Below are positions 1-64,000 of a DNA stretch of 64,000 nucleotides, in pieces. Source of the stretch: Gilvimarinus polysaccharolyticus (lineage in GTDB: Bacteria > Pseudomonadota > Gammaproteobacteria > Pseudomonadales > Cellvibrionaceae). The stretch is taken from the NCBI RefSeq assembly GCF_001187555.1, contig NZ_LFIJ01000001.1, positions 1,824,078 through 1,888,077 on the forward strand. The letters are read 5' to 3'. Made by a program: the position numbers and the translations under genes. Numbering within the stretch: the first letter of the stretch is position 1; every line of letters begins with the position of its first letter. The notes under the pieces are model-generated. The model searched no databases and was not told the origin of the DNA. It saw only the letters and a list, made by a program, of their open reading frames with translations.

Positions 1-520
1 CGGTAAGCGCGGCAAACCAATCGCTCTGTAAAAATGTCGCATTGTTGATCGCCAAGGCTTTAGCGTTACGGCCGGCTAGCGCTACCGCCTCAAGTACACG
101 ATCAACCCCCGTTAGCAACCAGTTAGGTCGCTCGCTCGCCAAGGCCAAAGCGATTGCGCCAGTGCCGGTGCCTAAATCGAGCACCTGCGCTGGGGTATTT
201 GGCGCGAGCGTTAACGCAAGCTCGACCAAACATTCGGTATCGGCACGGGGAATTAACGTATGGCGATTGGTCATCAACGGCAGCGACCAAAACTCTTGGC
301 TACCCGTTAAATAGGCAATCGGCTCGCCGGCCGCTCGCGCGATAACGAGCCGCTCAAACTGAGTTTGTGCTGCGTTATCCAGCTCGGCCTCGGGCCAGGT
401 GTACAAATACACTCGTGCTTTTTGCAACACAAAAGCCAACAACACTTCGGCATCAAGCCGTGCGCTGTCGCTCGCCTCCAGTTGCGCTTGCGCCCAGCGC
501 AGTGATTGTTGCACATTCAT
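1..520 (-). CDS. prmC: Peptide chain release factor N5-glutamine methyltransferase PrmC (partial, C-terminus beyond left edge)
   Basis: The reading frame runs from an ATG at 520 off the left edge, giving the first 173 residues. It shows the PrmC N-terminal helical domain, the conserved 'IPRADTE' (residues 90-96; usually IPRPDTE) and the SAM-binding motif I 'VLDLGTGTGAIALA' (about 113-126). The catalytic NPPY motif would lie beyond the edge. PrmC methylates the glutamine of the GGQ motif in release factors, and its target gene prfA lies immediately upstream with a 17-base gap, which supports the call. It is probably co-transcribed with hemA and prfA. Confidence 0.93.
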   Translation of the reverse strand, partial: MNVQQSLRWAQAQLEASDSARLDAEVLLAFVLQKARVYLYTWPEAELDNAAQTQFERLVIARAAGEPIAYLTGSQEFWSLPLMTNRHTLIPRADTECLVELALTLAPNTPAQVLDLGTGTGAIALALASERPNWLLTGVDRVLEAVALAGRNAKALAINNATFLQSDWFAALT

Positions 521-537
521 CAGACTGTCACGCTGAA

Positions 538-1620
538 TTATTCCGCCAAAGCGGCAAGCTGATCGGCTTGGAACTCATGGGTCAAAGGTTGCACCACTTC
601 ATCCAGCGCGCCTTGCATCACTTCGTCTAATTTGTACAAGGTGAGGTTAATACGGTGATCGGTAACGCGCCCTTGCGGGTAATTGTAAGTGCGGATACGC
701 TCCGAGCGATCGCCACTGCCCACCAGCGATTTTCGCTCTTCGGCAATAGACGCTGCGGCGGTTTCTTCTTGCGCATTTTTTAACCTGGCAGCCAAAAGCG
801 ACATGGCACGGGCACGGTTTTTGTGCTGCGAGCGCTCATCTTGACACTCGACCACGACGCCGCTGGGTATATGGGTAAGACGAATGGCCGAGTCGGTTTT
901 GTTAACGTGCTGACCACCGGCACCCGAAGCGCGAAAGGTGTCGACTTTAAGATCATTTTTATTGATCGCAATTTCATCCAGCTCATCGGCCTCGGGCATG
1001 ACTGCAACGGTACAAGCCGAGGTGTGAATGCGACCTTGCGACTCTGTCTCGGGGACACGTTGCACCCGGTGTGCGCCCGACTCAAACTTTAAACTGGCGT
1101 ACACGTTGGCACCGCTGACACGAGTAATAAGTTCTTTGTAGCCACCGTGCTCGCCAAGGTTTTCGCTTAGCACTTCAATCTTCCAGCCGCGCTGCTCGCA
1201 GTAGCGCGAATACATACGAAATAAATCGCCCGAGAAAATTGCCGCTTCGTCGCCACCGGTACCGGCGCGAATTTCCAAAAATACGTTTTTATCGTCGTTG
1301 GGGTCTTTAGGCAGCAGCAACCTTTGCAGCTCGGCTTCAAGCGGCGATTTTTTCTCGTTACACTCGTCAATTTCCTCGCGCGCCATCTCGCGCATATCGG
1401 CGTCGCCTTCATCAAGCATCGAACGCGCTTCGGCAAGATCAGCAAGCACCGCGCGATAACGATCATAAGCGACCACCAAAGGTTCCAGCTCGGCGTACTC
1501 TTTTGACAGCTCACGAAATTTATTTTGGTCAGAGATAACACCGGCATCGGAAAGCAGTGCGCTTACCTCTTCATGGCGTTCGCTTAATCTATCCAGCTTT
1601 TCTAAAATAGAAGCTTTCAT
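538..1620 (-). CDS. prfA: Peptide chain release factor 1 (RF1)
   Basis: A 360-residue protein, the normal RF1 length, which recognises UAA and UAG stop codons and triggers peptide release. The GGQ tripeptide is present in '[13 protein letters not shown]' (about residue 235). The codon-reading P-x-T position reads PET in '[13 protein letters not shown]', where E. coli RF1 has PAT; this still marks RF1 rather than RF2 (SPF). The ATG at 1620 shares its A with the TAA stop of hemA, so translation is probably coupled. prmC, whose product methylates this GGQ, follows. Confidence 0.97.
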
Positions 1621-2954
1621 TAGTTCTCGTTTTCATCCGCATTGTGGGGTTCAATCGTCTCGTTAGAAGACGTTCTCACCGCGTCCGATTGTTGTTCGAT
1701 ATCGTTTTCAGTAATGGCAAATAACCGATGCGCCAAGCGTACTGTCTCGTACTCACCGTTGGCACTTGCCTCACGCAGCGCGGTAGTCGGCGCGTGGAGT
1801 AACTTGTTGGTTAAACTGCGGGCCAATTGCGTTAACGCTTTTTCTGGATCGGCTCCGCCGTGCAGTAATTTAAGTGTTTTCTCTAACTCTTGGGCGCGCA
1901 GTTGATCGGCTTTAGAACGGTAAGCCTTGATGGTATCAACCGCATCCATCGCTCGCAGCTCGCGGGCAAATGCCGTAATTCGTTGTTCGATAATAGCCAG
2001 TGCGGCATCGGCGGCATCGGCACGACTTTTTTTGTTTTTCTCGATAACAACATGCAAGTCATCGACAGTATACAAATACACGTCATCTAAATCGCCCACC
2101 TGCTCTTCGATATCGCGCGGCACGGCAATATCCAACATAAACATCGGTTTGTGTTTACGTTTTTTCAGCGCCGCTTCGACCGCGCCTTTACCCAACAAAG
2201 GCAACTGGCTGGCGGTGGATGAAATCACAATATCGGCGCGCGCCAAACAGGCGGGGATGTCTGCCAACAGTATCGCCTCACCACCAAACCGCTCGGCCAG
2301 CTGTTGCGCCCGCCCCAAGGTGCGGTTAGCCACAATAATGTGCTTAATGCCCTGCTCGGATAAATGCTGCGCTACCAGCTCGATCGTCTCACCAGCGCCA
2401 ATCAAAAGCGCGGTATCTTGCTTTAAATCCGAGAAAATCTGCTGCGCTAAGGTGACGGCGGTATAAGCTACTGACACTGGGTTTTGGCCAATGGCGGTTT
2501 GCGTGCGCACCTGTTTTGCCACCGCAAATGCCTGTTGAAATGCCCGGCGTAAATGCGCCCCTAACGTGCCTGCCTCGTCTGAGGTGGCGTAGGCTGACTT
2601 CATCTGCCCTAAAATTTGCGGCTCGCCAAGCACCAGTGAATCCAGCCCACCGGCAACCTTCATCATGTGCCGCAGGGCCTGATCGCCCGAATACAAATAG
2701 TGACACTCGATCAATTCAGCTTTGGATACACTCGAGTGATCAACCAGCCAATCCAGCAGAGCATCTGGGTGTTGCTGACTGTGCAAGTACAGTTCGGTAC
2801 GATTGCAGGTCGACAAAATCACCGCCTCATCGGCACCCGCTTGGCTTTTTAACGCCGTCAGGGCCGCGATGGCCGCATCCGGCGCAAACGCTACCCGCTC
2901 GCGAATATGCAGAGGGGCGGTTGTATGATTGATGCCAAAAGCCAATAATGTCAT
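1620..2954 (-). CDS. hemA: Glutamyl-tRNA reductase
   Basis: Catalyses NADPH-dependent reduction of glutamyl-tRNA to glutamate-1-semialdehyde, the first step of the C5 route to tetrapyrroles, in the cytoplasm. The chosen ATG at 2954 gives 444 residues starting '[21 protein letters not shown]', which matches the family N-terminus; the frame stays open upstream to 3038 but those residues have no family resemblance. The catalytic cysteine is in 'STCNRTELY' and the NADPH-binding loop is '[10 protein letters not shown]'. The acidic tail after about residue 420 is poorly conserved. First gene of the hemA-prfA-prmC unit, overlapping prfA by one base. Confidence 0.96.
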
Positions 2955-3077
2955 GCAGTCTGGGTCATTACCGATACAGGATTCAAAGGGCGTCATTGTC
3001 CAGCTAGCAAAGGCTGCTGACAAGTGGCATTTTATCACGGACTGGCCATTGCCTTGTCATTTACGATCATTCCGCCT

Positions 3078-3086
3078 TGGTATACT
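3078..3086 (+). promoter_or_regulatory. Candidate extended -10 promoter for the TPR-lolB-ispE unit
   Basis: TGGTATACT is an extended -10 (TGN followed by TATACT), 59 bases upstream of the TPR gene start and within the divergent hemA/TPR spacer. No -35 with good spacing was found: TTGTCA at 3054 is 21 bases away. Inference from sequence only. Confidence 0.4.
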
Positions 3087-3144
3087 TAAGTTCAAGGCTC
3101 AAATGAGCACCGTATTGACCCTGTTTTACGTTTAGGAAGCACAC

Positions 3145-4878
3145 ATGAAAGCCGTACATTTAACGATCTACGCAGCCGTATTGGGCGGCCTGTTTGGCTG
3201 CGCGCAACAGCCGCCACAAGAAACCGCCCCGCCTAAGCCACAACAGGCCGTTACCGCTAAACCGGCCGCACTACCGGCGCGGGCTTTTACCAGCGATACC
3301 TTGTACGCGCTATTGAGCGCCGAGCTTGCCGGCAGCCGTGGCCGCCTAGATGTAGCGCTGGCTAATTACCTACAGCAAGCCCGCCAAACCCAAGATCCAC
3401 AAGTAGCCGAGCGCGCTTATATGATCGCGCGCTACATGGATATTAATGAGGCGATATTAAGCTCGTCGACGCTGTGGGCCGACACCGCACCCGACAACCA
3501 AGACGCTCAAGCCGCCGCCATATTGGCGCAAATAGATGCCGGCCATCTGTTAGAGGCGCTTATGCGCACCCGCACCGCTCATACTCGCGACAATGGCGCC
3601 CTATTACAAAGCATCGCCGCCAATGCCGCCACCGCGACCGACACCCAGCGCGAAGTGCTGCTTGAGCACTACGAGCAATTATTGGCCGAGCAACCCCGCG
3701 ATATTCCATTACTTATTAGCACCGGCCTGTTGCGCCAGCAACAGGGCGATTTCGATGGCGCACTCACATTGGCTAAACAGGCACGCGAGTTGGCTCCCAA
3801 CAACACGCCGGCCCTGATTCTAAACAGCGGCTTATTACATCAGCGCGGTGACAACGCCGCCGCACTGGATTTGGTTAACAAACAATTAAAAATCGCCCCA
3901 GACAACACTCGCCTACGGCTACAATACGCGCGATTACTGACGTTTGAGCATTTAGAGCAAGCGCAGCAGCAATTTCAACAGCTGGTCGATACCAGCCCAG
4001 GGGACCCTGAGTTATTAAGAGCGTTGGCGTTAGTGGCTGAAGAGCGCGGCGACACCGATACCGCCGCCGCCAGCTACCAAGGCTTGCTCGACATTAACCA
4101 GCAAACCGACGCTGCGCATTTTTATTTAGCTACATTAGCCGAGCAAAATGACGCCCCAGAAGAAGCGATCGCGCACTATCGTCTGGTGCGCTCCGGCGAA
4201 GACTTTAACCGTGCCACTACCCGCGTATTAACGCTGTACTTGCAGTTAGATCAGCCCGAAAATGCGGCCGAGTTTTACCAACAACTACGCCACGATTTAC
4301 CCGAGCAACACGATCACTTAGCGCTACTGTACAGCCAAAGTTTATTAATGACCGGCGACGAGCTGCAGGCCGTAACTGTGCTTAACGATGCGCTAAATGA
4401 GGCCCCCAACAATAGCCGCTTATTGTACGCTCGCAGCATGCTGCACGAGCGCTTAGATCGCATCGACTTGGCCGAGGCCGATCTGCGCAATATTTTAGAA
4501 TACGCCCCCAACGATGCCGCCGCACTGAACGCCCTTGGGTATATTTTGGCAGACCGAACTGATCGCTACTCCGAGGCTTACGACTTTATTAAACGCGCCT
4601 TAGAGCAGCAGCCTAACGACCCCGCCACACTCGACAGCATGGGCTGGGTGCAGTACCGACTAGGCAACCTTGAGCAAGCTCAGCAGAATTTAGAGCAAGC
4701 CATGCAGCTTTACCCAGACGACGAGATCGCCGCACACTTGGGCGAGGTGCTGTGGGTATCCGGCCAACATAAAGCAGCCCTGAATGTTTGGCGCAGCGGG
4801 CTCGAAATAGAACCGCAAAGCCAGCACATTTTACAAACACTACAGCGCTTAAATATTGATGCAGACACCCCCATTTAA
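3145..4878 (+). CDS. Tetratricopeptide-repeat outer-membrane lipoprotein (PA4667-like)
   Basis: A 577-residue protein with a lipoprotein signal peptide: lipobox LFGC with the lipidated Cys at residue 19 followed by Ala, so probably sorted to the outer membrane. Most of the rest is helical repeats with TPR signatures, for example the 'DPATLDSMGWVQYRLGNL' stretch and the preceding 'NDAAALNALGYILADRTD'. The order hemA / TPR / lolB is the same as in Pseudomonas as I recall it. The repeats suggest a protein-interaction scaffold in envelope assembly; the partner cannot be seen. A GGAAG ribosome site lies just upstream of the ATG. Confidence 0.85.
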   Translation: MKAVHLTIYAAVLGGLFGCAQQPPQETAPPKPQQAVTAKPAALPARAFTSDTLYALLSAELAGSRGRLDVALANYLQQARQTQDPQVAERAYMIARYMDINEAILSSSTLWADTAPDNQDAQAAAILAQIDAGHLLEALMRTRTAHTRDNGALLQSIAANAATATDTQREVLLEHYEQLLAEQPRDIPLLISTGLLRQQQGDFDGALTLAKQARELAPNNTPALILNSGLLHQRGDNAAALDLVNKQLKIAPDNTRLRLQYARLLTFEHLEQAQQQFQQLVDTSPGDPELLRALALVAEERGDTDTAAASYQGLLDINQQTDAAHFYLATLAEQNDAPEEAIAHYRLVRSGEDFNRATTRVLTLYLQLDQPENAAEFYQQLRHDLPEQHDHLALLYSQSLLMTGDELQAVTVLNDALNEAPNNSRLLYARSMLHERLDRIDLAEADLRNILEYAPNDAAALNALGYILADRTDRYSEAYDFIKRALEQQPNDPATLDSMGWVQYRLGNLEQAQQNLEQAMQLYPDDEIAAHLGEVLWVSGQHKAALNVWRSGLEIEPQSQHILQTLQRLNIDADTPI

Positions 4879-5512
4879 TATCGCTATGTGTGCTTTACGC
4901 ATTGCCACAGCACTGCTGGCGATACTGCTATTGAGCCGCTGCGCCCAACTGCCCGGCCCCGCGCCAGCGGCACCGGTAGACCAACAGGCCCACGAGCAAC
5001 GGGTGCGCGCCATAAACCAATGGCAGCTGCAGGCCAAAGCTGGGCTGCGCTCGCCGGCGCAAAATGGCTCGGCGCGACTCGACTGGCAGCAAACACCAGA
5101 TAATTTTCAGATCAGTTTATCGGGCCCGCTGGGCCAGGGCCGAGTAGAGCTTAATGGTAACTCCGAGGGCGTTACGCTCACCCAACCGGACAGCGCACCA
5201 CTGCATTCCGCTAGCGCAGAGGCGTTACTGTACGAACAAACCGGCTGGGAACTACCGGTAAGCTTACTGACCGATTGGCTGCTAGGCTTGCCGGCTTTGA
5301 CGCTGCCCATCGACAATCTAACCCGCGATGACAATGGTTTATTAAGCACGCTAAGCCAAGCTGGCTGGCAATTGTCGTACGCCAATTATCAAGCTGTCGA
5401 GACAGTTTTTTTACCCAGCCGATTAATTGCCAGCCGCAAACTTGATAACGACCAAGAGCTGCGTTTGGTTATTGCGGTATACGATTGGCGCATCGAAAAC
5501 ACAGCACCATGA
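4859..5512 (+). CDS. lolB: Outer-membrane lipoprotein receptor LolB
   Basis: About 217 residues with a lipoprotein signal ending LLSRC (Cys28 from this start), as expected for LolB, which takes lipoproteins from LolA and inserts them in the outer membrane. The body ('[12 protein letters not shown]...[21 protein letters not shown]' region) matches the LolB beta-barrel fold, and length and position before ispE fit. The start is uncertain: this ATG overlaps the TPR gene by 20 bases, and an alternative ATG at 4886 falls just after its stop and would also leave a good signal peptide. Neither has a clear ribosome site. Confidence 0.88.
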
Positions 5513-5555
5513 TTGCCAACAAACCATCACCCCATCCGCGTGCAGTGCAACAGCC

Positions 5556-6431
5556 ATGACACACACCACAACTCAGCCCAGCAGCTTAACGTTAACCTCG
5601 CCGGCCAAGCTCAATTTGTTTTTACACATTACCGGGCGCCGCGCCGACGGTTATCACAACTTACAAACCCTGTTTCAGTTGCTGGACATAGGTGACCTAC
5701 TAACTTTTACGATGCGCGAAGACGACTGCATTAAACTCTCGCCAGAATTACCCGGAGTCGCCACAAGCGATAATTTAATTTATCGCGCCGCCAACGCCTT
5801 GCAGGCTTATATGCAAACCACAGGCAAGGGCTTACTGGGCGCCGATATAACCATCGACAAGCGCCTACCCATGGGCGGCGGCATTGGTGGCGGCAGCTCA
5901 AACGCCGCCACTGCGCTTATTGCTTTAAACCACTTATGGCGCGCCGGCTGTTCGCGCGATACGCTAATGAGCATCGGCCGCACACTGGGTGCCGACGTGC
6001 CCGTGTTTGTACAGGGCCGCTCGGCCTGGGCCGAGGGCATAGGCGAACAACTCACCCCGGTACAATTACCGCAACAGTGGTTTTTAGTGCTTTGCCCCAA
6101 CTGTCATGTCAGCACTCGCGAAATTTTTTGCCACAAAGGTTTGACAAGAGACACACGCCCCATTAAAGTAGCGGCCTTCTCGCAGGGGGGCACTCGAAAC
6201 GATTGCCAGCCATTAGTTAGAGAGCTTTATAAAGAAGTCGATAAAGCACTGATTTGGTTGAAGAATTTTTCTAACCATGCGAGAATGACAGGAACAGGAG
6301 CGTGCGTATTTGCCGCCTTTGATTCAGCCGTTAAAGCCGAGCAAGTTTTGGCTCAGTTGCCAGACGGTATAACCGGATTTATCGGTCGCGGAATCAACAG
6401 CGCATCTTACTACCACCTAATTCCTGATTAA
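5556..6431 (+). CDS. ispE: 4-diphosphocytidyl-2-C-methyl-D-erythritol kinase
   Basis: GHMP-family kinase that phosphorylates CDP-methylerythritol in the MEP pathway to isoprenoids. The ATP-binding motif is '[17 protein letters not shown]' and the family start '[20 protein letters not shown]' is intact. The ATG at 5556 gives 291 residues, the usual size; the frame extends further upstream into lolB but that extension has no family resemblance. The C-terminal part carries the third motif '[11 protein letters not shown]'. Lies between lolB and tRNA-Gln, so probably one transcript with both. Confidence 0.95.
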
Positions 6432-6439
6432 GTTGCTAC

Positions 6440-6514
6440 TGGGGCGTAGCCAAGCGGTAAGGCAGCGGGTTTTGATCCCGTCATGCGAAGGTTCGAATCC
6501 TTCCGCCCCAGCCA
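6440..6514 (+). tRNA. tRNA-Gln (anticodon TTG)
   Basis: A 75-base cloverleaf: acceptor TGGGGCG pairs with CGCCCCA and the CCA end is encoded. The anticodon loop is TTTTGAT between GCGGG and CCCGT, giving anticodon TTG. The T-arm carries GTTCGAATC. It begins 8 bases after the ispE stop, as in related gammaproteobacteria. Confidence 0.97.
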
Positions 6515-6620
6515 TATTCCAAAGCGACGCGGTACCCTTGGCACAATATTATTGCCGCTTGAGCTTTTAGGCACTTCTCTACTACCTACCTCGCTCTGGC
6601 CATTGCCGGGTATCATCGCC

Positions 6621-6646
6621 ACACTGCGCATAGCGCGGTGTTTTTG
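6621..6646 (+). terminator. Rho-independent terminator after tRNA-Gln
   Basis: Nine-base arms ACACTGCGC and GCGCGGTGT (one G-T pair) with a 3-base loop, followed by TTTT. Placed between tRNA-Gln and prs, it probably ends the TPR-lolB-ispE-tRNA transcript. Confidence 0.6.
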
Positions 6647-6708
6647 TATTACCCTTTTAAAACTTAAGGGCAAACAACCCGAACAGCTGACTAACAAAGG
6701 TACCTGAC

Positions 6709-7653
6709 GTGACAGACTTAATGGTCTTTACCGGCAATGCCAATCCCGATCTGGCAAAAAAAGTTGTCGATCATTTAGGCATGAGCCTTGGTGACGTCTC
6801 AGTCTCCCAGTTTAGCGACGGTGAAGTCGCTGTTGAGCTTAACGTCAATGTTCGAGGCCGAGATGTCTTTGTGGTGCAGCCGACTTGTGCGCCCACTAAC
6901 GACAACCTAATCGAACTGATCGTTATGGTCGATGCTCTGCGTCGCGCATCAGCTGGCCGCATTACCGCAGTAGTCCCCTACTTTGGCTACGCTCGCCAAG
7001 ACCGTCGCGTTCGCTCGGCCCGCGTACCTATTACTGCTAAAGTGGTTGCCGACATGATGGTTGGCGCTGGCATAGATCGCCTGTTGACAGTCGATCTGCA
7101 CGCCGAGCAAATTCAGGGCTTTTTTGATGTTCCAGTAGATAACGTGTATGCCTCACCGGTATTGCTCGAGGACATCGAAAAACAACAATTTAAAGATCTG
7201 GTGGTCGTGTCTCCAGATATCGGCGGCGTCGTTCGTGCGCGCGCAGTGGCAAAACAACTGGGTGTTGATCTGGCGATTATTGATAAACGCCGCCCCTCGG
7301 CCAATGTTGCCGAAGTTATGAATATTATTGGTGATATCGACGGCCGTACCTGCCTACTGGTCGATGATATGGTCGATACCGCCGGCACTTTGTGTAACGC
7401 CGCTATTGCTCTTAAAAAGAAAGGCGCCACCAAAGTTGTTGCCTATGCGACTCACCCAGTGCTATCGGGTAAAGCCGCAGAAAACATAAACAACTCCGAG
7501 CTGGATGAATTGGTTGTTACCGACTCCATCCCGCTTAGCGATGCCATTAAGCAGTGCGGCAAAGTGCGCACCTTAACGCTATCGCGCATGCTAGCTGAGG
7601 CGGTACGCCGTCTTAGCAATGAAGAATCTCTGAGCGCGATGTTCCGCGAGTAA
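6709..7653 (+). CDS. prs: Ribose-phosphate pyrophosphokinase (PRPP synthetase)
   Basis: Makes phosphoribosyl pyrophosphate from ribose-5-phosphate and ATP, supplying nucleotide, histidine and tryptophan synthesis. 314 residues, the standard class I length. Visible motifs are 'YARQDRR', the flexible-loop region '[18 protein letters not shown]' and the PRPP-binding loop '[12 protein letters not shown]'. The start is GTG at 6709, giving [10 protein letters not shown], which aligns with the MSKMMVFTGN type start of Pseudomonas; an ATG lies four codons later. Confidence 0.96.
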
Positions 7654-7704
7654 TCGCCGGACACCAGCGCTTGGACAACTGCCGCACCAGCGGCTACAAC
7701 TAAC

Positions 7705-7736
7705 CCACGAAACGTTCTGGTCGCGGACCTTCGTGG
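7705..7736 (+). promoter_or_regulatory. Hairpin in the rplY leader
   Basis: Seven-base arms CCACGAA and TTCGTGG enclose an inner hairpin GGTC-GCG-GACC. It sits 22 bases before the rplY start and has no T-run, so it may be a leader structure rather than a terminator. Function is unknown. Confidence 0.4.
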
Positions 7737-7758
7737 ATTTACCTTAAAGGAAACTCTC

Positions 7759-8391
7759 ATGAGTGAAGATTTTATTTTGAATGCTGAAGGCCGTAACGAT
7801 TTAGGGAAAGGTGCGAGCCGCCGCCTGCGTCGTTTGGCTGGCGTGGTTCCTTGTATTGTATATGGTGGCACTAAAAAACCTGCCAGCATTACTGTTAGCC
7901 ACAAAGAACTCACCAAACACCTAGAAAGCGAAGCGTTTTACTCGCACATCATTAGCTTGGTTATCGATGGCAAAGCCGAAGACGTGATCCTGAAAGATCT
8001 GCAACGTCACCCAGCTAAGCCTTTGTTGATTCACGCCGACTTTATGCGCGTCTCTAAAACCAAAAAGCTAAACACTAGCGTACCGTTGCACTTCCTCAAC
8101 GAAGAAACCAGCAAAGGCGTTAAAACTCAAGGCGGCAACATCGTGCACAACATGGTACAGCTGGAAATTAGCTGTTTACCTGCCAACCTGCCTGAGTTTA
8201 TCGAAATTGATCTGGCTGACGTTGAACTGGGCCAAGTGGTACACATCTCAGACATTAAATTGCCTAAAGGTGTTACCTCTGTTGCTTTGGCACACGGCGA
8301 AGATCACGATCTGCCTGTTGTTGCTATCAACAAGCCTAAAGGCTCTACTGCTGATGATGCAGAAGACGCTGGCGAAGCTGACAGCGAGTAA
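7759..8391 (+). CDS. rplY: 50S ribosomal protein L25 (long, general stress protein Ctc type)
   Basis: Binds 5S rRNA in the large subunit. 210 residues: an N-terminal L25 5S-binding domain (about 1-95, '[25 protein letters not shown]') and the extra C-terminal Ctc/TL5 domain, unlike the 94-residue E. coli form. A GGAAA site precedes the ATG at proper spacing. The C-terminus is acidic ('[12 protein letters not shown]'). Positioned prs-rplY-pth, the usual order in this group. Confidence 0.95.
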
Positions 8392-8424
8392 GTTGCAAGC
8401 TTAGCGGTAAAAAGGCACTGCATT

Positions 8425-9006
8425 ATGGATACACCGGTTGAGTTAATTGTAGGTTTGGGTAACCCCGGCCCCGATTACCACCGAACCCGCCATAATGCTG
8501 GTGCTGATCTGGTGTCTGAACTGGCTCGCCAGTCAGGCACCAGCCTCTCCTCTGATAAAAAGTTTTTTGGTGACACCGCCCGCGTTAACATTGGCGGCCG
8601 CAACGTTCACCTGCTTATCCCCAATACCTTTATGAATCTCAGCGGTAAAGCTATCGCTGCGCTAGCTCTATTTTACAAAATCCCACCGCAAGCTATTTTG
8701 GTCGCGCACGACGAGCTAGATCTCGCCCCCGGTGTTGTCCGACTAAAAATTGGCGGCGGCCACGGCGGCCATAACGGCTTACGAGACACCGTTAGCTCGC
8801 TGGGCAACAGTAAGGACTTTGCGCGCATTCGCATTGGCATTGGCCATCCGGGCTCGGCGGCACAAGTCACCGGCCACGTGTTAAAGCGCGCCCCCCAAAG
8901 CGAGCAGCAGCTAATTGACGACGCCATAGATCGCGCTATTAACGCACTGCCCGATGCGGTAGCCGGCCAGTGGAATAAGGCCATGCATCAGTTGCATAGC
9001 CAGTAA
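8425..9006 (+). CDS. pth: Peptidyl-tRNA hydrolase
   Basis: Cleaves peptidyl-tRNA that drops off the ribosome and so recycles tRNA. 193 residues, normal length. The active-site region 'GLGNPGPDYHRTRHNAG' contains the catalytic His in RHNAG, and the 'HDELDL' motif and 'GGGHGGHNGLRD' segment are conserved. Lies 33 bases after rplY, probably co-transcribed. Confidence 0.96.
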   Translation: MDTPVELIVGLGNPGPDYHRTRHNAGADLVSELARQSGTSLSSDKKFFGDTARVNIGGRNVHLLIPNTFMNLSGKAIAALALFYKIPPQAILVAHDELDLAPGVVRLKIGGGHGGHNGLRDTVSSLGNSKDFARIRIGIGHPGSAAQVTGHVLKRAPQSEQQLIDDAIDRAINALPDAVAGQWNKAMHQLHSQ

Positions 9007-9062
9007 CACCTCGCGTCAAATCTATCTCTAGCCTCACTCCCCGTTCAACAGCAAAATTCATG

Positions 9063-9068
9063 TATAAT
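9063..9068 (+). promoter_or_regulatory. Candidate -10 element upstream of ychF
   Basis: A perfect TATAAT lies 47 bases before the ychF start in the pth-ychF gap. The position 17 bases upstream (CCCGTT) is a poor -35, so this is a moderate prediction. Confidence 0.45.
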
Positions 9069-9115
9069 CGCGGGCTTTCACCCAGTGAACACATCAGCAA
9101 CGCGAGAGATCAACA

Positions 9116-10207
9116 ATGGGCTTTAAGTGCGGAATCGTCGGCTTGCCGAACGTAGGTAAATCCACCCTGTTTAATGCATTGACCGATGCCGGCATTGGCG
9201 CAGAGAACTTTCCTTTTTGTACTATCGAGCCTAACGCTGGCGTGGTGGCAGTACCGGACCCGCGTCAAGACAAGCTGGCCGAGATCGTCAAACCTGAAAA
9301 GACTATCCCCACCACCATGGAATTTGTCGATATTGCGGGCTTGGTGGCTGGCGCCTCCAAAGGCGAAGGTTTAGGTAATAAGTTCTTAGCCAACATTCGC
9401 GAAACCGACGCCATTGCCCACGTGGTACGCTGCTTTGAAGACGAGAATGTGATTCATGTTGAAGGCACAATTGACCCTGCCAGCGACATTGACGTTATCA
9501 ATACCGAATTGGCATTGGCCGATTTAGAAACCGTTGAGAAAGCTCACCTGCGTTTTAGTAAAGCCGCCAAAGGCCAGGACAAAGACGCCATTGCCATGAA
9601 AGCGTTGCTAGAAAAAATTCAGCCGCACCTAGATGAGGCAAAACCACTGCGCTCGTTCGAGCTAACCGATGATGAGGCCAAGCAACTGCGTCAATTATCG
9701 TTGATGACATTAAAGCCCACCATGTACATTGCTAACGTGGCCGAAGATGGCTTTGAAAACAATCCACACCTAGACACCGTGCGCGCCATCGCCGCTGCCG
9801 AAAACGCTATTGTGGTGCCTATTTGCAACAAGCTTGAAGCCGAAGTTGCCGAACTAGAAGAAGACGAAAAAATTGAGTTTTTACAAGACTTAGGCATGGA
9901 CGAGCCGGGCTTAAACCGTGTAATTCGCGGCGGCTATCAGCTACTAGGCCTACACACCTATTTCACCGCAGGCGTTAAAGAAGTCCGTGCTTGGACCATC
10001 CCGATTGGTGCCACAGCGCCGCAAGCAGCAGGCGTCATTCATACCGACTTTGAAAAAGGGTTTATTCGCGCCGAAACCATCGCCTATGACGATTTTATCG
10101 AATACAAAGGCGAGCAGGGTGCAAAAACAGCGGGCAAGGCGCGCAAAGAAGGCAAAGAGTATGTGGTAAAAGATGGCGATGTACTGCACTTTTTGTTTAA
10201 TGTTTAG
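9116..10207 (+). CDS. ychF: Redox-regulated ATPase YchF (Obg-like)
   Basis: TRAFAC P-loop protein that binds ATP in preference to GTP and associates with ribosomes. 363 residues, the standard length. G1 is 'GLPNVGKST'; the usual NKxD motif is replaced by NVAE ('[10 protein letters not shown]'), the change that defines YchF specificity. A coiled-coil insert (about 130-200) and a C-terminal TGS domain ending '[12 protein letters not shown]' are present. It closes the conserved prs-rplY-pth-ychF block. Confidence 0.96.
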
Positions 10208-10271
10208 TGCTGGCGTTTATGTGCCCGTGTAGCCGATTGTAGCGGGTAGCTTTTGCTTTTTTAAAGTAAGA

Positions 10272-10307
10272 GGTAACGAGGCTGGCCCTGTGCGCGGCCT
10301 CGTTACC
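10272..10307. terminator. Inverted repeat between convergent ychF and the next gene
   Basis: Perfect 11-base arms GGTAACGAGGC and GCCTCGTTACC with a 14-base loop. No good T-run follows on the plus strand, but its position between convergent genes suggests a bidirectional stop. Inference. Confidence 0.45.
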
Positions 10308-10369
10308 CTTCAGCCGTTTAAAGGCCATCATCTTAGCCAGGCCGCTTAATCACTACATACACATACGAC

Positions 10370-10843
10370 TCAACATTTCTCTACGTACTTTTTCAGATAA
10401 GCAAAAACTCTCGAGGTATCTACTCGGTCATCCGAAGAGAAAAGTAGTATTTTCTTGTCCGCAACCTTGTCTACCAGAAGAATAGAACATGCCGCGTGCG
10501 ACCCATACTCCCCCCCGGGCGACCCTCGCATCATTCGAACCGCTTCCGTATCTAAGCAACACCCGCCATAGGAAAATTCTTTAACCCAGGTAACACCCAG
10601 AGATTTCTCTACATACAACAGCTTTTCTTCAGGATCAACAAATAACCGAGTGCGATACAACACAAAAAAAAGTACGAGTACAAATAATACTATAGCGCCG
10701 ATCAAACCAAACCATTGCTCCGCACCACTGCCAGTACAAGCTAAATAAGCAAACGGACACACACCAAAAACAAAAAAAGCAGCGCCAAAAAACATTCTTT
10801 TGGGTGACACCCGCTGACCTTCAACCCATTCTTTATTACTCAT
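10370..10843 (-). CDS. Hypothetical membrane protein with two transmembrane helices
   Basis: 157 residues that I do not recognise. Two hydrophobic helices (about 18-36 and 44-62) are followed by a cytoplasmic or periplasmic domain of about 90 residues containing 'VDPEEKLLYVEKS' and a 'YGGCCLDTEAVRM' segment, with no known motif. The layout resembles small PH-like membrane proteins (two helices then a beta domain), but this is only a guess. An AGGAGG ribosome site precedes the ATG. Its upstream gene (10955-11596) is on the same strand, 111 bases away. Confidence 0.6.
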   Translation of the reverse strand: MSNKEWVEGQRVSPKRMFFGAAFFVFGVCPFAYLACTGSGAEQWFGLIGAIVLFVLVLFFVLYRTRLFVDPEEKLLYVEKSLGVTWVKEFSYGGCCLDTEAVRMMRGSPGGEYGSHAACSILLVDKVADKKILLFSSDDRVDTSRVFAYLKKYVEKC

Positions 10844-10954
10844 TAAAAAAACCTCCTAAGCTCACCTAAACAAAACCGCTTACTGCGCCGACAAATACCC
10901 CGATACCGCTCGCGAATATTACGCACTGTAATTCACAGCCTATAAAAGCTCGCG

Positions 10955-11596
10955 CTAAAGGCCTTCGCTCTCACTCACCTCTACACCCAACCTCTTCAAG
11001 GTAACATAACCGGCAACAATTCTAGAGCCCGTTGTAATCCAACATAACACTGCAAAAATCCCCGCCAGCCACGGAAAATACGCCGGAAAAAGACAAAACA
11101 ATATTAAAAAGAATATAGTCTCGGAGCCCTCGGCTAGACCGCCCATGTAGTAGAGGGATTTTTGTGGGTAGTCTGGGTTGGCGATATTATGTTTACTGGA
11201 TACCGCAGAGAAAGCCAAAAAGGTTGCGCCGCTGCCCATAAAAGAGAGCATTAATAAACCTGCCCATACACCGTTACGATCTAGATCGGCCAGTAAAAAA
11301 CCAAAACACACCGCACTGTAAAAAATAAAATCTAATACGATATCTAAATACCCACCGGCGTCACTGATGCCGTGAATACGTGCAAGGGCGCCGTCTAGTC
11401 CATCAAATATCCGGTTTAGCGCAATTGCAGCCAATGCCACGCTATACCAATTTAATGCCAGTGCAGGCACGGCTAAAATGCCAATGGCAAACCCCACCAG
11501 AGTGACCTGATCGGCGTTAACCCCCCAGCGATGTAAGTAGCTCGCCAGCCATTTTAACGGTGCCCGTGTCAGCGGCACTATGCGCGTATCAAACAT
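10955..11596 (-). CDS. CDP-alcohol phosphatidyltransferase family protein (YnjF-like)
   Basis: 213-residue integral membrane enzyme with the family signature 'DGLDGALARIHGISDAGG' followed by YLDIVLD (DG-x2-DG-x2-AR-x8-G-x3-D-x3-D), so it probably transfers a phosphatidyl group from CDP-diacylglycerol to an unidentified alcohol. About six membrane segments. Starts 4 bases after the ynjD-like gene. In E. coli the uncharacterised ynjF of this family sits near ynjBCD, so the neighbourhood is conserved; the acceptor alcohol is unknown. Confidence 0.82.
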   Translation of the reverse strand: MFDTRIVPLTRAPLKWLASYLHRWGVNADQVTLVGFAIGILAVPALALNWYSVALAAIALNRIFDGLDGALARIHGISDAGGYLDIVLDFIFYSAVCFGFLLADLDRNGVWAGLLMLSFMGSGATFLAFSAVSSKHNIANPDYPQKSLYYMGGLAEGSETIFFLILFCLFPAYFPWLAGIFAVLCWITTGSRIVAGYVTLKRLGVEVSESEGL

Positions 11597-11600
11597 TGTT

Positions 11601-12272
11601 TTACTCCTGTACTAAATGCGTGGCGGCGTTGCCGATGCTGAGTAACGGGCCACGTTGTTGCGCCAGCGCAGGGCGATCTTGCAGATCGTGGCTCACCATT
11701 AGTGCCGGTATTTGCCATTGGGCAATTTGCTCAAAGGTCCACTGCCGCACCTCTTCGCGCCGGTGTTGGTCGAGCGCGGCAAAGGGCTCATCTAACAACA
11801 ACGCTTTAGGTTCGTTGATTAACGCGCGCAACAACGCAACCCGCGCTTGCTCGCCACCGCTGAGGGTATCTGGCATCGCTTTGCGCTTATCCGCTAAAGC
11901 CACGGCCGCCAACAGAGTTTCGACCCGCGCTAGCCGTGCTGCACACGATTGATACGGCGCGCGGCGTGGCAAAGCAAACAATAAATTTTGCTCGACCGAC
12001 ATATGCGGAAACAACAAACTCGACTGAAATAACATACCAATACGCCGCGCACTCACTTCCTGCTGGGTAATATCTTGATCGTTTAAACTAAGCTGACCGG
12101 CAATATCAAAAGTCGCGGGCGCTTGGCCTAACAACCACAAAAGCAGCGTCGATTTACCACTGCCACTGGGCCCCATAATCATCCCAACCTTGCCTGGCGC
12201 CACAGTTAGCTCGGGCACCTGCAACAAGGTTTGCCCTGCCCGTGCGATTTTTACCTGTTGCAACTTAAGCAT
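11601..12272 (-). CDS. ynjD: ABC transporter ATP-binding protein (YnjD-like)
   Basis: 223-residue ATPase with Walker A 'GPSGSGKST', signature 'LSGGEQARVALLRAL' and Walker B 'ALLLDEP'. Energises import through the two-domain permease encoded just upstream, which it overlaps by 8 bases. The closest families I recognise are YnjD and ThiQ. Substrate is not established for YnjBCD. Confidence 0.85.
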   Translation of the reverse strand: MLKLQQVKIARAGQTLLQVPELTVAPGKVGMIMGPSGSGKSTLLLWLLGQAPATFDIAGQLSLNDQDITQQEVSARRIGMLFQSSLLFPHMSVEQNLLFALPRRAPYQSCAARLARVETLLAAVALADKRKAMPDTLSGGEQARVALLRALINEPKALLLDEPFAALDQHRREEVRQWTFEQIAQWQIPALMVSHDLQDRPALAQQRGPLLSIGNAATHLVQE

Positions 12273-13917
12273 TGTGCCTCCTAGATGCCAACGCTAAATA
12301 CACCGTTACCGCCAGCAATGCGACTAGCGGTAAAATAAATTGCCAAAGCGCGTAAAAACTTAACAACTGACGGTCACCGCCACTGCTAACATTAACCGCC
12401 TCGGTTGTTAGCGTAATAATTCGGCCGGCGCCCAACAGTTGCGTGGGCAAGTACTGAGCGACGCTAACGCTAAACGCGATCACCCAGCCGTAGAGTACAG
12501 GCCGGCGCAACATTGGCAGTAATAACGTAAACCAACAGCGCCACGGCGAGTAACCCAGCGATTGCCCCACCAACAGCCAGCGCCGATCATAGCGCTGGTA
12601 ATCTCCGGCCAATACCAAGTAAGCATAGGGAAACGCAAACACGCAGTGGGCCCAAAACACCCAGCCCAAATGGGGCGTAAGCTGATAAAAACTAAAGCTG
12701 TACTGCCAACCCATCACCAAGGGTAACTGCGGCGCTAACAGCGCCAACAGCATCGGCCACTGGGGCCAAACCCGGCCCTCTTTATGTTGCGCCTCTAAGC
12801 ACGCAAGCGCCGCCACAAGTGCCACGCAGGCACTGGCAATCGCAAGGCTGAGGGTAGTCCAGATCATCGGCCGCACAAACGGCCACTCTCGCACCCACAC
12901 CTCGGCATTCAACCCGGCAGGCAACCAACGCGGGTAAAACCAGCCGGCCGCCAGCGACCAAACCAGTAGCGAGAGCAACACCCCAAGCCCAAGCACAAAC
13001 ATCAGCGGTAACCAAATGCGCGCCACAACCATAGCACCACGGCCAAGCCAAGCCAGCAACCTAGGCAGCACCCATCCGTGCCGCCACACTCGTACCAACA
13101 GCCAATGGTACAGCGGCTGATGCAATCGGTTCACCCCCAGTAAGCCCAACGCCAGCAGCAGCAACAATACCGAGCCGAGCAAGCCATTAACCGCAGCGGC
13201 TAATGAAAAATCCCGTTGCCAGGCAAACACCTCTTGCGCCAAAACCCCTGGTAAATTGGGGCCAACCAGCAGCGGAATATCCACCACCGATAAGCTGTAA
13301 ATCATCACCGCCGCCATCGGCAGTGTTAACCGGCGCAACAGCTCTGGCACAACTAATTGCCACCAACTGGCGCTAGCCGAATAACCTAACGATTGCCCAA
13401 GCTGACGGTAGCGCTCGATGGGCAACTGCGAGCAGGCGCTAAAAATCATTAATAAAAGAAACGGTACTTCTTTTAAGATCAGTACCACCAGCAACGTTAT
13501 AAAAGAGCGCTCGGGTAACAATGCCCAATCGGGCGGTGCGGCAAATGCTCCACTCACTTCGTGCAAAACACGAACTATCCAGCCGCTGGGGCTAAACAAA
13601 AACACCATGCCCACAGCAAACGCCAAGTGTGGAATCGACAACAGCGGCGACAACCAAGCCACCACTTTGGCCGAGCTGCGAGCACTAAAAGCCAGCGCCC
13701 AATAACAGGCCAACAAAGGTGCCAGCAGCGCCAGCGCCAATGAATACAAGGTCGCTGCGCCCAACCCCGGCGCATGGCTAAAAGTGTGCAACTCGGCGGC
13801 CGTTACCCCGCTAAGCTTTTGACCAAAAGCCAGCAGCGCCAGCCCCAACGGTAAAATAATCAGCCCCAGCAAGCTGATCACAGCCGTTGGCGTAAATAAA
13901 CGCGAGGCTTTGATCAC
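12265..13917 (-). CDS. ynjC: ABC transporter permease, fused two-domain (YnjC-like)
   Basis: 550 residues with about 12 membrane segments, two tandem permease domains (about 1-270 and 290-550) as in YnjC and ThiP. Each half has an EAA-like loop ('LGQSLGYSASASWWQLVVPELLR' region and 'VGQSLGYSPWRCWFTLLLP'). Overlaps the substrate-binding gene by 4 bases (ATGA) and ynjD by 8, so strictly co-translated. The GxSLGY repeat in both halves shows internal duplication. Confidence 0.86.
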   Translation of the reverse strand: MIKASRLFTPTAVISLLGLIILPLGLALLAFGQKLSGVTAAELHTFSHAPGLGAATLYSLALALLAPLLACYWALAFSARSSAKVVAWLSPLLSIPHLAFAVGMVFLFSPSGWIVRVLHEVSGAFAAPPDWALLPERSFITLLVVLILKEVPFLLLMIFSACSQLPIERYRQLGQSLGYSASASWWQLVVPELLRRLTLPMAAVMIYSLSVVDIPLLVGPNLPGVLAQEVFAWQRDFSLAAAVNGLLGSVLLLLLALGLLGVNRLHQPLYHWLLVRVWRHGWVLPRLLAWLGRGAMVVARIWLPLMFVLGLGVLLSLLVWSLAAGWFYPRWLPAGLNAEVWVREWPFVRPMIWTTLSLAIASACVALVAALACLEAQHKEGRVWPQWPMLLALLAPQLPLVMGWQYSFSFYQLTPHLGWVFWAHCVFAFPYAYLVLAGDYQRYDRRWLLVGQSLGYSPWRCWFTLLLPMLRRPVLYGWVIAFSVSVAQYLPTQLLGAGRIITLTTEAVNVSSGGDRQLLSFYALWQFILPLVALLAVTVYLALASRRHNA

Positions 13918-15059
13918 CGCTGGTATCTCTGCAGCCAGTGCTGCTCAAGTAAGCTCTGCCAACTGGCGTGCAGCTCTGTTGCCGCCGGCAGCAAGGTGCC
14001 AGCTTGAGGCAGATCAATAACCGGCGGGTCGCCCCAATAAGCGGTATCGGCTTTGCGCGCTTGGGCGGCCTCAGAGAGTAAAAAGTTGATCGCCACTTTA
14101 GCCGCCGCAGGGTGCGAGGCATTGCGCGGCACCGCCAGATAATGACTGTTGGTAATAGCGCCGAGGGAAAAATAATGTTGCTGTAAGTTGTCGGGCAGGT
14201 GTCCGCTACTCATTTTGCTGGACAACTCTTGCGGGTTAAAGCTAAACGCCACCGAGAGTTTGGCATCGGCCAGCCACTGCAACTGTTGCGCCGAGCTTTG
14301 CGCAAAGACCTTGCCCTGCTCCGACAACAGCGGGTGCAGTGCATCTAAGTAATGCCACAACAATGGCAACAGTTGCTCGGCGGCGTTATCGGTAGCAGGC
14401 TGGTACAGGCGCGGGTCTTGCTCGCTAAGCTCCGCTAACAGCGATTTTAAAAAAGTGGTACCAATGAAATCGGGCGGTTTGGGGTAGCTTAATTGCCCCG
14501 GATTTTGCCGCGCAAAGGCTAATAGTTGCTCGGCATTAATCGCGCTATCGGCAAAGCTATTTGTGCGGGCCATAATATTAAATTGGCCAATTCCCCAAGG
14601 CACCTCTAAACCATCCACCGCCACGCCAAAATCACTCGACAACGGTAGTTTATCGTTTAGCAACAAAGCGCTATTGGGCAAAGCGGCCAAGACATCGGCG
14701 CGCAGTAGTTTAGCGCGCTTTAGCACATGAAAGTTCTCACCATTGATCCACAACAAATCAATCGCGCCATTGTTAGCGCGGCCGGCTGCGGCATCCAGCT
14801 GTAAACGCTGCACCGCTTCGGCAATATCGGCCACTTTAACGTGTTTTAAGCGCACCCCGTAATGACGATTAAGCTCGCCGTCGACCCAACGCAAATAGCG
14901 GTTAACAGCATCGGAGCCGCCCCAGCCATAAAAATAAACCGTATCGCCGCGGGCCTCGGCCAACACCTCGGGCCAGTCTGCGACGGCACAGGTACTGGCC
15001 AGTAACCAAGTGGCAATAACTAAACGCTTAAAAATATTGCGTAAACTGAGCTTGAACAT
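13914..15059 (-). CDS. ynjB: ABC transporter substrate-binding protein (YnjB-like)
   Basis: 381 residues with a Sec signal peptide ending near 'ASTCAVA'. The mature part starts 'DWPEVLAEARGDTVYFYGWGG', as in YnjB (COG4134) proteins. The ATG at 15059 is chosen because the signal peptide starts there; it overlaps the TonB receptor stop by 32 bases. Delivers a substrate to the YnjC permease in the periplasm. The substrate is unknown, although distant similarity to thiamine and metal binding proteins has been suggested for such families. Confidence 0.83.
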   Translation of the reverse strand: MFKLSLRNIFKRLVIATWLLASTCAVADWPEVLAEARGDTVYFYGWGGSDAVNRYLRWVDGELNRHYGVRLKHVKVADIAEAVQRLQLDAAAGRANNGAIDLLWINGENFHVLKRAKLLRADVLAALPNSALLLNDKLPLSSDFGVAVDGLEVPWGIGQFNIMARTNSFADSAINAEQLLAFARQNPGQLSYPKPPDFIGTTFLKSLLAELSEQDPRLYQPATDNAAEQLLPLLWHYLDALHPLLSEQGKVFAQSSAQQLQWLADAKLSVAFSFNPQELSSKMSSGHLPDNLQQHYFSLGAITNSHYLAVPRNASHPAAAKVAINFLLSEAAQARKADTAYWGDPPVIDLPQAGTLLPAATELHASWQSLLEQHWLQRYQR

Positions 15060-17382
15060 AACGTGGCTGTTCCGGAAAAACCAAAGATGACCCAAAGTAA
15101 CCGCCTTCAAACACAGGTGTCCAGTTTTCTTCATCGGTTAGATTAAAGACATCCAAGCGAATACGGCTCGCGCCTTGATTAAATTCATAGACAACATTCG
15201 CGTTAATGGTGAACTGTTCGCCAACGGTAACCGTTTGCAAATAATCCAGCGGGTAAGCGCCGGTCACCACCAAAGAGCCGCCAACCGACCAGTTATCGCT
15301 CAGCTGATAACCGCCAGCGGCGGACGTGCTCCACTCGGGTAAACCTTGCAAGCGCTGATTAGAAACCGCAAAAGCAGCCGAGTTAGGCGCCCCAACACCA
15401 GTGCCCTGGATAATATCGGGTCGCGAGTTATCAAAAGTATCGCTCACTTGCCGGGCCACTTGAAACGCTGCCGAATTATCAAACTTAGCCTCGAGCCAAT
15501 TTGCCCCCACACTTGCCCAGGCGTCATCACCGCGATAAAACAGCTGCGCCTCAACACCGCGAGTGGCAATACCGCTATTGCTGCCATCGCGATTGCGCAA
15601 ACTGCGGGTCTGCTCAAACGCGGCCACATCGGCGTACCAAGGCGATCCGGCCGGTGCGTACTTTACCCCCAGCTCGTACAGTGTGTTTTCGGTGGCAAAA
15701 TTAAGTGAATCAATTTTATTATCGCCGCCCAATACCGTGCCGCCGGCCATACTGTTTGAGGTAGATTCGCTATAGCTGCCAGTGGCATATACCGCCAGTG
15801 CAGCGGTTGCACGGTAATGCAGAGTTGCCTCGCCAGCTTTAAGAAAGTCATTGTGGCTATCGCGCGCGGCTGTCACGGCCGCTGGAGCAATAGGGTCGCG
15901 AGCGGTTACATCGTACCAATCGCCGCGCGCCCCTAGAGTTAATTGCAGCCGTTCGCTCAACGCTTGTTGGTGCTGAATAAACAGCCCGGTTTGCACGCTG
16001 GTAGAGTCTGTGGTGTCCGATAAATTAAAGTCACCAAGCCCGTCGTTATTAAGATCGTACTGCGCGCCGGGGGAGACAAACAACCCAGGACGCAACTGCA
16101 CTAAGCGTGCTTGCTGCTCGGTGCTAAGGGGAATCTCGCGGTTACTGAGCGGGCCGGTTAAGTCGCTGGGCAAATCGGCCTCTGTGCTGAATTGACTGTA
16201 ACCCAGCACATCGTTGTAACGCACTGTGGCGCCCACAATGGTGTTGCGGTAATGCAGTTCTAAACGGTTTTCAAAGCTATCGGCACCATCGATAATCTCG
16301 ACAAAACTGTTTTGCGCGATCTCCTCGCGCTCAAGGTGCTCATAGTAAGAGCGGTTTACCAAGCGCAGCGAATCGCCTAAATCGATGGATAACACCGAGT
16401 GCAGCAGCGCAGTCTTGGCGCCGTTAATATCATCCGGGTGCGTCATTACTGTACTGCGGGGAATTTTTATCTCGCCAGTGGGGCTAACAAGGGCAAAAGC
16501 CCCAGGTACTGTCGAGCCGTTGGGCTGCACACCTTGGCCTTGCACATATAAACCGTGATCAATCAAATTTTGTGTCGGACGGTTTATCCCAGCGTTATCG
16601 GTCCACTCGACATCGTAATATTCTAAAGAAACATTCCACTCGGTTTGCTCATTGGGCACAAGCCGATACGAGGCAAACAGGTTGGTGCTGTCTAGGCCCG
16701 CGTAGTCATAAAAACTACCCTCGTCTTTGTGCTCCACACTAATCCGCGCGCCCTGACGCTCGGGGTCGATGACCCAGGCGTAATCCAATTGTCCGCCGTA
16801 CTGATCCCACTCGCCGGCACTAAGGCTAAAGCGCCCCTCGGATGCGGTTAAATCGGCGCGCTTAGGCGTGATATTAACAAACCCACCGGTGCGCTGAGTT
16901 GTGCCCAAAATGACCGAGGGCGTACCGCGCACGATATCGATTTGCCCCACCGAATTAAACGACAGCGGAATACCCAAGCCGTTGTTGCCCGCTTGGCGCC
17001 GCATGCCCGCCGAGAATAACTCTCCCAGCTGGCCACGGAGAGTGGGCAAACTGGGCGCGCCAAAGCCTTTTGCCTGAAAGGTATTGGGCGCAACTCGCTG
17101 CAATTGCTGCAAGTTATCAATCGCGGCCTCGGTTAACATGCCCTCTGTGATCGGGGTGATGGAGCGGCCAATATCGGCGAGTGTTTGGCCTAAACCAAAA
17201 GCGCCATCAATATCTTCACTGCGGATATTACCCATACCGCTCAGTGCCTCGCCCACCACCAACACGCTTTCTATGCGCTCTACTTGCCCATAGCTGGGCA
17301 GACTTGCCATTAACACTGCGCTGGCACACAAGCTGCGCAGCTGGGCTTGGGTGGGCCTATATGCCCCAAAATAAAACGTCAT
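15028..17382 (-). CDS. TonB-dependent outer-membrane receptor, linked to YnjBCD
   Basis: 784 residues: signal peptide, plug domain (about 45-170; 'NTFQAKGFGAPSLPTLRGQ', 'IDIVRGTPSVILGTTQRTGG') and a beta-barrel ending 'QYVQAQFTQYF'-like with the C-terminal Phe that barrels need. It should bring a scarce substrate across the outer membrane using TonB energy. It lies between a DUF547 gene and ynjB in one transcription unit, so it probably feeds the YnjBCD importer. ATG at 17382 chosen because the signal sequence ('SLCASAVLMASLPSYGQ') follows; the frame is open to 17427. Confidence 0.85.
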   Translation of the reverse strand: MTFYFGAYRPTQAQLRSLCASAVLMASLPSYGQVERIESVLVVGEALSGMGNIRSEDIDGAFGLGQTLADIGRSITPITEGMLTEAAIDNLQQLQRVAPNTFQAKGFGAPSLPTLRGQLGELFSAGMRRQAGNNGLGIPLSFNSVGQIDIVRGTPSVILGTTQRTGGFVNITPKRADLTASEGRFSLSAGEWDQYGGQLDYAWVIDPERQGARISVEHKDEGSFYDYAGLDSTNLFASYRLVPNEQTEWNVSLEYYDVEWTDNAGINRPTQNLIDHGLYVQGQGVQPNGSTVPGAFALVSPTGEIKIPRSTVMTHPDDINGAKTALLHSVLSIDLGDSLRLVNRSYYEHLEREEIAQNSFVEIIDGADSFENRLELHYRNTIVGATVRYNDVLGYSQFSTEADLPSDLTGPLSNREIPLSTEQQARLVQLRPGLFVSPGAQYDLNNDGLGDFNLSDTTDSTSVQTGLFIQHQQALSERLQLTLGARGDWYDVTARDPIAPAAVTAARDSHNDFLKAGEATLHYRATAALAVYATGSYSESTSNSMAGGTVLGGDNKIDSLNFATENTLYELGVKYAPAGSPWYADVAAFEQTRSLRNRDGSNSGIATRGVEAQLFYRGDDAWASVGANWLEAKFDNSAAFQVARQVSDTFDNSRPDIIQGTGVGAPNSAAFAVSNQRLQGLPEWSTSAAGGYQLSDNWSVGGSLVVTGAYPLDYLQTVTVGEQFTINANVVYEFNQGASRIRLDVFNLTDEENWTPVFEGGYFGSSLVFPEQPRYVQAQFTQYF

Positions 17383-17445
17383 TAACGCACTACTCCTTGA
17401 TTCGATAAACTTAACCGTACGATCCACTTAACGCTGTCCGTAGAG

Positions 17446-18246
17446 TTATTCTGCCGCGCTATTTAAACGCCAATCGTAGGGTAAAAAACGGTATTCAAGC
17501 TCATTGTTTTTAAGCTGTCGCTGCTGATTTTGATCAAGCTCCATGCTGTCGGCATAGCGTAGAAAAAAATCATTTAAGCTATTGCTGTTAAGCCAACCCT
17601 GCGAAAAATCTTGCCGATACCATTTAAAAATTGCCGACACTTGGAGCTCACCATCGCGGTATCGGTTACGGCTTTTATCGCGCAAAAACCGCTGGGTGCT
17701 ATCCTCTAATTGCCACTCTAATTGCTCGGCGGTAAAAGGCTCTGGTCGCAACGCCGGGCAACCCAGTGAGGCGCAGTTAACGGCAAAGTGAATACGCGGT
17801 TCGTTAAAGCGGCCGGACTCGCGAATAAGCTGGTGTTCTAGCTCATCTAAGCTCCGCTCGGCCCCCAGCAAGTTAAAAAACTTTTGTTGCCAGGGGCTCT
17901 GCCAAAAACGACCAATGTCTTTAATAGACTTTACCGGATAATTCTCAAGCACAAGCTGCAAAGTAAAGCCGTTGTAAGCGTTGATTAAAAACGCCAGTTG
18001 TTGGCTTTTGCTCCAAGCATCAAAGCTGTGCTGATCAACCTCAGACACCTGCACCAAATATTGCGTTAATGTGTTTAAGCGAGCTTTTACTGCGGGGTAA
18101 TCCACGCCCGAGCTGCTGCCATCTTCACTCCAACTAACACTGCCGGTTAACAGCTTGGCATAAGCGCTATGTTGATGATCAAACTCTGCGGCTAAGACAC
18201 TCTGAGCACTCACTATAAAGGTCAGTAACCATAAAACTTTTTTCAT
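17446..18246 (-). CDS. DUF547 domain-containing secreted protein
   Basis: 266 residues with a signal peptide ending 'SAQSVLAAEF'. The DUF547 core includes 'FLINAYNGFTLQLVLENYP', 'IHFAVNCASLGCPALRPEPF' and the C-terminal 'YDWRLN'. The conserved Cys and His residues suggest an enzyme-like thiol-peptidase fold, but no activity is known to me. The ATG overlaps the stop of the upstream flavoprotein by 4 bases, a coupling that supports this start. Confidence 0.85.
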   Translation of the reverse strand: MKKVLWLLTFIVSAQSVLAAEFDHQHSAYAKLLTGSVSWSEDGSSSGVDYPAVKARLNTLTQYLVQVSEVDQHSFDAWSKSQQLAFLINAYNGFTLQLVLENYPVKSIKDIGRFWQSPWQQKFFNLLGAERSLDELEHQLIRESGRFNEPRIHFAVNCASLGCPALRPEPFTAEQLEWQLEDSTQRFLRDKSRNRYRDGELQVSAIFKWYRQDFSQGWLNSNSLNDFFLRYADSMELDQNQQRQLKNNELEYRFLPYDWRLNSAAE

Positions 18247-20402
18247 CGCTCGCCGCCACGTTTCCAAGTGTGGAATTTTTCAAGCCACTGTAAAATTCGC
18301 TCGGGCTTATGAGCTTTTTTCCATTCGCCTGCCGTGTACTTATTGGCTTCTGACAACGTAGGGTAAGCGTGAATCGTACCCAGTATTTTATTGAGCCCAA
18401 GACCATGGCGCATGGCTAAAACAAATTCCGCCAGTAGGTTACTGGCCTCGGCGGCCACAATCACCACACCTAATATTTTGTCTTTACCCTTAGGCGTTAA
18501 CACTTTAATGAACCCTGTTGTCGCACTATCGGCAATGGCCCGGTCCAGCTCATCCAACTCAAAGCGAGTCACTTCGTAATCAATGCCTTGCTCAATAGCG
18601 TCGGCCTCACTCAGGCCAACACGAGCCACCTCTGGATCAATAAACGTCGTCCAAGGGATAACGCGATAATCCACCTTGAAGCGTTTAAATTGCCCAAACA
18701 GCGCGTTAACGGCGGCATACCAAGCCATGTGCGCGGCAACGTGAGTAAACTGATACGGCCCCGCAACATCTCCCGCGGCATAAATATTAGGGTAAAGGGT
18801 TTCCAGATACTCGTTGGTCGCAACAGTGCGCTCGGTAACAACACCCAACGTTTCTAAGCCATAACCGGTCAAGCGAGCTTTACGGCCTACGGCCACTAGC
18901 AGCTGATCAAACGCTAAACGTTTTTCTTGGCCGTTGTGTTTTACCACCAAATATTTATCGTCGCCGTCGCGCTCACAGCGCAGCGCCTCATGCTCGGTTA
19001 GCACCTCGACGCCATCTGCCGTCATGACTTGATGGGCCAACTCGGACACCTCTTTATCTTCTTTAGCCATAATACGTGCGCCGCGCTCGACCTGGCTTAC
19101 CTGCGAGCCCAAGCGCGCAAAAGCATGCGACAGCTCGGAGCCAATAGGCCCACCACCGAGCACAATCAATCGCTTAGGGGGTGCGTCTAATTCGGCAAAG
19201 CGATCCCAAAGCGTGTCGCTGGTCACATAGCCGACCTCGTCTAACCCCGGCAGCTCGGGCACTAATGGCTGAGCACCGGCGGCAATAATGATGCTACGTG
19301 TTGTCAGCCGCTGGGTGCCGCCATCGTTAAGGGCAATATCAACGGTCCAAGGGTCGACAATAGTGGCGTAGCCTTCCACGACATCTACACCTAAACTGGT
19401 ATAGCGCTCGACGCTATCATGCGGCTCTACCTCTTTAATCACTCGATGAACACGGGCCATGACCGCGCGAAAACTAAACTCGGGCTGGGTAGCGGCTAAA
19501 CCGTATTGATCTGCGTGACGCATTTGCTGCGCGACTTTAGCGCTTTTAATCAGGGCTTTACTGGGGACACAGCCATAATTAAGGCAATCACCGCCCATTT
19601 TATGAGCCTCGACCAGTGTAACTTTGGCCTTAACCGTCGCCGCAATATAGGCCGATACTAAACCTCCAGCGCCGCCACCAATAACCACTAAGTTGCGATC
19701 AAAGTGTTTCGGTTTTTGCCAACCTTTATACACTCGCTGACGCTGAACCAAGCGCACGATGGCTTTAGCGAGCCACGGAAAAACACCTAACAACGCAAAC
19801 GATAAAATCAAACCGGGCGAGAAGATCCCGCCAACACTGTCGATCTCAGCCAGCTGTGTTCCGGCATTAACATACACAATTGTGCCGCCCAACATGCCCA
19901 ACTGACTAACCCAGTAAAAGGTCCAGGTTTTTAACCGAGTAAGTCCCATCACTAAGTTGATAATAAAAAACGGAAACACCGGCACCAGGCGTAAGGTAAA
20001 CAAATAAAATGCTCCTTCACGCTCGACTCCACGGTTAATGGCTTTTAGCCGGTCACCAAAGCGGCGTTCAACCGAGCCCCGCAGTAAAAATCGGGCCGCC
20101 AAAAATGCCAAGGTGGCACCAATACTTGAGGCAAAAGAGACCAGTAACAGGCCTTGGGTAAGACCAAACAAAGCGCCACCGGCCAGCGTCATAATGGCGG
20201 CCCCCGGTAAAGACAACGCCGTTACCAACACATACACAGCAAAAAAGGCTAATGGCACCGCCAGCGGGTATTGGTTTAACCAAAGGTCAAACTGAGCTTG
20301 GCTGTTTTTAAGTTGTGCCAAGGTTAAGTAGTCATTTAGGCCTGTGGCAAAAAAAGTGGTGATTAGTGCAATAATAATCGCCACTATTAATAAACGTTTC
20401 AT
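18243..20402 (-). CDS. Fused TVP38/TMEM64 membrane protein and FAD-dependent disulfide oxidoreductase
   Basis: 719 residues. Residues about 1-230 form a TVP38/TMEM64 (SNARE-associated, YdjX/YdjZ-like) membrane domain with 'GAAIMTLAGGALFG'. The rest is a class I pyridine nucleotide disulfide reductase like mercuric reductase: FAD loop 'VVIGGGAGGLVSAY' (about 240), redox pair 'CLNYGC' (about 272 and 277), NAD loop 'IVLGGGPIGSE' and the C-terminal 'HAYPTLSEA' (His and Glu of the active-site base pair, about 677). No N-terminal HMA domain or C-terminal mercury-binding Cys pair. First gene of the seven-gene unit; true substrate is unknown. Confidence 0.88.
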   Translation of the reverse strand: MKRLLIVAIIIALITTFFATGLNDYLTLAQLKNSQAQFDLWLNQYPLAVPLAFFAVYVLVTALSLPGAAIMTLAGGALFGLTQGLLLVSFASSIGATLAFLAARFLLRGSVERRFGDRLKAINRGVEREGAFYLFTLRLVPVFPFFIINLVMGLTRLKTWTFYWVSQLGMLGGTIVYVNAGTQLAEIDSVGGIFSPGLILSFALLGVFPWLAKAIVRLVQRQRVYKGWQKPKHFDRNLVVIGGGAGGLVSAYIAATVKAKVTLVEAHKMGGDCLNYGCVPSKALIKSAKVAQQMRHADQYGLAATQPEFSFRAVMARVHRVIKEVEPHDSVERYTSLGVDVVEGYATIVDPWTVDIALNDGGTQRLTTRSIIIAAGAQPLVPELPGLDEVGYVTSDTLWDRFAELDAPPKRLIVLGGGPIGSELSHAFARLGSQVSQVERGARIMAKEDKEVSELAHQVMTADGVEVLTEHEALRCERDGDDKYLVVKHNGQEKRLAFDQLLVAVGRKARLTGYGLETLGVVTERTVATNEYLETLYPNIYAAGDVAGPYQFTHVAAHMAWYAAVNALFGQFKRFKVDYRVIPWTTFIDPEVARVGLSEADAIEQGIDYEVTRFELDELDRAIADSATTGFIKVLTPKGKDKILGVVIVAAEASNLLAEFVLAMRHGLGLNKILGTIHAYPTLSEANKYTAGEWKKAHKPERILQWLEKFHTWKRGGER

Positions 20403-20691
20403 ACGGTATCCCGTTGCGTTGGTCTTGGGCCCATTTAGACAAATAGGCCACGTTTGAGTAGTAGTCGCGCTAGATTCGATTTTCTTACAAAAAAATTTAA
20501 TAAAATTAAAAACAATGTGTAACCGTCATTAATAATAGACACTAAAGCACAAAATAATTGACTGTTTTTCATCCAGCCCTTACTGTACCCCACCGTTAAG
20601 CCCCCAAAGCTACTGCGTTAGCAGCTGGGTTAAAGGTTGATAAATAGTGGGGGAATAATAAATAAGAATAGAAAGTGACCAGAGCGCTGCG

Positions 20692-20892
20692 TTACGCTTT
20701 TGGCTCGTCATCGGGGTTAGGCTTACTTTTATAACGTTGCGCGGCCTGGCTCAAAAAATCTAGCTGCCCATCAAAACGGCGGCAGGCACTGCACATCATG
20801 GTATGAACCCGCAGCGCCATCCGTTCAGTCGCTGATAACGGACGCTCTTTTGATTCAGACATTAAGCGGGTTGCTCGACGACAATTCATCAT
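20692..20892 (-). CDS. Small zinc-finger (zf-HC2 type) anti-sigma factor candidate
   Basis: 66 residues with 'MNCRRATRLMSESKERPLSA' at the start and a 'HTMMCSACRRF' segment; Cys3, the His and two Cys at 34-37 fit an HCC-type zinc finger of anti-sigma factors. It lies 21 bases after the sigma-factor gene on the same strand and has an AGGAG site, so it most likely holds that sigma factor inactive. No membrane segment, so a soluble sensor. Confidence 0.72.
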   Translation of the reverse strand: MMNCRRATRLMSESKERPLSATERMALRVHTMMCSACRRFDGQLDFLSQAAQRYKSKPNPDDEPKA

Positions 20893-20913
20893 AATCAGTA
20901 GCTCCTGTTAATT

Positions 20914-21504
20914 TTACGGACGGTTCACCTTAAACCAGTGCTCTTCTAGACAGCCACGCAACCTGAGCCGAGCGCGATGCAACAACACATGTAAGTTACT
21001 AACACTTAAAGACAAAGACTCGCAGATTTCATCGGCGCTAAGGCCAATAAATTCGCGCATCATAAATACTCGCGCCTGCTGACCTGGCAAATGCTCAAGG
21101 CAAGAGTCAAATACTCGCCAAAAGTGCTTATCCTCTAGCGCCTGATCGGGGTTGGGCCACACGCCGGGGCGTTTACCGGCAGACCAAAGACCAATAGCTT
21201 TAAATGGATCATCTAAATCGCTCGGGGTATCGATATCCACCGCTTCGCTTGTAAGGTGTTTTTGGCGACGAAAATGATCGGTGATCTTATGCTTTAAAAT
21301 CGCAAACACCCAAGTCTTAAACGCCGCCGATGCGGTAAAAGATTCGGCATTTTTCAGTGCGCCGGCTAAGGCCTCTTGCACCGCATCTTCGGCCGCCGCA
21401 GTATCTGATATTTGCAACAAAGCAAAGCGAAACATTTGTCGCCTTAAATCATTTAGGTAATCCTTATCAAGCAATAAACTTTTAGGCTCAGTGGATAAAT
21501 CCAT
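20914..21504 (-). CDS. RNA polymerase sigma-70 family factor (ECF-like, TIGR02943 type)
   Basis: 196 residues with region 2 ('DAVQEALAGALKNAESF', 'AAFKTWVFAILKHKITDHFRR') and region 4 ('LPGQQARVFMMREFIGLSAD' and 'LHVLLHRARLRLRGCLE'), separated by a linker. Directs core polymerase to unidentified promoters, perhaps including those of the flavoprotein-TonB-ynj unit downstream on the same strand. Paired with the zinc-finger gene 20692-20892. Confidence 0.86.
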   Translation of the reverse strand: MDLSTEPKSLLLDKDYLNDLRRQMFRFALLQISDTAAAEDAVQEALAGALKNAESFTASAAFKTWVFAILKHKITDHFRRQKHLTSEAVDIDTPSDLDDPFKAIGLWSAGKRPGVWPNPDQALEDKHFWRVFDSCLEHLPGQQARVFMMREFIGLSADEICESLSLSVSNLHVLLHRARLRLRGCLEEHWFKVNRP

Positions 21505-21569
21505 GGTCTATTCTCATTAGTAACTAAAATTTATTGCTGCACGCCAGCAAACGGCTAGCACCACACAGC

Positions 21570-22415
21570 TTAGCGCCTTATAGTTTGATCGGCGTCGGTA
21601 GCATCAACCGTAGGTGGGGTAAGAAACGGCTGGATCAGCATTTTATCCAGCCGTAAGTCGGCCGGCTGACGAAACGCCTCAATCCCAATAACCATCCCCA
21701 GCTGGCCAGCGCTTGGCTGCTTGTTATAGGTTGTAAATAACCGGTCCCACCAAGGTAAATTAAACCCAAAGTTACTGTCGGTCTCTTGGCGAACAATAGA
21801 GTGATGCACACGGTGCATATCTGGCGTTACCACTATGAGTCTAGCCCATCGCTCGGCCCACGCTGGCAAACTAACGTTGGCATGATTAAATATTGCGGTG
21901 CTGCTTAGTACCACTTCAAACAACAACACCGCCAGTGCGGGTGCGCCAAGGGCAATAACCACCATGATTTTAAGCGCAATCGACAGCAGAATTTCTACCG
22001 GATGAAAACGTAAGCCGGTGGTGATATCAAACTCTAAATCGGTATGATGCACCCGATGTAAACGCCACAACCAAGGCACCCCATGAAATAAACGGTGCTG
22101 AAAATAGATGGTCAAATCCAACAAAATAAAACAGACCACTACGGCCAACCAACTGGGGAGCGCAATCAGGTTAAATAAGCCCCAGCCACGATCTGCCGCC
22201 AAGTAAGCGGCCCCTACCGCCGCCAAAGGGAAAAACAAACGCAACACCAGTGTATTTAACACCACAATCAGCAAGTTACTTGGCCAGCGCTGCCAGCGAC
22301 TAATGTTCTGTGGGCGAAAACCCGCTAGCGCCTCCCATAGCGCCATCGCCAATAAAAATGAGGCAAACACCCCCACTCTAATTAACGCCTCATGTGACAT
22401 GACAGTCGCCCCCAT
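21570..22415 (-). CDS. Sterol desaturase / fatty acid hydroxylase family membrane protein
   Basis: 281 residues, four or more membrane segments. The di-iron histidine boxes are visible: 'HRLFH' (HxxxH), 'HRVHHTD' (HxxHH) and a distal 'HRVHHS'. Probably an oxygen-dependent lipid hydroxylase or desaturase at the inner membrane; the lipid is not known. The ATG at 22415 has a GGAG site 7 bases upstream; a second ATG is five codons on. Adjacent to a TetR gene on the same strand. Confidence 0.85.
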   Translation of the reverse strand: MGATVMSHEALIRVGVFASFLLAMALWEALAGFRPQNISRWQRWPSNLLIVVLNTLVLRLFFPLAAVGAAYLAADRGWGLFNLIALPSWLAVVVCFILLDLTIYFQHRLFHGVPWLWRLHRVHHTDLEFDITTGLRFHPVEILLSIALKIMVVIALGAPALAVLLFEVVLSSTAIFNHANVSLPAWAERWARLIVVTPDMHRVHHSIVRQETDSNFGFNLPWWDRLFTTYNKQPSAGQLGMVIGIEAFRQPADLRLDKMLIQPFLTPPTVDATDADQTIRR

Positions 22416-22442
22416 TTAACACTCCAGTGTTTACCGCAAACC

Positions 22443-23024
22443 TTAGGCAATAATAGACTTAGCCTCTGCGGCAATAACATTAAGAGCCGACTCGTGATAA
22501 GCACCGCGCCCCAAAACCCGAATGGCCAACGCCAACGCCAGCATCGCTTTAGCCTTGGATTCCGGTTGAATATCTTGCCTAATCTCACCGCGCACCTGAC
22601 CAACTTCTATGCAGCGCCGAAAAAAGCCTTCTATTTCTCGCAAGCCGTTAGCAACGATGGCGTTCACCTCGGCATCGTGCTGTTGAGCTTCCAACACCGT
22701 ATTAAACAAAAAACAGCCTTTGTGCTCGGTATCTTCAACCGTGCTAATCACCAGATCATCAAAGAAACGGCTAATGGCCTGGCTGGGTTGGTCTAACGCC
22801 TCAAGCTTGGCCAATGTGGTTTTTCTGTACTCTTGGTCGTACTTAAGCAGCGACTTTACAAACAGAGCTCGCTTGCTGCCAAAAGCATTGTAAAGGCTGC
22901 CCCGATTAACCCCAGTTTCTTCGATAAGGTTAGTAATAGACGCCGATTCAAAACCTTTGCTCCAAAACACCTGCATCGACTTTTCTAGCGCTGTATCTAC
23001 ATCAAACGACTTTTCCCAGGACAT
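22443..23024 (-). CDS. TetR/AcrR family transcriptional regulator
   Basis: 193 residues. The N-terminal helix-turn-helix reads 'SITNLIEETGVNRGSLYNAFGSK' in two halves, typical of TetR, and the C-terminal domain is helical with Cys-containing 'TEHKGCFLFNT'. The ATG at 23024 gives the family start 'MSWEKSFDVDTALEKSMQVF'. The gene is divergent from the DoxX-like gene, with a perfect palindrome in the spacer (23162-23179), so it probably represses itself and that gene. Confidence 0.9.
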   Translation of the reverse strand: MSWEKSFDVDTALEKSMQVFWSKGFESASITNLIEETGVNRGSLYNAFGSKRALFVKSLLKYDQEYRKTTLAKLEALDQPSQAISRFFDDLVISTVEDTEHKGCFLFNTVLEAQQHDAEVNAIVANGLREIEGFFRRCIEVGQVRGEIRQDIQPESKAKAMLALALAIRVLGRGAYHESALNVIAAEAKSIIA

Positions 23025-23155
23025 ATTCTTACCTTCAACATCAACCAACAAGCAGCTTATACCGATCAGTATAACAAAAAGCTTACTAAACCCCCACCCT
23101 AATAGCCAAAACACTATAGTTATAAGGGTATTAACAATAAGACTAAAGGCCAGCG

Positions 23156-23185
23156 TTGACCGATCAGTTTAAACTGATCTAGACT
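23156..23185 (+). promoter_or_regulatory. Promoter with palindromic TetR operator
   Basis: TTGACC (23156-23161) and TAGACT (23180-23185), 18 bases apart, form a sigma-70-like promoter facing the DoxX-like gene. The spacer contains a perfect 18-base palindrome GATCAGTTTAAACTGATC (23162-23179), the usual layout for TetR repression. Predicted from sequence only. Confidence 0.6.
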
Positions 23186-23298
23186 AGACCAATCGGTACA
23201 GACTGTTACACAGCCAAATGGAGCTGCCTCCAGACGCTTAAATTTACCCTGCATACCGAGACAGCCCCCTTTAACCCACTCAATTTGAGGCAAGAACA

Positions 23299-23736
23299 TT
23301 GAATAGCGGACACACACCCAACAATCTAGAAAAACCATTAGCACGCTCACTGCTGGTATTACGCCTTGGCATATTTGTGGTTATGCTGCTGTGGACCATC
23401 GATAAGTTTGTTAATCCCACGCACAACACTGGGATATTGAGCGGCTTTTATGGCATTGATTGGCTGTCTCACAGCTCCTCATACATCATTGGCGGCCTCG
23501 AACTGATCCTTGTCATAGCCTTTGTGTGCGGCCTTTACCGCCGCTGGACTTATGGCACCGTTCTGGTCATTCATGCCATGTCCACGTTTATCTCTTACAA
23601 ACAATACCTGTCGCCTTTTGATCACATGTTGTTTTTTACCGCATGGCCCATGCTAGCGGCTTGTCTCGCACTATACTGGTTAAGAGACTGGGACAACTTA
23701 CTGGCCTTTGCTCAACGCAAAAAAACCAACGCCTAA
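23299..23736 (+). CDS. DoxX-like small integral membrane protein
   Basis: 145 residues with four hydrophobic helices and 'LLWTIDKFVNPTHN' after helix 1, a pattern of DoxX/DoxD-like membrane proteins. The start is TTG at 23299, with a GAGG ribosome site 8 bases upstream. No cofactor motif beyond the family. Faces the TetR gene across a palindrome and is its likeliest target. Confidence 0.7.
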   Translation: MNSGHTPNNLEKPLARSLLVLRLGIFVVMLLWTIDKFVNPTHNTGILSGFYGIDWLSHSSSYIIGGLELILVIAFVCGLYRRWTYGTVLVIHAMSTFISYKQYLSPFDHMLFFTAWPMLAACLALYWLRDWDNLLAFAQRKKTNA

Positions 23737-23997
23737 GAGCTTTACGTGGGTTATTAGTAGGGACTTTATAAGTGCGGGTTATGAATAAACAGCCGTCCAC
23801 CCATTACACGGCTGGCCCGCCGCTACTTTACGACACGCTAACGCCCGGCTCGATTGAGCGGCTAACCACCCCCCAAACGGGCTACGGCTACAGGTAAAGA
23901 TTCGGAGTCTAACGTGTAAGAAGATCGGCCCGGGCTCGACTAAGATGCACAACATCTATTAATGACTTAACCCCCAAACAAACAGAAGAGCATACTC

Positions 23998-24447
23998 ATG
24001 AGTAAAACCATACTGCTAGCTAGGCCCCACCCCTTTATTGTTACCGAGATGAAACCTATTCTAGAAAAGTGCGGCTACAATGCGCTAAGGCCAGAAAGCG
24101 TGGCCGACTTAGATGCTTATGCTAAGCGTTGCGATGCAGCCATCATCTCTTTAGCGGTTTACTCGGACATCGAAGCATCCGCCGAAGAAGTGGCGGCCAA
24201 AATACGTCAAGCCAACAGTAAAACCCCCATTATTTTTGCTTCACTTTTATCGTTCGACCGAGCTGAATTTATTATTTCTCGGCTACTACAAGCACTCGGC
24301 GTTAGCGCCAAAGTTGTCGGCACCTCAAACTCAACCGACTCACACCAAGCCGTCGCCTCATCGGTGCTTTATCTTGCGAAAGATGACCTAACAGACCCAG
24401 CTTTACGTGCGCGCGCCGAACAGCTATTACGACGCTACATTGGGTAA
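23998..24447 (+). CDS. Hypothetical protein, receiver-like fold
   Basis: 149 residues, not recognised. It opens 'MSKTILLARPHPFIVTEMKP' and alternates hydrophobic strands and helices ('AAIISLAVYSD', 'TPIIFASLLSF') like a degenerate response-regulator receiver, but the phosphorylatable Asp and the Lys are not evident. Possible functions are only speculative. A weak GAAGAG site lies upstream of the ATG. Confidence 0.55.
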   Translation: MSKTILLARPHPFIVTEMKPILEKCGYNALRPESVADLDAYAKRCDAAIISLAVYSDIEASAEEVAAKIRQANSKTPIIFASLLSFDRAEFIISRLLQALGVSAKVVGTSNSTDSHQAVASSVLYLAKDDLTDPALRARAEQLLRRYIG

Positions 24448-24659
24448 CGCAAAGTCATTACAGCCATGCACTGCTCAATATTTACTCAATCAAAAGCAAA
24501 GCACACAACAGATTTTTATACCCTAACCGCGCAGCATTTAGTAACCTACAAGTTACAAGTTATGCGCGGTAACCTATCTGCGCTTGTCACCCCTTTGGCA
24601 ACAACAAGCATCACACAATAAAATTAATCAGATTAAACGCACCACGGAAGCCTATCTTA

Positions 24660-24896
24660 ATGAATCGTTTTGGCCGCATCCTAATAAGCCGACAAATCGT
24701 TATCAACGCCCTACGTATCGCTTTAGTCGTAGGCACATTGCTTAATATCATCAACCATGGTGCAACACTGATGGACGGCCTACCCATCCCCTGGGGCCAT
24801 ATTGCCATGAATTTTATTGTGCCCTACTGCGTGGCCTCTTATAGCGCAGCCAAAAACAAAATGATGAATCAGGAGAAAAAATCCAAGACGATTTAA
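24660..24896 (+). CDS. NrtS-like small membrane protein
   Basis: 78 residues with two helices and the pattern 'ALRIALVVGTLLNIINHG' followed by 'FIVPYCVASYSAAKNK', which I associate with the nitrate/nitrite transporter NrtS family. If right, it forms a small channel-like carrier in the inner membrane. No nitrate gene is adjacent, so the role here is unclear. Confidence 0.55.
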   Translation: MNRFGRILISRQIVINALRIALVVGTLLNIINHGATLMDGLPIPWGHIAMNFIVPYCVASYSAAKNKMMNQEKKSKTI

Positions 24897-25047
24897 AATA
24901 AAGGGGCGGCAAAACAGCAGATTTTTTACCGCGCCGCTTAAGTAAGCAGCGCAATAGCAATAAATTTTTATTTATAGACGTGGGAATGCTATAACTGAGA
25001 GCGAGTCGGCAGGGATCTACTCAAATACAAATAGCTTTCGCAAAAGC

Positions 25048-25836
25048 TCAAAGCGCGTGTTTTTTTGCCGCCGTATCAAGTAACTCAAATTGACCTGTCG
25101 TTTGTGAATAAGCAATCATGTCAGAATCAAACGCATCACCAATATAGCCATGTTGCAATAACTCCTGTGGCGCAGCACAACGGCATTTACCCTTACCATC
25201 GAGCAGCCATATGGTATCCGCCAACTGTAAAGATAGTTCCAGATCATGACTGGAAAGAATAATCGTCGCCGCATTTTCGGCCGCATATTGTTTTAGCAGC
25301 AACATACTGGCAACTCGTCCGGGTAAATCCAGAAAAGCCGTTATTTCGTCCAACAGCATAACCGTAGGGTTCTGCGCAATGGCTCGGGCGATCATCACGC
25401 GCTGCTTTTCGCCATCGCTAAGATCATCCAAATAACGTCCGGCAAATGCCTGCGCCTGTGTTATTTTCAACGCGTTGTATACATGCTTTTTATCGGCATC
25501 ATTCAGCTGACCTCGCCAACCTGTGTGCGGGTGTCTACCCATGCTCACAGCATCTTCCACGGTTAAGCCAAGACCAAACTGCCTCTCCGTCAAAACCACC
25601 GCGACCTGACGAGCACGCTCCACCGGATTCATTACATGGATATTCTGTCCGGCAATCGTTACCTGTCCAGCCAAAGGCTGCTGCAGCCCAGCCAAAGTGC
25701 GCAGTAGCGTGGATTTTCCGGTGCCATTACGCCCCAACAGGCAAACCAAACCACTATGGGTTTGGATATTCAGGTTCTGCAAAACCGAACCTTTTTCACC
25801 GAAATAACCTACGGTCAAATCTTCCAACTCAATCAT
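25048..25836 (-). CDS. ABC transporter ATPase, FecE/BtuD type
   Basis: 262 residues with Walker A 'GRNGTGKST', signature 'LSDGEKQRVMIARAI' and Walker B 'VMLLDEI'. The ATG at 25836 overlaps the permease stop by 4 bases and gives the typical start 'MIELEDLTVGYFG'; upstream frame lacks family similarity. Drives import of a metal chelate or corrinoid with the FecCD-type permease and lipoprotein binding protein, all transcribed from the Zur-box side. Confidence 0.85.
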   Translation of the reverse strand: MIELEDLTVGYFGEKGSVLQNLNIQTHSGLVCLLGRNGTGKSTLLRTLAGLQQPLAGQVTIAGQNIHVMNPVERARQVAVVLTERQFGLGLTVEDAVSMGRHPHTGWRGQLNDADKKHVYNALKITQAQAFAGRYLDDLSDGEKQRVMIARAIAQNPTVMLLDEITAFLDLPGRVASMLLLKQYAAENAATIILSSHDLELSLQLADTIWLLDGKGKCRCAAPQELLQHGYIGDAFDSDMIAYSQTTGQFELLDTAAKKHAL

Positions 25837-26870
25837 GACTGTCGCCTTACAACGGAAGAAAATACCAACAGAAAAATCACCACAGGCGCGCCAATCATGC
25901 CAAGCACGGCATTGAGGTGAAGAAAATGCGCATCCCAAGGTAAATGCACGATCAAGTCAGCACTAAGAGCTAATGCAGCTCCAGCCAAAGCCGACAAAGG
26001 CAGCAATGGCAAAATTTGTGCAGAGCGAGAAATTGCGCGGGCTAAATGTGGAACAATAAGCCCGAGAAAAGTAATAGGACCGCAATAAGCTGTTACCGGC
26101 GCCACCAAAAGCACCACCGCCAACAAGGTAAGTCGCTGTAAGCGCGCCACATCCGTACCTAAACTGCGAGCATAAGTTTCCCCTAACAGTAAAGAGGTAA
26201 GCGCCTTACCGTTGTTTGCCGCCAATACCAAGCCTGCGCTTATCGGGAGCAACATCATCCCGATACTGTCGAAGCTTGCCGCTGCGAACGTACCATCAGC
26301 CCAACCTGAATAAACTTTACCCCCAACGCGGTTGGCAAAGTGGATGATTACGCTGACCAAGCCTTGCACAGAAAAGCCCAGCATCAACCCCACCACCAAA
26401 AGTGAAATAGTACTCACTCGTCGCGACAACGCCATCATCCCTAAAGCTGATAACAACACACCCAAGCCAGCAGCAAGCGTCAGGCTAAGACCGTCAAAAA
26501 CCTGAATAAACCCGATCGCAGCCGGCCCCACAAAACCAGCAGCAGCTATGACGATGGCGACTCCAAGCTGCCCACCCGCGGTCAACCCGAGAGACCAAGC
26601 ATCAGCCATCGGATTTCGAAATAAGGTTTGCATTAACACACCGCCAACCCCCAGAGCGGCCCCCGCCACAATCGCCATCAAAACGCGCGGCAGACGAATG
26701 TCACTAACAATATGATCGACGGTAAGATTGCCGGAGCTTCCAAATAAAGCTCCGACCACCTCTGAAAAAGTCAGTGCAACTTGCCCAACACTCAGAGAAA
26801 CAGCAACCAATAGAAATAACACAGACGCCAGTACTAAAGCGCCAAGCTGCACGCGGTTACGGCTATTCAT
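25833..26870 (-). CDS. FecCD-family ABC transporter permease
   Basis: 345 residues, about ten membrane helices. The family hallmarks 'RLPRVLMAIVAGAALGVGGVLMQTLFRNPMA' region and C-terminal 'GPITFLGLIVPHLAR' are visible. Imports iron-siderophore, haem, cobalamin or, here more likely, a zinc chelate. ATG at 26870 chosen for a short N-terminus; it overlaps the binding-protein stop by 8 bases. Frame remains open to 26915. Confidence 0.88.
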   Translation of the reverse strand: MNSRNRVQLGALVLASVLFLLVAVSLSVGQVALTFSEVVGALFGSSGNLTVDHIVSDIRLPRVLMAIVAGAALGVGGVLMQTLFRNPMADAWSLGLTAGGQLGVAIVIAAAGFVGPAAIGFIQVFDGLSLTLAAGLGVLLSALGMMALSRRVSTISLLVVGLMLGFSVQGLVSVIIHFANRVGGKVYSGWADGTFAAASFDSIGMMLLPISAGLVLAANNGKALTSLLLGETYARSLGTDVARLQRLTLLAVVLLVAPVTAYCGPITFLGLIVPHLARAISRSAQILPLLPLSALAGAALALSADLIVHLPWDAHFLHLNAVLGMIGAPVVIFLLVFSSVVRRQS

Positions 26871-28077
26871 AAAGAGTCTGATCCGGTTGAATATAACTGA
26901 AGGAATCCTCGTCACGAAGCTCTGGGTGCAGCATGTGCACCAGATCCTTTAACACTAGATCTGGCCGAATGACGGCACCCTCGTAATAGTCATACGCATC
27001 CGCTTGTGGTTTATTCATGCCATCGATAGCGAAGACACAACCATCGCGATAAGCGCGAAACTGCATCAGCGTCTTCTCATCACGAAACGGCTGAGAATGG
27101 CTATCACGTAAAATGGCGCACTCGGCTTCTGCGCCACGCACAATCAATTGCTCTGTACCGAGTTTTTGAAACTCATCGCGCCTTGGGTCATCGGACTCTT
27201 GCAACAGGTTGCGGCCATTGGCATCGCGCAGAAACGCAGCCTCGGAATTGCGCATAGTAGCCATCCACCGACCGCTGCCGCTGTACCACGCAGAAATCAC
27301 ACTTGTGGGCGCAAAGGCGGCCGCTTGAGCCTTGAGCGTCTCAACATTCTCGGTGACCATCTTCACATAAGCTTTAGCCTGTTCGTCCCGCCCGGTTAAC
27401 AACCCCAAAAGTCTGATGTATTCGACTTTGCCCATATAGTGCGGCTCGGAGTTCATAAACATAGGCAAGACCGGCACATCGAGCTGGCGAATTCGATCCA
27501 TCTGATGGCTATGACTTAAATCCCCCATAGCCATTAGCAGCAAATCCGGCTCTGCACTCAAAAGTGCGTCGAGGGTCGGCGGCATATGCCAGCCATAACC
27601 AATCTGCGCGAGCTCTCCATCAAGCACTCGCTGACGTATAGAATCGTTATAAGACTTAGGCCCCCCCACAGCCACCAACCGCTCATCCACACCAAGTGCG
27701 GTTAGCATTGATTCGAACGGTGCCAAATTGACCGCGAGCCGTTCCACCGGCACTCGAATCACCTGCGCACCAGCAAACGCCCCCTCAAGAGGCGGCACGG
27801 TACTATCTGCGGGAACCAATAGCAGTCGCGCTCGCTGCTCCGGTCCTGCAGCCTCGCCTCCCCAGGTTGCAATACTGGCTCGAAGGTCGACTACCCAAAA
27901 CTCACCCTGCCAAGCCGCACTAAACGTCTGTGCAAACTCAAGCTCTATGGGTACCCAGCCAGAAGGCTTGCCAAGCTCTGGCGCGGCCGCTTCACGAATA
28001 CTGGAATCAGTATTTTCTCCACAGCCGGCCAGTAATAAGCTAAGCATAAAAATGCCAGCACTTACGATCCTCACCAC
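26863..28077 (-). CDS. Periplasmic ligand-binding lipoprotein (FecB/BtuF type)
   Basis: 404 residues with a lipoprotein signal (lipobox LLAGC, Cys19). The two-lobe class III binding fold is indicated by 'ALGVDERLVAVGGPKSYNDS' and 'LLSAEPDLLLMAMGD' segments. The Asp-free +2 position (Gly) leaves its sorting undecided. It shares a transcript with the TonB receptor (7-base overlap) and permease. Ligand is unknown; histidines ('SHSHQMD') could contact metal. Confidence 0.84.
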   Translation of the reverse strand: MVRIVSAGIFMLSLLLAGCGENTDSSIREAAAPELGKPSGWVPIELEFAQTFSAAWQGEFWVVDLRASIATWGGEAAGPEQRARLLLVPADSTVPPLEGAFAGAQVIRVPVERLAVNLAPFESMLTALGVDERLVAVGGPKSYNDSIRQRVLDGELAQIGYGWHMPPTLDALLSAEPDLLLMAMGDLSHSHQMDRIRQLDVPVLPMFMNSEPHYMGKVEYIRLLGLLTGRDEQAKAYVKMVTENVETLKAQAAAFAPTSVISAWYSGSGRWMATMRNSEAAFLRDANGRNLLQESDDPRRDEFQKLGTEQLIVRGAEAECAILRDSHSQPFRDEKTLMQFRAYRDGCVFAIDGMNKPQADAYDYYEGAVIRPDLVLKDLVHMLHPELRDEDSFSYIQPDQTLYE

Positions 28078-30269
28078 TGAAACTCCACGCTCGCGCGCAG
28101 CTCGCGCTCAGCCCCAGGAACTGCGTAAGTGGGTACAGTTCGATCGCCAAAATAGAAGTAGTAATCTTCATCTAAGGCATTAAGCGCGGTCAGCTTAATT
28201 GTCGCACCCGGCCACCAAGACGGAAAAATACTTGCTCCCAAAGTTAAAAGATCGTAGCGACCACCGTCGACGCGGTTATCTTGAGTAATTTGATAATCAT
28301 CGTAAAACTCGTAAATCGCACGCACCTCTAACCACGATGCCAAACGATGATCATAGGAAAGATAGAAAGTGTTCTCAGCCACACCAACCGGAGTGGTACC
28401 GGACAAATCAATTTCAGTGCCGTAGCTGTTAATAATATACTCATCCCATTCTGGGTTGATATGACTGGCAGCAATACCCAACCGAGCGTCCGGCGTCAAC
28501 ATATAAGACAACGAAAACTCCACACCTTGGCTGTCGTACTGCTGGCCATAAGTAATTAAATTGGATGGTTGCGAATAGTCGTTCTCTGCAGCCGGATTGG
28601 GAATGCTTGAGCGCCGGTCTTGCTGAAAAGTTTGGAAAACCGCAAGCTCAAGCTGCATACGCTGCTCAAGCGCTGTCGCCTTCCAACCCAATTCATAACT
28701 GTCAATCGTCGTCGGCTTATTTTCTAGACGCGCGTAGTTAGCCGGATTCCACTCAAAGATTGGACCAAAGTTAGAGTTAAATCCCCGGCCGTAAGAAAAG
28801 TAAACATTCCCCACACTACTGTCCCACGACAATGCTACTCGCGGCGACAAGGCATCGGTATCACCACTTAAGTCACCGCTGGCGCTGGAACCCGCCACCG
28901 GCTCAAAGGATGCGTCGCGCTCAAAAGCGTCGTAACGCAACCCCAGCGTAAGAGTCAGCGATTGGCTAAGTGCAATTTCATCTTGAACAAATACACCCCA
29001 CGCAGAGTTTTCCACCTCGTTATCACTGAACGGCAAATCGACAACAAAACAGGGGTTATCGCGGTTGACTATTTCGCCGGTAGAATAATCGACTTCGATA
29101 AGAAAAAAGCTAAACCCACACGCCGCGGTAAATCCGTTTTGACCCGACCACATATCCAGCGCGGTGGAGCTGGCGTGATCCACACTAACACCTGCCACTA
29201 AGTCATGATGATCATTATGCCAATTCACACTGCCATCAAAAACCACAGCGTCTTGAGTTTTTTCACTGCGAAAACCATTAACCGCGTAGATATTTCTCTC
29301 GGGCGAAAAGCCAAAAGAGTCATAAAAGTTAAAGGAGTTTTCACGCTCACTACGTCGCAACTGCAAAGAACTTGTCAGCGATAGGTTTTCATTAAAAGAA
29401 TGATCAAGCTTTAGTGTGCCGACCCATAATTGCTGATCGTCCTGAGGCTCACCAAACCCGAGAAACGCGGTGCGCCCGCCGGCCACCGGCAGTACGTTGC
29501 CAACATTATCGAGCGGCAGACCATTAGGAGCCTGCTTTTCGGCATCAAAATAATTTAAGTAGGCGGTTAAATCTGTCTGCTCAGCAATAGGCATTTCCAG
29601 CTTGCCAAATAAATTGATTTTGCTATAACCACCCTGTTCTCGCCAGCCATCGTATTCGTCGATCGTTGCATCCAAAAGCACACCCGCACCATTGCTCAAC
29701 TGACGCGTCAGAGAGCCTTGACCACGAAAGTAACCATTGCTTCCGCCACTTAACGATAACCGAGTTTCATTTTCATCCACCGCTTTGGTCATGTAATTAG
29801 CTAAACCGTAAACAGCCCCACGACCATACAAAGTAGACCCAGGTCCTTTAACCACCTCGATTCTATCGATTACGCTATATGGAATCTGGTCTAATGGCGC
29901 CTCTTCGAATACACCCACGTAAGGAATACCGTCGATTAGCGCGAGATAACCATCAGTTCCCGGAGAACCGCGAAAAGAAACAAACGGATAGAGATCCCCC
30001 CCACCCTCACCACGCCGAAAAGACACCCCTGGGACACCACGAAACTCATCGGTTCCATAGGTAAAGCCATTTTCCTGCAGCGCTTCCATTTCTTGCACGC
30101 TAATAGACATCGGGGCATCTTGAATATTCTTTTCAGTGCGAGTTGCCGATACTATTATCGTTTCGATGGCACTCGAACTGCTCTCAGGCACATCAGCGAA
30201 ACAAATACTTGGCATAGCCAGTATCAAAACCAATTCCGCCAACCGGCGCGTTATCAAAACTTTCTTCAC
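28071..30269 (-). CDS. TonB-dependent receptor preceded by a Zur-like box
   Basis: 732 residues: signal peptide, TonB-box-like 'ETIIVSATRTEKNIQDAPMS', plug with 'IDRIEVVKGPGSTLYGRGAV', and a barrel ending 'ASVEFQW' with a terminal aromatic residue. It is the first gene of a four-gene importer; a Zur-like dyad lies 81 bases upstream (30350-30362). This points to zinc-dependent expression and uptake of zinc or a zinc carrier, though the receptor body alone would also fit siderophores. Confidence 0.87.
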   Translation of the reverse strand: MKKVLITRRLAELVLILAMPSICFADVPESSSSAIETIIVSATRTEKNIQDAPMSISVQEMEALQENGFTYGTDEFRGVPGVSFRRGEGGGDLYPFVSFRGSPGTDGYLALIDGIPYVGVFEEAPLDQIPYSVIDRIEVVKGPGSTLYGRGAVYGLANYMTKAVDENETRLSLSGGSNGYFRGQGSLTRQLSNGAGVLLDATIDEYDGWREQGGYSKINLFGKLEMPIAEQTDLTAYLNYFDAEKQAPNGLPLDNVGNVLPVAGGRTAFLGFGEPQDDQQLWVGTLKLDHSFNENLSLTSSLQLRRSERENSFNFYDSFGFSPERNIYAVNGFRSEKTQDAVVFDGSVNWHNDHHDLVAGVSVDHASSTALDMWSGQNGFTAACGFSFFLIEVDYSTGEIVNRDNPCFVVDLPFSDNEVENSAWGVFVQDEIALSQSLTLTLGLRYDAFERDASFEPVAGSSASGDLSGDTDALSPRVALSWDSSVGNVYFSYGRGFNSNFGPIFEWNPANYARLENKPTTIDSYELGWKATALEQRMQLELAVFQTFQQDRRSSIPNPAAENDYSQPSNLITYGQQYDSQGVEFSLSYMLTPDARLGIAASHINPEWDEYIINSYGTEIDLSGTTPVGVAENTFYLSYDHRLASWLEVRAIYEFYDDYQITQDNRVDGGRYDLLTLGASIFPSWWPGATIKLTALNALDEDYYFYFGDRTVPTYAVPGAERELRASVEFQW

Positions 30270-30349
30270 CTTATCTCCTTAGTCATTGAACGTATATGCA
30301 GCCCCACCGAAGAACTTCAGTTAGGATAAATCAACCCTACAATCATTAT

Positions 30350-30362
30350 GTTATAACATAAC
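30350..30362. promoter_or_regulatory. Zur-like box upstream of the TonB receptor
   Basis: GTTATAACATAAC, a 13-base dyad GTTAT-N3-ATAAC, within an AT-rich tract. The same 13-mer recurs at 37266-37278 and, reversed, at 30640-30652, each time before zinc-related genes. Confidence 0.75.
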
Positions 30363-30613
30363 AAAAACAATCTCCAACACAAAAGAGATTTAGCCGCCGG
30401 GATCATCACTCAATCGAGCCCTAGCCGCCAGGAACAAGCCGTTACCACCGACTGGCGATTAAAGATGAAACCCGTTAGACGCAAAAACCGTGCATAAGCT
30501 GAACGCGCAAAATGCGCCCGGAACCATTAACAAAGACATTCAGGACACTAGCAAACCCACAAAGCCAACCGTGGAGGAAAGCCCCACACTCGTAACCCCG
30601 AAGCTGATAACCA
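30363..30613. other. Intergenic spacer without recognisable gene
   Basis: Between the two Zur-like boxes. A short open frame can be read to the right but has no ribosome site or known family. No riboswitch core was recognised. Confidence 0.4.
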
Positions 30614-30654
30614 TTGACGAGCCTTCAATTACGCGATATGTTATGTTATAACAT
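30614..30654 (+). promoter_or_regulatory. Promoter of the zinc operon with overlapping Zur-like box
   Basis: TTGACG (30614-30619) and TATGTT (30637-30642) are 17 bases apart. The dyad ATGTTAT-GTT-ATAACAT (30638-30654) covers the -10, so a bound Zur dimer would block RNA polymerase. Prediction. Confidence 0.7.
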
Positions 30655-30680
30655 TACGAGCAATTTACGTAAGGACACCA

Positions 30681-31055
30681 ATGAAAGACGAAACCGCAGC
30701 TTTCTGCTCAGGCTTGTGCCTGATTCACTGTATTGCCACGCCAGTCTTACTGTCGCTGGGAAGCCTGGGACTGATAGGAAGCATTTTCACCTCCGAATGG
30801 TTCCATGCAGTGCTCTTTGCCCCCATTGCGATACTGGCACTGGTAAGCCTACCCAGCGGTTGGAAACGCCACCGCCGCTGGCCACCTAGCGTCGCGGCCT
30901 TTACTGGTCTTGCTCTGCTATTGGCTGCGATGTTCGCACCGCACGAGGCAGAGGCCATCCTATCAATCAGTGGCGGACTGTTACTGATTGGCGGCCACCT
31001 CGGCAATCGTTTCCATTGCCGCCAAATGTCACAGGGCGAGGATGTCGCATGTTAA
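30681..31055 (+). CDS. MerC-family membrane protein (first copy)
   Basis: 124 residues with three or four helices and the metal-binding pattern 'GLCLIHCIATP' (CxxHC), as in MerC. C-terminal Cys and His residues ('RFHCRQM', 'DVAC') may also bind metal. MerC was described as a mercury carrier, but here it is the first gene of a zinc-controlled operon, so a zinc carrier is more likely. Overlaps dksA by 7 bases. Confidence 0.78.
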   Translation: MKDETAAFCSGLCLIHCIATPVLLSLGSLGLIGSIFTSEWFHAVLFAPIAILALVSLPSGWKRHRRWPPSVAAFTGLALLLAAMFAPHEAEAILSISGGLLLIGGHLGNRFHCRQMSQGEDVAC

Positions 31056-31453
31056 CCAAACAACAGCTGTGTAAGGCGCCGGCCTCTGACTACATGAATG
31101 AAGCCCAGCGGGATTTTTTTAAAAACAGCTTGTTGAGCCTAAAACAACAGGCTCAGGCACATATCGAGACAATCAAACAACAACTGGCAAACCCGCCCGA
31201 GTGCAATGATGAAGCCGACCGCGCTCAGTACGAAGACGATATGTATCTCAACCTGCGGCTAGTCAATCGCGAACATCTCTTGGTGCGTAAGATCGACAGC
31301 GCCCTGCGTCGCCTACAAACCGGCGAGTACGGTTATTGTCAGGAAACAGGCGATCCAATTGGTATAGCGCGATTACTTATTCGGCCGACCGCAGAGTTTG
31401 GCACGGACTCTAAAGTAATTAATGAAGAGAAAGAGAAGTTCTATGCAAGCTAA
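31049..31453 (+). CDS. dksA2: Zinc-independent DksA paralogue (DksA2)
   Basis: 134 residues. DksA binds the RNA polymerase secondary channel with ppGpp. The coiled coil and '[20 protein letters not shown]' region match, but of the four zinc-finger cysteines only the first remains: the others read T (QET), G and S ('FGTDSK'). This is the pattern of the zinc-free backup DksA2 of Pseudomonas. Starts inside the MerC stop and overlaps the next gene by 11 bases. Confidence 0.87.
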
Positions 31454-32651
31454 AACAATCAAACTGCCGGTCACCGTGTTATCTGGGTTTTTAGGCGCAG
31501 GTAAAACAACTGTACTGAACCATATTCTGCACAACCGCGACAATCGCCGAGTGGCGGTTATCGTAAACGACATGAGCGAAGTGAATATCGATGCCGATTC
31601 GGTGAAAAGCGATATCACCCTTAACCGTAGCGAAGAAAAACTGGTAGAGATGAGCAATGGCTGCATTTGCTGCACTCTGCGTGAAGATCTACTGCTGGAA
31701 GTGCGGGCCTTAGCCGAATCGGGAAAATTCGATTATTTATTAATAGAGTCAACCGGAATCTCCGAGCCTTTACCGGTAGCCGAAACGTTTACCTTTGCCG
31801 ATGAAGATGGCGTCAGCTTATCCGACATCTCTCAACTGGACACCATGGTTACCGTAGTAGACGCCGTCAACTTCAGTGCCGAATACGAATATGCCAAAGA
31901 CTTAAAACAGTCGGATGAAAGCTTAGGGGAAGACGACGAACGCAGTGTGACCGATTTATTGGTCGAGCAAGTCGAGTTTGCCGATGTGATACTCATCAGC
32001 AAAACCGACTTGGTCGATGAACAAGCGTTGCAGCAACTGCAAGGCTTGTTACGCGGACTTAATCACGATGCCGAGATTGTGCCCATTGCTAACGGAAAAG
32101 TACCAATCGATAAAGTCCTTGGAACTGGTCGGTTTGATTTTGCACGCGCGCAGCAATCGCCCCTATGGTTAAAAGAAATGCGTGGTGAGCACACACCGGA
32201 AACGGAAGAGTATGGCATTGGCAGTTTTGTTTACCGTGCGCGCCGGCCTTTTCATCCAAACAAGTTTTTCGATTTTATTCAAAACCCCGCCCCCACCGGT
32301 CGCCTAATTCGCTCCAAAGGTTATTTCTGGCTCGCCTCACGACCTGAACTTGCAGGACAATGGAGCCAAGCTGGCGGCATCGCCCGTTACGGAGCGGCGG
32401 GCATGTTCTGGCACGCCATACCAAAACAATACTGGCCAGAAGATGAAGACACCCTTAATTTTATTAAAGAAAAGTGGCAGGAGCCCTTTGGCGATATGCG
32501 CCAAGAATTGGTATTTATCGGTCAGGGGCTGAATGAAGCCAGCATTATTGAGCAGTTGGACGCATGTTTATTAAGTGATGACGAATTAATTGCCGGCAAA
32601 GAGTGCTGGAAAAAACTGCCCGATCCGTTCCCCTCATGGAGTGATGCCTAA
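31443..32651 (+). CDS. COG0523 GTPase, zinc metallochaperone candidate (ZigA/YciC-like)
   Basis: 402 residues. Walker A 'GFLGAGKTT' near the N-terminus and the metal-binding '[12 protein letters not shown]' (CxCC) define COG0523; 'SKTDLVD' is the nucleotide-specificity motif. A C-terminal CobW_C domain follows. Proteins of this kind in Zur regulons are thought to hand zinc to essential enzymes. ATG at 31443 gives '[18 protein letters not shown]'. Confidence 0.9.
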
Positions 32652-33313
32652 TGCAAAATACCGCCATGGTTTCAGCCACACACTTTAGTGTTAGCCAGAG
32701 CACTGATCCGGCTGTTTTTACCAATATTTACGATGCCGACATTAACCTTTGCGTATGGCAACGTGAGCTTAGCAAAGAAGTCACGCAATACAGTGACTTC
32801 TTACTCAATCAACACCCCTACGCGACAGAACTACGTTTATCCGGTAACGCTAAAGAACTGGAATTAGAGCTCGGTAATAATTTGCCCGCACACAACCAAC
32901 AACAAAGTTTTATTAGCAATGTCGGCTTATTGGCCGAGATGCTAACTTGCCTGCTCGGGGCAAAGGCTGTGGGGCTTCGCCTATGTGTTGCTAGCAAAGC
33001 CACCTGCCCGCGCTTTCACGTAGACAAACTCGGATGCCGCTTAATTACCACGTATCGAGGTAAAGCTACCGAGTGGTTAGACAACGCCAATCTCGACCGA
33101 ACCAAATTAGGCCGCGGAGCCAAGGGGCAGGACGACAGCAAAACAGGCCTTTACCCTAATTCGAAAATCATTCAGCAGTTGAACTTTGGTGATGTAGCTT
33201 TATTTAAAGGCGAGCTTTGGCCGGACAATGAAGGCAGAGGCATTATTCATCGTTCGCCCTCCCTGAACGAGAGCGAGCGTCGACTATTTATCACCATGGA
33301 TGCGATCACGTGA
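32651..33313 (+). CDS. DUF1826 protein
   Basis: 220 residues, recognised as DUF1826 from its 'ATCPRFHVDKLGCRLITTYRG' area and Zur-operon position. The start ATG shares an A with the COG0523 stop. 'CPRFHVD' has Cys and His that could bind metal. Function is unknown; this family often accompanies COG0523 genes. Confidence 0.8.
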   Translation: MQNTAMVSATHFSVSQSTDPAVFTNIYDADINLCVWQRELSKEVTQYSDFLLNQHPYATELRLSGNAKELELELGNNLPAHNQQQSFISNVGLLAEMLTCLLGAKAVGLRLCVASKATCPRFHVDKLGCRLITTYRGKATEWLDNANLDRTKLGRGAKGQDDSKTGLYPNSKIIQQLNFGDVALFKGELWPDNEGRGIIHRSPSLNESERRLFITMDAIT

Positions 33314-33915
33314 AACTTTTTAAAAGCTTAAAAAACGCACTTTGTCAGCAACGCATGTTCGCCGCAGCAACAGCACTAGCGTTATCAGTACTTGCAGCGC
33401 CAGCTACTGCGGCAGGCATGCAAGCTCATGCTCACGGTGTAGCTCAACTCACTATCGCCATGCAAGGCGATATCATGGAAGTGGCATTGGTATCGCCGGC
33501 GGCCAATATTGTTGGCTTTGAACACAAAGCCAACAATGCACACGAAAACGCTGTCGTTGCTAAAGTGCAATCACAATTAGAGCAGCCGAGCCTGACATTC
33601 ATCGGTGGCGATTGTGATCTGCATAAAACAATCGTTGATATCGATGAAGTTTCACCGCCTCATTCTGATCACAGTCACGAACATCATGAGCGCGCGCAGA
33701 AACACGCTCAAGAGCACGCAGAGTTAGATAACCACAGTGAGATCAGCGCTCAATATCATTATCGATGCACAGCTAACGAGCGTCCATCCAAGCTAATCGT
33801 TGGCTTATTTAACACATTTGAAGGCATTGAGAGAATCGACGCTATGTGGATTCAACCCGCGGCGCAAGGTAGCGCAACGCTCACCCCAAAAAATACAACA
33901 ATCGAGTTTAAATAA
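33310..33915 (+). CDS. His-rich periplasmic zinc-binding protein (DUF2796, ZrgA-like)
   Basis: 201 residues with a signal peptide ('ALSVLAAPATAAG'). The mature protein begins 'MQAHAHGVAQLTIAMQGDI' and has a His-rich stretch 'HSDHSHEHHERAQKHAQEHAE' in its middle, plus two Cys. The GTG start at 33310 overlaps the DUF1826 stop by 4 bases. By family it should capture zinc in the periplasm for a dedicated importer; the ABC pair 37304-39186 is the candidate partner. Confidence 0.82.
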   Translation: MKLFKSLKNALCQQRMFAAATALALSVLAAPATAAGMQAHAHGVAQLTIAMQGDIMEVALVSPAANIVGFEHKANNAHENAVVAKVQSQLEQPSLTFIGGDCDLHKTIVDIDEVSPPHSDHSHEHHERAQKHAQEHAELDNHSEISAQYHYRCTANERPSKLIVGLFNTFEGIERIDAMWIQPAAQGSATLTPKNTTIEFK

Positions 33916-33920
33916 TAACA

Positions 33921-34388
33921 ATGAACGCTGTTGACAAGATTATCGATAAAGCAGAGCAAATCTGCCTAAACCGAGGCACTCGGTTAACCGCCAAACGCAA
34001 ACAGGTACTGGCGGGGTTGATCGAGTCTAACAAAGCATTATCGGCCTATGAGCTTATCGACTTTTGCGAGAGCCATTATGGCGACACATTCTCGGCCATG
34101 TCGGTATACCGAATATTAGAATTTTTAGAAGAGGAAGGATTAGCGCATAGATTGAATATCGCAAATAAATACGTGGCCTGTGCTCATATTAACTGTGGCC
34201 ATACGCACGAAACACCGCAATTTTTAATCTGCCGAGAGTGCAGTAAGGTTCGAGAAATAAGAATTACGCCAGATGCGATCTCGAACCTTAAAGACAACGC
34301 TTCAGACGCTGGCTTTATGTTAGTGACCCCTCAGTTTGAGATGAGTTGTATCTGTAAAGATTGCGCCCCCCAACAGCCTAACTTATAA
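33921..34388 (+). CDS. zur: Fur-family transcriptional repressor, probably Zur
   Basis: 155 residues. Winged helix N-terminal DNA-binding domain ('NRGTRLTAKRKQVLAGLIES', 'FSAMSVYRILEFLEEEGLAHR') and C-terminal dimerisation domain. Structural zinc Cys are 'CRECSK' and 'CICKDC'; 'HINCGHTHE' is the regulatory metal site. Its place inside a zinc operon with Zur-like boxes makes Zur much more likely than Fur. It probably autoregulates. Confidence 0.87.
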   Translation: MNAVDKIIDKAEQICLNRGTRLTAKRKQVLAGLIESNKALSAYELIDFCESHYGDTFSAMSVYRILEFLEEEGLAHRLNIANKYVACAHINCGHTHETPQFLICRECSKVREIRITPDAISNLKDNASDAGFMLVTPQFEMSCICKDCAPQQPNL

Positions 34389-34430
34389 CCCTTCGATCAT
34401 TGCGAAAATTACGATCAAATAGGATTTTTC

Positions 34431-34859
34431 ATGAAAACCGCACAAATAGTGACTGACAAATTAGCAATAAGTTTATCAATGGCTTGCGCCATTCACTGCC
34501 TCGCCTTACCGCTCATATTGGCATTACTTCCCAGTCTGGCCGCCCTACAGCTTAACCACGAAACCTTTCATATTTGGATGCTGGCAGCAGTCATTCCCAC
34601 CAGCATCTACGCTTTAACCTTAGGCTGCAAGCAGCACCGACGAACTCGAGTGCTGGTATTAGGCGCTATTGGATTAACCAGTTTAGTTCTAGCAATAGCG
34701 TTGGGAGAGGCACGTATCGGCGAGTTTGGTGAGAAAGCATTAACTCTACTGGGAGCAACTTTTGTAGCTACTGGGCACTTAATTAATTACCGTTTGTGCC
34801 GCGCGGTAAAAGTAAATGAATGCGCTTGCCCTGGCGATCGAGCTCGGACGTCATCATGA
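34431..34859 (+). CDS. MerC-family membrane protein (second copy)
   Basis: 142 residues, about four helices. The conserved 'ACAIHCLALP' (CxxHC) matches the first MerC-like protein. A C-terminal Cys-containing tail ('VNECACPGD') is extra. Lies between zur and hisI; overlaps hisI by 4 bases. Proposed zinc permease; not shown experimentally to my knowledge. Confidence 0.76.
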   Translation: MKTAQIVTDKLAISLSMACAIHCLALPLILALLPSLAALQLNHETFHIWMLAAVIPTSIYALTLGCKQHRRTRVLVLGAIGLTSLVLAIALGEARIGEFGEKALTLLGATFVATGHLINYRLCRAVKVNECACPGDRARTSS

Positions 34860-35293
34860 AGCGAGAGTTTTTTATTGGCCTTGAAGGGCACAGCCAAAAT
34901 ACACCATTGCCGTTACCCGAGCTGATTTCACAACTGGCGTTCAACCGAGATGGGTTAATTCCCGTGATTACCCAAGATGTCCACTCAGGCACCATTTTAA
35001 TGTTCGCTTGGATGAATAAAGATGCGTTAGAGCAAACGCTAGCAACCCGTTGTGTTACTTACTGGTCTCGCAGCCGCCAACAGCTATGGATCAAAGGCGA
35101 AACCAGCGGCCATACACAACGTTTAATTTCAATGTCATTTGACTGTGACGGTGACGCCGTATTGTGCAAAATCGAACAGGAAGGTGCCGCTTGTCACACA
35201 GGACGAGCATCGTGCTTTTACCTGGAGGTGGAGCAACAGACACAGAAAGTCTGGGTAACCGGGGGCGCAGGCCGCTCATGTGAAAAACATTAG
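34856..35293 (+). CDS. hisI: Phosphoribosyl-AMP cyclohydrolase paralogue (HisI)
   Basis: 145 residues, single-domain HisI. The Mg site 'DCDGD' and the zinc-ligand region 'ACHTGRASCF' are both present, so it still looks metal dependent. It opens the purine ring of phosphoribosyl-AMP in histidine synthesis. No other his gene is near. Such extra HisI copies are known from Zur-linked clusters, perhaps with better zinc scavenging. ATG at 34856 overlaps the MerC stop (ATGA). Confidence 0.87.
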   Translation: MKREFFIGLEGHSQNTPLPLPELISQLAFNRDGLIPVITQDVHSGTILMFAWMNKDALEQTLATRCVTYWSRSRQQLWIKGETSGHTQRLISMSFDCDGDAVLCKIEQEGAACHTGRASCFYLEVEQQTQKVWVTGGAGRSCEKH

Positions 35294-35366
35294 CCGGTGA
35301 CGACTGAGCTTAGCGTCAGCCGTACCACTTCTTTAAATTTTAAACAAAACCAAGAGTTCATTCATA

Positions 35367-36293
35367 ATGAATATCGCAACAGCATTGCCAGATATCGCCA
35401 AATCCCGTACCAAAGCAGCCAGCGGCTGCTTGCAATGGGTGGGTATGGAGGGTATAGCTGTACCACTTACTCTGGATAGCGGCACAAGCCAACAACAAAC
35501 CATTGCGGCCAAGGCTAATGTGTATGTTAGCCTGGATGACCCAGCCGAGAAAGGCATTCACATGTCTCGTTTGTATGCGCTTCTCAATCAACTGTCGAGT
35601 AAATCTTGTGATAAAGCTGGTCTCGATTCTCTATTGCAGAATATGGTCACATCACAAACAGGAATTAGCCAAAACGCAAAATTCGATGTGTGCTTTGATT
35701 ATTTGATGACTAAGGATTCGCTTTTAAGTAACGAAACCGGCTTTCAGTCTTACCAGATCGAGATCGGCGGACAAATCGTTAACGGTAAATATGACTATCG
35801 CCTTAAAGTCACTGTGCCTTACTCCAGCACCTGCCCTTGTTCCGCCGCACTGGCTCGGCAGCTACTGGCCGACGCCATCGATACACAATTTGATACCGTC
35901 AATATCAGCAAACAGACATTACTCGACTGGGCTAAGAAAACCAGTATCGCCACTCCCCACAGCCAACGCTCTTACGTTTATCTTGATTTATCACTCGGCG
36001 ATAATGCATGGCCATCTTTAACATCGTTACTTTTACAGTTTGAAGATGCCTTGGGGACACCAGTACAAACTATGGTAAAACGCCGCGATGAACAAGAATT
36101 TGCCCGTTTAAACGCCGAGAACTTAATGTTCTGCGAAGATGCCGCACGCAAAATCAAAACGTTGTTAGAACATTCCAACTGGATAGAAGACTATTGGTTT
36201 AAAGTGGAACATCAAGAAAGCCTGCATGCCCATAACGCCGTGGTTATAGATTCCAAATTTCACAATATTAATGAGGTCACCGCTACACTATGA
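35367..36293 (+). CDS. folE2: GTP cyclohydrolase FolE2 (type IB)
   Basis: 308 residues. Converts GTP to dihydroneopterin triphosphate, the first step of folate synthesis, without strict zinc need. The type IB marker '[12 protein letters not shown]' with its catalytic Cys is present, followed by '[12 protein letters not shown]'. Its presence in a Zur-like operon is the classic zinc-sparing pattern (replaces zinc-dependent FolE). Followed by a SEC-C gene with a 4-base overlap. Confidence 0.92.
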
Positions 36294-36457
36294 ACACACC
36301 ACAAAACACCAGCGATGAAATGACAGACTCGTGCTGCGCCAGCTCAAGTTGTTGCGCACCTACAGAGCCGGCAATGCGTAAAACCCCAAAAGTGGGGCGC
36401 AATGATCCCTGCCCTTGCGGTAACGGCAAGAAATTTAAAAAGTGTTGTGGTCTGTAG
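36290..36457 (+). CDS. Small SEC-C motif protein
   Basis: 55 residues, ATG overlapping the folE2 stop (ATGA). It has two clusters of cysteines, '[11 protein letters not shown]' at about residues 14-24, then the SEC-C metal-binding motif '[18 protein letters not shown]' at the C-terminus. SEC-C motifs bind zinc; here the protein may act as zinc store or chaperone. Last gene of the operon. Confidence 0.78.
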
Positions 36458-36688
36458 GTTAACGCTAAAAAATTACTACGGTTATGAGTAAAGCGAGTAT
36501 GGTCGCTTGTTTAACGCTTCGACTTGGCGAATTAAATATCGATCAGCTGTGATTCTACGATAAAAGCTTACACTGAAATTTTCTAATGGCCATTGGGCGG
36601 GTAAAATAATCCAAACCTCGCCCCTCTGGCACAAAGCTTTATTTATGAATAATATCTACGCCGCTCCCGCAAGCATCCAGCAGCAAGC

Positions 36689-37237
36689 TTAGTCCTCTTC
36701 ATACAGCTCCATTTTATCGACGACCATTTGATAGGCGGCCTGAGATACATCTGTTTCGATCAGCTCGACACTTAACGTACCCGACACCCAGTAAGGATAG
36801 TATAACGCATCGAGAATAATGCCCTCTTCAAACGTTGCGTAAATAACCTGATTGGGCGGTGGTGGAGGCAGGTGAATACAAGCACCAAAAAAAGGCACCA
36901 ACAAAAACTCGGTAATACGTTGCTCATCGTCAAACCGTAACGGCACCACAAAGCCCGGCATACGTATCGCTTTACCATCAAATTCAGGCACGGTTGTCGC
37001 CGAACGTAATGCGCGGCTGTAAGGGTCATCTTGAGGCAGGCCCTCCCCTGCAGGAGGCATCTCATCGGCGACACCGCCTTCGGGCACCTCATCTATCCAC
37101 TCGGGGCGATTGAGCAGTGCCTCCAGATCCTCGGGAGGCATCAAATCTGGCCATTCGATCCCCTGATAGTCTTTCGCCCAACCTACCGCGCTAAACAAAC
37201 TCATTAGTAATAGCGCACACATTGACACTGTTTTCAT
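36689..37237 (-). CDS. DUF3299 exported protein (ZrgE-like)
   Basis: 182 residues with a signal peptide ('SLFSAVGWA'). The conserved part 'GKAIRMPGFVVPLRFDDE' and 'FFGACIHLPPPPPNQVIY' (with Cys and His) marks DUF3299. Transcribed away from the ABC pair with a Zur-like dyad between them. In Vibrio cholerae, as I recall, a DUF3299 gene belongs to the zrgABCDE zinc uptake set. Confidence 0.82.
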   Translation of the reverse strand: MKTVSMCALLLMSLFSAVGWAKDYQGIEWPDLMPPEDLEALLNRPEWIDEVPEGGVADEMPPAGEGLPQDDPYSRALRSATTVPEFDGKAIRMPGFVVPLRFDDEQRITEFLLVPFFGACIHLPPPPPNQVIYATFEEGIILDALYYPYWVSGTLSVELIETDVSQAAYQMVVDKMELYEED

Positions 37238-37265
37238 GTAACACCTTGCTAGTCGTAAAACACAC

Positions 37266-37278
37266 GTTATAACATAAC
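37266..37278. promoter_or_regulatory. Zur-like box between DUF3299 and the ABC pair
   Basis: GTTATAACATAAC, identical to the box at 30350-30362, lying in the 66-base divergent spacer. It probably controls both directions. Confidence 0.75.
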
Positions 37279-37303
37279 TAATTCACCACAAGCGACCCAA
37301 AGT

Positions 37304-37975
37304 ATGCTGAACGAACCCGCACTAAACATTAGCGATATCGAATACGGCCATAAACATGGACCGCGTTGGCGCTTGCCCAGCTGGCATATAGCCGCAGGAC
37401 AAACCATCTTTATGCAGGCCCCCTCTGGGACCGGAAAATCTACGCTATTAAACGTACTGGCCGGACTTTTACCGGTCAGTAGCGGCGAACTAACCGTATT
37501 ACAAGAGCCACTGCACCTGCGCCGCAGTGCCCAAACCGCTCAGTGGCGGGCACGCCAGCTGGGTATTATTTTCCAAAATCTTAATTTACTGGACTACCTA
37601 AGTTGCCTAGACAATATTCTGCTGGCCACACACTTTGCTAAAAACCGCGAGCCGCGCCTTGCCGACAAAGCTCGTGAACTTATGAGCCGGCTCAACTTAC
37701 CGCAACAACTGCTGCATAAAAAAGCCTGCGAACTCAGTGTTGGACAGCGACAGCGAGTGGCCATTGCACGGGCGCTTATTAACAACCCTCGGCTAATTCT
37801 TGCCGACGAGCCCACCTCGGCATTAGATAACGATAATAGTCAGGACTTTTTAGCCCTACTGTTTGAATTAGTGCGCGAGCGAGGTTGCACGTTAATACTG
37901 GCCAGCCACGATCAAGGTCTTGGTAGCGCTTTCGATCAACACATAAGCCTGCACGAGTTAAGCCAACCATTATGA
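37304..37975 (+). CDS. ABC transporter ATPase, LolD/MacB type (ZrgB-like)
   Basis: 223 residues with Walker A 'APSGTGKST', signature 'LSVGQRQRVAIARALI' and Walker B 'LILADEPTSALD'. The LolD/MacB kind pairs with an FtsX-domain permease, which follows with a 4-base overlap. Expected from context to power zinc-linked transport with the ZrgA-like binding protein. Confidence 0.84.
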   Translation: MLNEPALNISDIEYGHKHGPRWRLPSWHIAAGQTIFMQAPSGTGKSTLLNVLAGLLPVSSGELTVLQEPLHLRRSAQTAQWRARQLGIIFQNLNLLDYLSCLDNILLATHFAKNREPRLADKARELMSRLNLPQQLLHKKACELSVGQRQRVAIARALINNPRLILADEPTSALDNDNSQDFLALLFELVRERGCTLILASHDQGLGSAFDQHISLHELSQPL

Positions 37976-39186
37976 TGTTACGCCTTGCCATAAAAAGCCT
38001 AATCAGTCGTCGCTTTAGCGCGCTTGTCTGCATCAGCATGGTCGCCTTAAGCGCTATTGCCCTACTGAGCGTAGACACCCTTTACCGTGGCACCCAATCG
38101 GCCTTTGGCCGCAGTGTACAGGGCATTGATTTAATTGTTGGCGCACCCACCGGCGATATTAATCTACTGTTATTTTCTGCTTTTCAAGTAGGTGCCCCCA
38201 GCCGCGAGCTCAGTATGGCTACCTTCACTCGCTGGCAACAGAACCCCAATATTGCCCGCGCGGTTCCACTGATGCTGGGCGACAGTCATAAAGGCTTTCG
38301 GGTCATTGGCACCGATGCCAATATGTTTGAACATATACAAGCGACCACTGGGCATAAAGCGTTTGCCCAAGGCCATGCCTTTAAACATGTTTTTGAAGTA
38401 ACACTGGGTTTTGAAGTGGCGCGCAAACTGGATTACCACCTGGGTGATGAGCTTATCCTCAGTCACGGTTTGGGCCATCACAGTTTCCAACAGCACAAAG
38501 CGCGCACCTTTACCGTGACCGGCATCCTTGCGGCTACCGGCACCCCTATCGACAAAACGCTGCAAGTTAGCCTGGACGGCATCGAAGCCATACATTGGCC
38601 CCCGGCCACACTGGCCACCCTAGCCGCACAGCCCAACATTGGTGAGAACCCCGCGTTAAAACCCGACAGCTTAGCCGCGTTCTATTTAACCTTGAGCAAT
38701 AAAGTACGTACTTTTCAGGTACAGCGATCCATCAACCAAAGCGAAGATGAACTCGCCCAAGCCATACTGCCCGGGGTCGCCATCACTCAGTTGTGGTCTA
38801 TGCTCGATTGGATAGAAGCGGCGTTACTCGGACTAGGCTCGCTGGCAGCACTGATAGCCATCATAGGCGTAGGCAGCACGTTATTAACTCTTTTGGATAA
38901 ACGCATGGATGAGTTTCAACTACTGCAAACTCTAGGTGCTAAAAAACGATTTATTTGTACTCTTTTAGCGGTAGAAACAGCAACCTTAGTCACGCTTGGT
39001 ATGTTAGCAGGGGTTGCTCTAACGGTAATGCTAGAACGAACCCTACTGGGCATAGCACAAAATCACTGGGGGCTGTATTGGCCGCTGGACATTAATTGGC
39101 TCTGGCTGGGCGGGGCCATACTAACACTGCCCCTGATAAGTGGGTTGCTGCTTGCTGGCGTTGGAGCATGGCGGCTGCGAAACTGA
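37972..39186 (+). CDS. FtsX/MacB-type ABC permease (ZrgC-like)
   Basis: 404 residues: one N-terminal helix, a large periplasmic domain (about 60-270) and three C-terminal helices, the FtsX/MacB layout. 'LLTLLDKRMDEFQLLQTLGAKKRFI' is the coupling helix region. A MacB-type permease with a binding protein would be an unusual importer, but this is the arrangement recalled from the Zrg system. Confidence 0.82.
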   Translation: MMLRLAIKSLISRRFSALVCISMVALSAIALLSVDTLYRGTQSAFGRSVQGIDLIVGAPTGDINLLLFSAFQVGAPSRELSMATFTRWQQNPNIARAVPLMLGDSHKGFRVIGTDANMFEHIQATTGHKAFAQGHAFKHVFEVTLGFEVARKLDYHLGDELILSHGLGHHSFQQHKARTFTVTGILAATGTPIDKTLQVSLDGIEAIHWPPATLATLAAQPNIGENPALKPDSLAAFYLTLSNKVRTFQVQRSINQSEDELAQAILPGVAITQLWSMLDWIEAALLGLGSLAALIAIIGVGSTLLTLLDKRMDEFQLLQTLGAKKRFICTLLAVETATLVTLGMLAGVALTVMLERTLLGIAQNHWGLYWPLDINWLWLGGAILTLPLISGLLLAGVGAWRLRN

Positions 39187-39457
39187 CTCTAGGCAGTATT
39201 TATAAATCTGTGTCACGTCTCGACGCGGAGTAAAGAGAGCGTTGAGTAAAAAATATTTACACCGTTTAGGGCTTGGCTCATCGCTTGAGTACAATGAGCG
39301 AACAGAAATATTTTGTGAGCCAGCCGGCAACCTCTGCATGATGAACGCCTTACAACCTGCCTCAAAAAACACTTGGTAGCATCAAATATAGTAACTGGAT
39401 GGTAGTTTTTATGCGCCACTAGTGGCAGAATCGAGAAAAAGGAACAGGGAGCTAACA
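39187..39457. other. Intergenic spacer, boundary of the zinc island
   Basis: 271 bases with no convincing gene. No clear terminator or repeat was recognised. It separates the zinc island from the accessory cluster. Confidence 0.35.
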
Positions 39458-40003
39458 ATGAAGTGGGCTTTTGTGGATTATGAGAATATCGGAAGTTTAG
39501 GGAAGGTAGACCTCTCCAGTTATGCGCGCGTGATTGTCTTTCTAGGTGCCAAGCAACCCAAACTCGACTTTACCGATACCAAATACGACCGCCCCATTAA
39601 TTTGGTCGTCATTCAGCTCAAGGCAGTTCAAGCCAATAATTTAGATTTTCACCTCGCCTACTACCTTGGCAAGTTTGATAGCGAAGCCCCTGCTGGCGTT
39701 GCATTTGACGTTATTAGTAATGACGGTGGCTTTTCTCCCCTAATTGGCCATATCAAAACCAGCGGTAGAGCCTGTAAACAGGTAAAAATCGCTAACACCT
39801 CTCTTGATACGCAAAAGCTCATCGATAGCCTCATGGTTCGGCCTAAAGATAAGCGACCGCAGAAAGTGATAAGTCTTCGCAACCATATCGCTTCCCACCT
39901 TAGAATTAAGGGTAATGAAGTGGCGATTCAAAATCAGCTTAACCAATTGGTTTCTGCCAATTTAATTAGCCTCAACGCTGACGGTGTTGAGTATAAAAAG
40001 TGA
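39458..40003 (+). CDS. PIN/NYN-like domain protein
   Basis: 181 residues starting 'MKWAFVDYENIGSL', with the Asp of the first acidic motif of PIN-like/NYN ribonucleases; further acidic residues are in 'VISNDGGFSPLIGHI', typical for these enzymes. The C-terminal 60 residues look like a winged helix ('IASHLRIKGNEVAIQNQLNQL'). Probably a nuclease acting on RNA. A GGAGC site precedes the ATG. Possibly part of a defence or accessory cluster. Confidence 0.7.
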   Translation: MKWAFVDYENIGSLGKVDLSSYARVIVFLGAKQPKLDFTDTKYDRPINLVVIQLKAVQANNLDFHLAYYLGKFDSEAPAGVAFDVISNDGGFSPLIGHIKTSGRACKQVKIANTSLDTQKLIDSLMVRPKDKRPQKVISLRNHIASHLRIKGNEVAIQNQLNQLVSANLISLNADGVEYKK

Positions 40004-40149
40004 CTACTTCAACATTTCATCTAGAGTGCACACTTGTACCCTTAATAAAAGACCATCTCTGACATGTCAAAAAGTCAATCATCTGCAGATGCAGCCAAAC
40101 ATAGTGGTTCATCGATACAAAGATATAACTGTTCCGAGACACATTAACT

Positions 40150-40665
40150 ATGAGATCTAATCTTTTTTCGCGCGAAGCACTTCAATTTAAAGTTAGTAAG
40201 GATAGCCTTAGGTTTAGTAGGTTAAACTGGAATTTGGTATTCAAACCAAGAGTTAAGTCATTTTTTGAACAGGCCATATTATCCTGCAATGAGGCTGGGC
40301 ACCTTTCATTTTCTATTTTTGAGAGTTCCAACACCGAAAATGAAGGGACTCTTCAGCTTACTGCCCCCAAACAATATACTGGCATAACTGACTTTATTGA
40401 TGAACCGAATCGAAAAAGCCCTTCATCTGACATTGAAAAAGGGGCAAGTTTAGTAGTAAGTTTTACCGCGGTAGGAACCGTGTTAATTTTAATTACACCC
40501 TACACCAGCGACAGACTGAACAGCAACGGGAAAAATATAATTTTAAAGAACAACCTACGCCCCGAACAATTGACAAAAAAAATTACTTACCAAGCATTTA
40601 AAAGACTTTTTTATTTATTTGCGATCAACAAGTGTTTTTGGCTATTGCTCTACGAAAGGACTTAG
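40150..40665 (+). CDS. Hypothetical protein, probably frameshifted at its 3' end
   Basis: 171 residues, not recognised. Soluble N-terminal part and one hydrophobic segment ('GASLVVSFTAVGTVLILITPY'). It ends in a different frame from a following open frame (to 40813) that carries a plausible C-terminal membrane helix. A run of T bases near 40606-40620 would be a natural slip site. See the companion entry. Confidence 0.45.
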   Translation: MRSNLFSREALQFKVSKDSLRFSRLNWNLVFKPRVKSFFEQAILSCNEAGHLSFSIFESSNTENEGTLQLTAPKQYTGITDFIDEPNRKSPSSDIEKGASLVVSFTAVGTVLILITPYTSDRLNSNGKNIILKNNLRPEQLTKKITYQAFKRLFYLFAINKCFWLLLYERT

Positions 40666-40813
40666 CCTACCCCGCCTAAGATTATTATACCTGCGAACTA
40701 TAGACATTAGAAACCGAGAGGATTTAGTAGGAAAAATAATAATCTTCACATTTGAAGTTTTTAAGCTCGTCATTGCCGGGGGGATTGGTTACGTAATTGC
40801 AGCTTCAAACTAA
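40619..40813 (+). pseudogene. Possible displaced C-terminus of the 40150 gene
   Basis: A frame of about 64 residues with a TTG first codon that overlaps the previous gene in the +1 frame. It reads 'LPRLRLLYLRTIDIRNRED' and then a membrane helix 'VFKLVIAGGIGYVIAASN', a pattern common at the end of small membrane proteins. No ribosome site. Either a frameshift mutation, a sequencing slip or chance. Confidence 0.35.
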
Positions 40814-40957
40814 CGTAATATATTCACACGACCGATTAAAAACAAAGAGTATCGACATTAAATAACATCTAGGTCAGTCATGCATCTTACATATACCCTT
40901 AGATTTTTTACGCCTTCGTTAAAACCTAATTAAATTAAACACTCGACTTATACTCCC

Positions 40958-41476
40958 ATGACATATTTAACATTAATAGTTTCTGCGATAGTGATTCTCG
41001 CCTTAATTGGTGGCATCACCGTTAAATCTAAAATTAGCTATAGGAAGCTTACAACCTTATTCACCAAGGCCGAGCGATCATTCCTCGGGGTATTAGATCA
41101 AGCCATTAGCGATAATTATCGAATTTTTGGTAAAGTTCGAATCGCCGATGTTCTGACCCCGCAAAAGGGAATGACCAGAAGAAACTGGCAGATTCTTTTT
41201 AATAAAATCTCTGCCAAACATTTTGATTATGTTTTGTGTAGAAAATCAGACTTATCTATAGTCGCCGTTATTGAACTAGACGATAAAAGCCATAATAGTA
41301 AGCGCACAAAGGCGAGGGATTCATTTTTAGAAAAGGCTTGTGCTAGCGCTGATTTGAAGCTGATTCGATTCCCTGCCAAAGCGTCTTATCAAGTTCAGGC
41401 TGTTCGAGATAGCATAAACAATGCTATCTCGCCTCCAGCCGATCAGACTTCCATTTCGGCTGGCCACAAGAAATAA
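40958..41476 (+). CDS. DUF2726 nuclease-like protein with N-terminal membrane helix
   Basis: 172 residues. A membrane helix at residues 3-20 precedes a DUF2726 domain ('RSFLGVLDQAISDNYRIFGKVRIADVL', 'FDYVLCRKSDLSIVAVIELDD'). The latter resembles the restriction endonuclease-like fold with an acidic catalytic pair (ELDDKSH). Convergent with the PLD-like gene, overlapping it by 34 bases. Confidence 0.78.
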   Translation: MTYLTLIVSAIVILALIGGITVKSKISYRKLTTLFTKAERSFLGVLDQAISDNYRIFGKVRIADVLTPQKGMTRRNWQILFNKISAKHFDYVLCRKSDLSIVAVIELDDKSHNSKRTKARDSFLEKACASADLKLIRFPAKASYQVQAVRDSINNAISPPADQTSISAGHKK

Positions 41477-42141
41477 GGGCCAAACCGACCTTTCGGCATA
41501 AATTGTCCACCTACCGATTTACCCTTATCGGTAATATAGTGTTTTCCGTCTTTTTCTTCTAAAAAGCCTTTATCGCAGAATATACCTAAAAGCTCGTCGG
41601 TTGTTTTACCAAGCTTTTTGGCAAGCTTCGACGTTGTTAGCTTTTCTACCTTCGACTCATCAGCGTTTTCTGGTTCAACCTCATCAGACTTAGGGATTCG
41701 CTTAAGGCTTACCCTCACCTCTTCGCTAACTCTTATAATTCGCTGGGCTTCTTCGTAAGCTTCTTTGAATGTATCCGAGTCGTCTTCTTTACTAAGCAAA
41801 ACGCCCATTTCATTATTATTCACTTGGCTAAACTCATAGAGGTTCAGGCTGGTAATAATGCAAACGTCTTCATTTAAATAGCACTTGGCGTGAAGGTTTT
41901 TGCAGAAGCTTGTTCTGACGTAGGTTAACTCATTAAGCCAGTTTATCTCTTCTGGTTGAAGCTCGCTTTTACCGTAGACGATTCTCACGTCAATTTTTAA
42001 TCTATTTTTATCGGTAATTAGCTCTTTAATTCGATCGTTAAGCTTTAGAAACGGGCTAATCAATATAACCCTGTCTCTTGCATCTTTAATTAGCTCTTCT
42101 AAAAAATAATTTGTTCCGCTTGTGTTTAAAAACTTTGCCAT
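41443..42141 (-). CDS. Phospholipase D-like protein with C-terminal winged helix
   Basis: 232 residues. One PLD-type motif 'LHAKCYLNEDVCIITSLNL' with HxK and TSxN, and the rest of the half-domain 'ILISPFLKLNDRI'. A single HKD implies it works as a dimer. The C-terminal 65 residues ('LTTSKLAKKLGKTTDELLGIF') look like a helix-turn-helix. Likely a nuclease or phosphodiesterase. Last gene before the tRNA-Met fragment. Confidence 0.74.
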   Translation of the reverse strand: MAKFLNTSGTNYFLEELIKDARDRVILISPFLKLNDRIKELITDKNRLKIDVRIVYGKSELQPEEINWLNELTYVRTSFCKNLHAKCYLNEDVCIITSLNLYEFSQVNNNEMGVLLSKEDDSDTFKEAYEEAQRIIRVSEEVRVSLKRIPKSDEVEPENADESKVEKLTTSKLAKKLGKTTDELLGIFCDKGFLEEKDGKHYITDKGKSVGGQFMPKGRFGPYFLWPAEMEV

Positions 42142-42721
42142 TTTATTGCTCCAGATCCTTCTTCCGTTTATTACCTGTACATTTACCCAAATATATTCCT
42201 GTGATGCTCCATCACGATCACAATAATTTAATTATTACATCTTTATTTATTGGCCGCATTAACCGGATTTTTCGTTAAATTACTTAACCTTTTATTGCTT
42301 TATCTCTGTTTACCACAACAGCCTTACTTTAGCAGATCCCCAAGCATGGTATAGCCCATGCGCCCAAGGTAGGTTGCGCCCAGCTAAAGCCCACACATTT
42401 TTACCGTGTTGTACCTTGCCTATAGGAATAGCGTTATTTATGTATAAAAACCTTAGCGGTCAATACTTGATCAAAAATCAGCCAGGCTGACGATTGGTAA
42501 TAATACTGAATATAAACCCGATTGTGGCTTATTGGCTATGGCGAATAAAGATCAACGGGGTAATTAAAAAAGGCCGGATAAACAGCAGAGGATGGAGCGT
42601 GAGATCAGGGAGGGTGAATTGTAAAACACTAAAGCGTTTTACAACCCTTCGGGCTTCGCTCGTTGCTGGGTCGCAATGAGTGAACTGGGGCGGTTCTGCG
42701 TCTTACCGCATAGCACCATAT
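42142..42721. other. AT-rich intergenic region before the integration site
   Basis: About 580 bases with no supported gene. Short open frames have no ribosome site or similarity. An imperfect dyad around an AAGCGTTTTACAACCC tract (about 42630) was seen, without clear role. Confidence 0.4.
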
Positions 42722-42722
42722 A

Positions 42723-42768
42723 AAAAAACAAAACCCTCGCAGGCAAGCCTGCGAGGGTTTTGTTTTTT
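42723..42768. terminator. Strong bidirectional terminator next to the tRNA-Met fragment
   Basis: A near-perfect 22-base inverted repeat with CCCTCGCAGGC / GCCTGCGAGGG arms, flanked by A-rich and T-rich tracts in both directions. It lies 3' of the tRNA-Met remnant on the minus strand, so it was probably the terminator of that tRNA. Confidence 0.8.
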
Positions 42769-42772
42769 TATA

Positions 42773-42823
42773 TGGTAGCTAGGGGCGGACTTGAACCGCC
42801 GACCCCAGCATTATGAATGCTGT
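42773..42823 (-). repeat. 3' half of a tRNA-Met gene, left attachment site of the element
   Basis: Minus strand reads CAGCATTCATAATGCTG (anticodon stem-loop, anticodon CAT), the T-arm GGCGG-TTCAAGT-CCGCC and an acceptor end CCTAGCTACCA with CCA. The acceptor 5' strand and D-arm are missing upstream: sequence diverges at tRNA position 26. This is the remnant expected when an integrative element inserts in a tRNA 3' end; the intact copy should lie beyond the right edge. Confidence 0.8.
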
Positions 42824-42894
42824 ACCCAAAAAATGGTAGCTGGTGAGCTCTGCTCTATCGTTGTGTGATATTTAAACAACGGTTGGAGAGTAAA

Positions 42895-43764
42895 ATGGCT
42901 AAGATCTATTCCCTAGTTTCTACCAAAGGTGGAGTCGGAAAAACTTCTATAAGTGTTAATTTGGCAGCGATGTTCGCAGATTTGCGACAGCGTGTGCTTT
43001 TAATTGATACAGATCCCGCTCAAAACCTGAGCAAATATTTTAACATTCCTTTCCCCGCAGATGCTGGCCTGACACAGCTCATTACCACAGTTGAGCCCGA
43101 AGGTTGCATCAGTCACACCGGCTTTTCCAATTTGGATATCATCGTTAATGATGATTCCAAGGGCGATAAAGGTGGCCCAATACTCCCCTTCTTACGCGAA
43201 TCCAGTAGTCATGTATTGTATTTTCATTTGGCTGTTCAAAAACTAGCGAGTGAATACGACTACATCATCATCGACACCCAAGGTGCCATAGGCTTACTTC
43301 AAGAAGCCGTTATTTTGGCGTCCGATGAAGTGATCAGCCCCGTTGTTCCCAATTACTTAGACAGTACGGAATTTGTGACAGGCACAGTAAACATGCTGCG
43401 CTCCTTGTTGCCGGCCCCCGGCATGAAAACCACCATTGCCGGTCGTCCCTTGCCCACCTGCAACGCACTCATCAACCGGATGGGGCGCACCAACGATGCC
43501 CGTGAAATGGCGGATTGGTTGCGTAAAGAGTTCGACGAAGTCGGCGACGGCATGGTTCGAGTATTGAACACCATCGTCCCCGACATTGCGGCTTACAACA
43601 AAGCGGCAGGCCGCTCCGAGCCGGCACATCGCTTCGAGCCAAAGCGCCGCGGTAAGACGCCGAGCGCTCAAGAAACCATGCTAGAGCTCGCCTACGAGCT
43701 ACAACCCAAGCTGACAGGACGCCGACCCTCCGACGTGCTCTCTGCGGTGGAGGTGTCGTCATGA
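42895..43764 (+). CDS. parA: ParA-family ATPase of the integrative element (Soj-like)
   Basis: 289 residues with the ParA deviant Walker motif 'STKGGVGKTS' at residues 9-18, 'LLIDTDPAQN' and 'IIDTQGAIG'. A GGAG site precedes the ATG at 42895. In PFGI-1/pKLC102-type elements this gene is next to the attachment site, as here, and supports element maintenance. Next gene overlaps by 4 bases. Confidence 0.9.
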   Translation: MAKIYSLVSTKGGVGKTSISVNLAAMFADLRQRVLLIDTDPAQNLSKYFNIPFPADAGLTQLITTVEPEGCISHTGFSNLDIIVNDDSKGDKGGPILPFLRESSSHVLYFHLAVQKLASEYDYIIIDTQGAIGLLQEAVILASDEVISPVVPNYLDSTEFVTGTVNMLRSLLPAPGMKTTIAGRPLPTCNALINRMGRTNDAREMADWLRKEFDEVGDGMVRVLNTIVPDIAAYNKAAGRSEPAHRFEPKRRGKTPSAQETMLELAYELQPKLTGRRPSDVLSAVEVSS

Positions 43765-44159
43765 TTTTTAGAGCGGTAGCAGAATGCTGGGGCGAAATTG
43801 ACGCAAACTCAACAGCTGGATATGTCTATTTTGTGGCGAGCAACCATGATGATGCCCGGCATCGTCTACACATGGCCTGCACGCTTTGGTTTAACGGCCA
43901 CCAGTACGATGCCTATAACCTTAATTCCGAGCATGAGCTTTTCAGGGACAGCACTGACGACGTCTTTGAAGATGCCCATCTGCTTGAGGCTGGCTGTATT
44001 GGACAACGCGTTGTTTTTACCTACCCAGGCCACTCTGAAAACACCCAGTTAGCGCTATTTCTCCCGCCAAAAGAGCTGCAACGACTGGAGGCGGCATTCG
44101 CTAGAGCAAAAGCGTACGCCGAAAGTTACACCGAACACACTGAGACCATAGAGGGGTAA
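43761..44159 (+). CDS. Hypothetical protein of the integrative element
   Basis: 132 residues, no family recognised. 'FVASNHDDARHRLHMACTLWF' and an acidic middle part suggest a compact soluble protein. Translated from an ATGA overlap with parA and followed 3 bases on by parB, so part of the par unit. Confidence 0.55.
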   Translation: MIFRAVAECWGEIDANSTAGYVYFVASNHDDARHRLHMACTLWFNGHQYDAYNLNSEHELFRDSTDDVFEDAHLLEAGCIGQRVVFTYPGHSENTQLALFLPPKELQRLEAAFARAKAYAESYTEHTETIEG

Positions 44160-44162
44160 TTC

Positions 44163-45821
44163 ATGGCCAGTTCAAAAAACAAACCTGTCAATCTATCGGA
44201 GCGGCTAAATCGTCAATCTCGTACGGTCGATACGGTTAAAACAGACCCTACAATCCCGACTGAAGTCACCGTTACTTTGGACGAATTGGTGCCTAGTGAG
44301 TTCAATCCGCGCCAGTCGGTAAATCCAAAATACGATGACATCAAGGACTCAATCAAAGCACGAGGCATTGATCATCGTTTTAACGTCACTCGTAAGAGTG
44401 TTGACGATCCTTATCAGATTGCAGACGGCGGTAATACCCGTCTGCAGGCCTTGCAGGAGCTTTGGAAAGAAACCGGTGACGAAAAATTCTTTCGGCACCA
44501 AGTCACGTTTAAGCCATGGGTAGACGATGAAGAATCGTTAGCTGGCCATCTGGTCGAGAACGATCTACGCGGCGACATGAAACTCATTGAACGCGCGTTG
44601 GCCGCTAAGCGCTGGATTGCCTTAATTGAAGAGAAAGAAGGTAAGACGCTTTCAATGCGTAAGGTCTCAGAGCGCATGAAGTCCAAAGGATGGAGTATTG
44701 ATCACAGTAATCTTTCTGTCTTGTTGTATGCCGTAGATGGATTAGTTGAGTACGTTCCTGACCTTCTCTGGGCAGGGGCTGGCGTGCCTACAGTCAAAAA
44801 ACTTCGAAGTCATGAAAAAGCCTTCAAAGCCTATTGGGATTCACTCATTGAAAACGGCGAGCAACCCTCTGAGGAGTGGGAAACGTTGTGGCAAACAACG
44901 CTGAAAGAATTCGACGATATTTCTTTTGATTTCGATACGTTTTTTCAACAGTTGAGCATTAAATTTTCGGATGCTGTAGACGAACCTTATAGTGCTGTTA
45001 GCTCCGAAATTTTTAGCATTATGAACGGCGGTAAGCCTTCCGGTGTGAAGTCGCCGCAGCCTAACCACCCCATCGCGCAAGGTGACTCGCCATCGGCGCT
45101 TGGCGCGGTAGTGGCTGGTCACTCGCCGGCTCCCTCTCCCAGCACTGGCAGTAGTGAACAACCAACTCAGAGTGTCAACGGTCATACGCCCGCTGAGTCT
45201 CCAGCCAGAACAGTGGCCACTGAGACAGCGGACGATTTATCCTCCGCTAGCGCTACGCCCAGCGTGGTAGTCGGTGGTATTACAAGCACACAGGCAGAGC
45301 CAGAAGCTGCCATGCCAGAGCTAACGCTGGATAATTTGTTAGAGCAATCCTATATAGCGATCAGGGAGGTGACCGATGCCTATGATATCGGCCATCTGTT
45401 ACTCCCGACATTTGGGGAATACGAAGGTGCACCCGGTATTGGTTGGTATATTCCGTTGGAGTTTTACGACGGCTTTGACCAAATTCTATCTGAGCTAACC
45501 CCGATACAACGACTCTGGACGTACTCGTTGCTGATCCCGCTTATCGGGATCGCACACGATTGCGAAATGTACGGTCAAACAGAGGTGGTCGCTACGATCA
45601 ATGCGCTACTACCTAAGCGCTATGATCAGTTGTTGGACGACCATACCCTTCAGCAGGCTTACATCCACACATCAATGATCCGCACCTTGCCAGAGTTTGA
45701 CGGTGTCGACCCAGCGCACGTGCGCTGTAAGCACGGCTTGTTGGCCTTTGATCGCATTTTTGCGGCCCTACGGCGGCGTTTTAACGATGATTACACAAGT
45801 CTGTTTTTGGAACCCAAATAG
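44163..45821 (+). CDS. parB: ParB-family protein (ICE type, TIGR03764)
   Basis: 552 residues. ParB N-terminal domain with 'LVPSEFNPRQSVNPKYDDI' and 'IADGGNTRLQAL'; the latter has GGNTR in place of the GERR motif that binds CTP in chromosomal ParB. A helix-turn-helix is at about 160-195 ('LSMRKVSERMKSKGWSID'), then a Pro/Ser/Thr-rich linker (about 290-390) and a long C-terminal domain of unknown fold. Large size matches ICE ParB proteins. Confidence 0.84.
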   Translation: MASSKNKPVNLSERLNRQSRTVDTVKTDPTIPTEVTVTLDELVPSEFNPRQSVNPKYDDIKDSIKARGIDHRFNVTRKSVDDPYQIADGGNTRLQALQELWKETGDEKFFRHQVTFKPWVDDEESLAGHLVENDLRGDMKLIERALAAKRWIALIEEKEGKTLSMRKVSERMKSKGWSIDHSNLSVLLYAVDGLVEYVPDLLWAGAGVPTVKKLRSHEKAFKAYWDSLIENGEQPSEEWETLWQTTLKEFDDISFDFDTFFQQLSIKFSDAVDEPYSAVSSEIFSIMNGGKPSGVKSPQPNHPIAQGDSPSALGAVVAGHSPAPSPSTGSSEQPTQSVNGHTPAESPARTVATETADDLSSASATPSVVVGGITSTQAEPEAAMPELTLDNLLEQSYIAIREVTDAYDIGHLLLPTFGEYEGAPGIGWYIPLEFYDGFDQILSELTPIQRLWTYSLLIPLIGIAHDCEMYGQTEVVATINALLPKRYDQLLDDHTLQQAYIHTSMIRTLPEFDGVDPAHVRCKHGLLAFDRIFAALRRRFNDDYTSLFLEPK

Positions 45822-45848
45822 TTAATGCTTGCGCATGGAGGTATCGCT

Positions 45849-46409
45849 GTGGGGCGAGATAATAAACCATTAAATACTAAACAGCTGGCAACGCTTAATC
45901 GCGAAGCCCTGTATACCGCGGCCACGGCCGCACAGACATCAAACTACGCGCTTCTTAAAAAGATGGGCGTGGATGAAGCCTGCTACGACATGCTGAGATC
46001 TATCACCTTGCGGGCGCTGGATCGCATGAGGGACTTTCCCGCACCTTTGGTGGATGTGTCGTTTAACAGCAAGGCGCTGAGCAACTTTCTAAACCACCAG
46101 GTGAAAGAGCATACGGAAGAGTCGGATACCGACCGGTCAATCCGGTTAGGCATCCGACAGCCCATGCTTGCCAAGCTTACGGGCATTAGTCGTCGAGACT
46201 ACGATCAGCGCAAGCAAGCGCTGGGCCTGCCTCCCCAGGAGCGCGGTCGCATTGAGTCTCTTACCGAAGCCGAAGAGCTAGATGCGTTACGTCAATGGGA
46301 GCAGATGAAAGAGTCTAGGATTGGAGAGCTGTGTAAGCTATGCACGCTCTCTGAATCTACCGGCATTGGTATAGACCGGTTGTGGAACGCGATCATGGAG
46401 GGCATCTGA
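45849..46409 (+). CDS. DUF2857 family protein
   Basis: 186 residues from a GTG at 45849 with a GGAGGT site 7 bases upstream; an earlier ATG at 45825 would give 8 more residues. 'RQPMLAKLTGISRRDYDQRKQALGL' resembles a FlhC-like DNA-binding segment typical of DUF2857. In this element type the gene always follows parB. Overlaps the next gene by one base (TGATG). Confidence 0.78.
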   Translation: MGRDNKPLNTKQLATLNREALYTAATAAQTSNYALLKKMGVDEACYDMLRSITLRALDRMRDFPAPLVDVSFNSKALSNFLNHQVKEHTEESDTDRSIRLGIRQPMLAKLTGISRRDYDQRKQALGLPPQERGRIESLTEAEELDALRQWEQMKESRIGELCKLCTLSESTGIGIDRLWNAIMEGI

Positions 46410-47767
46410 TGTCCGACTTGTCTCCAATCATTCAGCAAGTCTCGTATGCCGAGCAAAGTTTGCTACAGCAGCGGCGTACCGACAGCGGCGGTGCTAATAA
46501 CGCCGGCAGCACCGGTAGCAGTATGGGCGTTATCTTCACGGGTAACTTTCATCACAGCGTCCCCAATCATTTAATCTTTGATGGTCAGTTGAGTCCTGCT
46601 GACAAGCTGCTATGGCAAGTATTGCGAGCTTTTATTTCAAACCCGAAAATGCCTGGCTATGTGCCTTCTCGCGAGGAGCTGAGTGCCGCGATGGTGTGTT
46701 CAGCGCCTACGGTGGCCAAGTCCCGAGCAACGCTTCGTATTAACCGCTGGATGACCTATTGCCGGACGGTGCGTGATGAGCGCCAGCGCTTCGTGGGTGA
46801 TGTTTATCTGCTCCACGATGAGCCGTTAAGCTTGGCTGACACGCTTGCATTGGATGCGGGTTATATCCACTTTTTGGAGGCACAAGTCAGCGGTGCCAGC
46901 GCGGGCAAAGCTAACCGAAACCTAGCAAGCTTGATGTTAAGTCAAGTTGAGGCTTTGGAGTCAACCCCCAGAAGTCCAACGCAATTGGAGTCGATAGAGG
47001 ACCGAATCAGGGAGGCGGCCTTTGGCGAACCTCGTTTCATCAAAACCATGCACGACGAGAGCCGTGTTAAAAATTTTAACACGGCTCAAAACGCCGGCAA
47101 TGTTGAAAATAGTCACGATGAACTCCCTGAGTACGGTGATTCAGGGCCTTCAGGGGAGATTCAAGCGAGCCATGATAAGATTTTTAACACGGGTTCCGAG
47201 AGCCATGTTAAAAATTTTAACATGGCTTTTGATCAAAATTTGTCCGGCAAAGAAAATTTTTTACACGGCTCTGGAAAAAATAATTTTTTTAATTCCCGTA
47301 GTATTTGTAGTAGTAGTATTAATATTAATAAATATATTACTACGCGCGTACGCGATGAGCCCTCCGAAAACACCCAAATCAACCCGCTACCGCAATCCGA
47401 GCCCAGTGAACTCTTGACCGATTGCTTGGGCGGAGCCCACATGGGCTGGCTGGTCAGCGAGGCGACCCAGCCGATGTTGTTTCTCTGGGAGATCTACCGG
47501 CCCAACATCCCCGTCCTTGGGCGCCTGCTCCTTGGTTTGCCAGATCAAGCTCGGCGCGAAGTGGTGTACCAGCTCTTCGGTCGCATGATCTTCAACCTCA
47601 AATTCCCTGGCACCGAGCCCATTCACAACATCGTCAGTTTTCTTCGAGCCCTCGTTGAACGCCGCAAAGCCGATTCGATGATGCTCGATGAATGGGGGCA
47701 GCTGGTCAAAGAGGCTGTGGAAGACGGTGAACCGCATTTCTTGATTGGCCAAGGGGGTGCGAAGTGA
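46409..47767 (+). CDS. STY4528-family replication protein of the element
   Basis: 452 residues, predicted replication initiator of the STY4528 type. N-terminal winged helix ('PSREELSAAMVCSAPTVAKSRATL') and C-terminal domain ('LVSEATQPMLFLWEIYRPNIP'). The middle (about 210-300) is low complexity and repeats 'VKNFN' and 'KIFNT' motifs, which come from DNA dyads discussed below. The ATG shares its A with the DUF2857 stop. Confidence 0.8.
   Translation: MSDLSPIIQQVSYAEQSLLQQRRTDSGGANNAGSTGSSMGVIFTGNFHHSVPNHLIFDGQLSPADKLLWQVLRAFISNPKMPGYVPSREELSAAMVCSAPTVAKSRATLRINRWMTYCRTVRDERQRFVGDVYLLHDEPLSLADTLALDAGYIHFLEAQVSGASAGKANRNLASLMLSQVEALESTPRSPTQLESIEDRIREAAFGEPRFIKTMHDESRVKNFNTAQNAGNVENSHDELPEYGDSGPSGEIQASHDKIFNTGSESHVKNFNMAFDQNLSGKENFLHGSGKNNFFNSRSICSSSININKYITTRVRDEPSENTQINPLPQSEPSELLTDCLGGAHMGWLVSEATQPMLFLWEIYRPNIPVLGRLLLGLPDQARREVVYQLFGRMIFNLKFPGTEPIHNIVSFLRALVERRKADSMMLDEWGQLVKEAVEDGEPHFLIGQGGAK
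47059..47275. repeat. Iteron-like dyads inside the replication gene
   Basis: Two near-identical palindromes: 47059-47087 (14-base arms around one base) and 47201-47227 (13-base arms), both with AACA(C/T)GGCT ends and a TTAAAAATTTTAA core. Two further half copies, near 47180 (TTTTTAACACGG) and 47256 (TTTTTTACACGGCT), follow, and the AT-rich stretch 47275-47345 lies next to them. Layout resembles a replication origin. Confidence 0.55.
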
Positions 47768-47769
47768 GG

Positions 47770-47919
47770 ATGCTCCCGAAAAGTGGGGTAAGTTACCCCA
47801 GTTTGAATCTGAATTCGATGCATCGGAAAAGTGTGGTCGCCGACCACACCCTGAACATGCTCCGGATGAATCCCGAGAGTGTTGTGCCCTACCCCACTCT
47901 GGAGGCTACCAATGCCTAG
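47770..47919 (+). CDS. Possible 49-residue ORF within tandem dyad repeats
   Basis: The frame has no ribosome site of note and overlaps a second frame. Three repeats of about 47-50 bases give a repeating peptide ('SGVSYPSLN', 'SVVADHTLN', 'SVVPYPTLE'). Could be noncoding DNA; listed for completeness. Confidence 0.25.
   Translation: MLPKSGVSYPSLNLNSMHRKSVVADHTLNMLRMNPESVVPYPTLEATNA
47778..47905. repeat. Three tandem imperfect repeats, each with a dyad
   Basis: Unit starts near 47778, 47825 and 47875 with consensus GAAAAGTG. Dyads: TGGGGTAA-G-TTACCCCA (47784-47800), GTGTGGTCG-C-CGACCACAC (47831-47849) and a looser AGAGTG/CACTCT (47876-47900). Loop sequences differ while pairing is kept. Confidence 0.55.
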
Positions 47920-48208
47920 AGTCGAATTTGTCTGGCATGCCCGCACGAGTGGCAGTCAAGTTCCCATCCCTGGGCTGACCACTGGAATTTGGCATGGAGA
48001 TAATCAGCCGCTTATCCAAGCCGTCTTGGTAAGCGCCACTCGCCTGCCTGGCAATCGATATCGCTTGGTGTTGTCCACCAGCGATCTGAGAATGCAGAAA
48101 CTCAACCAACAATGCCAACACAAACTTATGCCAAACGGTCAGCATGGGCCTGACGTTTACGTGCGTTGCAATATCGTAATCGGTGAATGTCTTGAGAGTC
48201 CGCAATGA
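47912..48208 (+). CDS. Hypothetical protein of the element
   Basis: 98 residues, with GGAGG 5 bases before the ATG. The sequence ('RVEFVWHARTSGSQVPIPGL', 'RYRLVLSTSDLRMQKL') has no family known to me. Overlaps the next gene by 4 bases (ATGA), so part of a small unit. Confidence 0.55.
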   Translation: MPRVEFVWHARTSGSQVPIPGLTTGIWHGDNQPLIQAVLVSATRLPGNRYRLVLSTSDLRMQKLNQQCQHKLMPNGQHGPDVYVRCNIVIGECLESPQ

Positions 48209-48522
48209 ACTGTGAATACGTGAGAGATACTTACAAAGTGCCTGCTGAGATTGGACGGCGGGTATCGGTGGATGGAAAGCTAGGGATTATTGCCGAAGAT
48301 CGTGGGCACCACCTTGGTGTAAATTTCGATGAAGACAAGCCTGGGATAGTTATCCCTTGTCATCCCACATGGCAAGTTGAATATCTAGAGTTCGGTACCG
48401 TTCGATCTGCCACCAAAAGTCAGCAACGCTACACCCGGTATCGTGAATACGGTGACGGCTTTGATAGTTTTATTGATTACTGCCGGTGGGATACCGATCC
48501 AGAGCGGCCATGGAATTCTTAA
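48205..48522 (+). CDS. Small conserved ICE/phage-type protein
   Basis: 105 residues. 'GKLGIIAEDRGHHLGVNFDE' and 'IPCHPTWQVEYL' form a beta-rich SH3-like pattern that recurs in proteins of integrative elements and phages. No function known. Co-translated with the preceding gene. Confidence 0.55.
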   Translation: MNCEYVRDTYKVPAEIGRRVSVDGKLGIIAEDRGHHLGVNFDEDKPGIVIPCHPTWQVEYLEFGTVRSATKSQQRYTRYREYGDGFDSFIDYCRWDTDPERPWNS

Positions 48523-48538
48523 CGTTCCACGTGGAATA
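48523..48538. promoter_or_regulatory. parS-like site
   Basis: CGTTCCACGTGGAATA matches 14 of 16 bases of the Pseudomonas-type parS TGTTCCACGTGGAACA, with the CACGTG core and symmetric arms intact. It starts right after the 48205 gene and lies 2.7 kb past parB. Confidence 0.6.
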
Positions 48539-48550
48539 AAATTTGAAAAA

Positions 48551-48566
48551 GTGACCGTTAGGTCAC
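48551..48566. repeat. Short hairpin after the parS-like site
   Basis: GTGACC-GTTA-GGTCAC, a perfect 6-base stem, 12 bases after the parS-like dyad and before the next gene. No T-run, so not an obvious terminator. Confidence 0.35.
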
Positions 48567-48594
48567 GGCACGCTCAGACGGTTGGAGAATGAGT

Positions 48595-48831
48595 ATGGAG
48601 CAATTAAACCCAAGAACGCTGCGTGACATGGCAGTAGACTTGTCGTCAATGGCGTCTACCGCTGACGGTGAGTATGTCGAGGGCTACATACGAGGCGGTG
48701 CGGTATCGCTGATGATGTTGGCCAATAGTATTGAGCAGGGGCAGATTGAGATTACAGAAATTGAAGGTCACTTTGTGGAAATGATCAGTGACCGAAAACT
48801 TCAAAAGAAAATGCGCGAGTCTCGTTGGTGA
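48595..48831 (+). CDS. Small hypothetical protein of the element
   Basis: 78 residues from the ATG at 48595, which has GGAG 7 bases upstream; an ATG two codons earlier is too close to that site. Helical ('LRDMAVDLSSMASTADGEYVE'). No family recognised. Confidence 0.5.
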   Translation: MEQLNPRTLRDMAVDLSSMASTADGEYVEGYIRGGAVSLMMLANSIEQGQIEITEIEGHFVEMISDRKLQKKMRESRW

Positions 48832-48868
48832 GGCTGGTACAGATAATTTTAATGTAGGGGAATCAACC

Positions 48869-49720
48869 ATGGACACTGATACAAACTCGGAAGTTATTTT
48901 GGATTTTGATTTGGATGAAAAAGCGCAAGAACGGCGTGAGGCTCGTAAGAGTCTGAATCGGTCGCACCCTGATGGCGCGGATAGCCTTGTGAAGCCTGCC
49001 TCAGTACAGGGGCGACCAGGACGGCTTGAAACCGGCGGTGGCAAGATCACATTGGAGACACGTCAAGCACACGCATTGTTTTATGGGCGCCGAGGCGACA
49101 AGGAAAACAACGTTTTTCCGATTGTCGGCCTGGTGCGCTTCGCGAAGAATATCGCAGAGATTTGGCATGCGTCCGAGAATGATGATCCCTATGCAGATCT
49201 GACGCTGCTGGAAATTGAAGAAAAATTTGAGGATGCCGTTGCTTTTATTAAGGCGCAGAAGACGCACATCGAGCGGATGCTGGAGAACGAGTTGCAAGGC
49301 ATCGATATGCCGAACACTCACAGCGTCGATCCGGCTACGATGGATATTCAGTTTTACTCGCCGTGGGCCTATCGTGCGGCCATTGTGCTTACGCAATTTG
49401 ACCGTGCCGTGTTATCGGCTATGACCGCTAAGAAAATGGGTCTCATGTTTGAGGATGATTGGGCGGCCAGTATCGTTAAGTGCTCATCCATGATTCGAGC
49501 GGTATTTGAGGCGAGCCGGTTGTGGGTGAACACCTCAGTCAAGCGCGATGATATGGCGGCGAACAACAAGGTGGCCCAGCGAGCGGTTAAATTGTACGGG
49601 GCACATAAGCCGGCGCTGCCGGATATGCCTGAGGATGTCTTGACGGGTGAGCACCGTGCGAAATTAGCGCCGCGCATCAGAACGGGTGAGAATGCAGCTC
49701 GACAAGATTCACTATCATAA
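48869..49720 (+). CDS. Integrating conjugative element protein, TIGR03761 family
   Basis: 283 residues. Recognised as the PFL_4669/TIGR03761 family by its middle part ('LETRQAHALFYGRR', 'MDIQFYSPWAYRAAIVLTQFDRAVLSAM'). The family marks PFGI-1-like elements; its function is unknown. ATG at 48869 has an AGGGGA site; an upstream frame open to 48788 has no site. Confidence 0.82.
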   Translation: MDTDTNSEVILDFDLDEKAQERREARKSLNRSHPDGADSLVKPASVQGRPGRLETGGGKITLETRQAHALFYGRRGDKENNVFPIVGLVRFAKNIAEIWHASENDDPYADLTLLEIEEKFEDAVAFIKAQKTHIERMLENELQGIDMPNTHSVDPATMDIQFYSPWAYRAAIVLTQFDRAVLSAMTAKKMGLMFEDDWAASIVKCSSMIRAVFEASRLWVNTSVKRDDMAANNKVAQRAVKLYGAHKPALPDMPEDVLTGEHRAKLAPRIRTGENAARQDSLS

Positions 49721-49746
49721 ATTTGACAGAGAGGAATATCGGTCAC

Positions 49747-50319
49747 ATGGCGGTCATCTCTTTAAAAGGCCTTTTAATGGATAAGGGCGGTCACTCGGTT
49801 GACCGCTGGCGCGATCAGGTTGTGCAGCAGCTTCATGTTGCCGACCAGACCGCGCGAAACGTTGTTAAGGACTGGAGTCGCTTTAACGGCCCTGGGAATG
49901 ATTACATCACCCTATGTTATACCCAGAGAGGCGGAAGTCACGTTAAACGCTTTGATCTGCCTGAGGCGCGCGTAGGCGACCTACGGTGGCGAGTCATGAT
50001 CAAGGGGCAGAAGTTTGGGTTTGCGCTTCACTCGTTTGTGAGGCTGACATCGGGTGTGCGCGAGCGAGTCGATAATTCCGCGAAGGTAGCGTCCATGATC
50101 AGTCACATGAAAACCGAATCGCCTGAGTTGGTTGAGCGAATGTACGCCTATGATGCGGTGGCTATGAGATTACGAGCTGAGATAGATTCGTATCAGGCCA
50201 TCTTTAAATCGTTGGTAATGGCGCAGGTGTGGAAAGACGATGTTTCATGTCAGTCGTTTTCATTCGTCGATAGCAAAACAATTCTTCAGCGATCAGCCGT
50301 AAAGAATTTTGAAGTGTGA
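49747..50319 (+). CDS. DUF3158 family integrative element protein
   Basis: 190 residues, DUF3158. Conserved positions include 'RWRVMIKGQKFGFALHSFVRL' and the N-terminal 'LKGLLMDKGGHSVDRWRDQV'. Always found between TIGR03761 and ssb genes in this type of element. ATG at 49747, 13 bases past GAGG. Confidence 0.75.
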   Translation: MAVISLKGLLMDKGGHSVDRWRDQVVQQLHVADQTARNVVKDWSRFNGPGNDYITLCYTQRGGSHVKRFDLPEARVGDLRWRVMIKGQKFGFALHSFVRLTSGVRERVDNSAKVASMISHMKTESPELVERMYAYDAVAMRLRAEIDSYQAIFKSLVMAQVWKDDVSCQSFSFVDSKTILQRSAVKNFEV

Positions 50320-50363
50320 TTTGTTTATAAAATTATTTGCACAAAGTAAGAACAATTTAATAG

Positions 50364-50464
50364 TTGTTCGGTATCGCACTCGCGTTATACTGAACCAACT
50401 TGCCAACAGTCCGACCGACTAAGCGAGTGCGCAATTTGCGGGGGTTCGCCCCCGTTTCTTTTCC
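50364..50464 (+). ncRNA. Promoter plus short terminated transcript upstream of ssb
   Basis: TTGTTC (50364-50369), 16-base gap, TATACT (50386-50391) suggests a start near 50398. A GGGGG-TTCG-CCCCC hairpin with TTTCTTTT (50439-50464) would end a transcript of about 67 bases. A 9-base dyad, CGCACTCGC (50375-50383) with GCGAGTGCG (50423-50431), links promoter and transcript. Could be a small RNA or ssb attenuator. Confidence 0.5.
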
Positions 50465-50564
50465 CCCCTCCTAATTTGCACACCTCTTGTTCAGTTAAAA
50501 GCTCTAACCCGTTCATAATTTTAAGTATCCTCAATCCTCCAAAATTATATTGAGAGGATGTCCC

Positions 50565-50984
50565 ATGGCGTTGAGCATATTTGCCCACGAAGGCAACGTA
50601 GGTTCTTTTGAGCTAAAAACGGTACCGGTGAACGGCGAAGAGAAATCCGTATTAAACATATCCTTCCGCGCTGATGTGAAATCGCGCGGTGCATCGGGAG
50701 ATTGGGACAAAGATCAAGGCTTTTGGGTTGACGTTGAGTATTGGGGTAAGCGCGCTAAGCTTGTGGCAGATCTTTTGAAAGTGGGTGCTCGAATCATCGT
50801 GCTCGGCGAGCAGAGAATGGAGTCATTTCCATCCAATGATCCCAGCACACACGGTCAAGATATTCACCGCCTTAAAGTACGCGCGGATTCCATCTCGTTT
50901 TCATCAATGGGCATTGAGTCCATCCAATACAAACCCAAGGCTGGTCCAGCAAACTCACAGAACGGAGCGCTTCCTCAAGGCTGA
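50565..50984 (+). CDS. ssb: Single-stranded DNA-binding protein of the element
   Basis: 139 residues. OB-fold typical of SSB ('VLNISFRADVKSRGASGDWDKDQGFWVDVEYWG', 'ADLLKVGARIIVLGEQRMESF') without the acidic DDDIPF-like tail of the host SSB; it ends instead 'NSQNGALPQG'. Probably protects transferred DNA strands. ATG at 50565 has a GAGAGGAT site upstream. Confidence 0.82.
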   Translation: MALSIFAHEGNVGSFELKTVPVNGEEKSVLNISFRADVKSRGASGDWDKDQGFWVDVEYWGKRAKLVADLLKVGARIIVLGEQRMESFPSNDPSTHGQDIHRLKVRADSISFSSMGIESIQYKPKAGPANSQNGALPQG

Positions 50985-51016
50985 TCTCTCTATGAACCAC
51001 ATCGCGGGGGCAGGCG

Positions 51017-51262
51017 ATGGAAACCAAAAACTTCTTGCGGAGTCTGCAAGCATTTGAACGTGATTTATTAAGGCTGCAACAAGTATCTCTGGATAAAAAT
51101 GTAACGATCATTGACCCAGAGGAAAAGTTGTTTAACCGAATCGGGGTGATCAAATCATTAAAAATGACGAACACATGTATTTACCTAAACATTGAAGTTG
51201 GTTCAAAAGTTGGGTTGTACAGGTTGGAGCAACTGGGCGTATTTCGAACGCCCCTACATTAA
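51017..51262 (+). CDS. Small hypothetical protein preceding pilL
   Basis: 81 residues, no family. N-terminal coiled-coil-like 'NFLRSLQAFERDLLRLQQ'. Lies between ssb and pilL with an 8-base gap to pilL start. A GGGGGC site near the ATG is weak. Confidence 0.45.
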   Translation: METKNFLRSLQAFERDLLRLQQVSLDKNVTIIDPEEKLFNRIGVIKSLKMTNTCIYLNIEVGSKVGLYRLEQLGVFRTPLH

Positions 51263-51269
51263 ACCGGCG

Positions 51270-52529
51270 ATGATTATGAGATATGTATTACTGATAGCAC
51301 TGACACTTTCTGTGTCGACCGGCTGGGCGGGACAAGATCCGGTGACCATCAAAACGGATCGATACACGTTGGCTTTAATGGAGCCGACACGCACTTCGGT
51401 TAATCCACTGCAAACAGTCGTTACGGCCGCTTTTGCCACGAACATTATTACCATCGGTGAAGCCGTCGATGAAGTCTTGGATGGGACAGGCTATCGCGTT
51501 CGTCGCAATGCCGATCAAACCCATCGGGGGATTTATCTTGATTCAATTCTGCTGAATCAGCCCCTACCGGCCGCACATCGTGAGCTGGGACCATTGCCGC
51601 TGATTGAGATCCTTCAAGTGATCGCGGGCTCCTCCTGGACGGTGAAGGGATCGGATCTTTCTCGGACGGTAACGTTCAGTTTGAATGACGCCGCCGCTCC
51701 TTTGGGATCGCTTTTGGATTTACTGGTCGATGAAGTCGATGACTTGGCTTACACCATGCGCGCGCCCACGGAGTATGTGAGCACTCAAGGATTGGCGGCT
51801 GAACACTATGAGCCCAATGCAACGACAAGTCGCCGAAATGAAGCTGGCAGCCAGAACGAGACTCGCCAAATGGGTGCCGAAATGGTCTCTGACGCGAATC
51901 TAAAGCATTCCCTACCATTACGTGAGGTTGCCGGCGCAATATCGCCAGAGAGCGGTTCTATAGCGGCTGAGCCCGTTTCGGCTCAAGCCGGCGGAACCGA
52001 AGTTGAGATCACCTTGCTTGAAGGTGAGAGTCTGGTGTCGGCCATCATGAAACTTCAGTCGGGATTTTCGATTGATAATGTTGTGTACAGCGTTCGCGAT
52101 AAGTCGCTTGACATCAACCGTCTCACGATCAGTGACGACATCGATGTCAGTGAGGAGTGGGTTCATCGTCAGTCCATTGAATTAAACGAGTTATTAACGG
52201 GCTTTGTTGTGGCAGCCGGTGATGAGAACACCCTGATCATTACCGACAATCGGTCATTACTGCCCACCAATACCGTTGTCTTCGATGTGAAGCCTGGGAG
52301 TGTCCAAAGCAACGCCAAGCGTCTACTGGCCGAGCTGGGCTGGCAGATGCCTTTCAAGGATGGCTGGCAGGCCCAGGACTATCCCATTACATCGTCTTTC
52401 CCTATCGCGATATCAAGAGAAGATCCACGTCAGGCCTTCAGTGAATTGCTCTCTGAGTACCCGATTCAAGCGCGACTTAATCCAAGCACCGAAACCGTGA
52501 ATTTCGTGCGACGTAATCCAAACCAGTAG
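51270..52529 (+). CDS. pilL: Type IVb pilus protein PilL (TcpQ-domain)
   Basis: 419 residues with a signal peptide ('LLIALTLSVSTGWAG'). N-terminal PilL domain to about 155 ('TIGEAVDEVLDGTGYRVRRN'), a linker, then a C-terminal TcpQ-type domain ('GSVQSNAKRLLAELGWQMP'). Supports secretin assembly. Begins the pil operon; ATG also possible two codons later. Confidence 0.8.
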   Translation: MIMRYVLLIALTLSVSTGWAGQDPVTIKTDRYTLALMEPTRTSVNPLQTVVTAAFATNIITIGEAVDEVLDGTGYRVRRNADQTHRGIYLDSILLNQPLPAAHRELGPLPLIEILQVIAGSSWTVKGSDLSRTVTFSLNDAAAPLGSLLDLLVDEVDDLAYTMRAPTEYVSTQGLAAEHYEPNATTSRRNEAGSQNETRQMGAEMVSDANLKHSLPLREVAGAISPESGSIAAEPVSAQAGGTEVEITLLEGESLVSAIMKLQSGFSIDNVVYSVRDKSLDINRLTISDDIDVSEEWVHRQSIELNELLTGFVVAAGDENTLIITDNRSLLPTNTVVFDVKPGSVQSNAKRLLAELGWQMPFKDGWQAQDYPITSSFPIAISREDPRQAFSELLSEYPIQARLNPSTETVNFVRRNPNQ

Positions 52530-52537
52530 GGGCAGAT

Positions 52538-54055
52538 ATGTTAATCCGACAATACATACAGCGCGGGCTGTTACTGATCTCAGCCTGTGGGCTATCGGCT
52601 TGCGGCGTGATGTCCTCTTTCGATGACAGTGAGGAAGGCATTAAAAGCGCCGAACAGAGAATATCAATGGCGGCAACAGACACGAGTGACGATGCCGCTA
52701 TTTACGTCCAGCGCCCCGCGCCAAACCTCGAACCCATTAAAGAGCCCGCGGGGCCGGAGTGGGTAAATCAGCCAATGGCGCACGATGTGGAGGTTGCCGG
52801 ACTGTCCATTGATCAAGTCATGGATTTGGTGTTAACCGATACAGGTATCGTCGCGCAGCTGGACTACAATGTGGATCCAAGTTTCCGAATTTCCCTCTCA
52901 CACAAAGGCAGTGTGCGCGATGCCTTAAATAAAATCTCGTCCCTCACAAACTATTCCTATGACGTCAGTGACACTTCAGTCCATTGGAGTGCTTACGAAA
53001 CTGAAATGTTCACACTACCGATTCCTCCGGGTGGTGATTACAGCTACATGGTCGGCAAAAAGAAGCCTCGTGATGATAGCGGATCCACGGGCGGATCAAG
53101 CGAATCGACTTCCATTGATACCTCCGCGTTCGATGTTGATCGTGACCAGTTCAGTAACACTCAGGCTGATGCCCTTAATCCCTTCACGGATGCCAAAACC
53201 ACCATTGAGAGTATTGTTGGTGAGTACGGTGTTGTAATTCCGTCTAAATCCTCATCAACGATTTTAGTAAAAACAACGCCCGATCTTATGCGTACGGTGC
53301 GTTCGTATATGGGGCCGCTCATCAATGAGCTATCTGCGCAGGTGGTGCTTGAAGTCAAAGTCTTACAGGTCACTACCGAGAACAACGCAGAAGTCGGTAT
53401 CGATTGGTCGGCAGTGAAAAACACCGCCAGCAGCCAATTAAACTTTTTTGGTGAATCTCCTTTTGGTGTGTTTACCAATGACGCGCCCATTGCTTTTTCA
53501 GGCAGCAAACAAACCGGGTCAAGTTCGATTGATGTATTGGTAAAAGCGTTGGAGCAACAAGGTCGTGTTTCGTTCGTCACAGAGCAGCGCGTTATGACCC
53601 GCAGCGGTAGCGTGGCTGAAGTTGAATTGGCGGACATCGAAGGTTACTTGGCCGCATCAAGGACAACGAATACCACCGACGTAGGAAGTACCACAGAGCT
53701 CATTCCAGGAATACTGCAAGGTGGCTATACGCTCTACTCAATGACTAAGGTGTTCGATAACGATCGCGTATCCGTTGTGTTAAGCAATAGCGGTTCTGAA
53801 TTACAGCCAACAGAAACCATTGGTACAGATACAGACTTCATTCAGTTGCCTCGATTGAAGCGCAACCGATTCAATATTCAGCAAATCGTGAGTGATGGAA
53901 CCACGGTGGTGGCCGCCGCCGTACGTCGCGAAGAAAACATGAGCAAGCAGGATTCGCCGATCAAGACGGGTTGGGCTTCAACGTCTGCCGGCGCCAAACA
54001 TCGTGTGACCGATATATACCTCTTGGTTACCCCTAGAATTATCCGGGATATCTGA
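52538..54055 (+). CDS. pilN: Type IVb pilus secretin PilN (lipoprotein)
   Basis: 505 residues. Lipoprotein signal with lipobox LSAC (Cys22). N-terminal STN-like domain ('VMDLVLTDTGIVAQLDYNVDP'), then the secretin barrel with 'VTEQRVMTRSGSVAEVELA' and 'TELIPGILQGGYTLYSM', ending 'IYLLVTPRII'. Forms the outer-membrane pore for the pilus. Follows pilL by 8 bases. Confidence 0.87.
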   Translation: MLIRQYIQRGLLLISACGLSACGVMSSFDDSEEGIKSAEQRISMAATDTSDDAAIYVQRPAPNLEPIKEPAGPEWVNQPMAHDVEVAGLSIDQVMDLVLTDTGIVAQLDYNVDPSFRISLSHKGSVRDALNKISSLTNYSYDVSDTSVHWSAYETEMFTLPIPPGGDYSYMVGKKKPRDDSGSTGGSSESTSIDTSAFDVDRDQFSNTQADALNPFTDAKTTIESIVGEYGVVIPSKSSSTILVKTTPDLMRTVRSYMGPLINELSAQVVLEVKVLQVTTENNAEVGIDWSAVKNTASSQLNFFGESPFGVFTNDAPIAFSGSKQTGSSSIDVLVKALEQQGRVSFVTEQRVMTRSGSVAEVELADIEGYLAASRTTNTTDVGSTTELIPGILQGGYTLYSMTKVFDNDRVSVVLSNSGSELQPTETIGTDTDFIQLPRLKRNRFNIQQIVSDGTTVVAAAVRREENMSKQDSPIKTGWASTSAGAKHRVTDIYLLVTPRIIRDI

Positions 54056-54062
54056 GGTTGTT

Positions 54063-55283
54063 ATGGGTGTGATTATCAATAATACCTGTTACGTCGTGGG
54101 CGCTCAAAGAGAGCGAATCCCAGCGGCTCAGCAACGCGGAAAAATCGACAGTAAGGTTCAGCACTACAAAGCGATCTATGAGAAGAATTACCCTTACGCC
54201 TCGATGTACGAGCACCAAGGGTATTTGCATCTGGTGTTCAGTCCTGAGCAAGGTGTCTCCTTAGGAGACCTTGTTCGGCACAACGTTCAGGAAGATCGTT
54301 TCGTTTGGATTGATCAGCTAGAAGATGGCTCGCACCTCGTTGTCGTCCTCAATGGCCATGATTTGGAAGACAAACACTTCCAGCCGAACGAAACCGATCC
54401 ATTGTTCTGGAGTGCCATCAATAAAGACCTTGCTCAATACACGGTATACCTTCACGGCGATTTACCAGAAGACTTGAAGGGCTTTCAGCAGTTTGCCCTG
54501 GATGAAAATCCTAAGAACGTTGTGAGCGATAGCCCTTTGATCTCCAATCTTACAGGATTCTCCGGGGCGACACTTTCCACCCTTGAAACCGCTATCAGTC
54601 GGCCTCGATCTGCTACCGGTCCGTTGGCGCTCGTTGCCGGCGTTACCGTCATCGGAGTGATAGCACTGTTTTTCTTTTTTTCGGCTGGCAAGGCTGAATC
54701 GGAACAGCAAGTCGTTGATAACTTTCGTGACTATCGTGGGCTGTTTGAAACCCCATCCGCGACCTCAGTGCTTAAAAGTACGTGGGAGACCATTGAGAAC
54801 TTGCAGTTTATAGCGGGCTGGAATCTGCGCAGCTGTAGCGTTACAGGTCGTCAACTGTCCTGTGAGTTATCGCCATCGATCTCTGGGTACCTGAGTGATA
54901 TCGAACATCGTTTAGACACTCTAGGCCTTGATTATTCGGTTCAGCTAATGAAAGAAAATGCGGTCGTCGACATTACCTTGCAGTTTGACGACAACACGCG
55001 GCCTTACTTAATTACACCCGTAACCGACACCGAGAAACTGTTGAGATACAACCTTGTATCAAACCGTGTTGTTGACAGCATTGATTATGACAGCGCGATC
55101 CCTGGGGATCACTGGCTAACCAGAAGTGTTCTGTTGAAAAAATCAGGCGCCAGCTCATACACAATTCTTCAATTAGCTAACGCGTCTCGTGAGCTCCCCG
55201 TTTTTGTCGAGTTGTTAAAGATTGATCGAGCGGGCGTGGCATACAACGTTGAGGCAACTCTTAAACTGGTAGGTGCGAAATAA
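54063..55283 (+). CDS. pilO: Type IVb pilus accessory protein PilO
   Basis: 406 residues. One membrane helix at about 195-215 ('LALVAGVTVIGVIALFFFF'), with an N-terminal cytoplasmic domain and a C-terminal periplasmic domain ('SCSVTGRQLSCELSPSIS', two Cys). Bitopic layout and operon position identify PilO2-type protein, which links the ATPase platform to the secretin. Confidence 0.8.
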   Translation: MGVIINNTCYVVGAQRERIPAAQQRGKIDSKVQHYKAIYEKNYPYASMYEHQGYLHLVFSPEQGVSLGDLVRHNVQEDRFVWIDQLEDGSHLVVVLNGHDLEDKHFQPNETDPLFWSAINKDLAQYTVYLHGDLPEDLKGFQQFALDENPKNVVSDSPLISNLTGFSGATLSTLETAISRPRSATGPLALVAGVTVIGVIALFFFFSAGKAESEQQVVDNFRDYRGLFETPSATSVLKSTWETIENLQFIAGWNLRSCSVTGRQLSCELSPSISGYLSDIEHRLDTLGLDYSVQLMKENAVVDITLQFDDNTRPYLITPVTDTEKLLRYNLVSNRVVDSIDYDSAIPGDHWLTRSVLLKKSGASSYTILQLANASRELPVFVELLKIDRAGVAYNVEATLKLVGAK

Positions 55284-55287
55284 TACG

Positions 55288-55950
55288 ATGAAAAATTCAG
55301 AGAAAGCCCTTATTGGAATATTGGTCGTGGCCGGTGTGATCATTGGTTATTCAGAACTCTCTGGCGACTCAGGCAATACGGCCGATAAAGACATTGTGAA
55401 GATTCCCGATCCCGTTATGGTGCCTGTCCAAGACTACAAGGCCCAGGCGGTTGACCCTGAGATCACTCTGCCAGCAAATGCTCAGACCTTGGTGGCAAGA
55501 GAGCACAGTTTATTAGTGGCCGGGTATGACGCCAAGATTGCGGAGCATAAAAAAACAACGCTGCTGGCGGATGTTGACGTCGATAAAGCGAAAGCTGAAT
55601 TGGCTTTACGGCGTAAAGAGAGTGAGTCCTTTGAGAACGATCAATCGAGGTACGAGCGCGATTCATCGCAGGGGCAATCGAGAGCCGCGGCGGCAACCCA
55701 AGAGCGCTCACCCGCGCAGGTAAGCATCAACACGTTTCTTCCCGATGGCCGAGCTATTACCTCCATCAATGGCGTGTCTGCTACGGTCTCCGAAGGGCAA
55801 AGCTTTGATGGTCTGTTGATTAAGAATATTGATCCGGTCGGTAAGAAAATCACCTATGTGGATGGCAATAAAACAAAGTCTGCATTTTATGCCGCATGGG
55901 CTGGTCGCTCTCACCCGAGCGTCAAGCCCATGAAAACCACCAGCAAGTAA
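55288..55950 (+). CDS. pilP: Type IVb pilus protein PilP
   Basis: 220 residues. N-terminal helix ('ALIGILVVAGVIIGYSEL'), a long coiled-coil-like middle ('VDVDKAKAELALRRKESESF'), and a C-terminal beta domain typical of PilP ('FDGLLIKNIDPVGKKITYVDG'). Start ATG at 55288, 5 bases after the pilO stop. Confidence 0.77.
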   Translation: MKNSEKALIGILVVAGVIIGYSELSGDSGNTADKDIVKIPDPVMVPVQDYKAQAVDPEITLPANAQTLVAREHSLLVAGYDAKIAEHKKTTLLADVDVDKAKAELALRRKESESFENDQSRYERDSSQGQSRAAAATQERSPAQVSINTFLPDGRAITSINGVSATVSEGQSFDGLLIKNIDPVGKKITYVDGNKTKSAFYAAWAGRSHPSVKPMKTTSK

Positions 55951-55965
55951 CGGTATTGACGTCTT

Positions 55966-57717
55966 ATGACCTCAGATATTCATAATATCGCAAAGATGTG
56001 TCAAACCAGTCCTGTATTGGATATGCGTGATATTGAAGGTTCGCCGGTAAAGGGTGGAGACCTAAAGTCATTTCTGGATGACTTGCAGTATTGCGTATTG
56101 CTTGATACCGACGAGCTGCTGACCTCTGACTTGACAACGAAAGGTTTGCAAGTGGCTCGGCGAGCTCAAAGCTTCCTGAAAACTTCGCACGGCCTGGACA
56201 TAAAAATACGGCCGGCTGAAGAACAAATAGTGTCGATGTTACGCTCCAAAGATTCAGAGCCTACCGAAGTGGCTGTCGAAGCCAGTCAAGGTGAGCTCAA
56301 TAAATCTGAGCGTACGGCCATTCAGCGACTGCTCGACATGTTGGTTCAGTCCGCGTATCAATCGGGCTCATCCGATATCCATATTGAGACGGATGAAGCT
56401 CGCAGTGAGTCCGTCGTCAAGTTTCGTGTGTTAGGTGCATTGGTGGAGCAAACCGGCGCCAGCTTTAAGTTAACCGCGGTTCAGGGCGCAAAGCTCGGTG
56501 CGTTGATCGTTAACTTTGAATCCTACCGAACCGGTGGCACGTCTCCCAAGCCGTTTGACGTGAATATACCGGTAGACGCCAGTGTCACCGTTGAAATCAG
56601 TGTTAACGGCCGACTTCGTCAGGTCAAAATTCGTTATGCGCATCAACCGACGGATGACCCGAAAGGCATTAGTATTGTATTGCGATTGTTGTCGGCCGAT
56701 GGCGAAGGTAAGAACCCTTCATTTTTGGAGCTTGGTTACGATCCCGATCAGGTCGCACTCCAAGAGAAAGCCTTTGCTTTCCCTCATGGCATTGTTCTGT
56801 ATGTCGGTCCTACAGGTTCGGGAAAGTCCACAGCGTTAACCGCTGGCGTGGGAATTTTAGCAAGCTGTAACGAGAAGAAGATCATTAGTTACGAAGATCC
56901 GGTGGAAAACCGGATGCCCGGTGTTTGCCAAACACAGATTAATGATAAGCGTACCGAAACCACTTTGGCCAGCTATGCCAGGGCCGCGGTTCGGCAAGAT
57001 CCCGATGTCATTATCTACGGTGAGATCCGTGACCCTCACGTGCAGTCTAGTGCTTTCCAGCAAGCGAATACAGGTCACCTGGTGTTATCCACTCTTCATG
57101 CGAACAGTGCCGTGGTGGCCATTGAGCGAATGGTGGATCTGGGCGCGCAGCTCAGCCGTTTATCTTCTCCTGGACTCATTCGCGCCATCATTGCCCAGCG
57201 GCTGGTACCCGAACTTTGCGCGCGGTGTAGTGTGCCCCTGACAGAAGTGGTTGAAGGACCCAGTGCCACCGACGACCACCGTCGCGTTCTCTCACATTTT
57301 TCGCGATCAAATCCCGACTTAATTTCACGCATTCGCACAAAAAGCGTCGCCCGTACAACGTGCCAAAACTGTGATGGTCACGGTGTGACAGGACGCATGC
57401 CAATCGCCGAGATTATCTTCCTGGATAAAATCGGGCGTGGGTATATCCGTGAGGGTGACCTCAACGGATGGTTGGATTATTTGAAGTCGCGTGGGTGGAA
57501 GTCGATGGAGGACAGTGCGGCCGAGAAAATACTGCGTGGTCGGTTGTGTCCGATCATTGTGGAGAAGTCGCTGGAGTCGCCTTACGGTATCAATGCTGAC
57601 TCATTTGATTACGATCAGTTTGAAGCCGATTTAGAAGACAGACGTCAGGCTGAAAATGCCGCGCTTCGCCGGCTAGTGAACCCAGAGTTCGTTCAGGAGG
57701 TTGCACATGTACGGTGA
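55966..57717 (+). CDS. pilQ: Type IVb pilus assembly ATPase PilQ
   Basis: 583 residues, GspE-family. Walker A 'VGPTGSGKST' (about residue 281), Asp box 'KIISYEDPVENRMPG', Walker B 'DPDVIIYGEIRD', His box 'TGHLVLSTLHANSA'. Zinc-type Cys pairs 'LCARCS' and 'CQNCDGHG' lie near the C-terminus. Powers pilus extension. Confidence 0.9.
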   Translation: MTSDIHNIAKMCQTSPVLDMRDIEGSPVKGGDLKSFLDDLQYCVLLDTDELLTSDLTTKGLQVARRAQSFLKTSHGLDIKIRPAEEQIVSMLRSKDSEPTEVAVEASQGELNKSERTAIQRLLDMLVQSAYQSGSSDIHIETDEARSESVVKFRVLGALVEQTGASFKLTAVQGAKLGALIVNFESYRTGGTSPKPFDVNIPVDASVTVEISVNGRLRQVKIRYAHQPTDDPKGISIVLRLLSADGEGKNPSFLELGYDPDQVALQEKAFAFPHGIVLYVGPTGSGKSTALTAGVGILASCNEKKIISYEDPVENRMPGVCQTQINDKRTETTLASYARAAVRQDPDVIIYGEIRDPHVQSSAFQQANTGHLVLSTLHANSAVVAIERMVDLGAQLSRLSSPGLIRAIIAQRLVPELCARCSVPLTEVVEGPSATDDHRRVLSHFSRSNPDLISRIRTKSVARTTCQNCDGHGVTGRMPIAEIIFLDKIGRGYIREGDLNGWLDYLKSRGWKSMEDSAAEKILRGRLCPIIVEKSLESPYGINADSFDYDQFEADLEDRRQAENAALRRLVNPEFVQEVAHVR

Positions 57718-58810
57718 TCTTCCCAACCGTTTAACCGCCGATGCGCTCACACAACAGGCGAGCGATTGGACGACAATGATGTCGCGCAAGTGGAAATTCG
57801 GTAAATCAAAGCAAGCCGAGTTTCTTCGTACTCTGGCCGGCCCAATGTCCGTGGGTAAAAAACCTATTCAAATTTGCGAACATATTCGTAAGCACGGCAC
57901 CGCCGCTCAGAAGACGCTCGCCGTTCTCATTCTCGACTCACTGAGAGAAGGTGGTGGGATTTGTAATGCACTGGATGGCTGGATTGATTCGGTCTCCCTT
58001 TCGGCCTTAAAAGCGACCGAAGAGGCCGGCTCTGATATTTTTGTTCGCGCGTTAGAGCGAATCGCTGACTCACTCGAAGTGGCGTCTCAGGGGCGCACGA
58101 AGATCTTAAAGCTCGCCATTTATCCCGCGATGATTTTAGTGGCCACCATTAGCATTATGATCTACCCCGTAGGTCCCGTGGTGGAAAGCTTAAAGCTTAT
58201 GATTCACGGTAAGTCCGATCCAGCACTCGATCAGATGACCACGCTCATTGCTTTTTACACTCACTGGCTTTGGTTGACCGTAATGCTGGGGGTACTAATG
58301 ATTGTGAGCTATCGATGGTATATGGCCAACAGCATTTCCAGCTTTCGGCATAGCGTTGACAAAATCCCGTTGTTCTCAGGATATCGTTTGTCGATCGCCA
58401 GTAAATTCATCTCAACATTTGCGTTGCTTAAAGAGTTCGGTATGCCGGCGCAACGCATCTTTGACATTCTCGGAAGCACTGGGAATACCTACCAACGTTA
58501 TCACAGCACTTTGGCTCAAATTAATTTGGGCGAAGGTGCGATGAGCGAAGTGGATGCCATGGACACGGGGCTGCTTGATGATGCCCAGATAGCGACGTTA
58601 CATTTGTACGCTAGCTCCGATGACGACCACTTAATCGCTGCAATGAACAAGGCCGCAGACGTTATCGGAGAGTCTACCTCTAAACGTTCAACGTATGCTG
58701 CGTATCTTGTAGCCCTCCTCATCGGTGGATGGGCTTTCTTTAACGTCATTATGATCGTATCTGTACTCGTTGGATTTAACCCCAGAGATCACATGCAACT
58801 TGGAGTGTAA
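57707..58810 (+). CDS. pilR: Type IVb pilus inner-membrane platform protein PilR
   Basis: 367 residues, GspF family. Three hydrophobic segments (about 145, 190 and 345) and duplicated cytoplasmic domains with 'LAVLILDSLREGGGICNALDG' as in GspF. The ATG at 57707 is within the pilQ end and has AGGAGG 5 bases before it. Platform around which the pilus assembles. Confidence 0.87.
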   Translation: MYGDLPNRLTADALTQQASDWTTMMSRKWKFGKSKQAEFLRTLAGPMSVGKKPIQICEHIRKHGTAAQKTLAVLILDSLREGGGICNALDGWIDSVSLSALKATEEAGSDIFVRALERIADSLEVASQGRTKILKLAIYPAMILVATISIMIYPVGPVVESLKLMIHGKSDPALDQMTTLIAFYTHWLWLTVMLGVLMIVSYRWYMANSISSFRHSVDKIPLFSGYRLSIASKFISTFALLKEFGMPAQRIFDILGSTGNTYQRYHSTLAQINLGEGAMSEVDAMDTGLLDDAQIATLHLYASSDDDHLIAAMNKAADVIGESTSKRSTYAAYLVALLIGGWAFFNVIMIVSVLVGFNPRDHMQLGV

Positions 58811-58812
58811 CC

Positions 58813-59259
58813 ATGAAAACCCAAACTCACCTTAAACGCCAAGCCGGCCTTACTGCCATCGAACTGATTGTTGGTATCGCTGTACTGGCTCTTATCCTTT
58901 TATACGCCGTTCCCAAGGTGAACGGTATGTTTGAAGCCAAACAAGAAGAAACCTTGATCAGTGATATTGCTATGTTGGTCGGTGGTGCTAAAAAAATGCG
59001 TGGAATTCGTAGCAGCTATGCGGGTGTGACGTGTAATGGTATTGCGTCTCAAAAATATGCGTCTCTGCCTTGGACAAGTTGTACCGGTTCCAACCCACAG
59101 GGTGGTGACTATACCTTAGCGTCCAGCGGCGCTACTTTGACGGTCACTGCAACCGGTCTTGAAACCAATTTTTGTGCTCGGGTTGAAAATGCCATTGAAC
59201 CGTCAGCCACTTCCGCGGCCTGTGCTGGTGGAACGCTTACGGTGACCTTCCGGGGCTGA
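58813..59259 (+). CDS. pilS: Major prepilin PilS
   Basis: 148 residues. Prepilin leader KRQAG with cleavage after Gly12; the mature part starts LTAIE with the required Glu5, then a long hydrophobic helix. The C-terminal domain has four Cys, among them 'TCNGI' and 'SCTG', likely forming disulfides as in type IVb pilins. Main pilus subunit. Confidence 0.84.
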   Translation: MKTQTHLKRQAGLTAIELIVGIAVLALILLYAVPKVNGMFEAKQEETLISDIAMLVGGAKKMRGIRSSYAGVTCNGIASQKYASLPWTSCTGSNPQGGDYTLASSGATLTVTATGLETNFCARVENAIEPSATSAACAGGTLTVTFRG

Positions 59260-59261
59260 TC

Positions 59262-59774
59262 GTGAAATCAATACGGGAAAGAGGATTTACCGTAATAGAA
59301 ATGGTGGCCGCGCTTGCGGTCCTATCTCTTGTTGCGTTTGCAGGAGTGAAGGCCGCTGAAGGTTATTTCTTTGACGCAAAGCTTAGAGAGCTAGAACGTA
59401 ATGTGTCGGTTGTAATGAGTGGTTTAAACGCTTACTACGAATCACGCTGTAGTTCTGGTTCTTTTCCCCCTAGCTTTACGGTGTCTACTTTAGTTGGACT
59501 TGGGTTTATTGACGATATTTCCCACACGATCAATCCGTTAGACGGCAGTCCCCTTGGTGTTGCCTTTCCAAGTAGAAGCCCCCCCATCTTACAAGTAAAT
59601 ATTCCGCTGTGGCGTGGCAGCGTTTCACCGCAAAGCCTCGCCTCTAATACAGGAGCTACCGGTTATAGCCGGTTAGGTCTTTACTGGAATTCCGCGCCGA
59701 CCGTCCTGACTGCCGATGACAATTTATACAACATGCAATTAAAACACATGTACGAACCAGGAGTGTGCCAATGA
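59262..59774 (+). CDS. Second prepilin-like protein
   Basis: 170 residues, GTG start. Leader 'MKSIRERG' then FTVIE, so a prepilin with class-III N-methylation-type signal. Shorter variable part, two Cys (one at the C-terminus, 'PGVCQ'). It takes the place where PilT and PilU would be expected in R64-like operons. Overlaps the next gene by 4 bases. Probably a minor pilin. Confidence 0.72.
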   Translation: MKSIRERGFTVIEMVAALAVLSLVAFAGVKAAEGYFFDAKLRELERNVSVVMSGLNAYYESRCSSGSFPPSFTVSTLVGLGFIDDISHTINPLDGSPLGVAFPSRSPPILQVNIPLWRGSVSPQSLASNTGATGYSRLGLYWNSAPTVLTADDNLYNMQLKHMYEPGVCQ

Positions 59775-60892
59775 TATCTTTTAGAAAACCGAAAGGTTTT
59801 ACCCTGATCGAGCTAACAGCAGCACTGGCGGTACTTGGTTTGATCGCACTGTTTGGCATTCCCAAAATTGAGGAGGAGTGGGCCGAGCGGATCGTGAACC
59901 ATGCGGCCAGCCAAGTGCATGACGTTCTAACCGCATCACGCAGTTATCGATTGGACACGCAGACATGGCCATCAGGTACTGGAAATCTTATATCAGGTGG
60001 CTATCTCAACAGTTCGATGACGGTTGCACCGCTGGGAGGTAGCTACACTTTTACCCAGGTGGGTGATAACTTTGAGCTGCGATTCAGTGCCTCGCAAAGC
60101 ATCTATGCAAATCGTCTGTTAGCTCGACTGCCTTACGCTCGTCGAATTGGTGTGGTCGATGTCGCGACCCAAATACCTATACCTGGACACGAAGTATCGT
60201 ACGCCGCACTTGATGATAAATACTACCACCGTGACGGCTCCCGTGAGTTAACCGGAGCGCTTGCCGGTGGCGATCAGGACGCGGTGAATTTACGTAATAT
60301 TGAAATGACGATGCTAACGGATCGTGATGACATAACCAAAGTGCTCGATCCTTCTGATTTATCGGTTATTAATAATTTAACGGCAAATGAAATTGATGCC
60401 AACAGTGTGCGTAGTGATTACGTTGAGGCAGATGCACTGAATGTGACTCGGACGGCTAGGGAGAATAGAAGCTGTGGTTCAACTACCACAGGTAACATTG
60501 CCATTGATGAAAACGATAATAGACGCATCTTAATATGTGTATCTAATGGATCGACTTCCTACTGGAGAGCCAAGCAGGATCCAACTCAATTTTATGTGGA
60601 TGAGGAATACCTGCGACCCGGTTCCAACGTCCGTGCAGATTGGAATGGTGCGAAGTATGCTCTGGTATCTGCCCAGTGCCACATCAGTGGTGGTCATTCA
60701 GGCCGGTACACTATTAGTGCGAATGGCAGGGAGGTTTTGGTGGCTCAACACGGTGGTGACAGCGGCCATAGTGATACTGCCTTCGGAATGAATGTTGTTC
60801 CATTCAGCAGCAACAGTGTACGAATTACTGAGAGCGGAAGTTATATGTGTACTTCAGGCAGAGATATCATCGTTTTAGGGTACTGGAAATAA
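59771..60892 (+). CDS. pilV: PilV-like minor pilin, possible tip adhesin
   Basis: 373 residues. Prepilin leader ends KG before 'FTLIELTAALAVLGL'. A middle region ('DGSRELTGALAGGDQDAVNLRNIEM') resembles the phage-tail-like repeats of PilV, and the C-terminal domain ('CGSTTTGNIAIDENDNRRILICVS') is like the shufflon-encoded tip. No inverted-repeat shufflon or rci gene seen in the following 3 kb. ATG at 59771 has GGAG 8 bases before. Confidence 0.76.
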   Translation: MISFRKPKGFTLIELTAALAVLGLIALFGIPKIEEEWAERIVNHAASQVHDVLTASRSYRLDTQTWPSGTGNLISGGYLNSSMTVAPLGGSYTFTQVGDNFELRFSASQSIYANRLLARLPYARRIGVVDVATQIPIPGHEVSYAALDDKYYHRDGSRELTGALAGGDQDAVNLRNIEMTMLTDRDDITKVLDPSDLSVINNLTANEIDANSVRSDYVEADALNVTRTARENRSCGSTTTGNIAIDENDNRRILICVSNGSTSYWRAKQDPTQFYVDEEYLRPGSNVRADWNGAKYALVSAQCHISGGHSGRYTISANGREVLVAQHGGDSGHSDTAFGMNVVPFSSNSVRITESGSYMCTSGRDIIVLGYWK

Positions 60893-61056
60893 ATTAATTT
60901 TATTGTTTGAGGGCTTTGAGTTTCGAGGAGTTGGATACATTCTTTAAGATAGGTAAAATATTTTCGCTAAATCGTTATGAGACTGTATATCAGATTGACA
61001 GGAATTAGGCAACCCCTAAGCTGATGTCATCGAAGAAAAATCAAAGGACACTGACC

Positions 61057-62550
61057 ATGATGAAATTTGTTCCTCTTATTATAACTTCTGTATTTCTCGT
61101 CGGCTGCGGCTCTGGATCCGGCTCTACAAATAGTGGCGGCTCCGGAGGTGGCAGCGAACGAGGCGATATTAATGATCGCCCCTTTGCTGCAAGTGATTCT
61201 GATTACACAATATCGATTATTGAATACAAGGGCGAAGATGTATTCCGTACTGAAATGCTCGCATTCAGCGGTTTCCCTATGGAAATATATTTACTTGGTG
61301 CGCAATCATTAGATTATGAGTTTTTTGAAATTCAAAGTGCTGAAGGGTGCGGTGGAGTTCGTAGGCTTAATCCGGAAGATGACAGTGGCTGGGAAACCAT
61401 TAACAATGTTCCCGGCAACTGCACTGTTACGGTGAATTATCAATCAACACTTAAGACCGATTTTCCCCATCTCGTTAACACCGAAGTTAGCGGATACGGC
61501 GCGAGCGTTTCTCCCGCTTTGTTATCTGTACCTGATGGGGGGCAGGCGCATCTTTTTCTGAACATTCAAGATGGTTATGAGGCCGTCATGTCGGGTTGTG
61601 GTGGCCAAATGCTGACCGATCGCTACGTGATAGACTCAGTTGGCGAAGACTGTACAGTCCACACCACAGTAACACCAATATCGAGTCAGCTTGTTTCTAT
61701 CACCACTTCGGCGATGCCTGGAGCTCGCATCAAGCCGGAGGTGGCAAACGTGAACGCGGGAGATATTGTACGGTTTAGTATCGATGAGGGTGTCGGCTTT
61801 GAGGTGACGGCAGCTGGCTGTGGTGGCACGCTAATTGATGGTATTTATCAGTTTACAGCAGCCGCTGATTGCACTGTAAGTGTGGAATCGTATCCCGAGC
61901 AGGATGTCCCAATCATTTTCATTGAGGCGACAGGCGGGGAGTCTGTGATGGTTGAGGTTCAAGTTAACAATGATGATGATTATTCCTATGTCCGGAGTGT
62001 GGTGCCCGAGGTAGCGCTTTTGGATAACATTTCTTTCGTTCGGGCCCAATTAAAGCGCCCGAACAAAGCAATCATTAGCTCGGCTACCGGCTGCTATTTT
62101 AACGAAGAAAGCTTGAGTTATATCTACGCAGGCCTAGAGCTGTACCGTAAAGGCGATGAACTTATAGTGGGAGAAGGCCCCGAAGAAGCGTTAGATCAGA
62201 TTGAGACAGACTGCACATGGACGTTGAGCACAGAACCATCTAGCTATAGAAAGTTTGGCATTTCAAAGCTTGACGTCCAATTGCTAAACAACGAAGGCTA
62301 TGATGGTTACCAAGATGAAAAATTTGCTTTTAACGGCACCGCTTCGCAGTTTATTGTCGATGAAGCAGGTTATGAATTTTATGGCGTAAGCGGTCCAGGA
62401 GACTGCACCGCTGAGCGCACTGAGAGTGTAGTAACTGTGTATCATGGTCAAAATTATTTTAAGGATGTTAATGACGTTGAGTATGGTGAACTTCCTGAGT
62501 TGTGCACCGCTGGCGTGTTAATGCACTCTAATGATTACGTAGGTCGCTGA
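61057..62550 (+). CDS. Large lipoprotein with cysteine-flanked repeats
   Basis: 497 residues. Lipobox FLVGC (Cys17), then a Gly/Ser linker, and several repeats of the pattern 'GCGG....DCTV', for example 'SGCGGQMLTDRYVIDSVGEDC' in shortened form and 'AGCGGTLIDGIYQF'. The paired Cys probably make disulfides in Ig-like modules. ATG at 61057 (another at 61060) has AAGGAC upstream. May be a surface adhesin or exclusion factor encoded with the pilus; not recognised beyond the repeats. Confidence 0.7.
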   Translation: MMKFVPLIITSVFLVGCGSGSGSTNSGGSGGGSERGDINDRPFAASDSDYTISIIEYKGEDVFRTEMLAFSGFPMEIYLLGAQSLDYEFFEIQSAEGCGGVRRLNPEDDSGWETINNVPGNCTVTVNYQSTLKTDFPHLVNTEVSGYGASVSPALLSVPDGGQAHLFLNIQDGYEAVMSGCGGQMLTDRYVIDSVGEDCTVHTTVTPISSQLVSITTSAMPGARIKPEVANVNAGDIVRFSIDEGVGFEVTAAGCGGTLIDGIYQFTAAADCTVSVESYPEQDVPIIFIEATGGESVMVEVQVNNDDDYSYVRSVVPEVALLDNISFVRAQLKRPNKAIISSATGCYFNEESLSYIYAGLELYRKGDELIVGEGPEEALDQIETDCTWTLSTEPSSYRKFGISKLDVQLLNNEGYDGYQDEKFAFNGTASQFIVDEAGYEFYGVSGPGDCTAERTESVVTVYHGQNYFKDVNDVEYGELPELCTAGVLMHSNDYVGR

Positions 62551-62613
62551 AAAGAGCTGCTAACGTTTAAAGGTTCATCACTTACTCTTACGAAATAATA
62601 AATGTACACACTA

Positions 62614-62641
62614 AGCCGGGGCATCTGCTCCGGCTTTTTTG
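62614..62641 (+). terminator. Rho-independent terminator after the lipoprotein gene
   Basis: AGCCGG-G-GCA / TGC-T-CCGGCT hairpin with TC loop, followed by TTTTTT. Ends the pil operon and lipoprotein transcript. Confidence 0.75.
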
Positions 62642-62887
62642 TATAAAATTTATACCAAAGCCCCTTTACAATCGCCCCCCTTTTGCTAAAATCAGAATTG
62701 CATAGTGGCCACTGCTACCAGTGGTACCTTTGTTAGAGCTTTCGTGACGCGGTAGCAAGCTCAGGGTTCATCCCGGCGTTCATATCAAGCCTTCGGGCTC
62801 AAATCAGTTGTACCAACCCAATGGGGAGAATCTTCCCGTTGGGGACAGATGTCTCCTCTTTTTTTGTTCCTAATTAGGAGAGAGACC
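62642..62887 (+). promoter_or_regulatory. Structured leader of the DUF3577 gene
   Basis: Starts with GTATAAA-A-TTTATAC (62641-62655). Contains AGCC-TTCG-GGCT (62788-62799) and a CCCAA..GGG / CCC..TTGGG stem (62817-62842), then a T-rich tract and AGGAGAG before the ATG. Possibly a regulatory RNA; tandem pseudoknot motifs such as STAXI are known near ICE genes but I cannot confirm one. Confidence 0.45.
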
Positions 62888-63640
62888 ATGTCTTACAACC
62901 AATCCAATGATAACCGTTACTTCAACCTTCACCTGGAAGGCTTCGCTAACTTGTACGATGCGCGAATGATTAATCCTAAGCAAGGACAATCATTTGAACC
63001 ATTCTTGCAAGTCCGTGCAACTTTTCTGCAAGGTAAAGCTGATGATGCTCAGCCTATATTCGTTGACCTTAAAGTCACGGGTAAGAAGGCCAAGAAAATC
63101 ATCGAGAAATTTCAACCTCAAATTGCTAATCGTGATATTAAGGTTAACGGCGTACTTAAAGCTGGCGATCTTCGTTTTACAATTGGTAATCCTAAAGCGC
63201 CTGGGCAAGAGCATCGAGTGTTCACTAGCGCTCGATTACTTTCAGTTAAGTACTTGAAAGTGGATGGCCAGCAGATTGAGCTGAGTCAGTTTGATGATGT
63301 TGATTCGAATGCAAATAGCGCTTATCAGCCTCAACAAGCTAATCCTACTACAAGCGCTATTGTGCCCGATCGCGTGACACTTGATCCGGCAGCGACTGAC
63401 TTTGCACAGCGTAAAGCTGAACTGGTTGCTGCTGGCTATACATGGAATCGTGATGACAGTACATGGGTTGCACCTCAGGAGAATAAAACACTCGAAGCGC
63501 AAGCCAGTGTTAACTCTCAAAGTCGTGTGGTTAAGCTCGATAAAAATCAACCTGATTTTGACGCCCGTAAAACCGAGCTGAAGAGTCAAGGCTACAAGTG
63601 GGATAGAGAGCAGACAGCGTGGGTATTGCCTGCCGCTTGA
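62888..63640 (+). CDS. DUF3577 (STY4534-like) element protein with two C-terminal repeats
   Basis: 250 residues. DUF3577 occupies about 1-135 ('YFNLHLEGFANLYDARMINP', 'FEPFLQVRATFLQG'). Two imperfect repeats follow, 162-196 and 213-248, sharing LD-x5-DF-x2-RK-x-EL-x3-GY-x-W-x-R-x4-WV-x-P. The duplicated module is not part of the short DUF3577 proteins I know. AGGAG before the ATG at 62888. Usually placed next to replication genes of ICEs. Confidence 0.72.
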   Translation: MSYNQSNDNRYFNLHLEGFANLYDARMINPKQGQSFEPFLQVRATFLQGKADDAQPIFVDLKVTGKKAKKIIEKFQPQIANRDIKVNGVLKAGDLRFTIGNPKAPGQEHRVFTSARLLSVKYLKVDGQQIELSQFDDVDSNANSAYQPQQANPTTSAIVPDRVTLDPAATDFAQRKAELVAAGYTWNRDDSTWVAPQENKTLEAQASVNSQSRVVKLDKNQPDFDARKTELKSQGYKWDREQTAWVLPAA

Positions 63641-63851
63641 AAGTCCGTCCCGATAAGAGTGGTTAAGGGCACCTGGCTGGCAGCATCGCTGTCAGTCCAG
63701 GTTGCCTGGATTTTTTATAGTGCTCTAACGCGCTGATACACCATTGTGGTGTGTTTGCGTTTTAGTGGGACCCGTGCTTAACGGGCTCCCTAATAGACTC
63801 ACTGAGCCTATTAGGGAGCCCGTTGGGCCGACAACACTAAAGGAGTACATC
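63641..63851 (+). promoter_or_regulatory. Leader with competing hairpins (attenuator candidate)
   Basis: CCTGG (63672-63676) can pair with CCAGG (63697-63701), which can instead pair with CCTGG (63705-63709) followed by ATTTTTT. Further on, ACGGGCTCCC (63781-63790) can pair with GGGACCCGT (63767-63775) or, as a 17-base arm 63780-63796, with 63808-63824. AGGAG follows at 63841. Confidence 0.5.
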
Positions 63852-64000
63852 ATGAGCATTCACACAGCGGCTAAGCCATCATCTCAATCAAACCTTTACC
63901 CCAATCATGTTATCGCGATAGGGGTATGTATTACCCAACACGTATCAGGCGGGTTAGCTCGGTATGTGGTGAAGACTATCCAGGGTATACAGGTGTTCAG
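63852..64000 (+). CDS. Partial hypothetical protein at the right edge
   Basis: Open frame from ATG at 63852 to the window end, 49 residues ('MSIHTAAKPSSQSNLYPNHV'). AGGAG lies 6 bases before the start. Family cannot be judged. Confidence 0.5.
   Translation, partial: MSIHTAAKPSSQSNLYPNHVIAIGVCITQHVSGGLARYVVKTIQGIQVF

Follow-up and report, generated by a model that had tools for sequence, protein, structure and literature searches.

Here we asked whether a run of zinc-related genes in Gilvimarinus polysaccharolyticus forms a single zinc-starvation island and, if so, which repressor reads its boxes. A preliminary description of the analysed stretch of 64,000 nucleotides (the window) had reported three copies of the 13-base dyad GTTAT-N3-ATAAC, each facing genes tied to zinc, and both statements held. 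The dyad occurs exactly at 30350, 30640, and 37266 and at no further place in the 64-kb window. This is above chance, as 100 dinucleotide shuffles of the window gave a mean of 0.08 dyads and never reached three. The first copy precedes the start of the TonB gene (minus strand) by 81 bp and the second that of MerC1 by 41 bp, and the third lies 29 bp before the DUF3299 gene on one side and 26 bp before an ABC ATPase gene on the other.

The dyads were compared with the E. coli Zur operator. The available text of PMC4219657 gives its motif as RNNNYxxxRNNNY / RNNNYRNNRYNNYRNNNY, where one RNNNYxxxRNNNY holds one Zur dimer and an overlapping pair holds two. All three 13-mers fit this Gram-negative operator, as do 18-mers at 30345 and 30640, each of which has one mismatch to the palindrome GTTATGTTATAACATAAC. 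At 37266, this palindrome was not found with up to three mismatches, leaving box 3 as a 13-mer only. Judged by sequence, the three dyads are the one-dimer core of the E. coli operator as given in that text, and two of them extend to the 18-bp two-dimer form; the earlier assignment as Zur-type boxes is supported. A promoter-like match at box 2 was not above chance (one found vs 0.6 expected). Scanning the genome gave a divided result: the loose 13-mer was not enriched (eight places vs eight for the backward-read pattern), but GTTATGTTATAAC was (four places vs none for the backward control). Three of these four places are within the island, and the fourth precedes a ZnuD-like receptor gene with an AztD-like neighbour. 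A box related to the island boxes also precedes znuA/zur1.

The features of the island are listed in Table 1. The span first given for it, 30346-39186, covered the core, but its left edge omitted the divergent importer faced by box 1, and the island reaches to 25048. ZigA, a zinc metallochaperone, and FolE2 both scored above their NCBIfam cut-offs, and the ZrgA-like protein scored above the Pfam ZrgA cut-off (147.3 vs 27.4 bits) but below that of NCBIfam (91.8 vs 185 bits). Two MerC-like proteins and the SEC-C mini-protein had been overlooked previously.

Table 1. Boxes and genes of the island, in window coordinates
Feature	Position	Strand	Basis and remarks
Putative BtuD-like ABC ATPase	25048..25938	-	ORF and position adjoining FecCD permease
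FecCD/BtuC-type permease	25833..26915	-	Pfam FecCD 5.6e-60
Periplasmic binding protein	26863..28077	-	Pfam Peripla_BP_2 1e-10
TonB-dependent receptor	28071..30269	-	Pfam plug and barrel; divergent from operon
Zur-type box 1	30345..30362		18-mer, 1 mismatch; motif of PMC4219657 (available text)
Zur-type box 2	30640..30657		18-mer, 1 mismatch; overlaps end of weak -10-like hexamer
MerC1, MerC-domain membrane protein	30681..31055	+	Pfam MerC 2.1e-27
DksA2, C4 finger lost	31049..31453	+	Pfam DksA_N; NCBIfam dksA below cut-off
ZigA, COG0523 GTPase	31443..32651	+	NCBIfam ZigA 687.5 bits, cut-off 600; start checked
DUF1826 protein	32651..33313	+	Pfam 5.9e-58
ZrgA-like His-rich periplasmic protein	33310..33915	+	Pfam ZrgA 4.9e-43
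Zur2, diverged Zur paralogue	33921..34388	+	Pfam FUR; NCBIfam Zur 87.2 of 167 bits; subfamily comparison
MerC2, MerC-domain membrane protein	34431..34859	+	Pfam MerC 6e-31; conserved CxxHC and His
HisI2, second phosphoribosyl-AMP cyclohydrolase	34856..35293	+	Pfam PRA-CH 6.9e-35; extra Cys104
FolE2	35367..36293	+	NCBIfam FolE2 302.2 bits, cut-off 215
SEC-C protein, 55 aa, CC...CC head	36290..36457	+	Pfam SEC-C 3.1e-08
DUF3299 protein	36689..37237	-	Pfam 9.6e-43
Zur-type box 3	37266..37278		13-mer, between divergent genes
ABC ATPase, LolD/MacB type	37304..37975	+	Pfam ABC_tran 5.4e-29
FtsX/MacB-like permease	37972..39186	+	Pfam FtsX, MacB_PCD

Canonical DksA, FolE1, and HisI are all encoded elsewhere in the genome. 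For DksA2 and FolE2, the replacement functions that had been proposed were supported by family matches, by the canonical DksA and FolE1 copies, and by synteny. Only one finger cysteine remains in DksA2, and the canonical DksA at C2:1566473 carries CxxC...CxxC; loss of the C4 finger beside a C4 copy elsewhere is the pattern of a zinc-free paralogue. The proposal that the HisI copy is likewise zinc-sparing did not hold by sequence. Its cysteines in DCD and CHxGxxSC, which we take to be zinc ligands, are kept in 33/33 distinct island copies and in 21/21 ordinary HisI, so that the loss of metal-site cysteines seen in zinc-free paralogues is absent. The available text of PMC2770081 also gives these cysteines as zinc residues of HisI. 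An extra cysteine (Cys104) is present in all but one of the 33 distinct island copies (32/33) and in 0/21 ordinary HisI; one comparison counted only the island copies with the motif in the aligned stretch (21 loci, 16 distinct). This additional cysteine argues against the easy label 'zinc-sparing' for HisI2. The idea that it is a known zinc ligand lost from ordinary HisI was rejected on alignment with 1zps, which also lacks it.

The preliminary description had placed the island under a local Zur. A Fur-family gene does lie inside the island, but the canonical zur (Zur1) is located between znuA and znuCB on contig C2 and has a box of its own. Judged by sequence, the gene within the island is a paralogue that has diverged from canonical Zur; it is called Zur2 here and not labelled the Zur of this organism. 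Against E. coli Zur, it scored 61.0 bits vs 98.0 bits for Zur1, and against Xanthomonas Zur, 74.1 vs 118.9 bits. Zur is still its best NCBIfam match, below the cut-off (PRK11639, Table 1), and the best solved matches of its AlphaFold model (mean pLDDT 87.1) are 4mtd and 7dh8, both Zur, with E. coli Zur on DNA (4mtd) the closest at TM 0.81.

Among 41 Zur2 sequences, all eight canonical ligand positions (C104, C107, C145, C148, H76, C87, H96, and E112) are invariant; these were assigned from the E. coli Zur residues that we presume to serve as metal ligands. Tyr43 and Arg64, which correspond to the base contacts Tyr45 and Arg65 in the available description of E. coli Zur, are also present in 41/41. 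The Asp49-Arg52 dimer-dimer salt bridge of that description is not preserved, as Asp47 is present but Glu50 replaces Arg52; across the family, Arg at the Arg52 position is rare in Zur1 and Zur2 alike, with Ala in 26/41 Zur1 and mostly Asn or Lys in Zur2, where Arg occurs in 5/41. Gilvimarinus Zur2 has AMS at the recognition helix where E. coli Zur has PPT. Cys92 (36/41), His94 (36/41), and Cys143 (38/41) are located in a three-residue insert and a tail, both of which are absent from 41 Zur1.

Zur2 is, on these sequence features and its neighbourhood, a recognisable subfamily. Of 301 genome matches, 80 were kept. The class-wide set is not a clean cut, with at least L291 among the high scorers fetched carrying a canonical PPT helix. 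Zinc-island neighbours occur at 73 of 80 named Zur2 loci and no specific ones at the other seven, and a MerC gene lies within 400 bp of Zur2 in 48/80. The CxxHC of MerC2 is invariant and its His conserved. Within the genus, operon order is identical in the five other loci examined (L043-L047), and Zur2 is retained in 6/8 genomes; in one Gilvimarinus genome without a Zur2 match, G075, the same box still precedes MerC1.

The DNA signal recognised by Zur2 relatives from other bacteria seems to differ slightly. Island motifs were searched in non-coding stretches, because a search that includes coding sequence settles on the homologous starts of the ZigA and YjiA genes; the loci typed were not dereplicated, and eight were not typable by pattern. 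In most Zur2 lineages, the island half-sites are GATAY and the canonical znu boxes GTTAT; island and znu boxes were paired in 16 genomes outside Gilvimarinus that had both loci and a perfect island box. Boxes were present at 41/41 Zur1 znu loci, with half-site base 2 at T77:A4:C1 in a fixed 160-bp stretch. The GATAY half-sites suggest a separate Zur2 operator in most of the other lineages examined. Among the residues of Zur2, the one with the best association to box type is residue 58, which immediately precedes the recognition helix (124 distinct rows, of which the 100 with a perfect box were counted, after dropping five loci without exactly one Zur2 match and three with stops or short matches), but tree-aware tests gave three and one supported independent pairs, too few for significance. 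Gilvimarinus Zur2 has Ser58, and its island boxes are GTTAT; Zur2 lineages with non-Pro58 have GTTAT boxes too. The islands of nine Zur1-only genomes fetched by DUF1826, including G075, gave T24:A0 at half-site base 2 (11 rows, excluding G052, which had no Zur match, and G086, which was fetched by box). GTTATGTTATAAC was ruled out as a Zur2-specific box because Zur1-only genomes have it. A Zur2 box in all znu promoters of Zur2-only genomes was likewise rejected: only 5/17 loci had a degenerate site without mismatch, and these sites were of mixed kind; no Zur2-type box was seen at the znu promoters of genus g4.

We consider it likely that this is a zinc-starvation island in which Zur boxes silence three units, a reading supported by the gene families, the canonical copies elsewhere, and synteny. 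As the boxes have the GTTAT half-sites of the islands of Zur1-only relatives, Zur1 would most likely read them and Zur2 probably as well; Ser58 together with GTTAT boxes means that both Zurs may share them. With enough zinc, Zn-loaded Zur dimers would occupy the boxes, with a pair of dimers on each 18-bp box, and repress a TonB/BtuCD-like importer (unit 1), a ten-gene operon, presumably one transcript, of MerC1, DksA2, ZigA, DUF1826, ZrgA, Zur2, MerC2, HisI2, FolE2, and SEC-C (unit 2), and the DUF3299/ABC pair (unit 3). A drop in zinc would release all three, providing uptake, delivery, and replacement functions. Zur2 is encoded sixth and would hold back the operon that contains it. Counting against this reading are the Zur2 score below the NCBIfam cut-off, Glu50 at the salt-bridge position, the loose 13-mer's lack of genome-wide enrichment, box 3 as a 13-mer only, the promoter-like match at chance level, the seven Zur2 loci without specific zinc-island neighbours, and the few independent pairs in the tree-aware tests. 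The bundling of uptake, chaperone, and replacement functions that had been suggested agrees with the families, canonical copies, and synteny, except for HisI2 as a replacement.

The strongest competitor, still rather unlikely, is that canonical Zur1 alone reads the boxes and that Gilvimarinus Zur2 no longer represses the island, or never did, and senses or binds something else or drifts. The box before MerC1 in G075, the uniform GTTAT boxes of the Zur1-only islands, and the same boxes in the non-Pro58 lineages all agree with it. However, in Gilvimarinus Zur2 the subfamily's metal ligands are intact, as are Tyr43 and Arg64; its gene holds the same operon position in the five relatives fetched, and 6/8 genomes of the genus retain it. 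It is improbable that Zur2 is not a zinc sensor but brings a second signal to the island, tuned by Cys92, His94, and Cys143 to another metal or to redox; the frequency of these residues and their absence from Zur1 would fit, but all canonical ligand positions are kept and the neighbours are zinc genes.

The version that makes the island Fur gene the Zur of this organism, with no other regulator acting on the boxes, draws on the position of that gene within the operon and on its best NCBIfam match, but we regard it as very improbable given the second, canonical zur with its own box and the greater distance of the island gene from known Zurs. We give almost no credence to a mercury-type metal-resistance island marked by the MerC proteins. 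Both proteins match the Pfam MerC domain, but MerC1 falls below the NCBIfam MerC cut-offs (20.9 of 140 and 20.7 of 170 bits), MerC2 had no match to either model at E 0.01, and zinc boxes and zinc paralogues surround their genes; no mercury reductase or MerR was among the families found in the annotated genes at 25048-39186.

Beyond the likely reading of one island under Zur1 and probably Zur2, we tentatively propose that Zur2 could be a second, separate zinc-starvation repressor class of marine Gammaproteobacteria, with its own GATAY operator beside the canonical GTTAT, in which residue 58 (Pro or not) sets half-site base 2. Gilvimarinus and a few other lineages might then have changed residue 58; with the canonical operator in their islands, two zinc regulons would have merged. 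MerC2 might import zinc across the inner membrane, a role not recognised so far, and HisI2 might be tighter-binding rather than zinc-free. If the two operators do differ at one base tracked by one residue, they would offer a natural test case in the Fur family for shifts in DNA specificity and for the splitting or merging of two metal regulons. Concrete candidates for unrecognised zinc functions are also found in the island: MerC2, DUF1826, DUF3299, the SEC-C mini-protein, and the HisI with an extra cysteine.

Zinc-starvation islands as such are already known, although no description of a second Zur class inside them was found in the literature searched. Zur-regulated COG0523 gene clusters were described in 2009 (Haas et al. 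2009, PMC2770081), and in the available text they share with this island COG0523, DUF1826, DksA and HisI paralogues, FolE2, zur, and Zur sites; there too, HisI paralogues keep their zinc residues and DksA paralogues lose the C4 finger. The MerC proteins, the second Zur, and the extra HisI cysteine are absent from that text. Zur2 resembles E. coli Zur on PznuABC (4mtd/4mte), as far as the available part of PMC4219657 describes it, in fold, in the Tyr and Arg base contacts, and in the operator skeleton, but differs in AMS for PPT, in the insert with Cys/His, and in Glu for Arg52. A second HisI also belongs to the zinc-limitation response of Pseudomonas protegens (hisI2; PMC6103462, available text). 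In P. aeruginosa, PA2911-2914, PA4063-4066, and PA5535-5541 are all upregulated under zinc limitation (PMC4542158, available text) and are alike by kind of gene: a TonB receptor with a BtuCD-like importer, a His-rich protein with an ABC pair, and COG0523 with DksA2 and FolE2. These are three separate loci, with one Zur mentioned in that text, whereas in Gilvimarinus they form one island.

The only exact copies of the 13-base dyad in the 64 kb are the three Zur-type boxes located in the preliminary description; 100 shuffles of the window gave a mean of 0.08 copies and never reached 3. A genome scan for the loose 13-mer, proposed there as a check, did not discriminate (8 places versus 8 in the backward control). 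The spelling GTTATGTTATAAC occurred at four places genome-wide and at none in the backward control, and three of the four lie within this island. The fourth lies ahead of the gene for a TonB receptor that carries a His-rich loop, beside a His-rich protein. We take these two for ZnuD-like and AztD-like, respectively, names assigned by reading the sequence rather than by a family scan. In locus L007, whose span covers this fourth copy, the receptor and the His-rich protein lie downstream of a GTTATAACATAAC box, with a COG0523 gene on the opposite side. The divergent znuA/zur1 promoter holds a fifth exact 13-mer, which differs at its centre, and the other three genomic 13-mers (contigs C1 and C2) fall within open reading frames. 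In the published structure of E. coli Zur with DNA (PMC4219657), one dimer corresponds to RNNNYxxxRNNNY and two overlapping dimers to RNNNYRNNRYNNYRNNNY; GTTATGTTATAAC agrees with the former and GTTATGTTATAACATAAC with the latter at all fixed positions. Boxes 1 and 2 each have one mismatch to the 18-mer GTTATGTTATAACATAAC, which was not found at box 3 with up to three mismatches.

Ten genes run rightwards from box 2, in the order MerC1, DksA2, ZigA, DUF1826, ZrgA-like, Fur family (Zur2), MerC2, HisI2, FolE2 and SEC-C; six of the nine junctions overlap, and the largest gap is 73 bases. The preliminary description omitted the importer facing box 1.

Coordinates of the boxes, genes and neighbouring features (window positions unless stated)
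Feature	Position	Strand	Remark
Box 1	30350		
Box 2	30640		
Box 3	37266		between DUF3299 (-) and ABC ATPase/FtsX-permease pair (+)
Importer unit	28071-30269 down to 25048	-	TonB receptor, periplasmic binding protein, FecCD permease, ATPase; faces box 1
Interval between boxes 1 and 2	30363-30639		~280 bp; no gene assigned
Terminator-like stem	30570-30588	-	not above chance
Zur2	33921-34388	+	Fur family
SEC-C protein	36290-36457		55 residues
PIN7-domain protein	39422-40003		immediately right of island
Fourth GTTATGTTATAAC copy	C2:187903		ahead of TonB receptor gene
L007 gene pair	4127-8026 of G000:C2:180000-196000		TonB receptor and His-rich protein

DksA2, FolE2 and HisI2 are true paralogues, because the genome also encodes a C4-finger DksA, FolE1 and an ordinary HisI elsewhere. 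Of its four finger cysteines, DksA2 has kept one. Besides retaining the cysteines of the DCD and CHxGxxSC motifs, HisI2, previously proposed to be zinc-sparing, has another one in 32 of 33 distinct island copies, four residues past the final Asp. By motif count, this residue is present at 21/21 island loci versus 0/21 ordinary HisI from the family of Gilvimarinus, and it is absent from the solved HisI 1zps in an alignment. With the metal-site cysteines kept and one added, zinc sparing is thus not what the sequence conveys; an altered metal site, or one that binds more tightly, is equally likely. Retention of the zinc residues in HisI paralogues was noted before by Haas et al. (PMC2770081).

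Among 62 distinct MerC2 proteins, C19-x-x-H22-C23, His47 and His69 never vary, and Cys66 and His116 hardly do, a pattern indicative of a membrane protein that handles metals. The MerC family has mercury-importing members, by analogy with which MerC2 may import zinc. Across 16 distinct copies, the SEC-C mini-protein retains a CC...CC head and a CPCG...KKCC tail; it is possibly a small zinc carrier produced in zinc starvation.

Of the three members of the Fur family in the genome, one is Fur, one is encoded in the island, and the third is a zur flanked by znuA and znuCB. To call the island gene a local Zur is misleading: the canonical Zur (Zur1) accompanies znuABC, and the island gene is its diverged paralogue. 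Island-type Zur2 scored at least 115 bits in 51 of 100 genomes of the family, and all others scored at most 93.4. In a comparison of 41 Zur2 with 41 Zur1 sequences, the recognition helix begins with AMS in Zur2 (Met 40/41, Ser 39/41) and PPT in Zur1 (41/41). Zur2 retains all canonical ligand positions and has a three-residue insert yielding CxHIxCxHxHxxPQF (Cys92 36/41, His96 41/41) and an additional Cys near the C-terminal end (Cys143, 38/41). The structure nearest to its AlphaFold model (pLDDT 87.1; recognition helix, residues 59-71) is E. coli Zur on DNA (TM 0.81).

Scanning named genomes for Zur2 gave 301 matching stretches; the 80 kept include Gilvimarinus, Porticoccaceae, Colwellia, Vibrio, Photobacterium, Methylophaga and others. 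At 73 of these loci the stretch analysed contained one or more specific zinc-island genes, and at 7 it contained none; the MerC2 query matched at 50, and a MerC lay within 400 bp of Zur2 at 48. Three loci (L054, L209, L264) have two Zur2-type genes each. In genus g4 (G074, G085, G091, G095, G097), the Zur2 query found no match, canonical Zur included, and znuB and its neighbours are retained.

We scored base 2 of every GWTRY half-site, using perfect sites only. Canonical znu promoters had a site in 41/41 cases (T77:A4:C1), and islands of nine Zur1-only genomes, fetched via the DUF1826 gene, gave T24:A0. Islands whose Zur2 has Pro at residue 58, directly ahead of the recognition helix, gave A209:T105 (96 loci, not dereplicated), and non-Pro58 islands A11:T61 (24 loci, not dereplicated). 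Of 16 non-Gilvimarinus genomes with both Zurs, 14 had an island containing more A than their own znu promoter, one had an island containing less, and in one the two were equal (sign test, 0.001, a value too small because the genomes are related). The Cys at the E. coli Cys88 position is lost from 5/41 canonical Zur1, at znu loci L117 (G057), L118 (G006), L119 (G069), L120 (G012) and L122 (G007). In three of these, all from genus g12, the znu box also has half-sites of the A type, as though control of znuABC were passing to Zur2.

With identical proteins removed, 88/100 loci satisfied the rule that Pro58 goes with A (Fisher 1.4e-9). When all Zur2 columns were ranked by association with box type, residue 58 came first, followed by 57 (1.1e-6) and the next at 9.7e-5; this ranking controls partially for descent, since the remaining columns share one phylogeny with residue 58. 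A direct tree-aware test was not significant, with three supported independent pairs and then one with identical proteins removed; allowing unsupported branches gave 9 and 10 in the two runs. Within pairs, the box changed in the matching direction or not at all, and exceptions were rare over 200 random pairings. Given the non-significant test, the link between residue 58 and the half-site is therefore a strong lead, not proven.

Gilvimarinus Zur2 has Phe57-Ser58, and the boxes in Gilvimarinus islands are GTTAT. In G075, also a Gilvimarinus, Zur2, MerC2, HisI2 and FolE2 are absent beside the island, which retains MerC1, DksA2, ZigA, DUF1826 and ZrgA downstream of the same GTTATAACATAAC. Since this box is kept without Zur2, canonical Zur is most likely its reader in Gilvimarinus. 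If Zur2 reads it too, one operator would be common to two sensors, and the operon would bear its own brake.

The literature searched, outside which subscription papers mostly lay, yielded no account of a second class of Zur or of a MerC protein belonging to a Zur regulon. The zinc-starvation island is, with good support, of a known kind: clusters of this type were published in 2009 (PMC2770081), and similar gene sets in P. aeruginosa (PA2911-2914, PA4063-4066, PA5535-5541) are up under zinc limitation (PMC4542158). The new element, as far as the literature searched shows, is the Zur2 subfamily carried in such islands, which has a half-site preference of its own.
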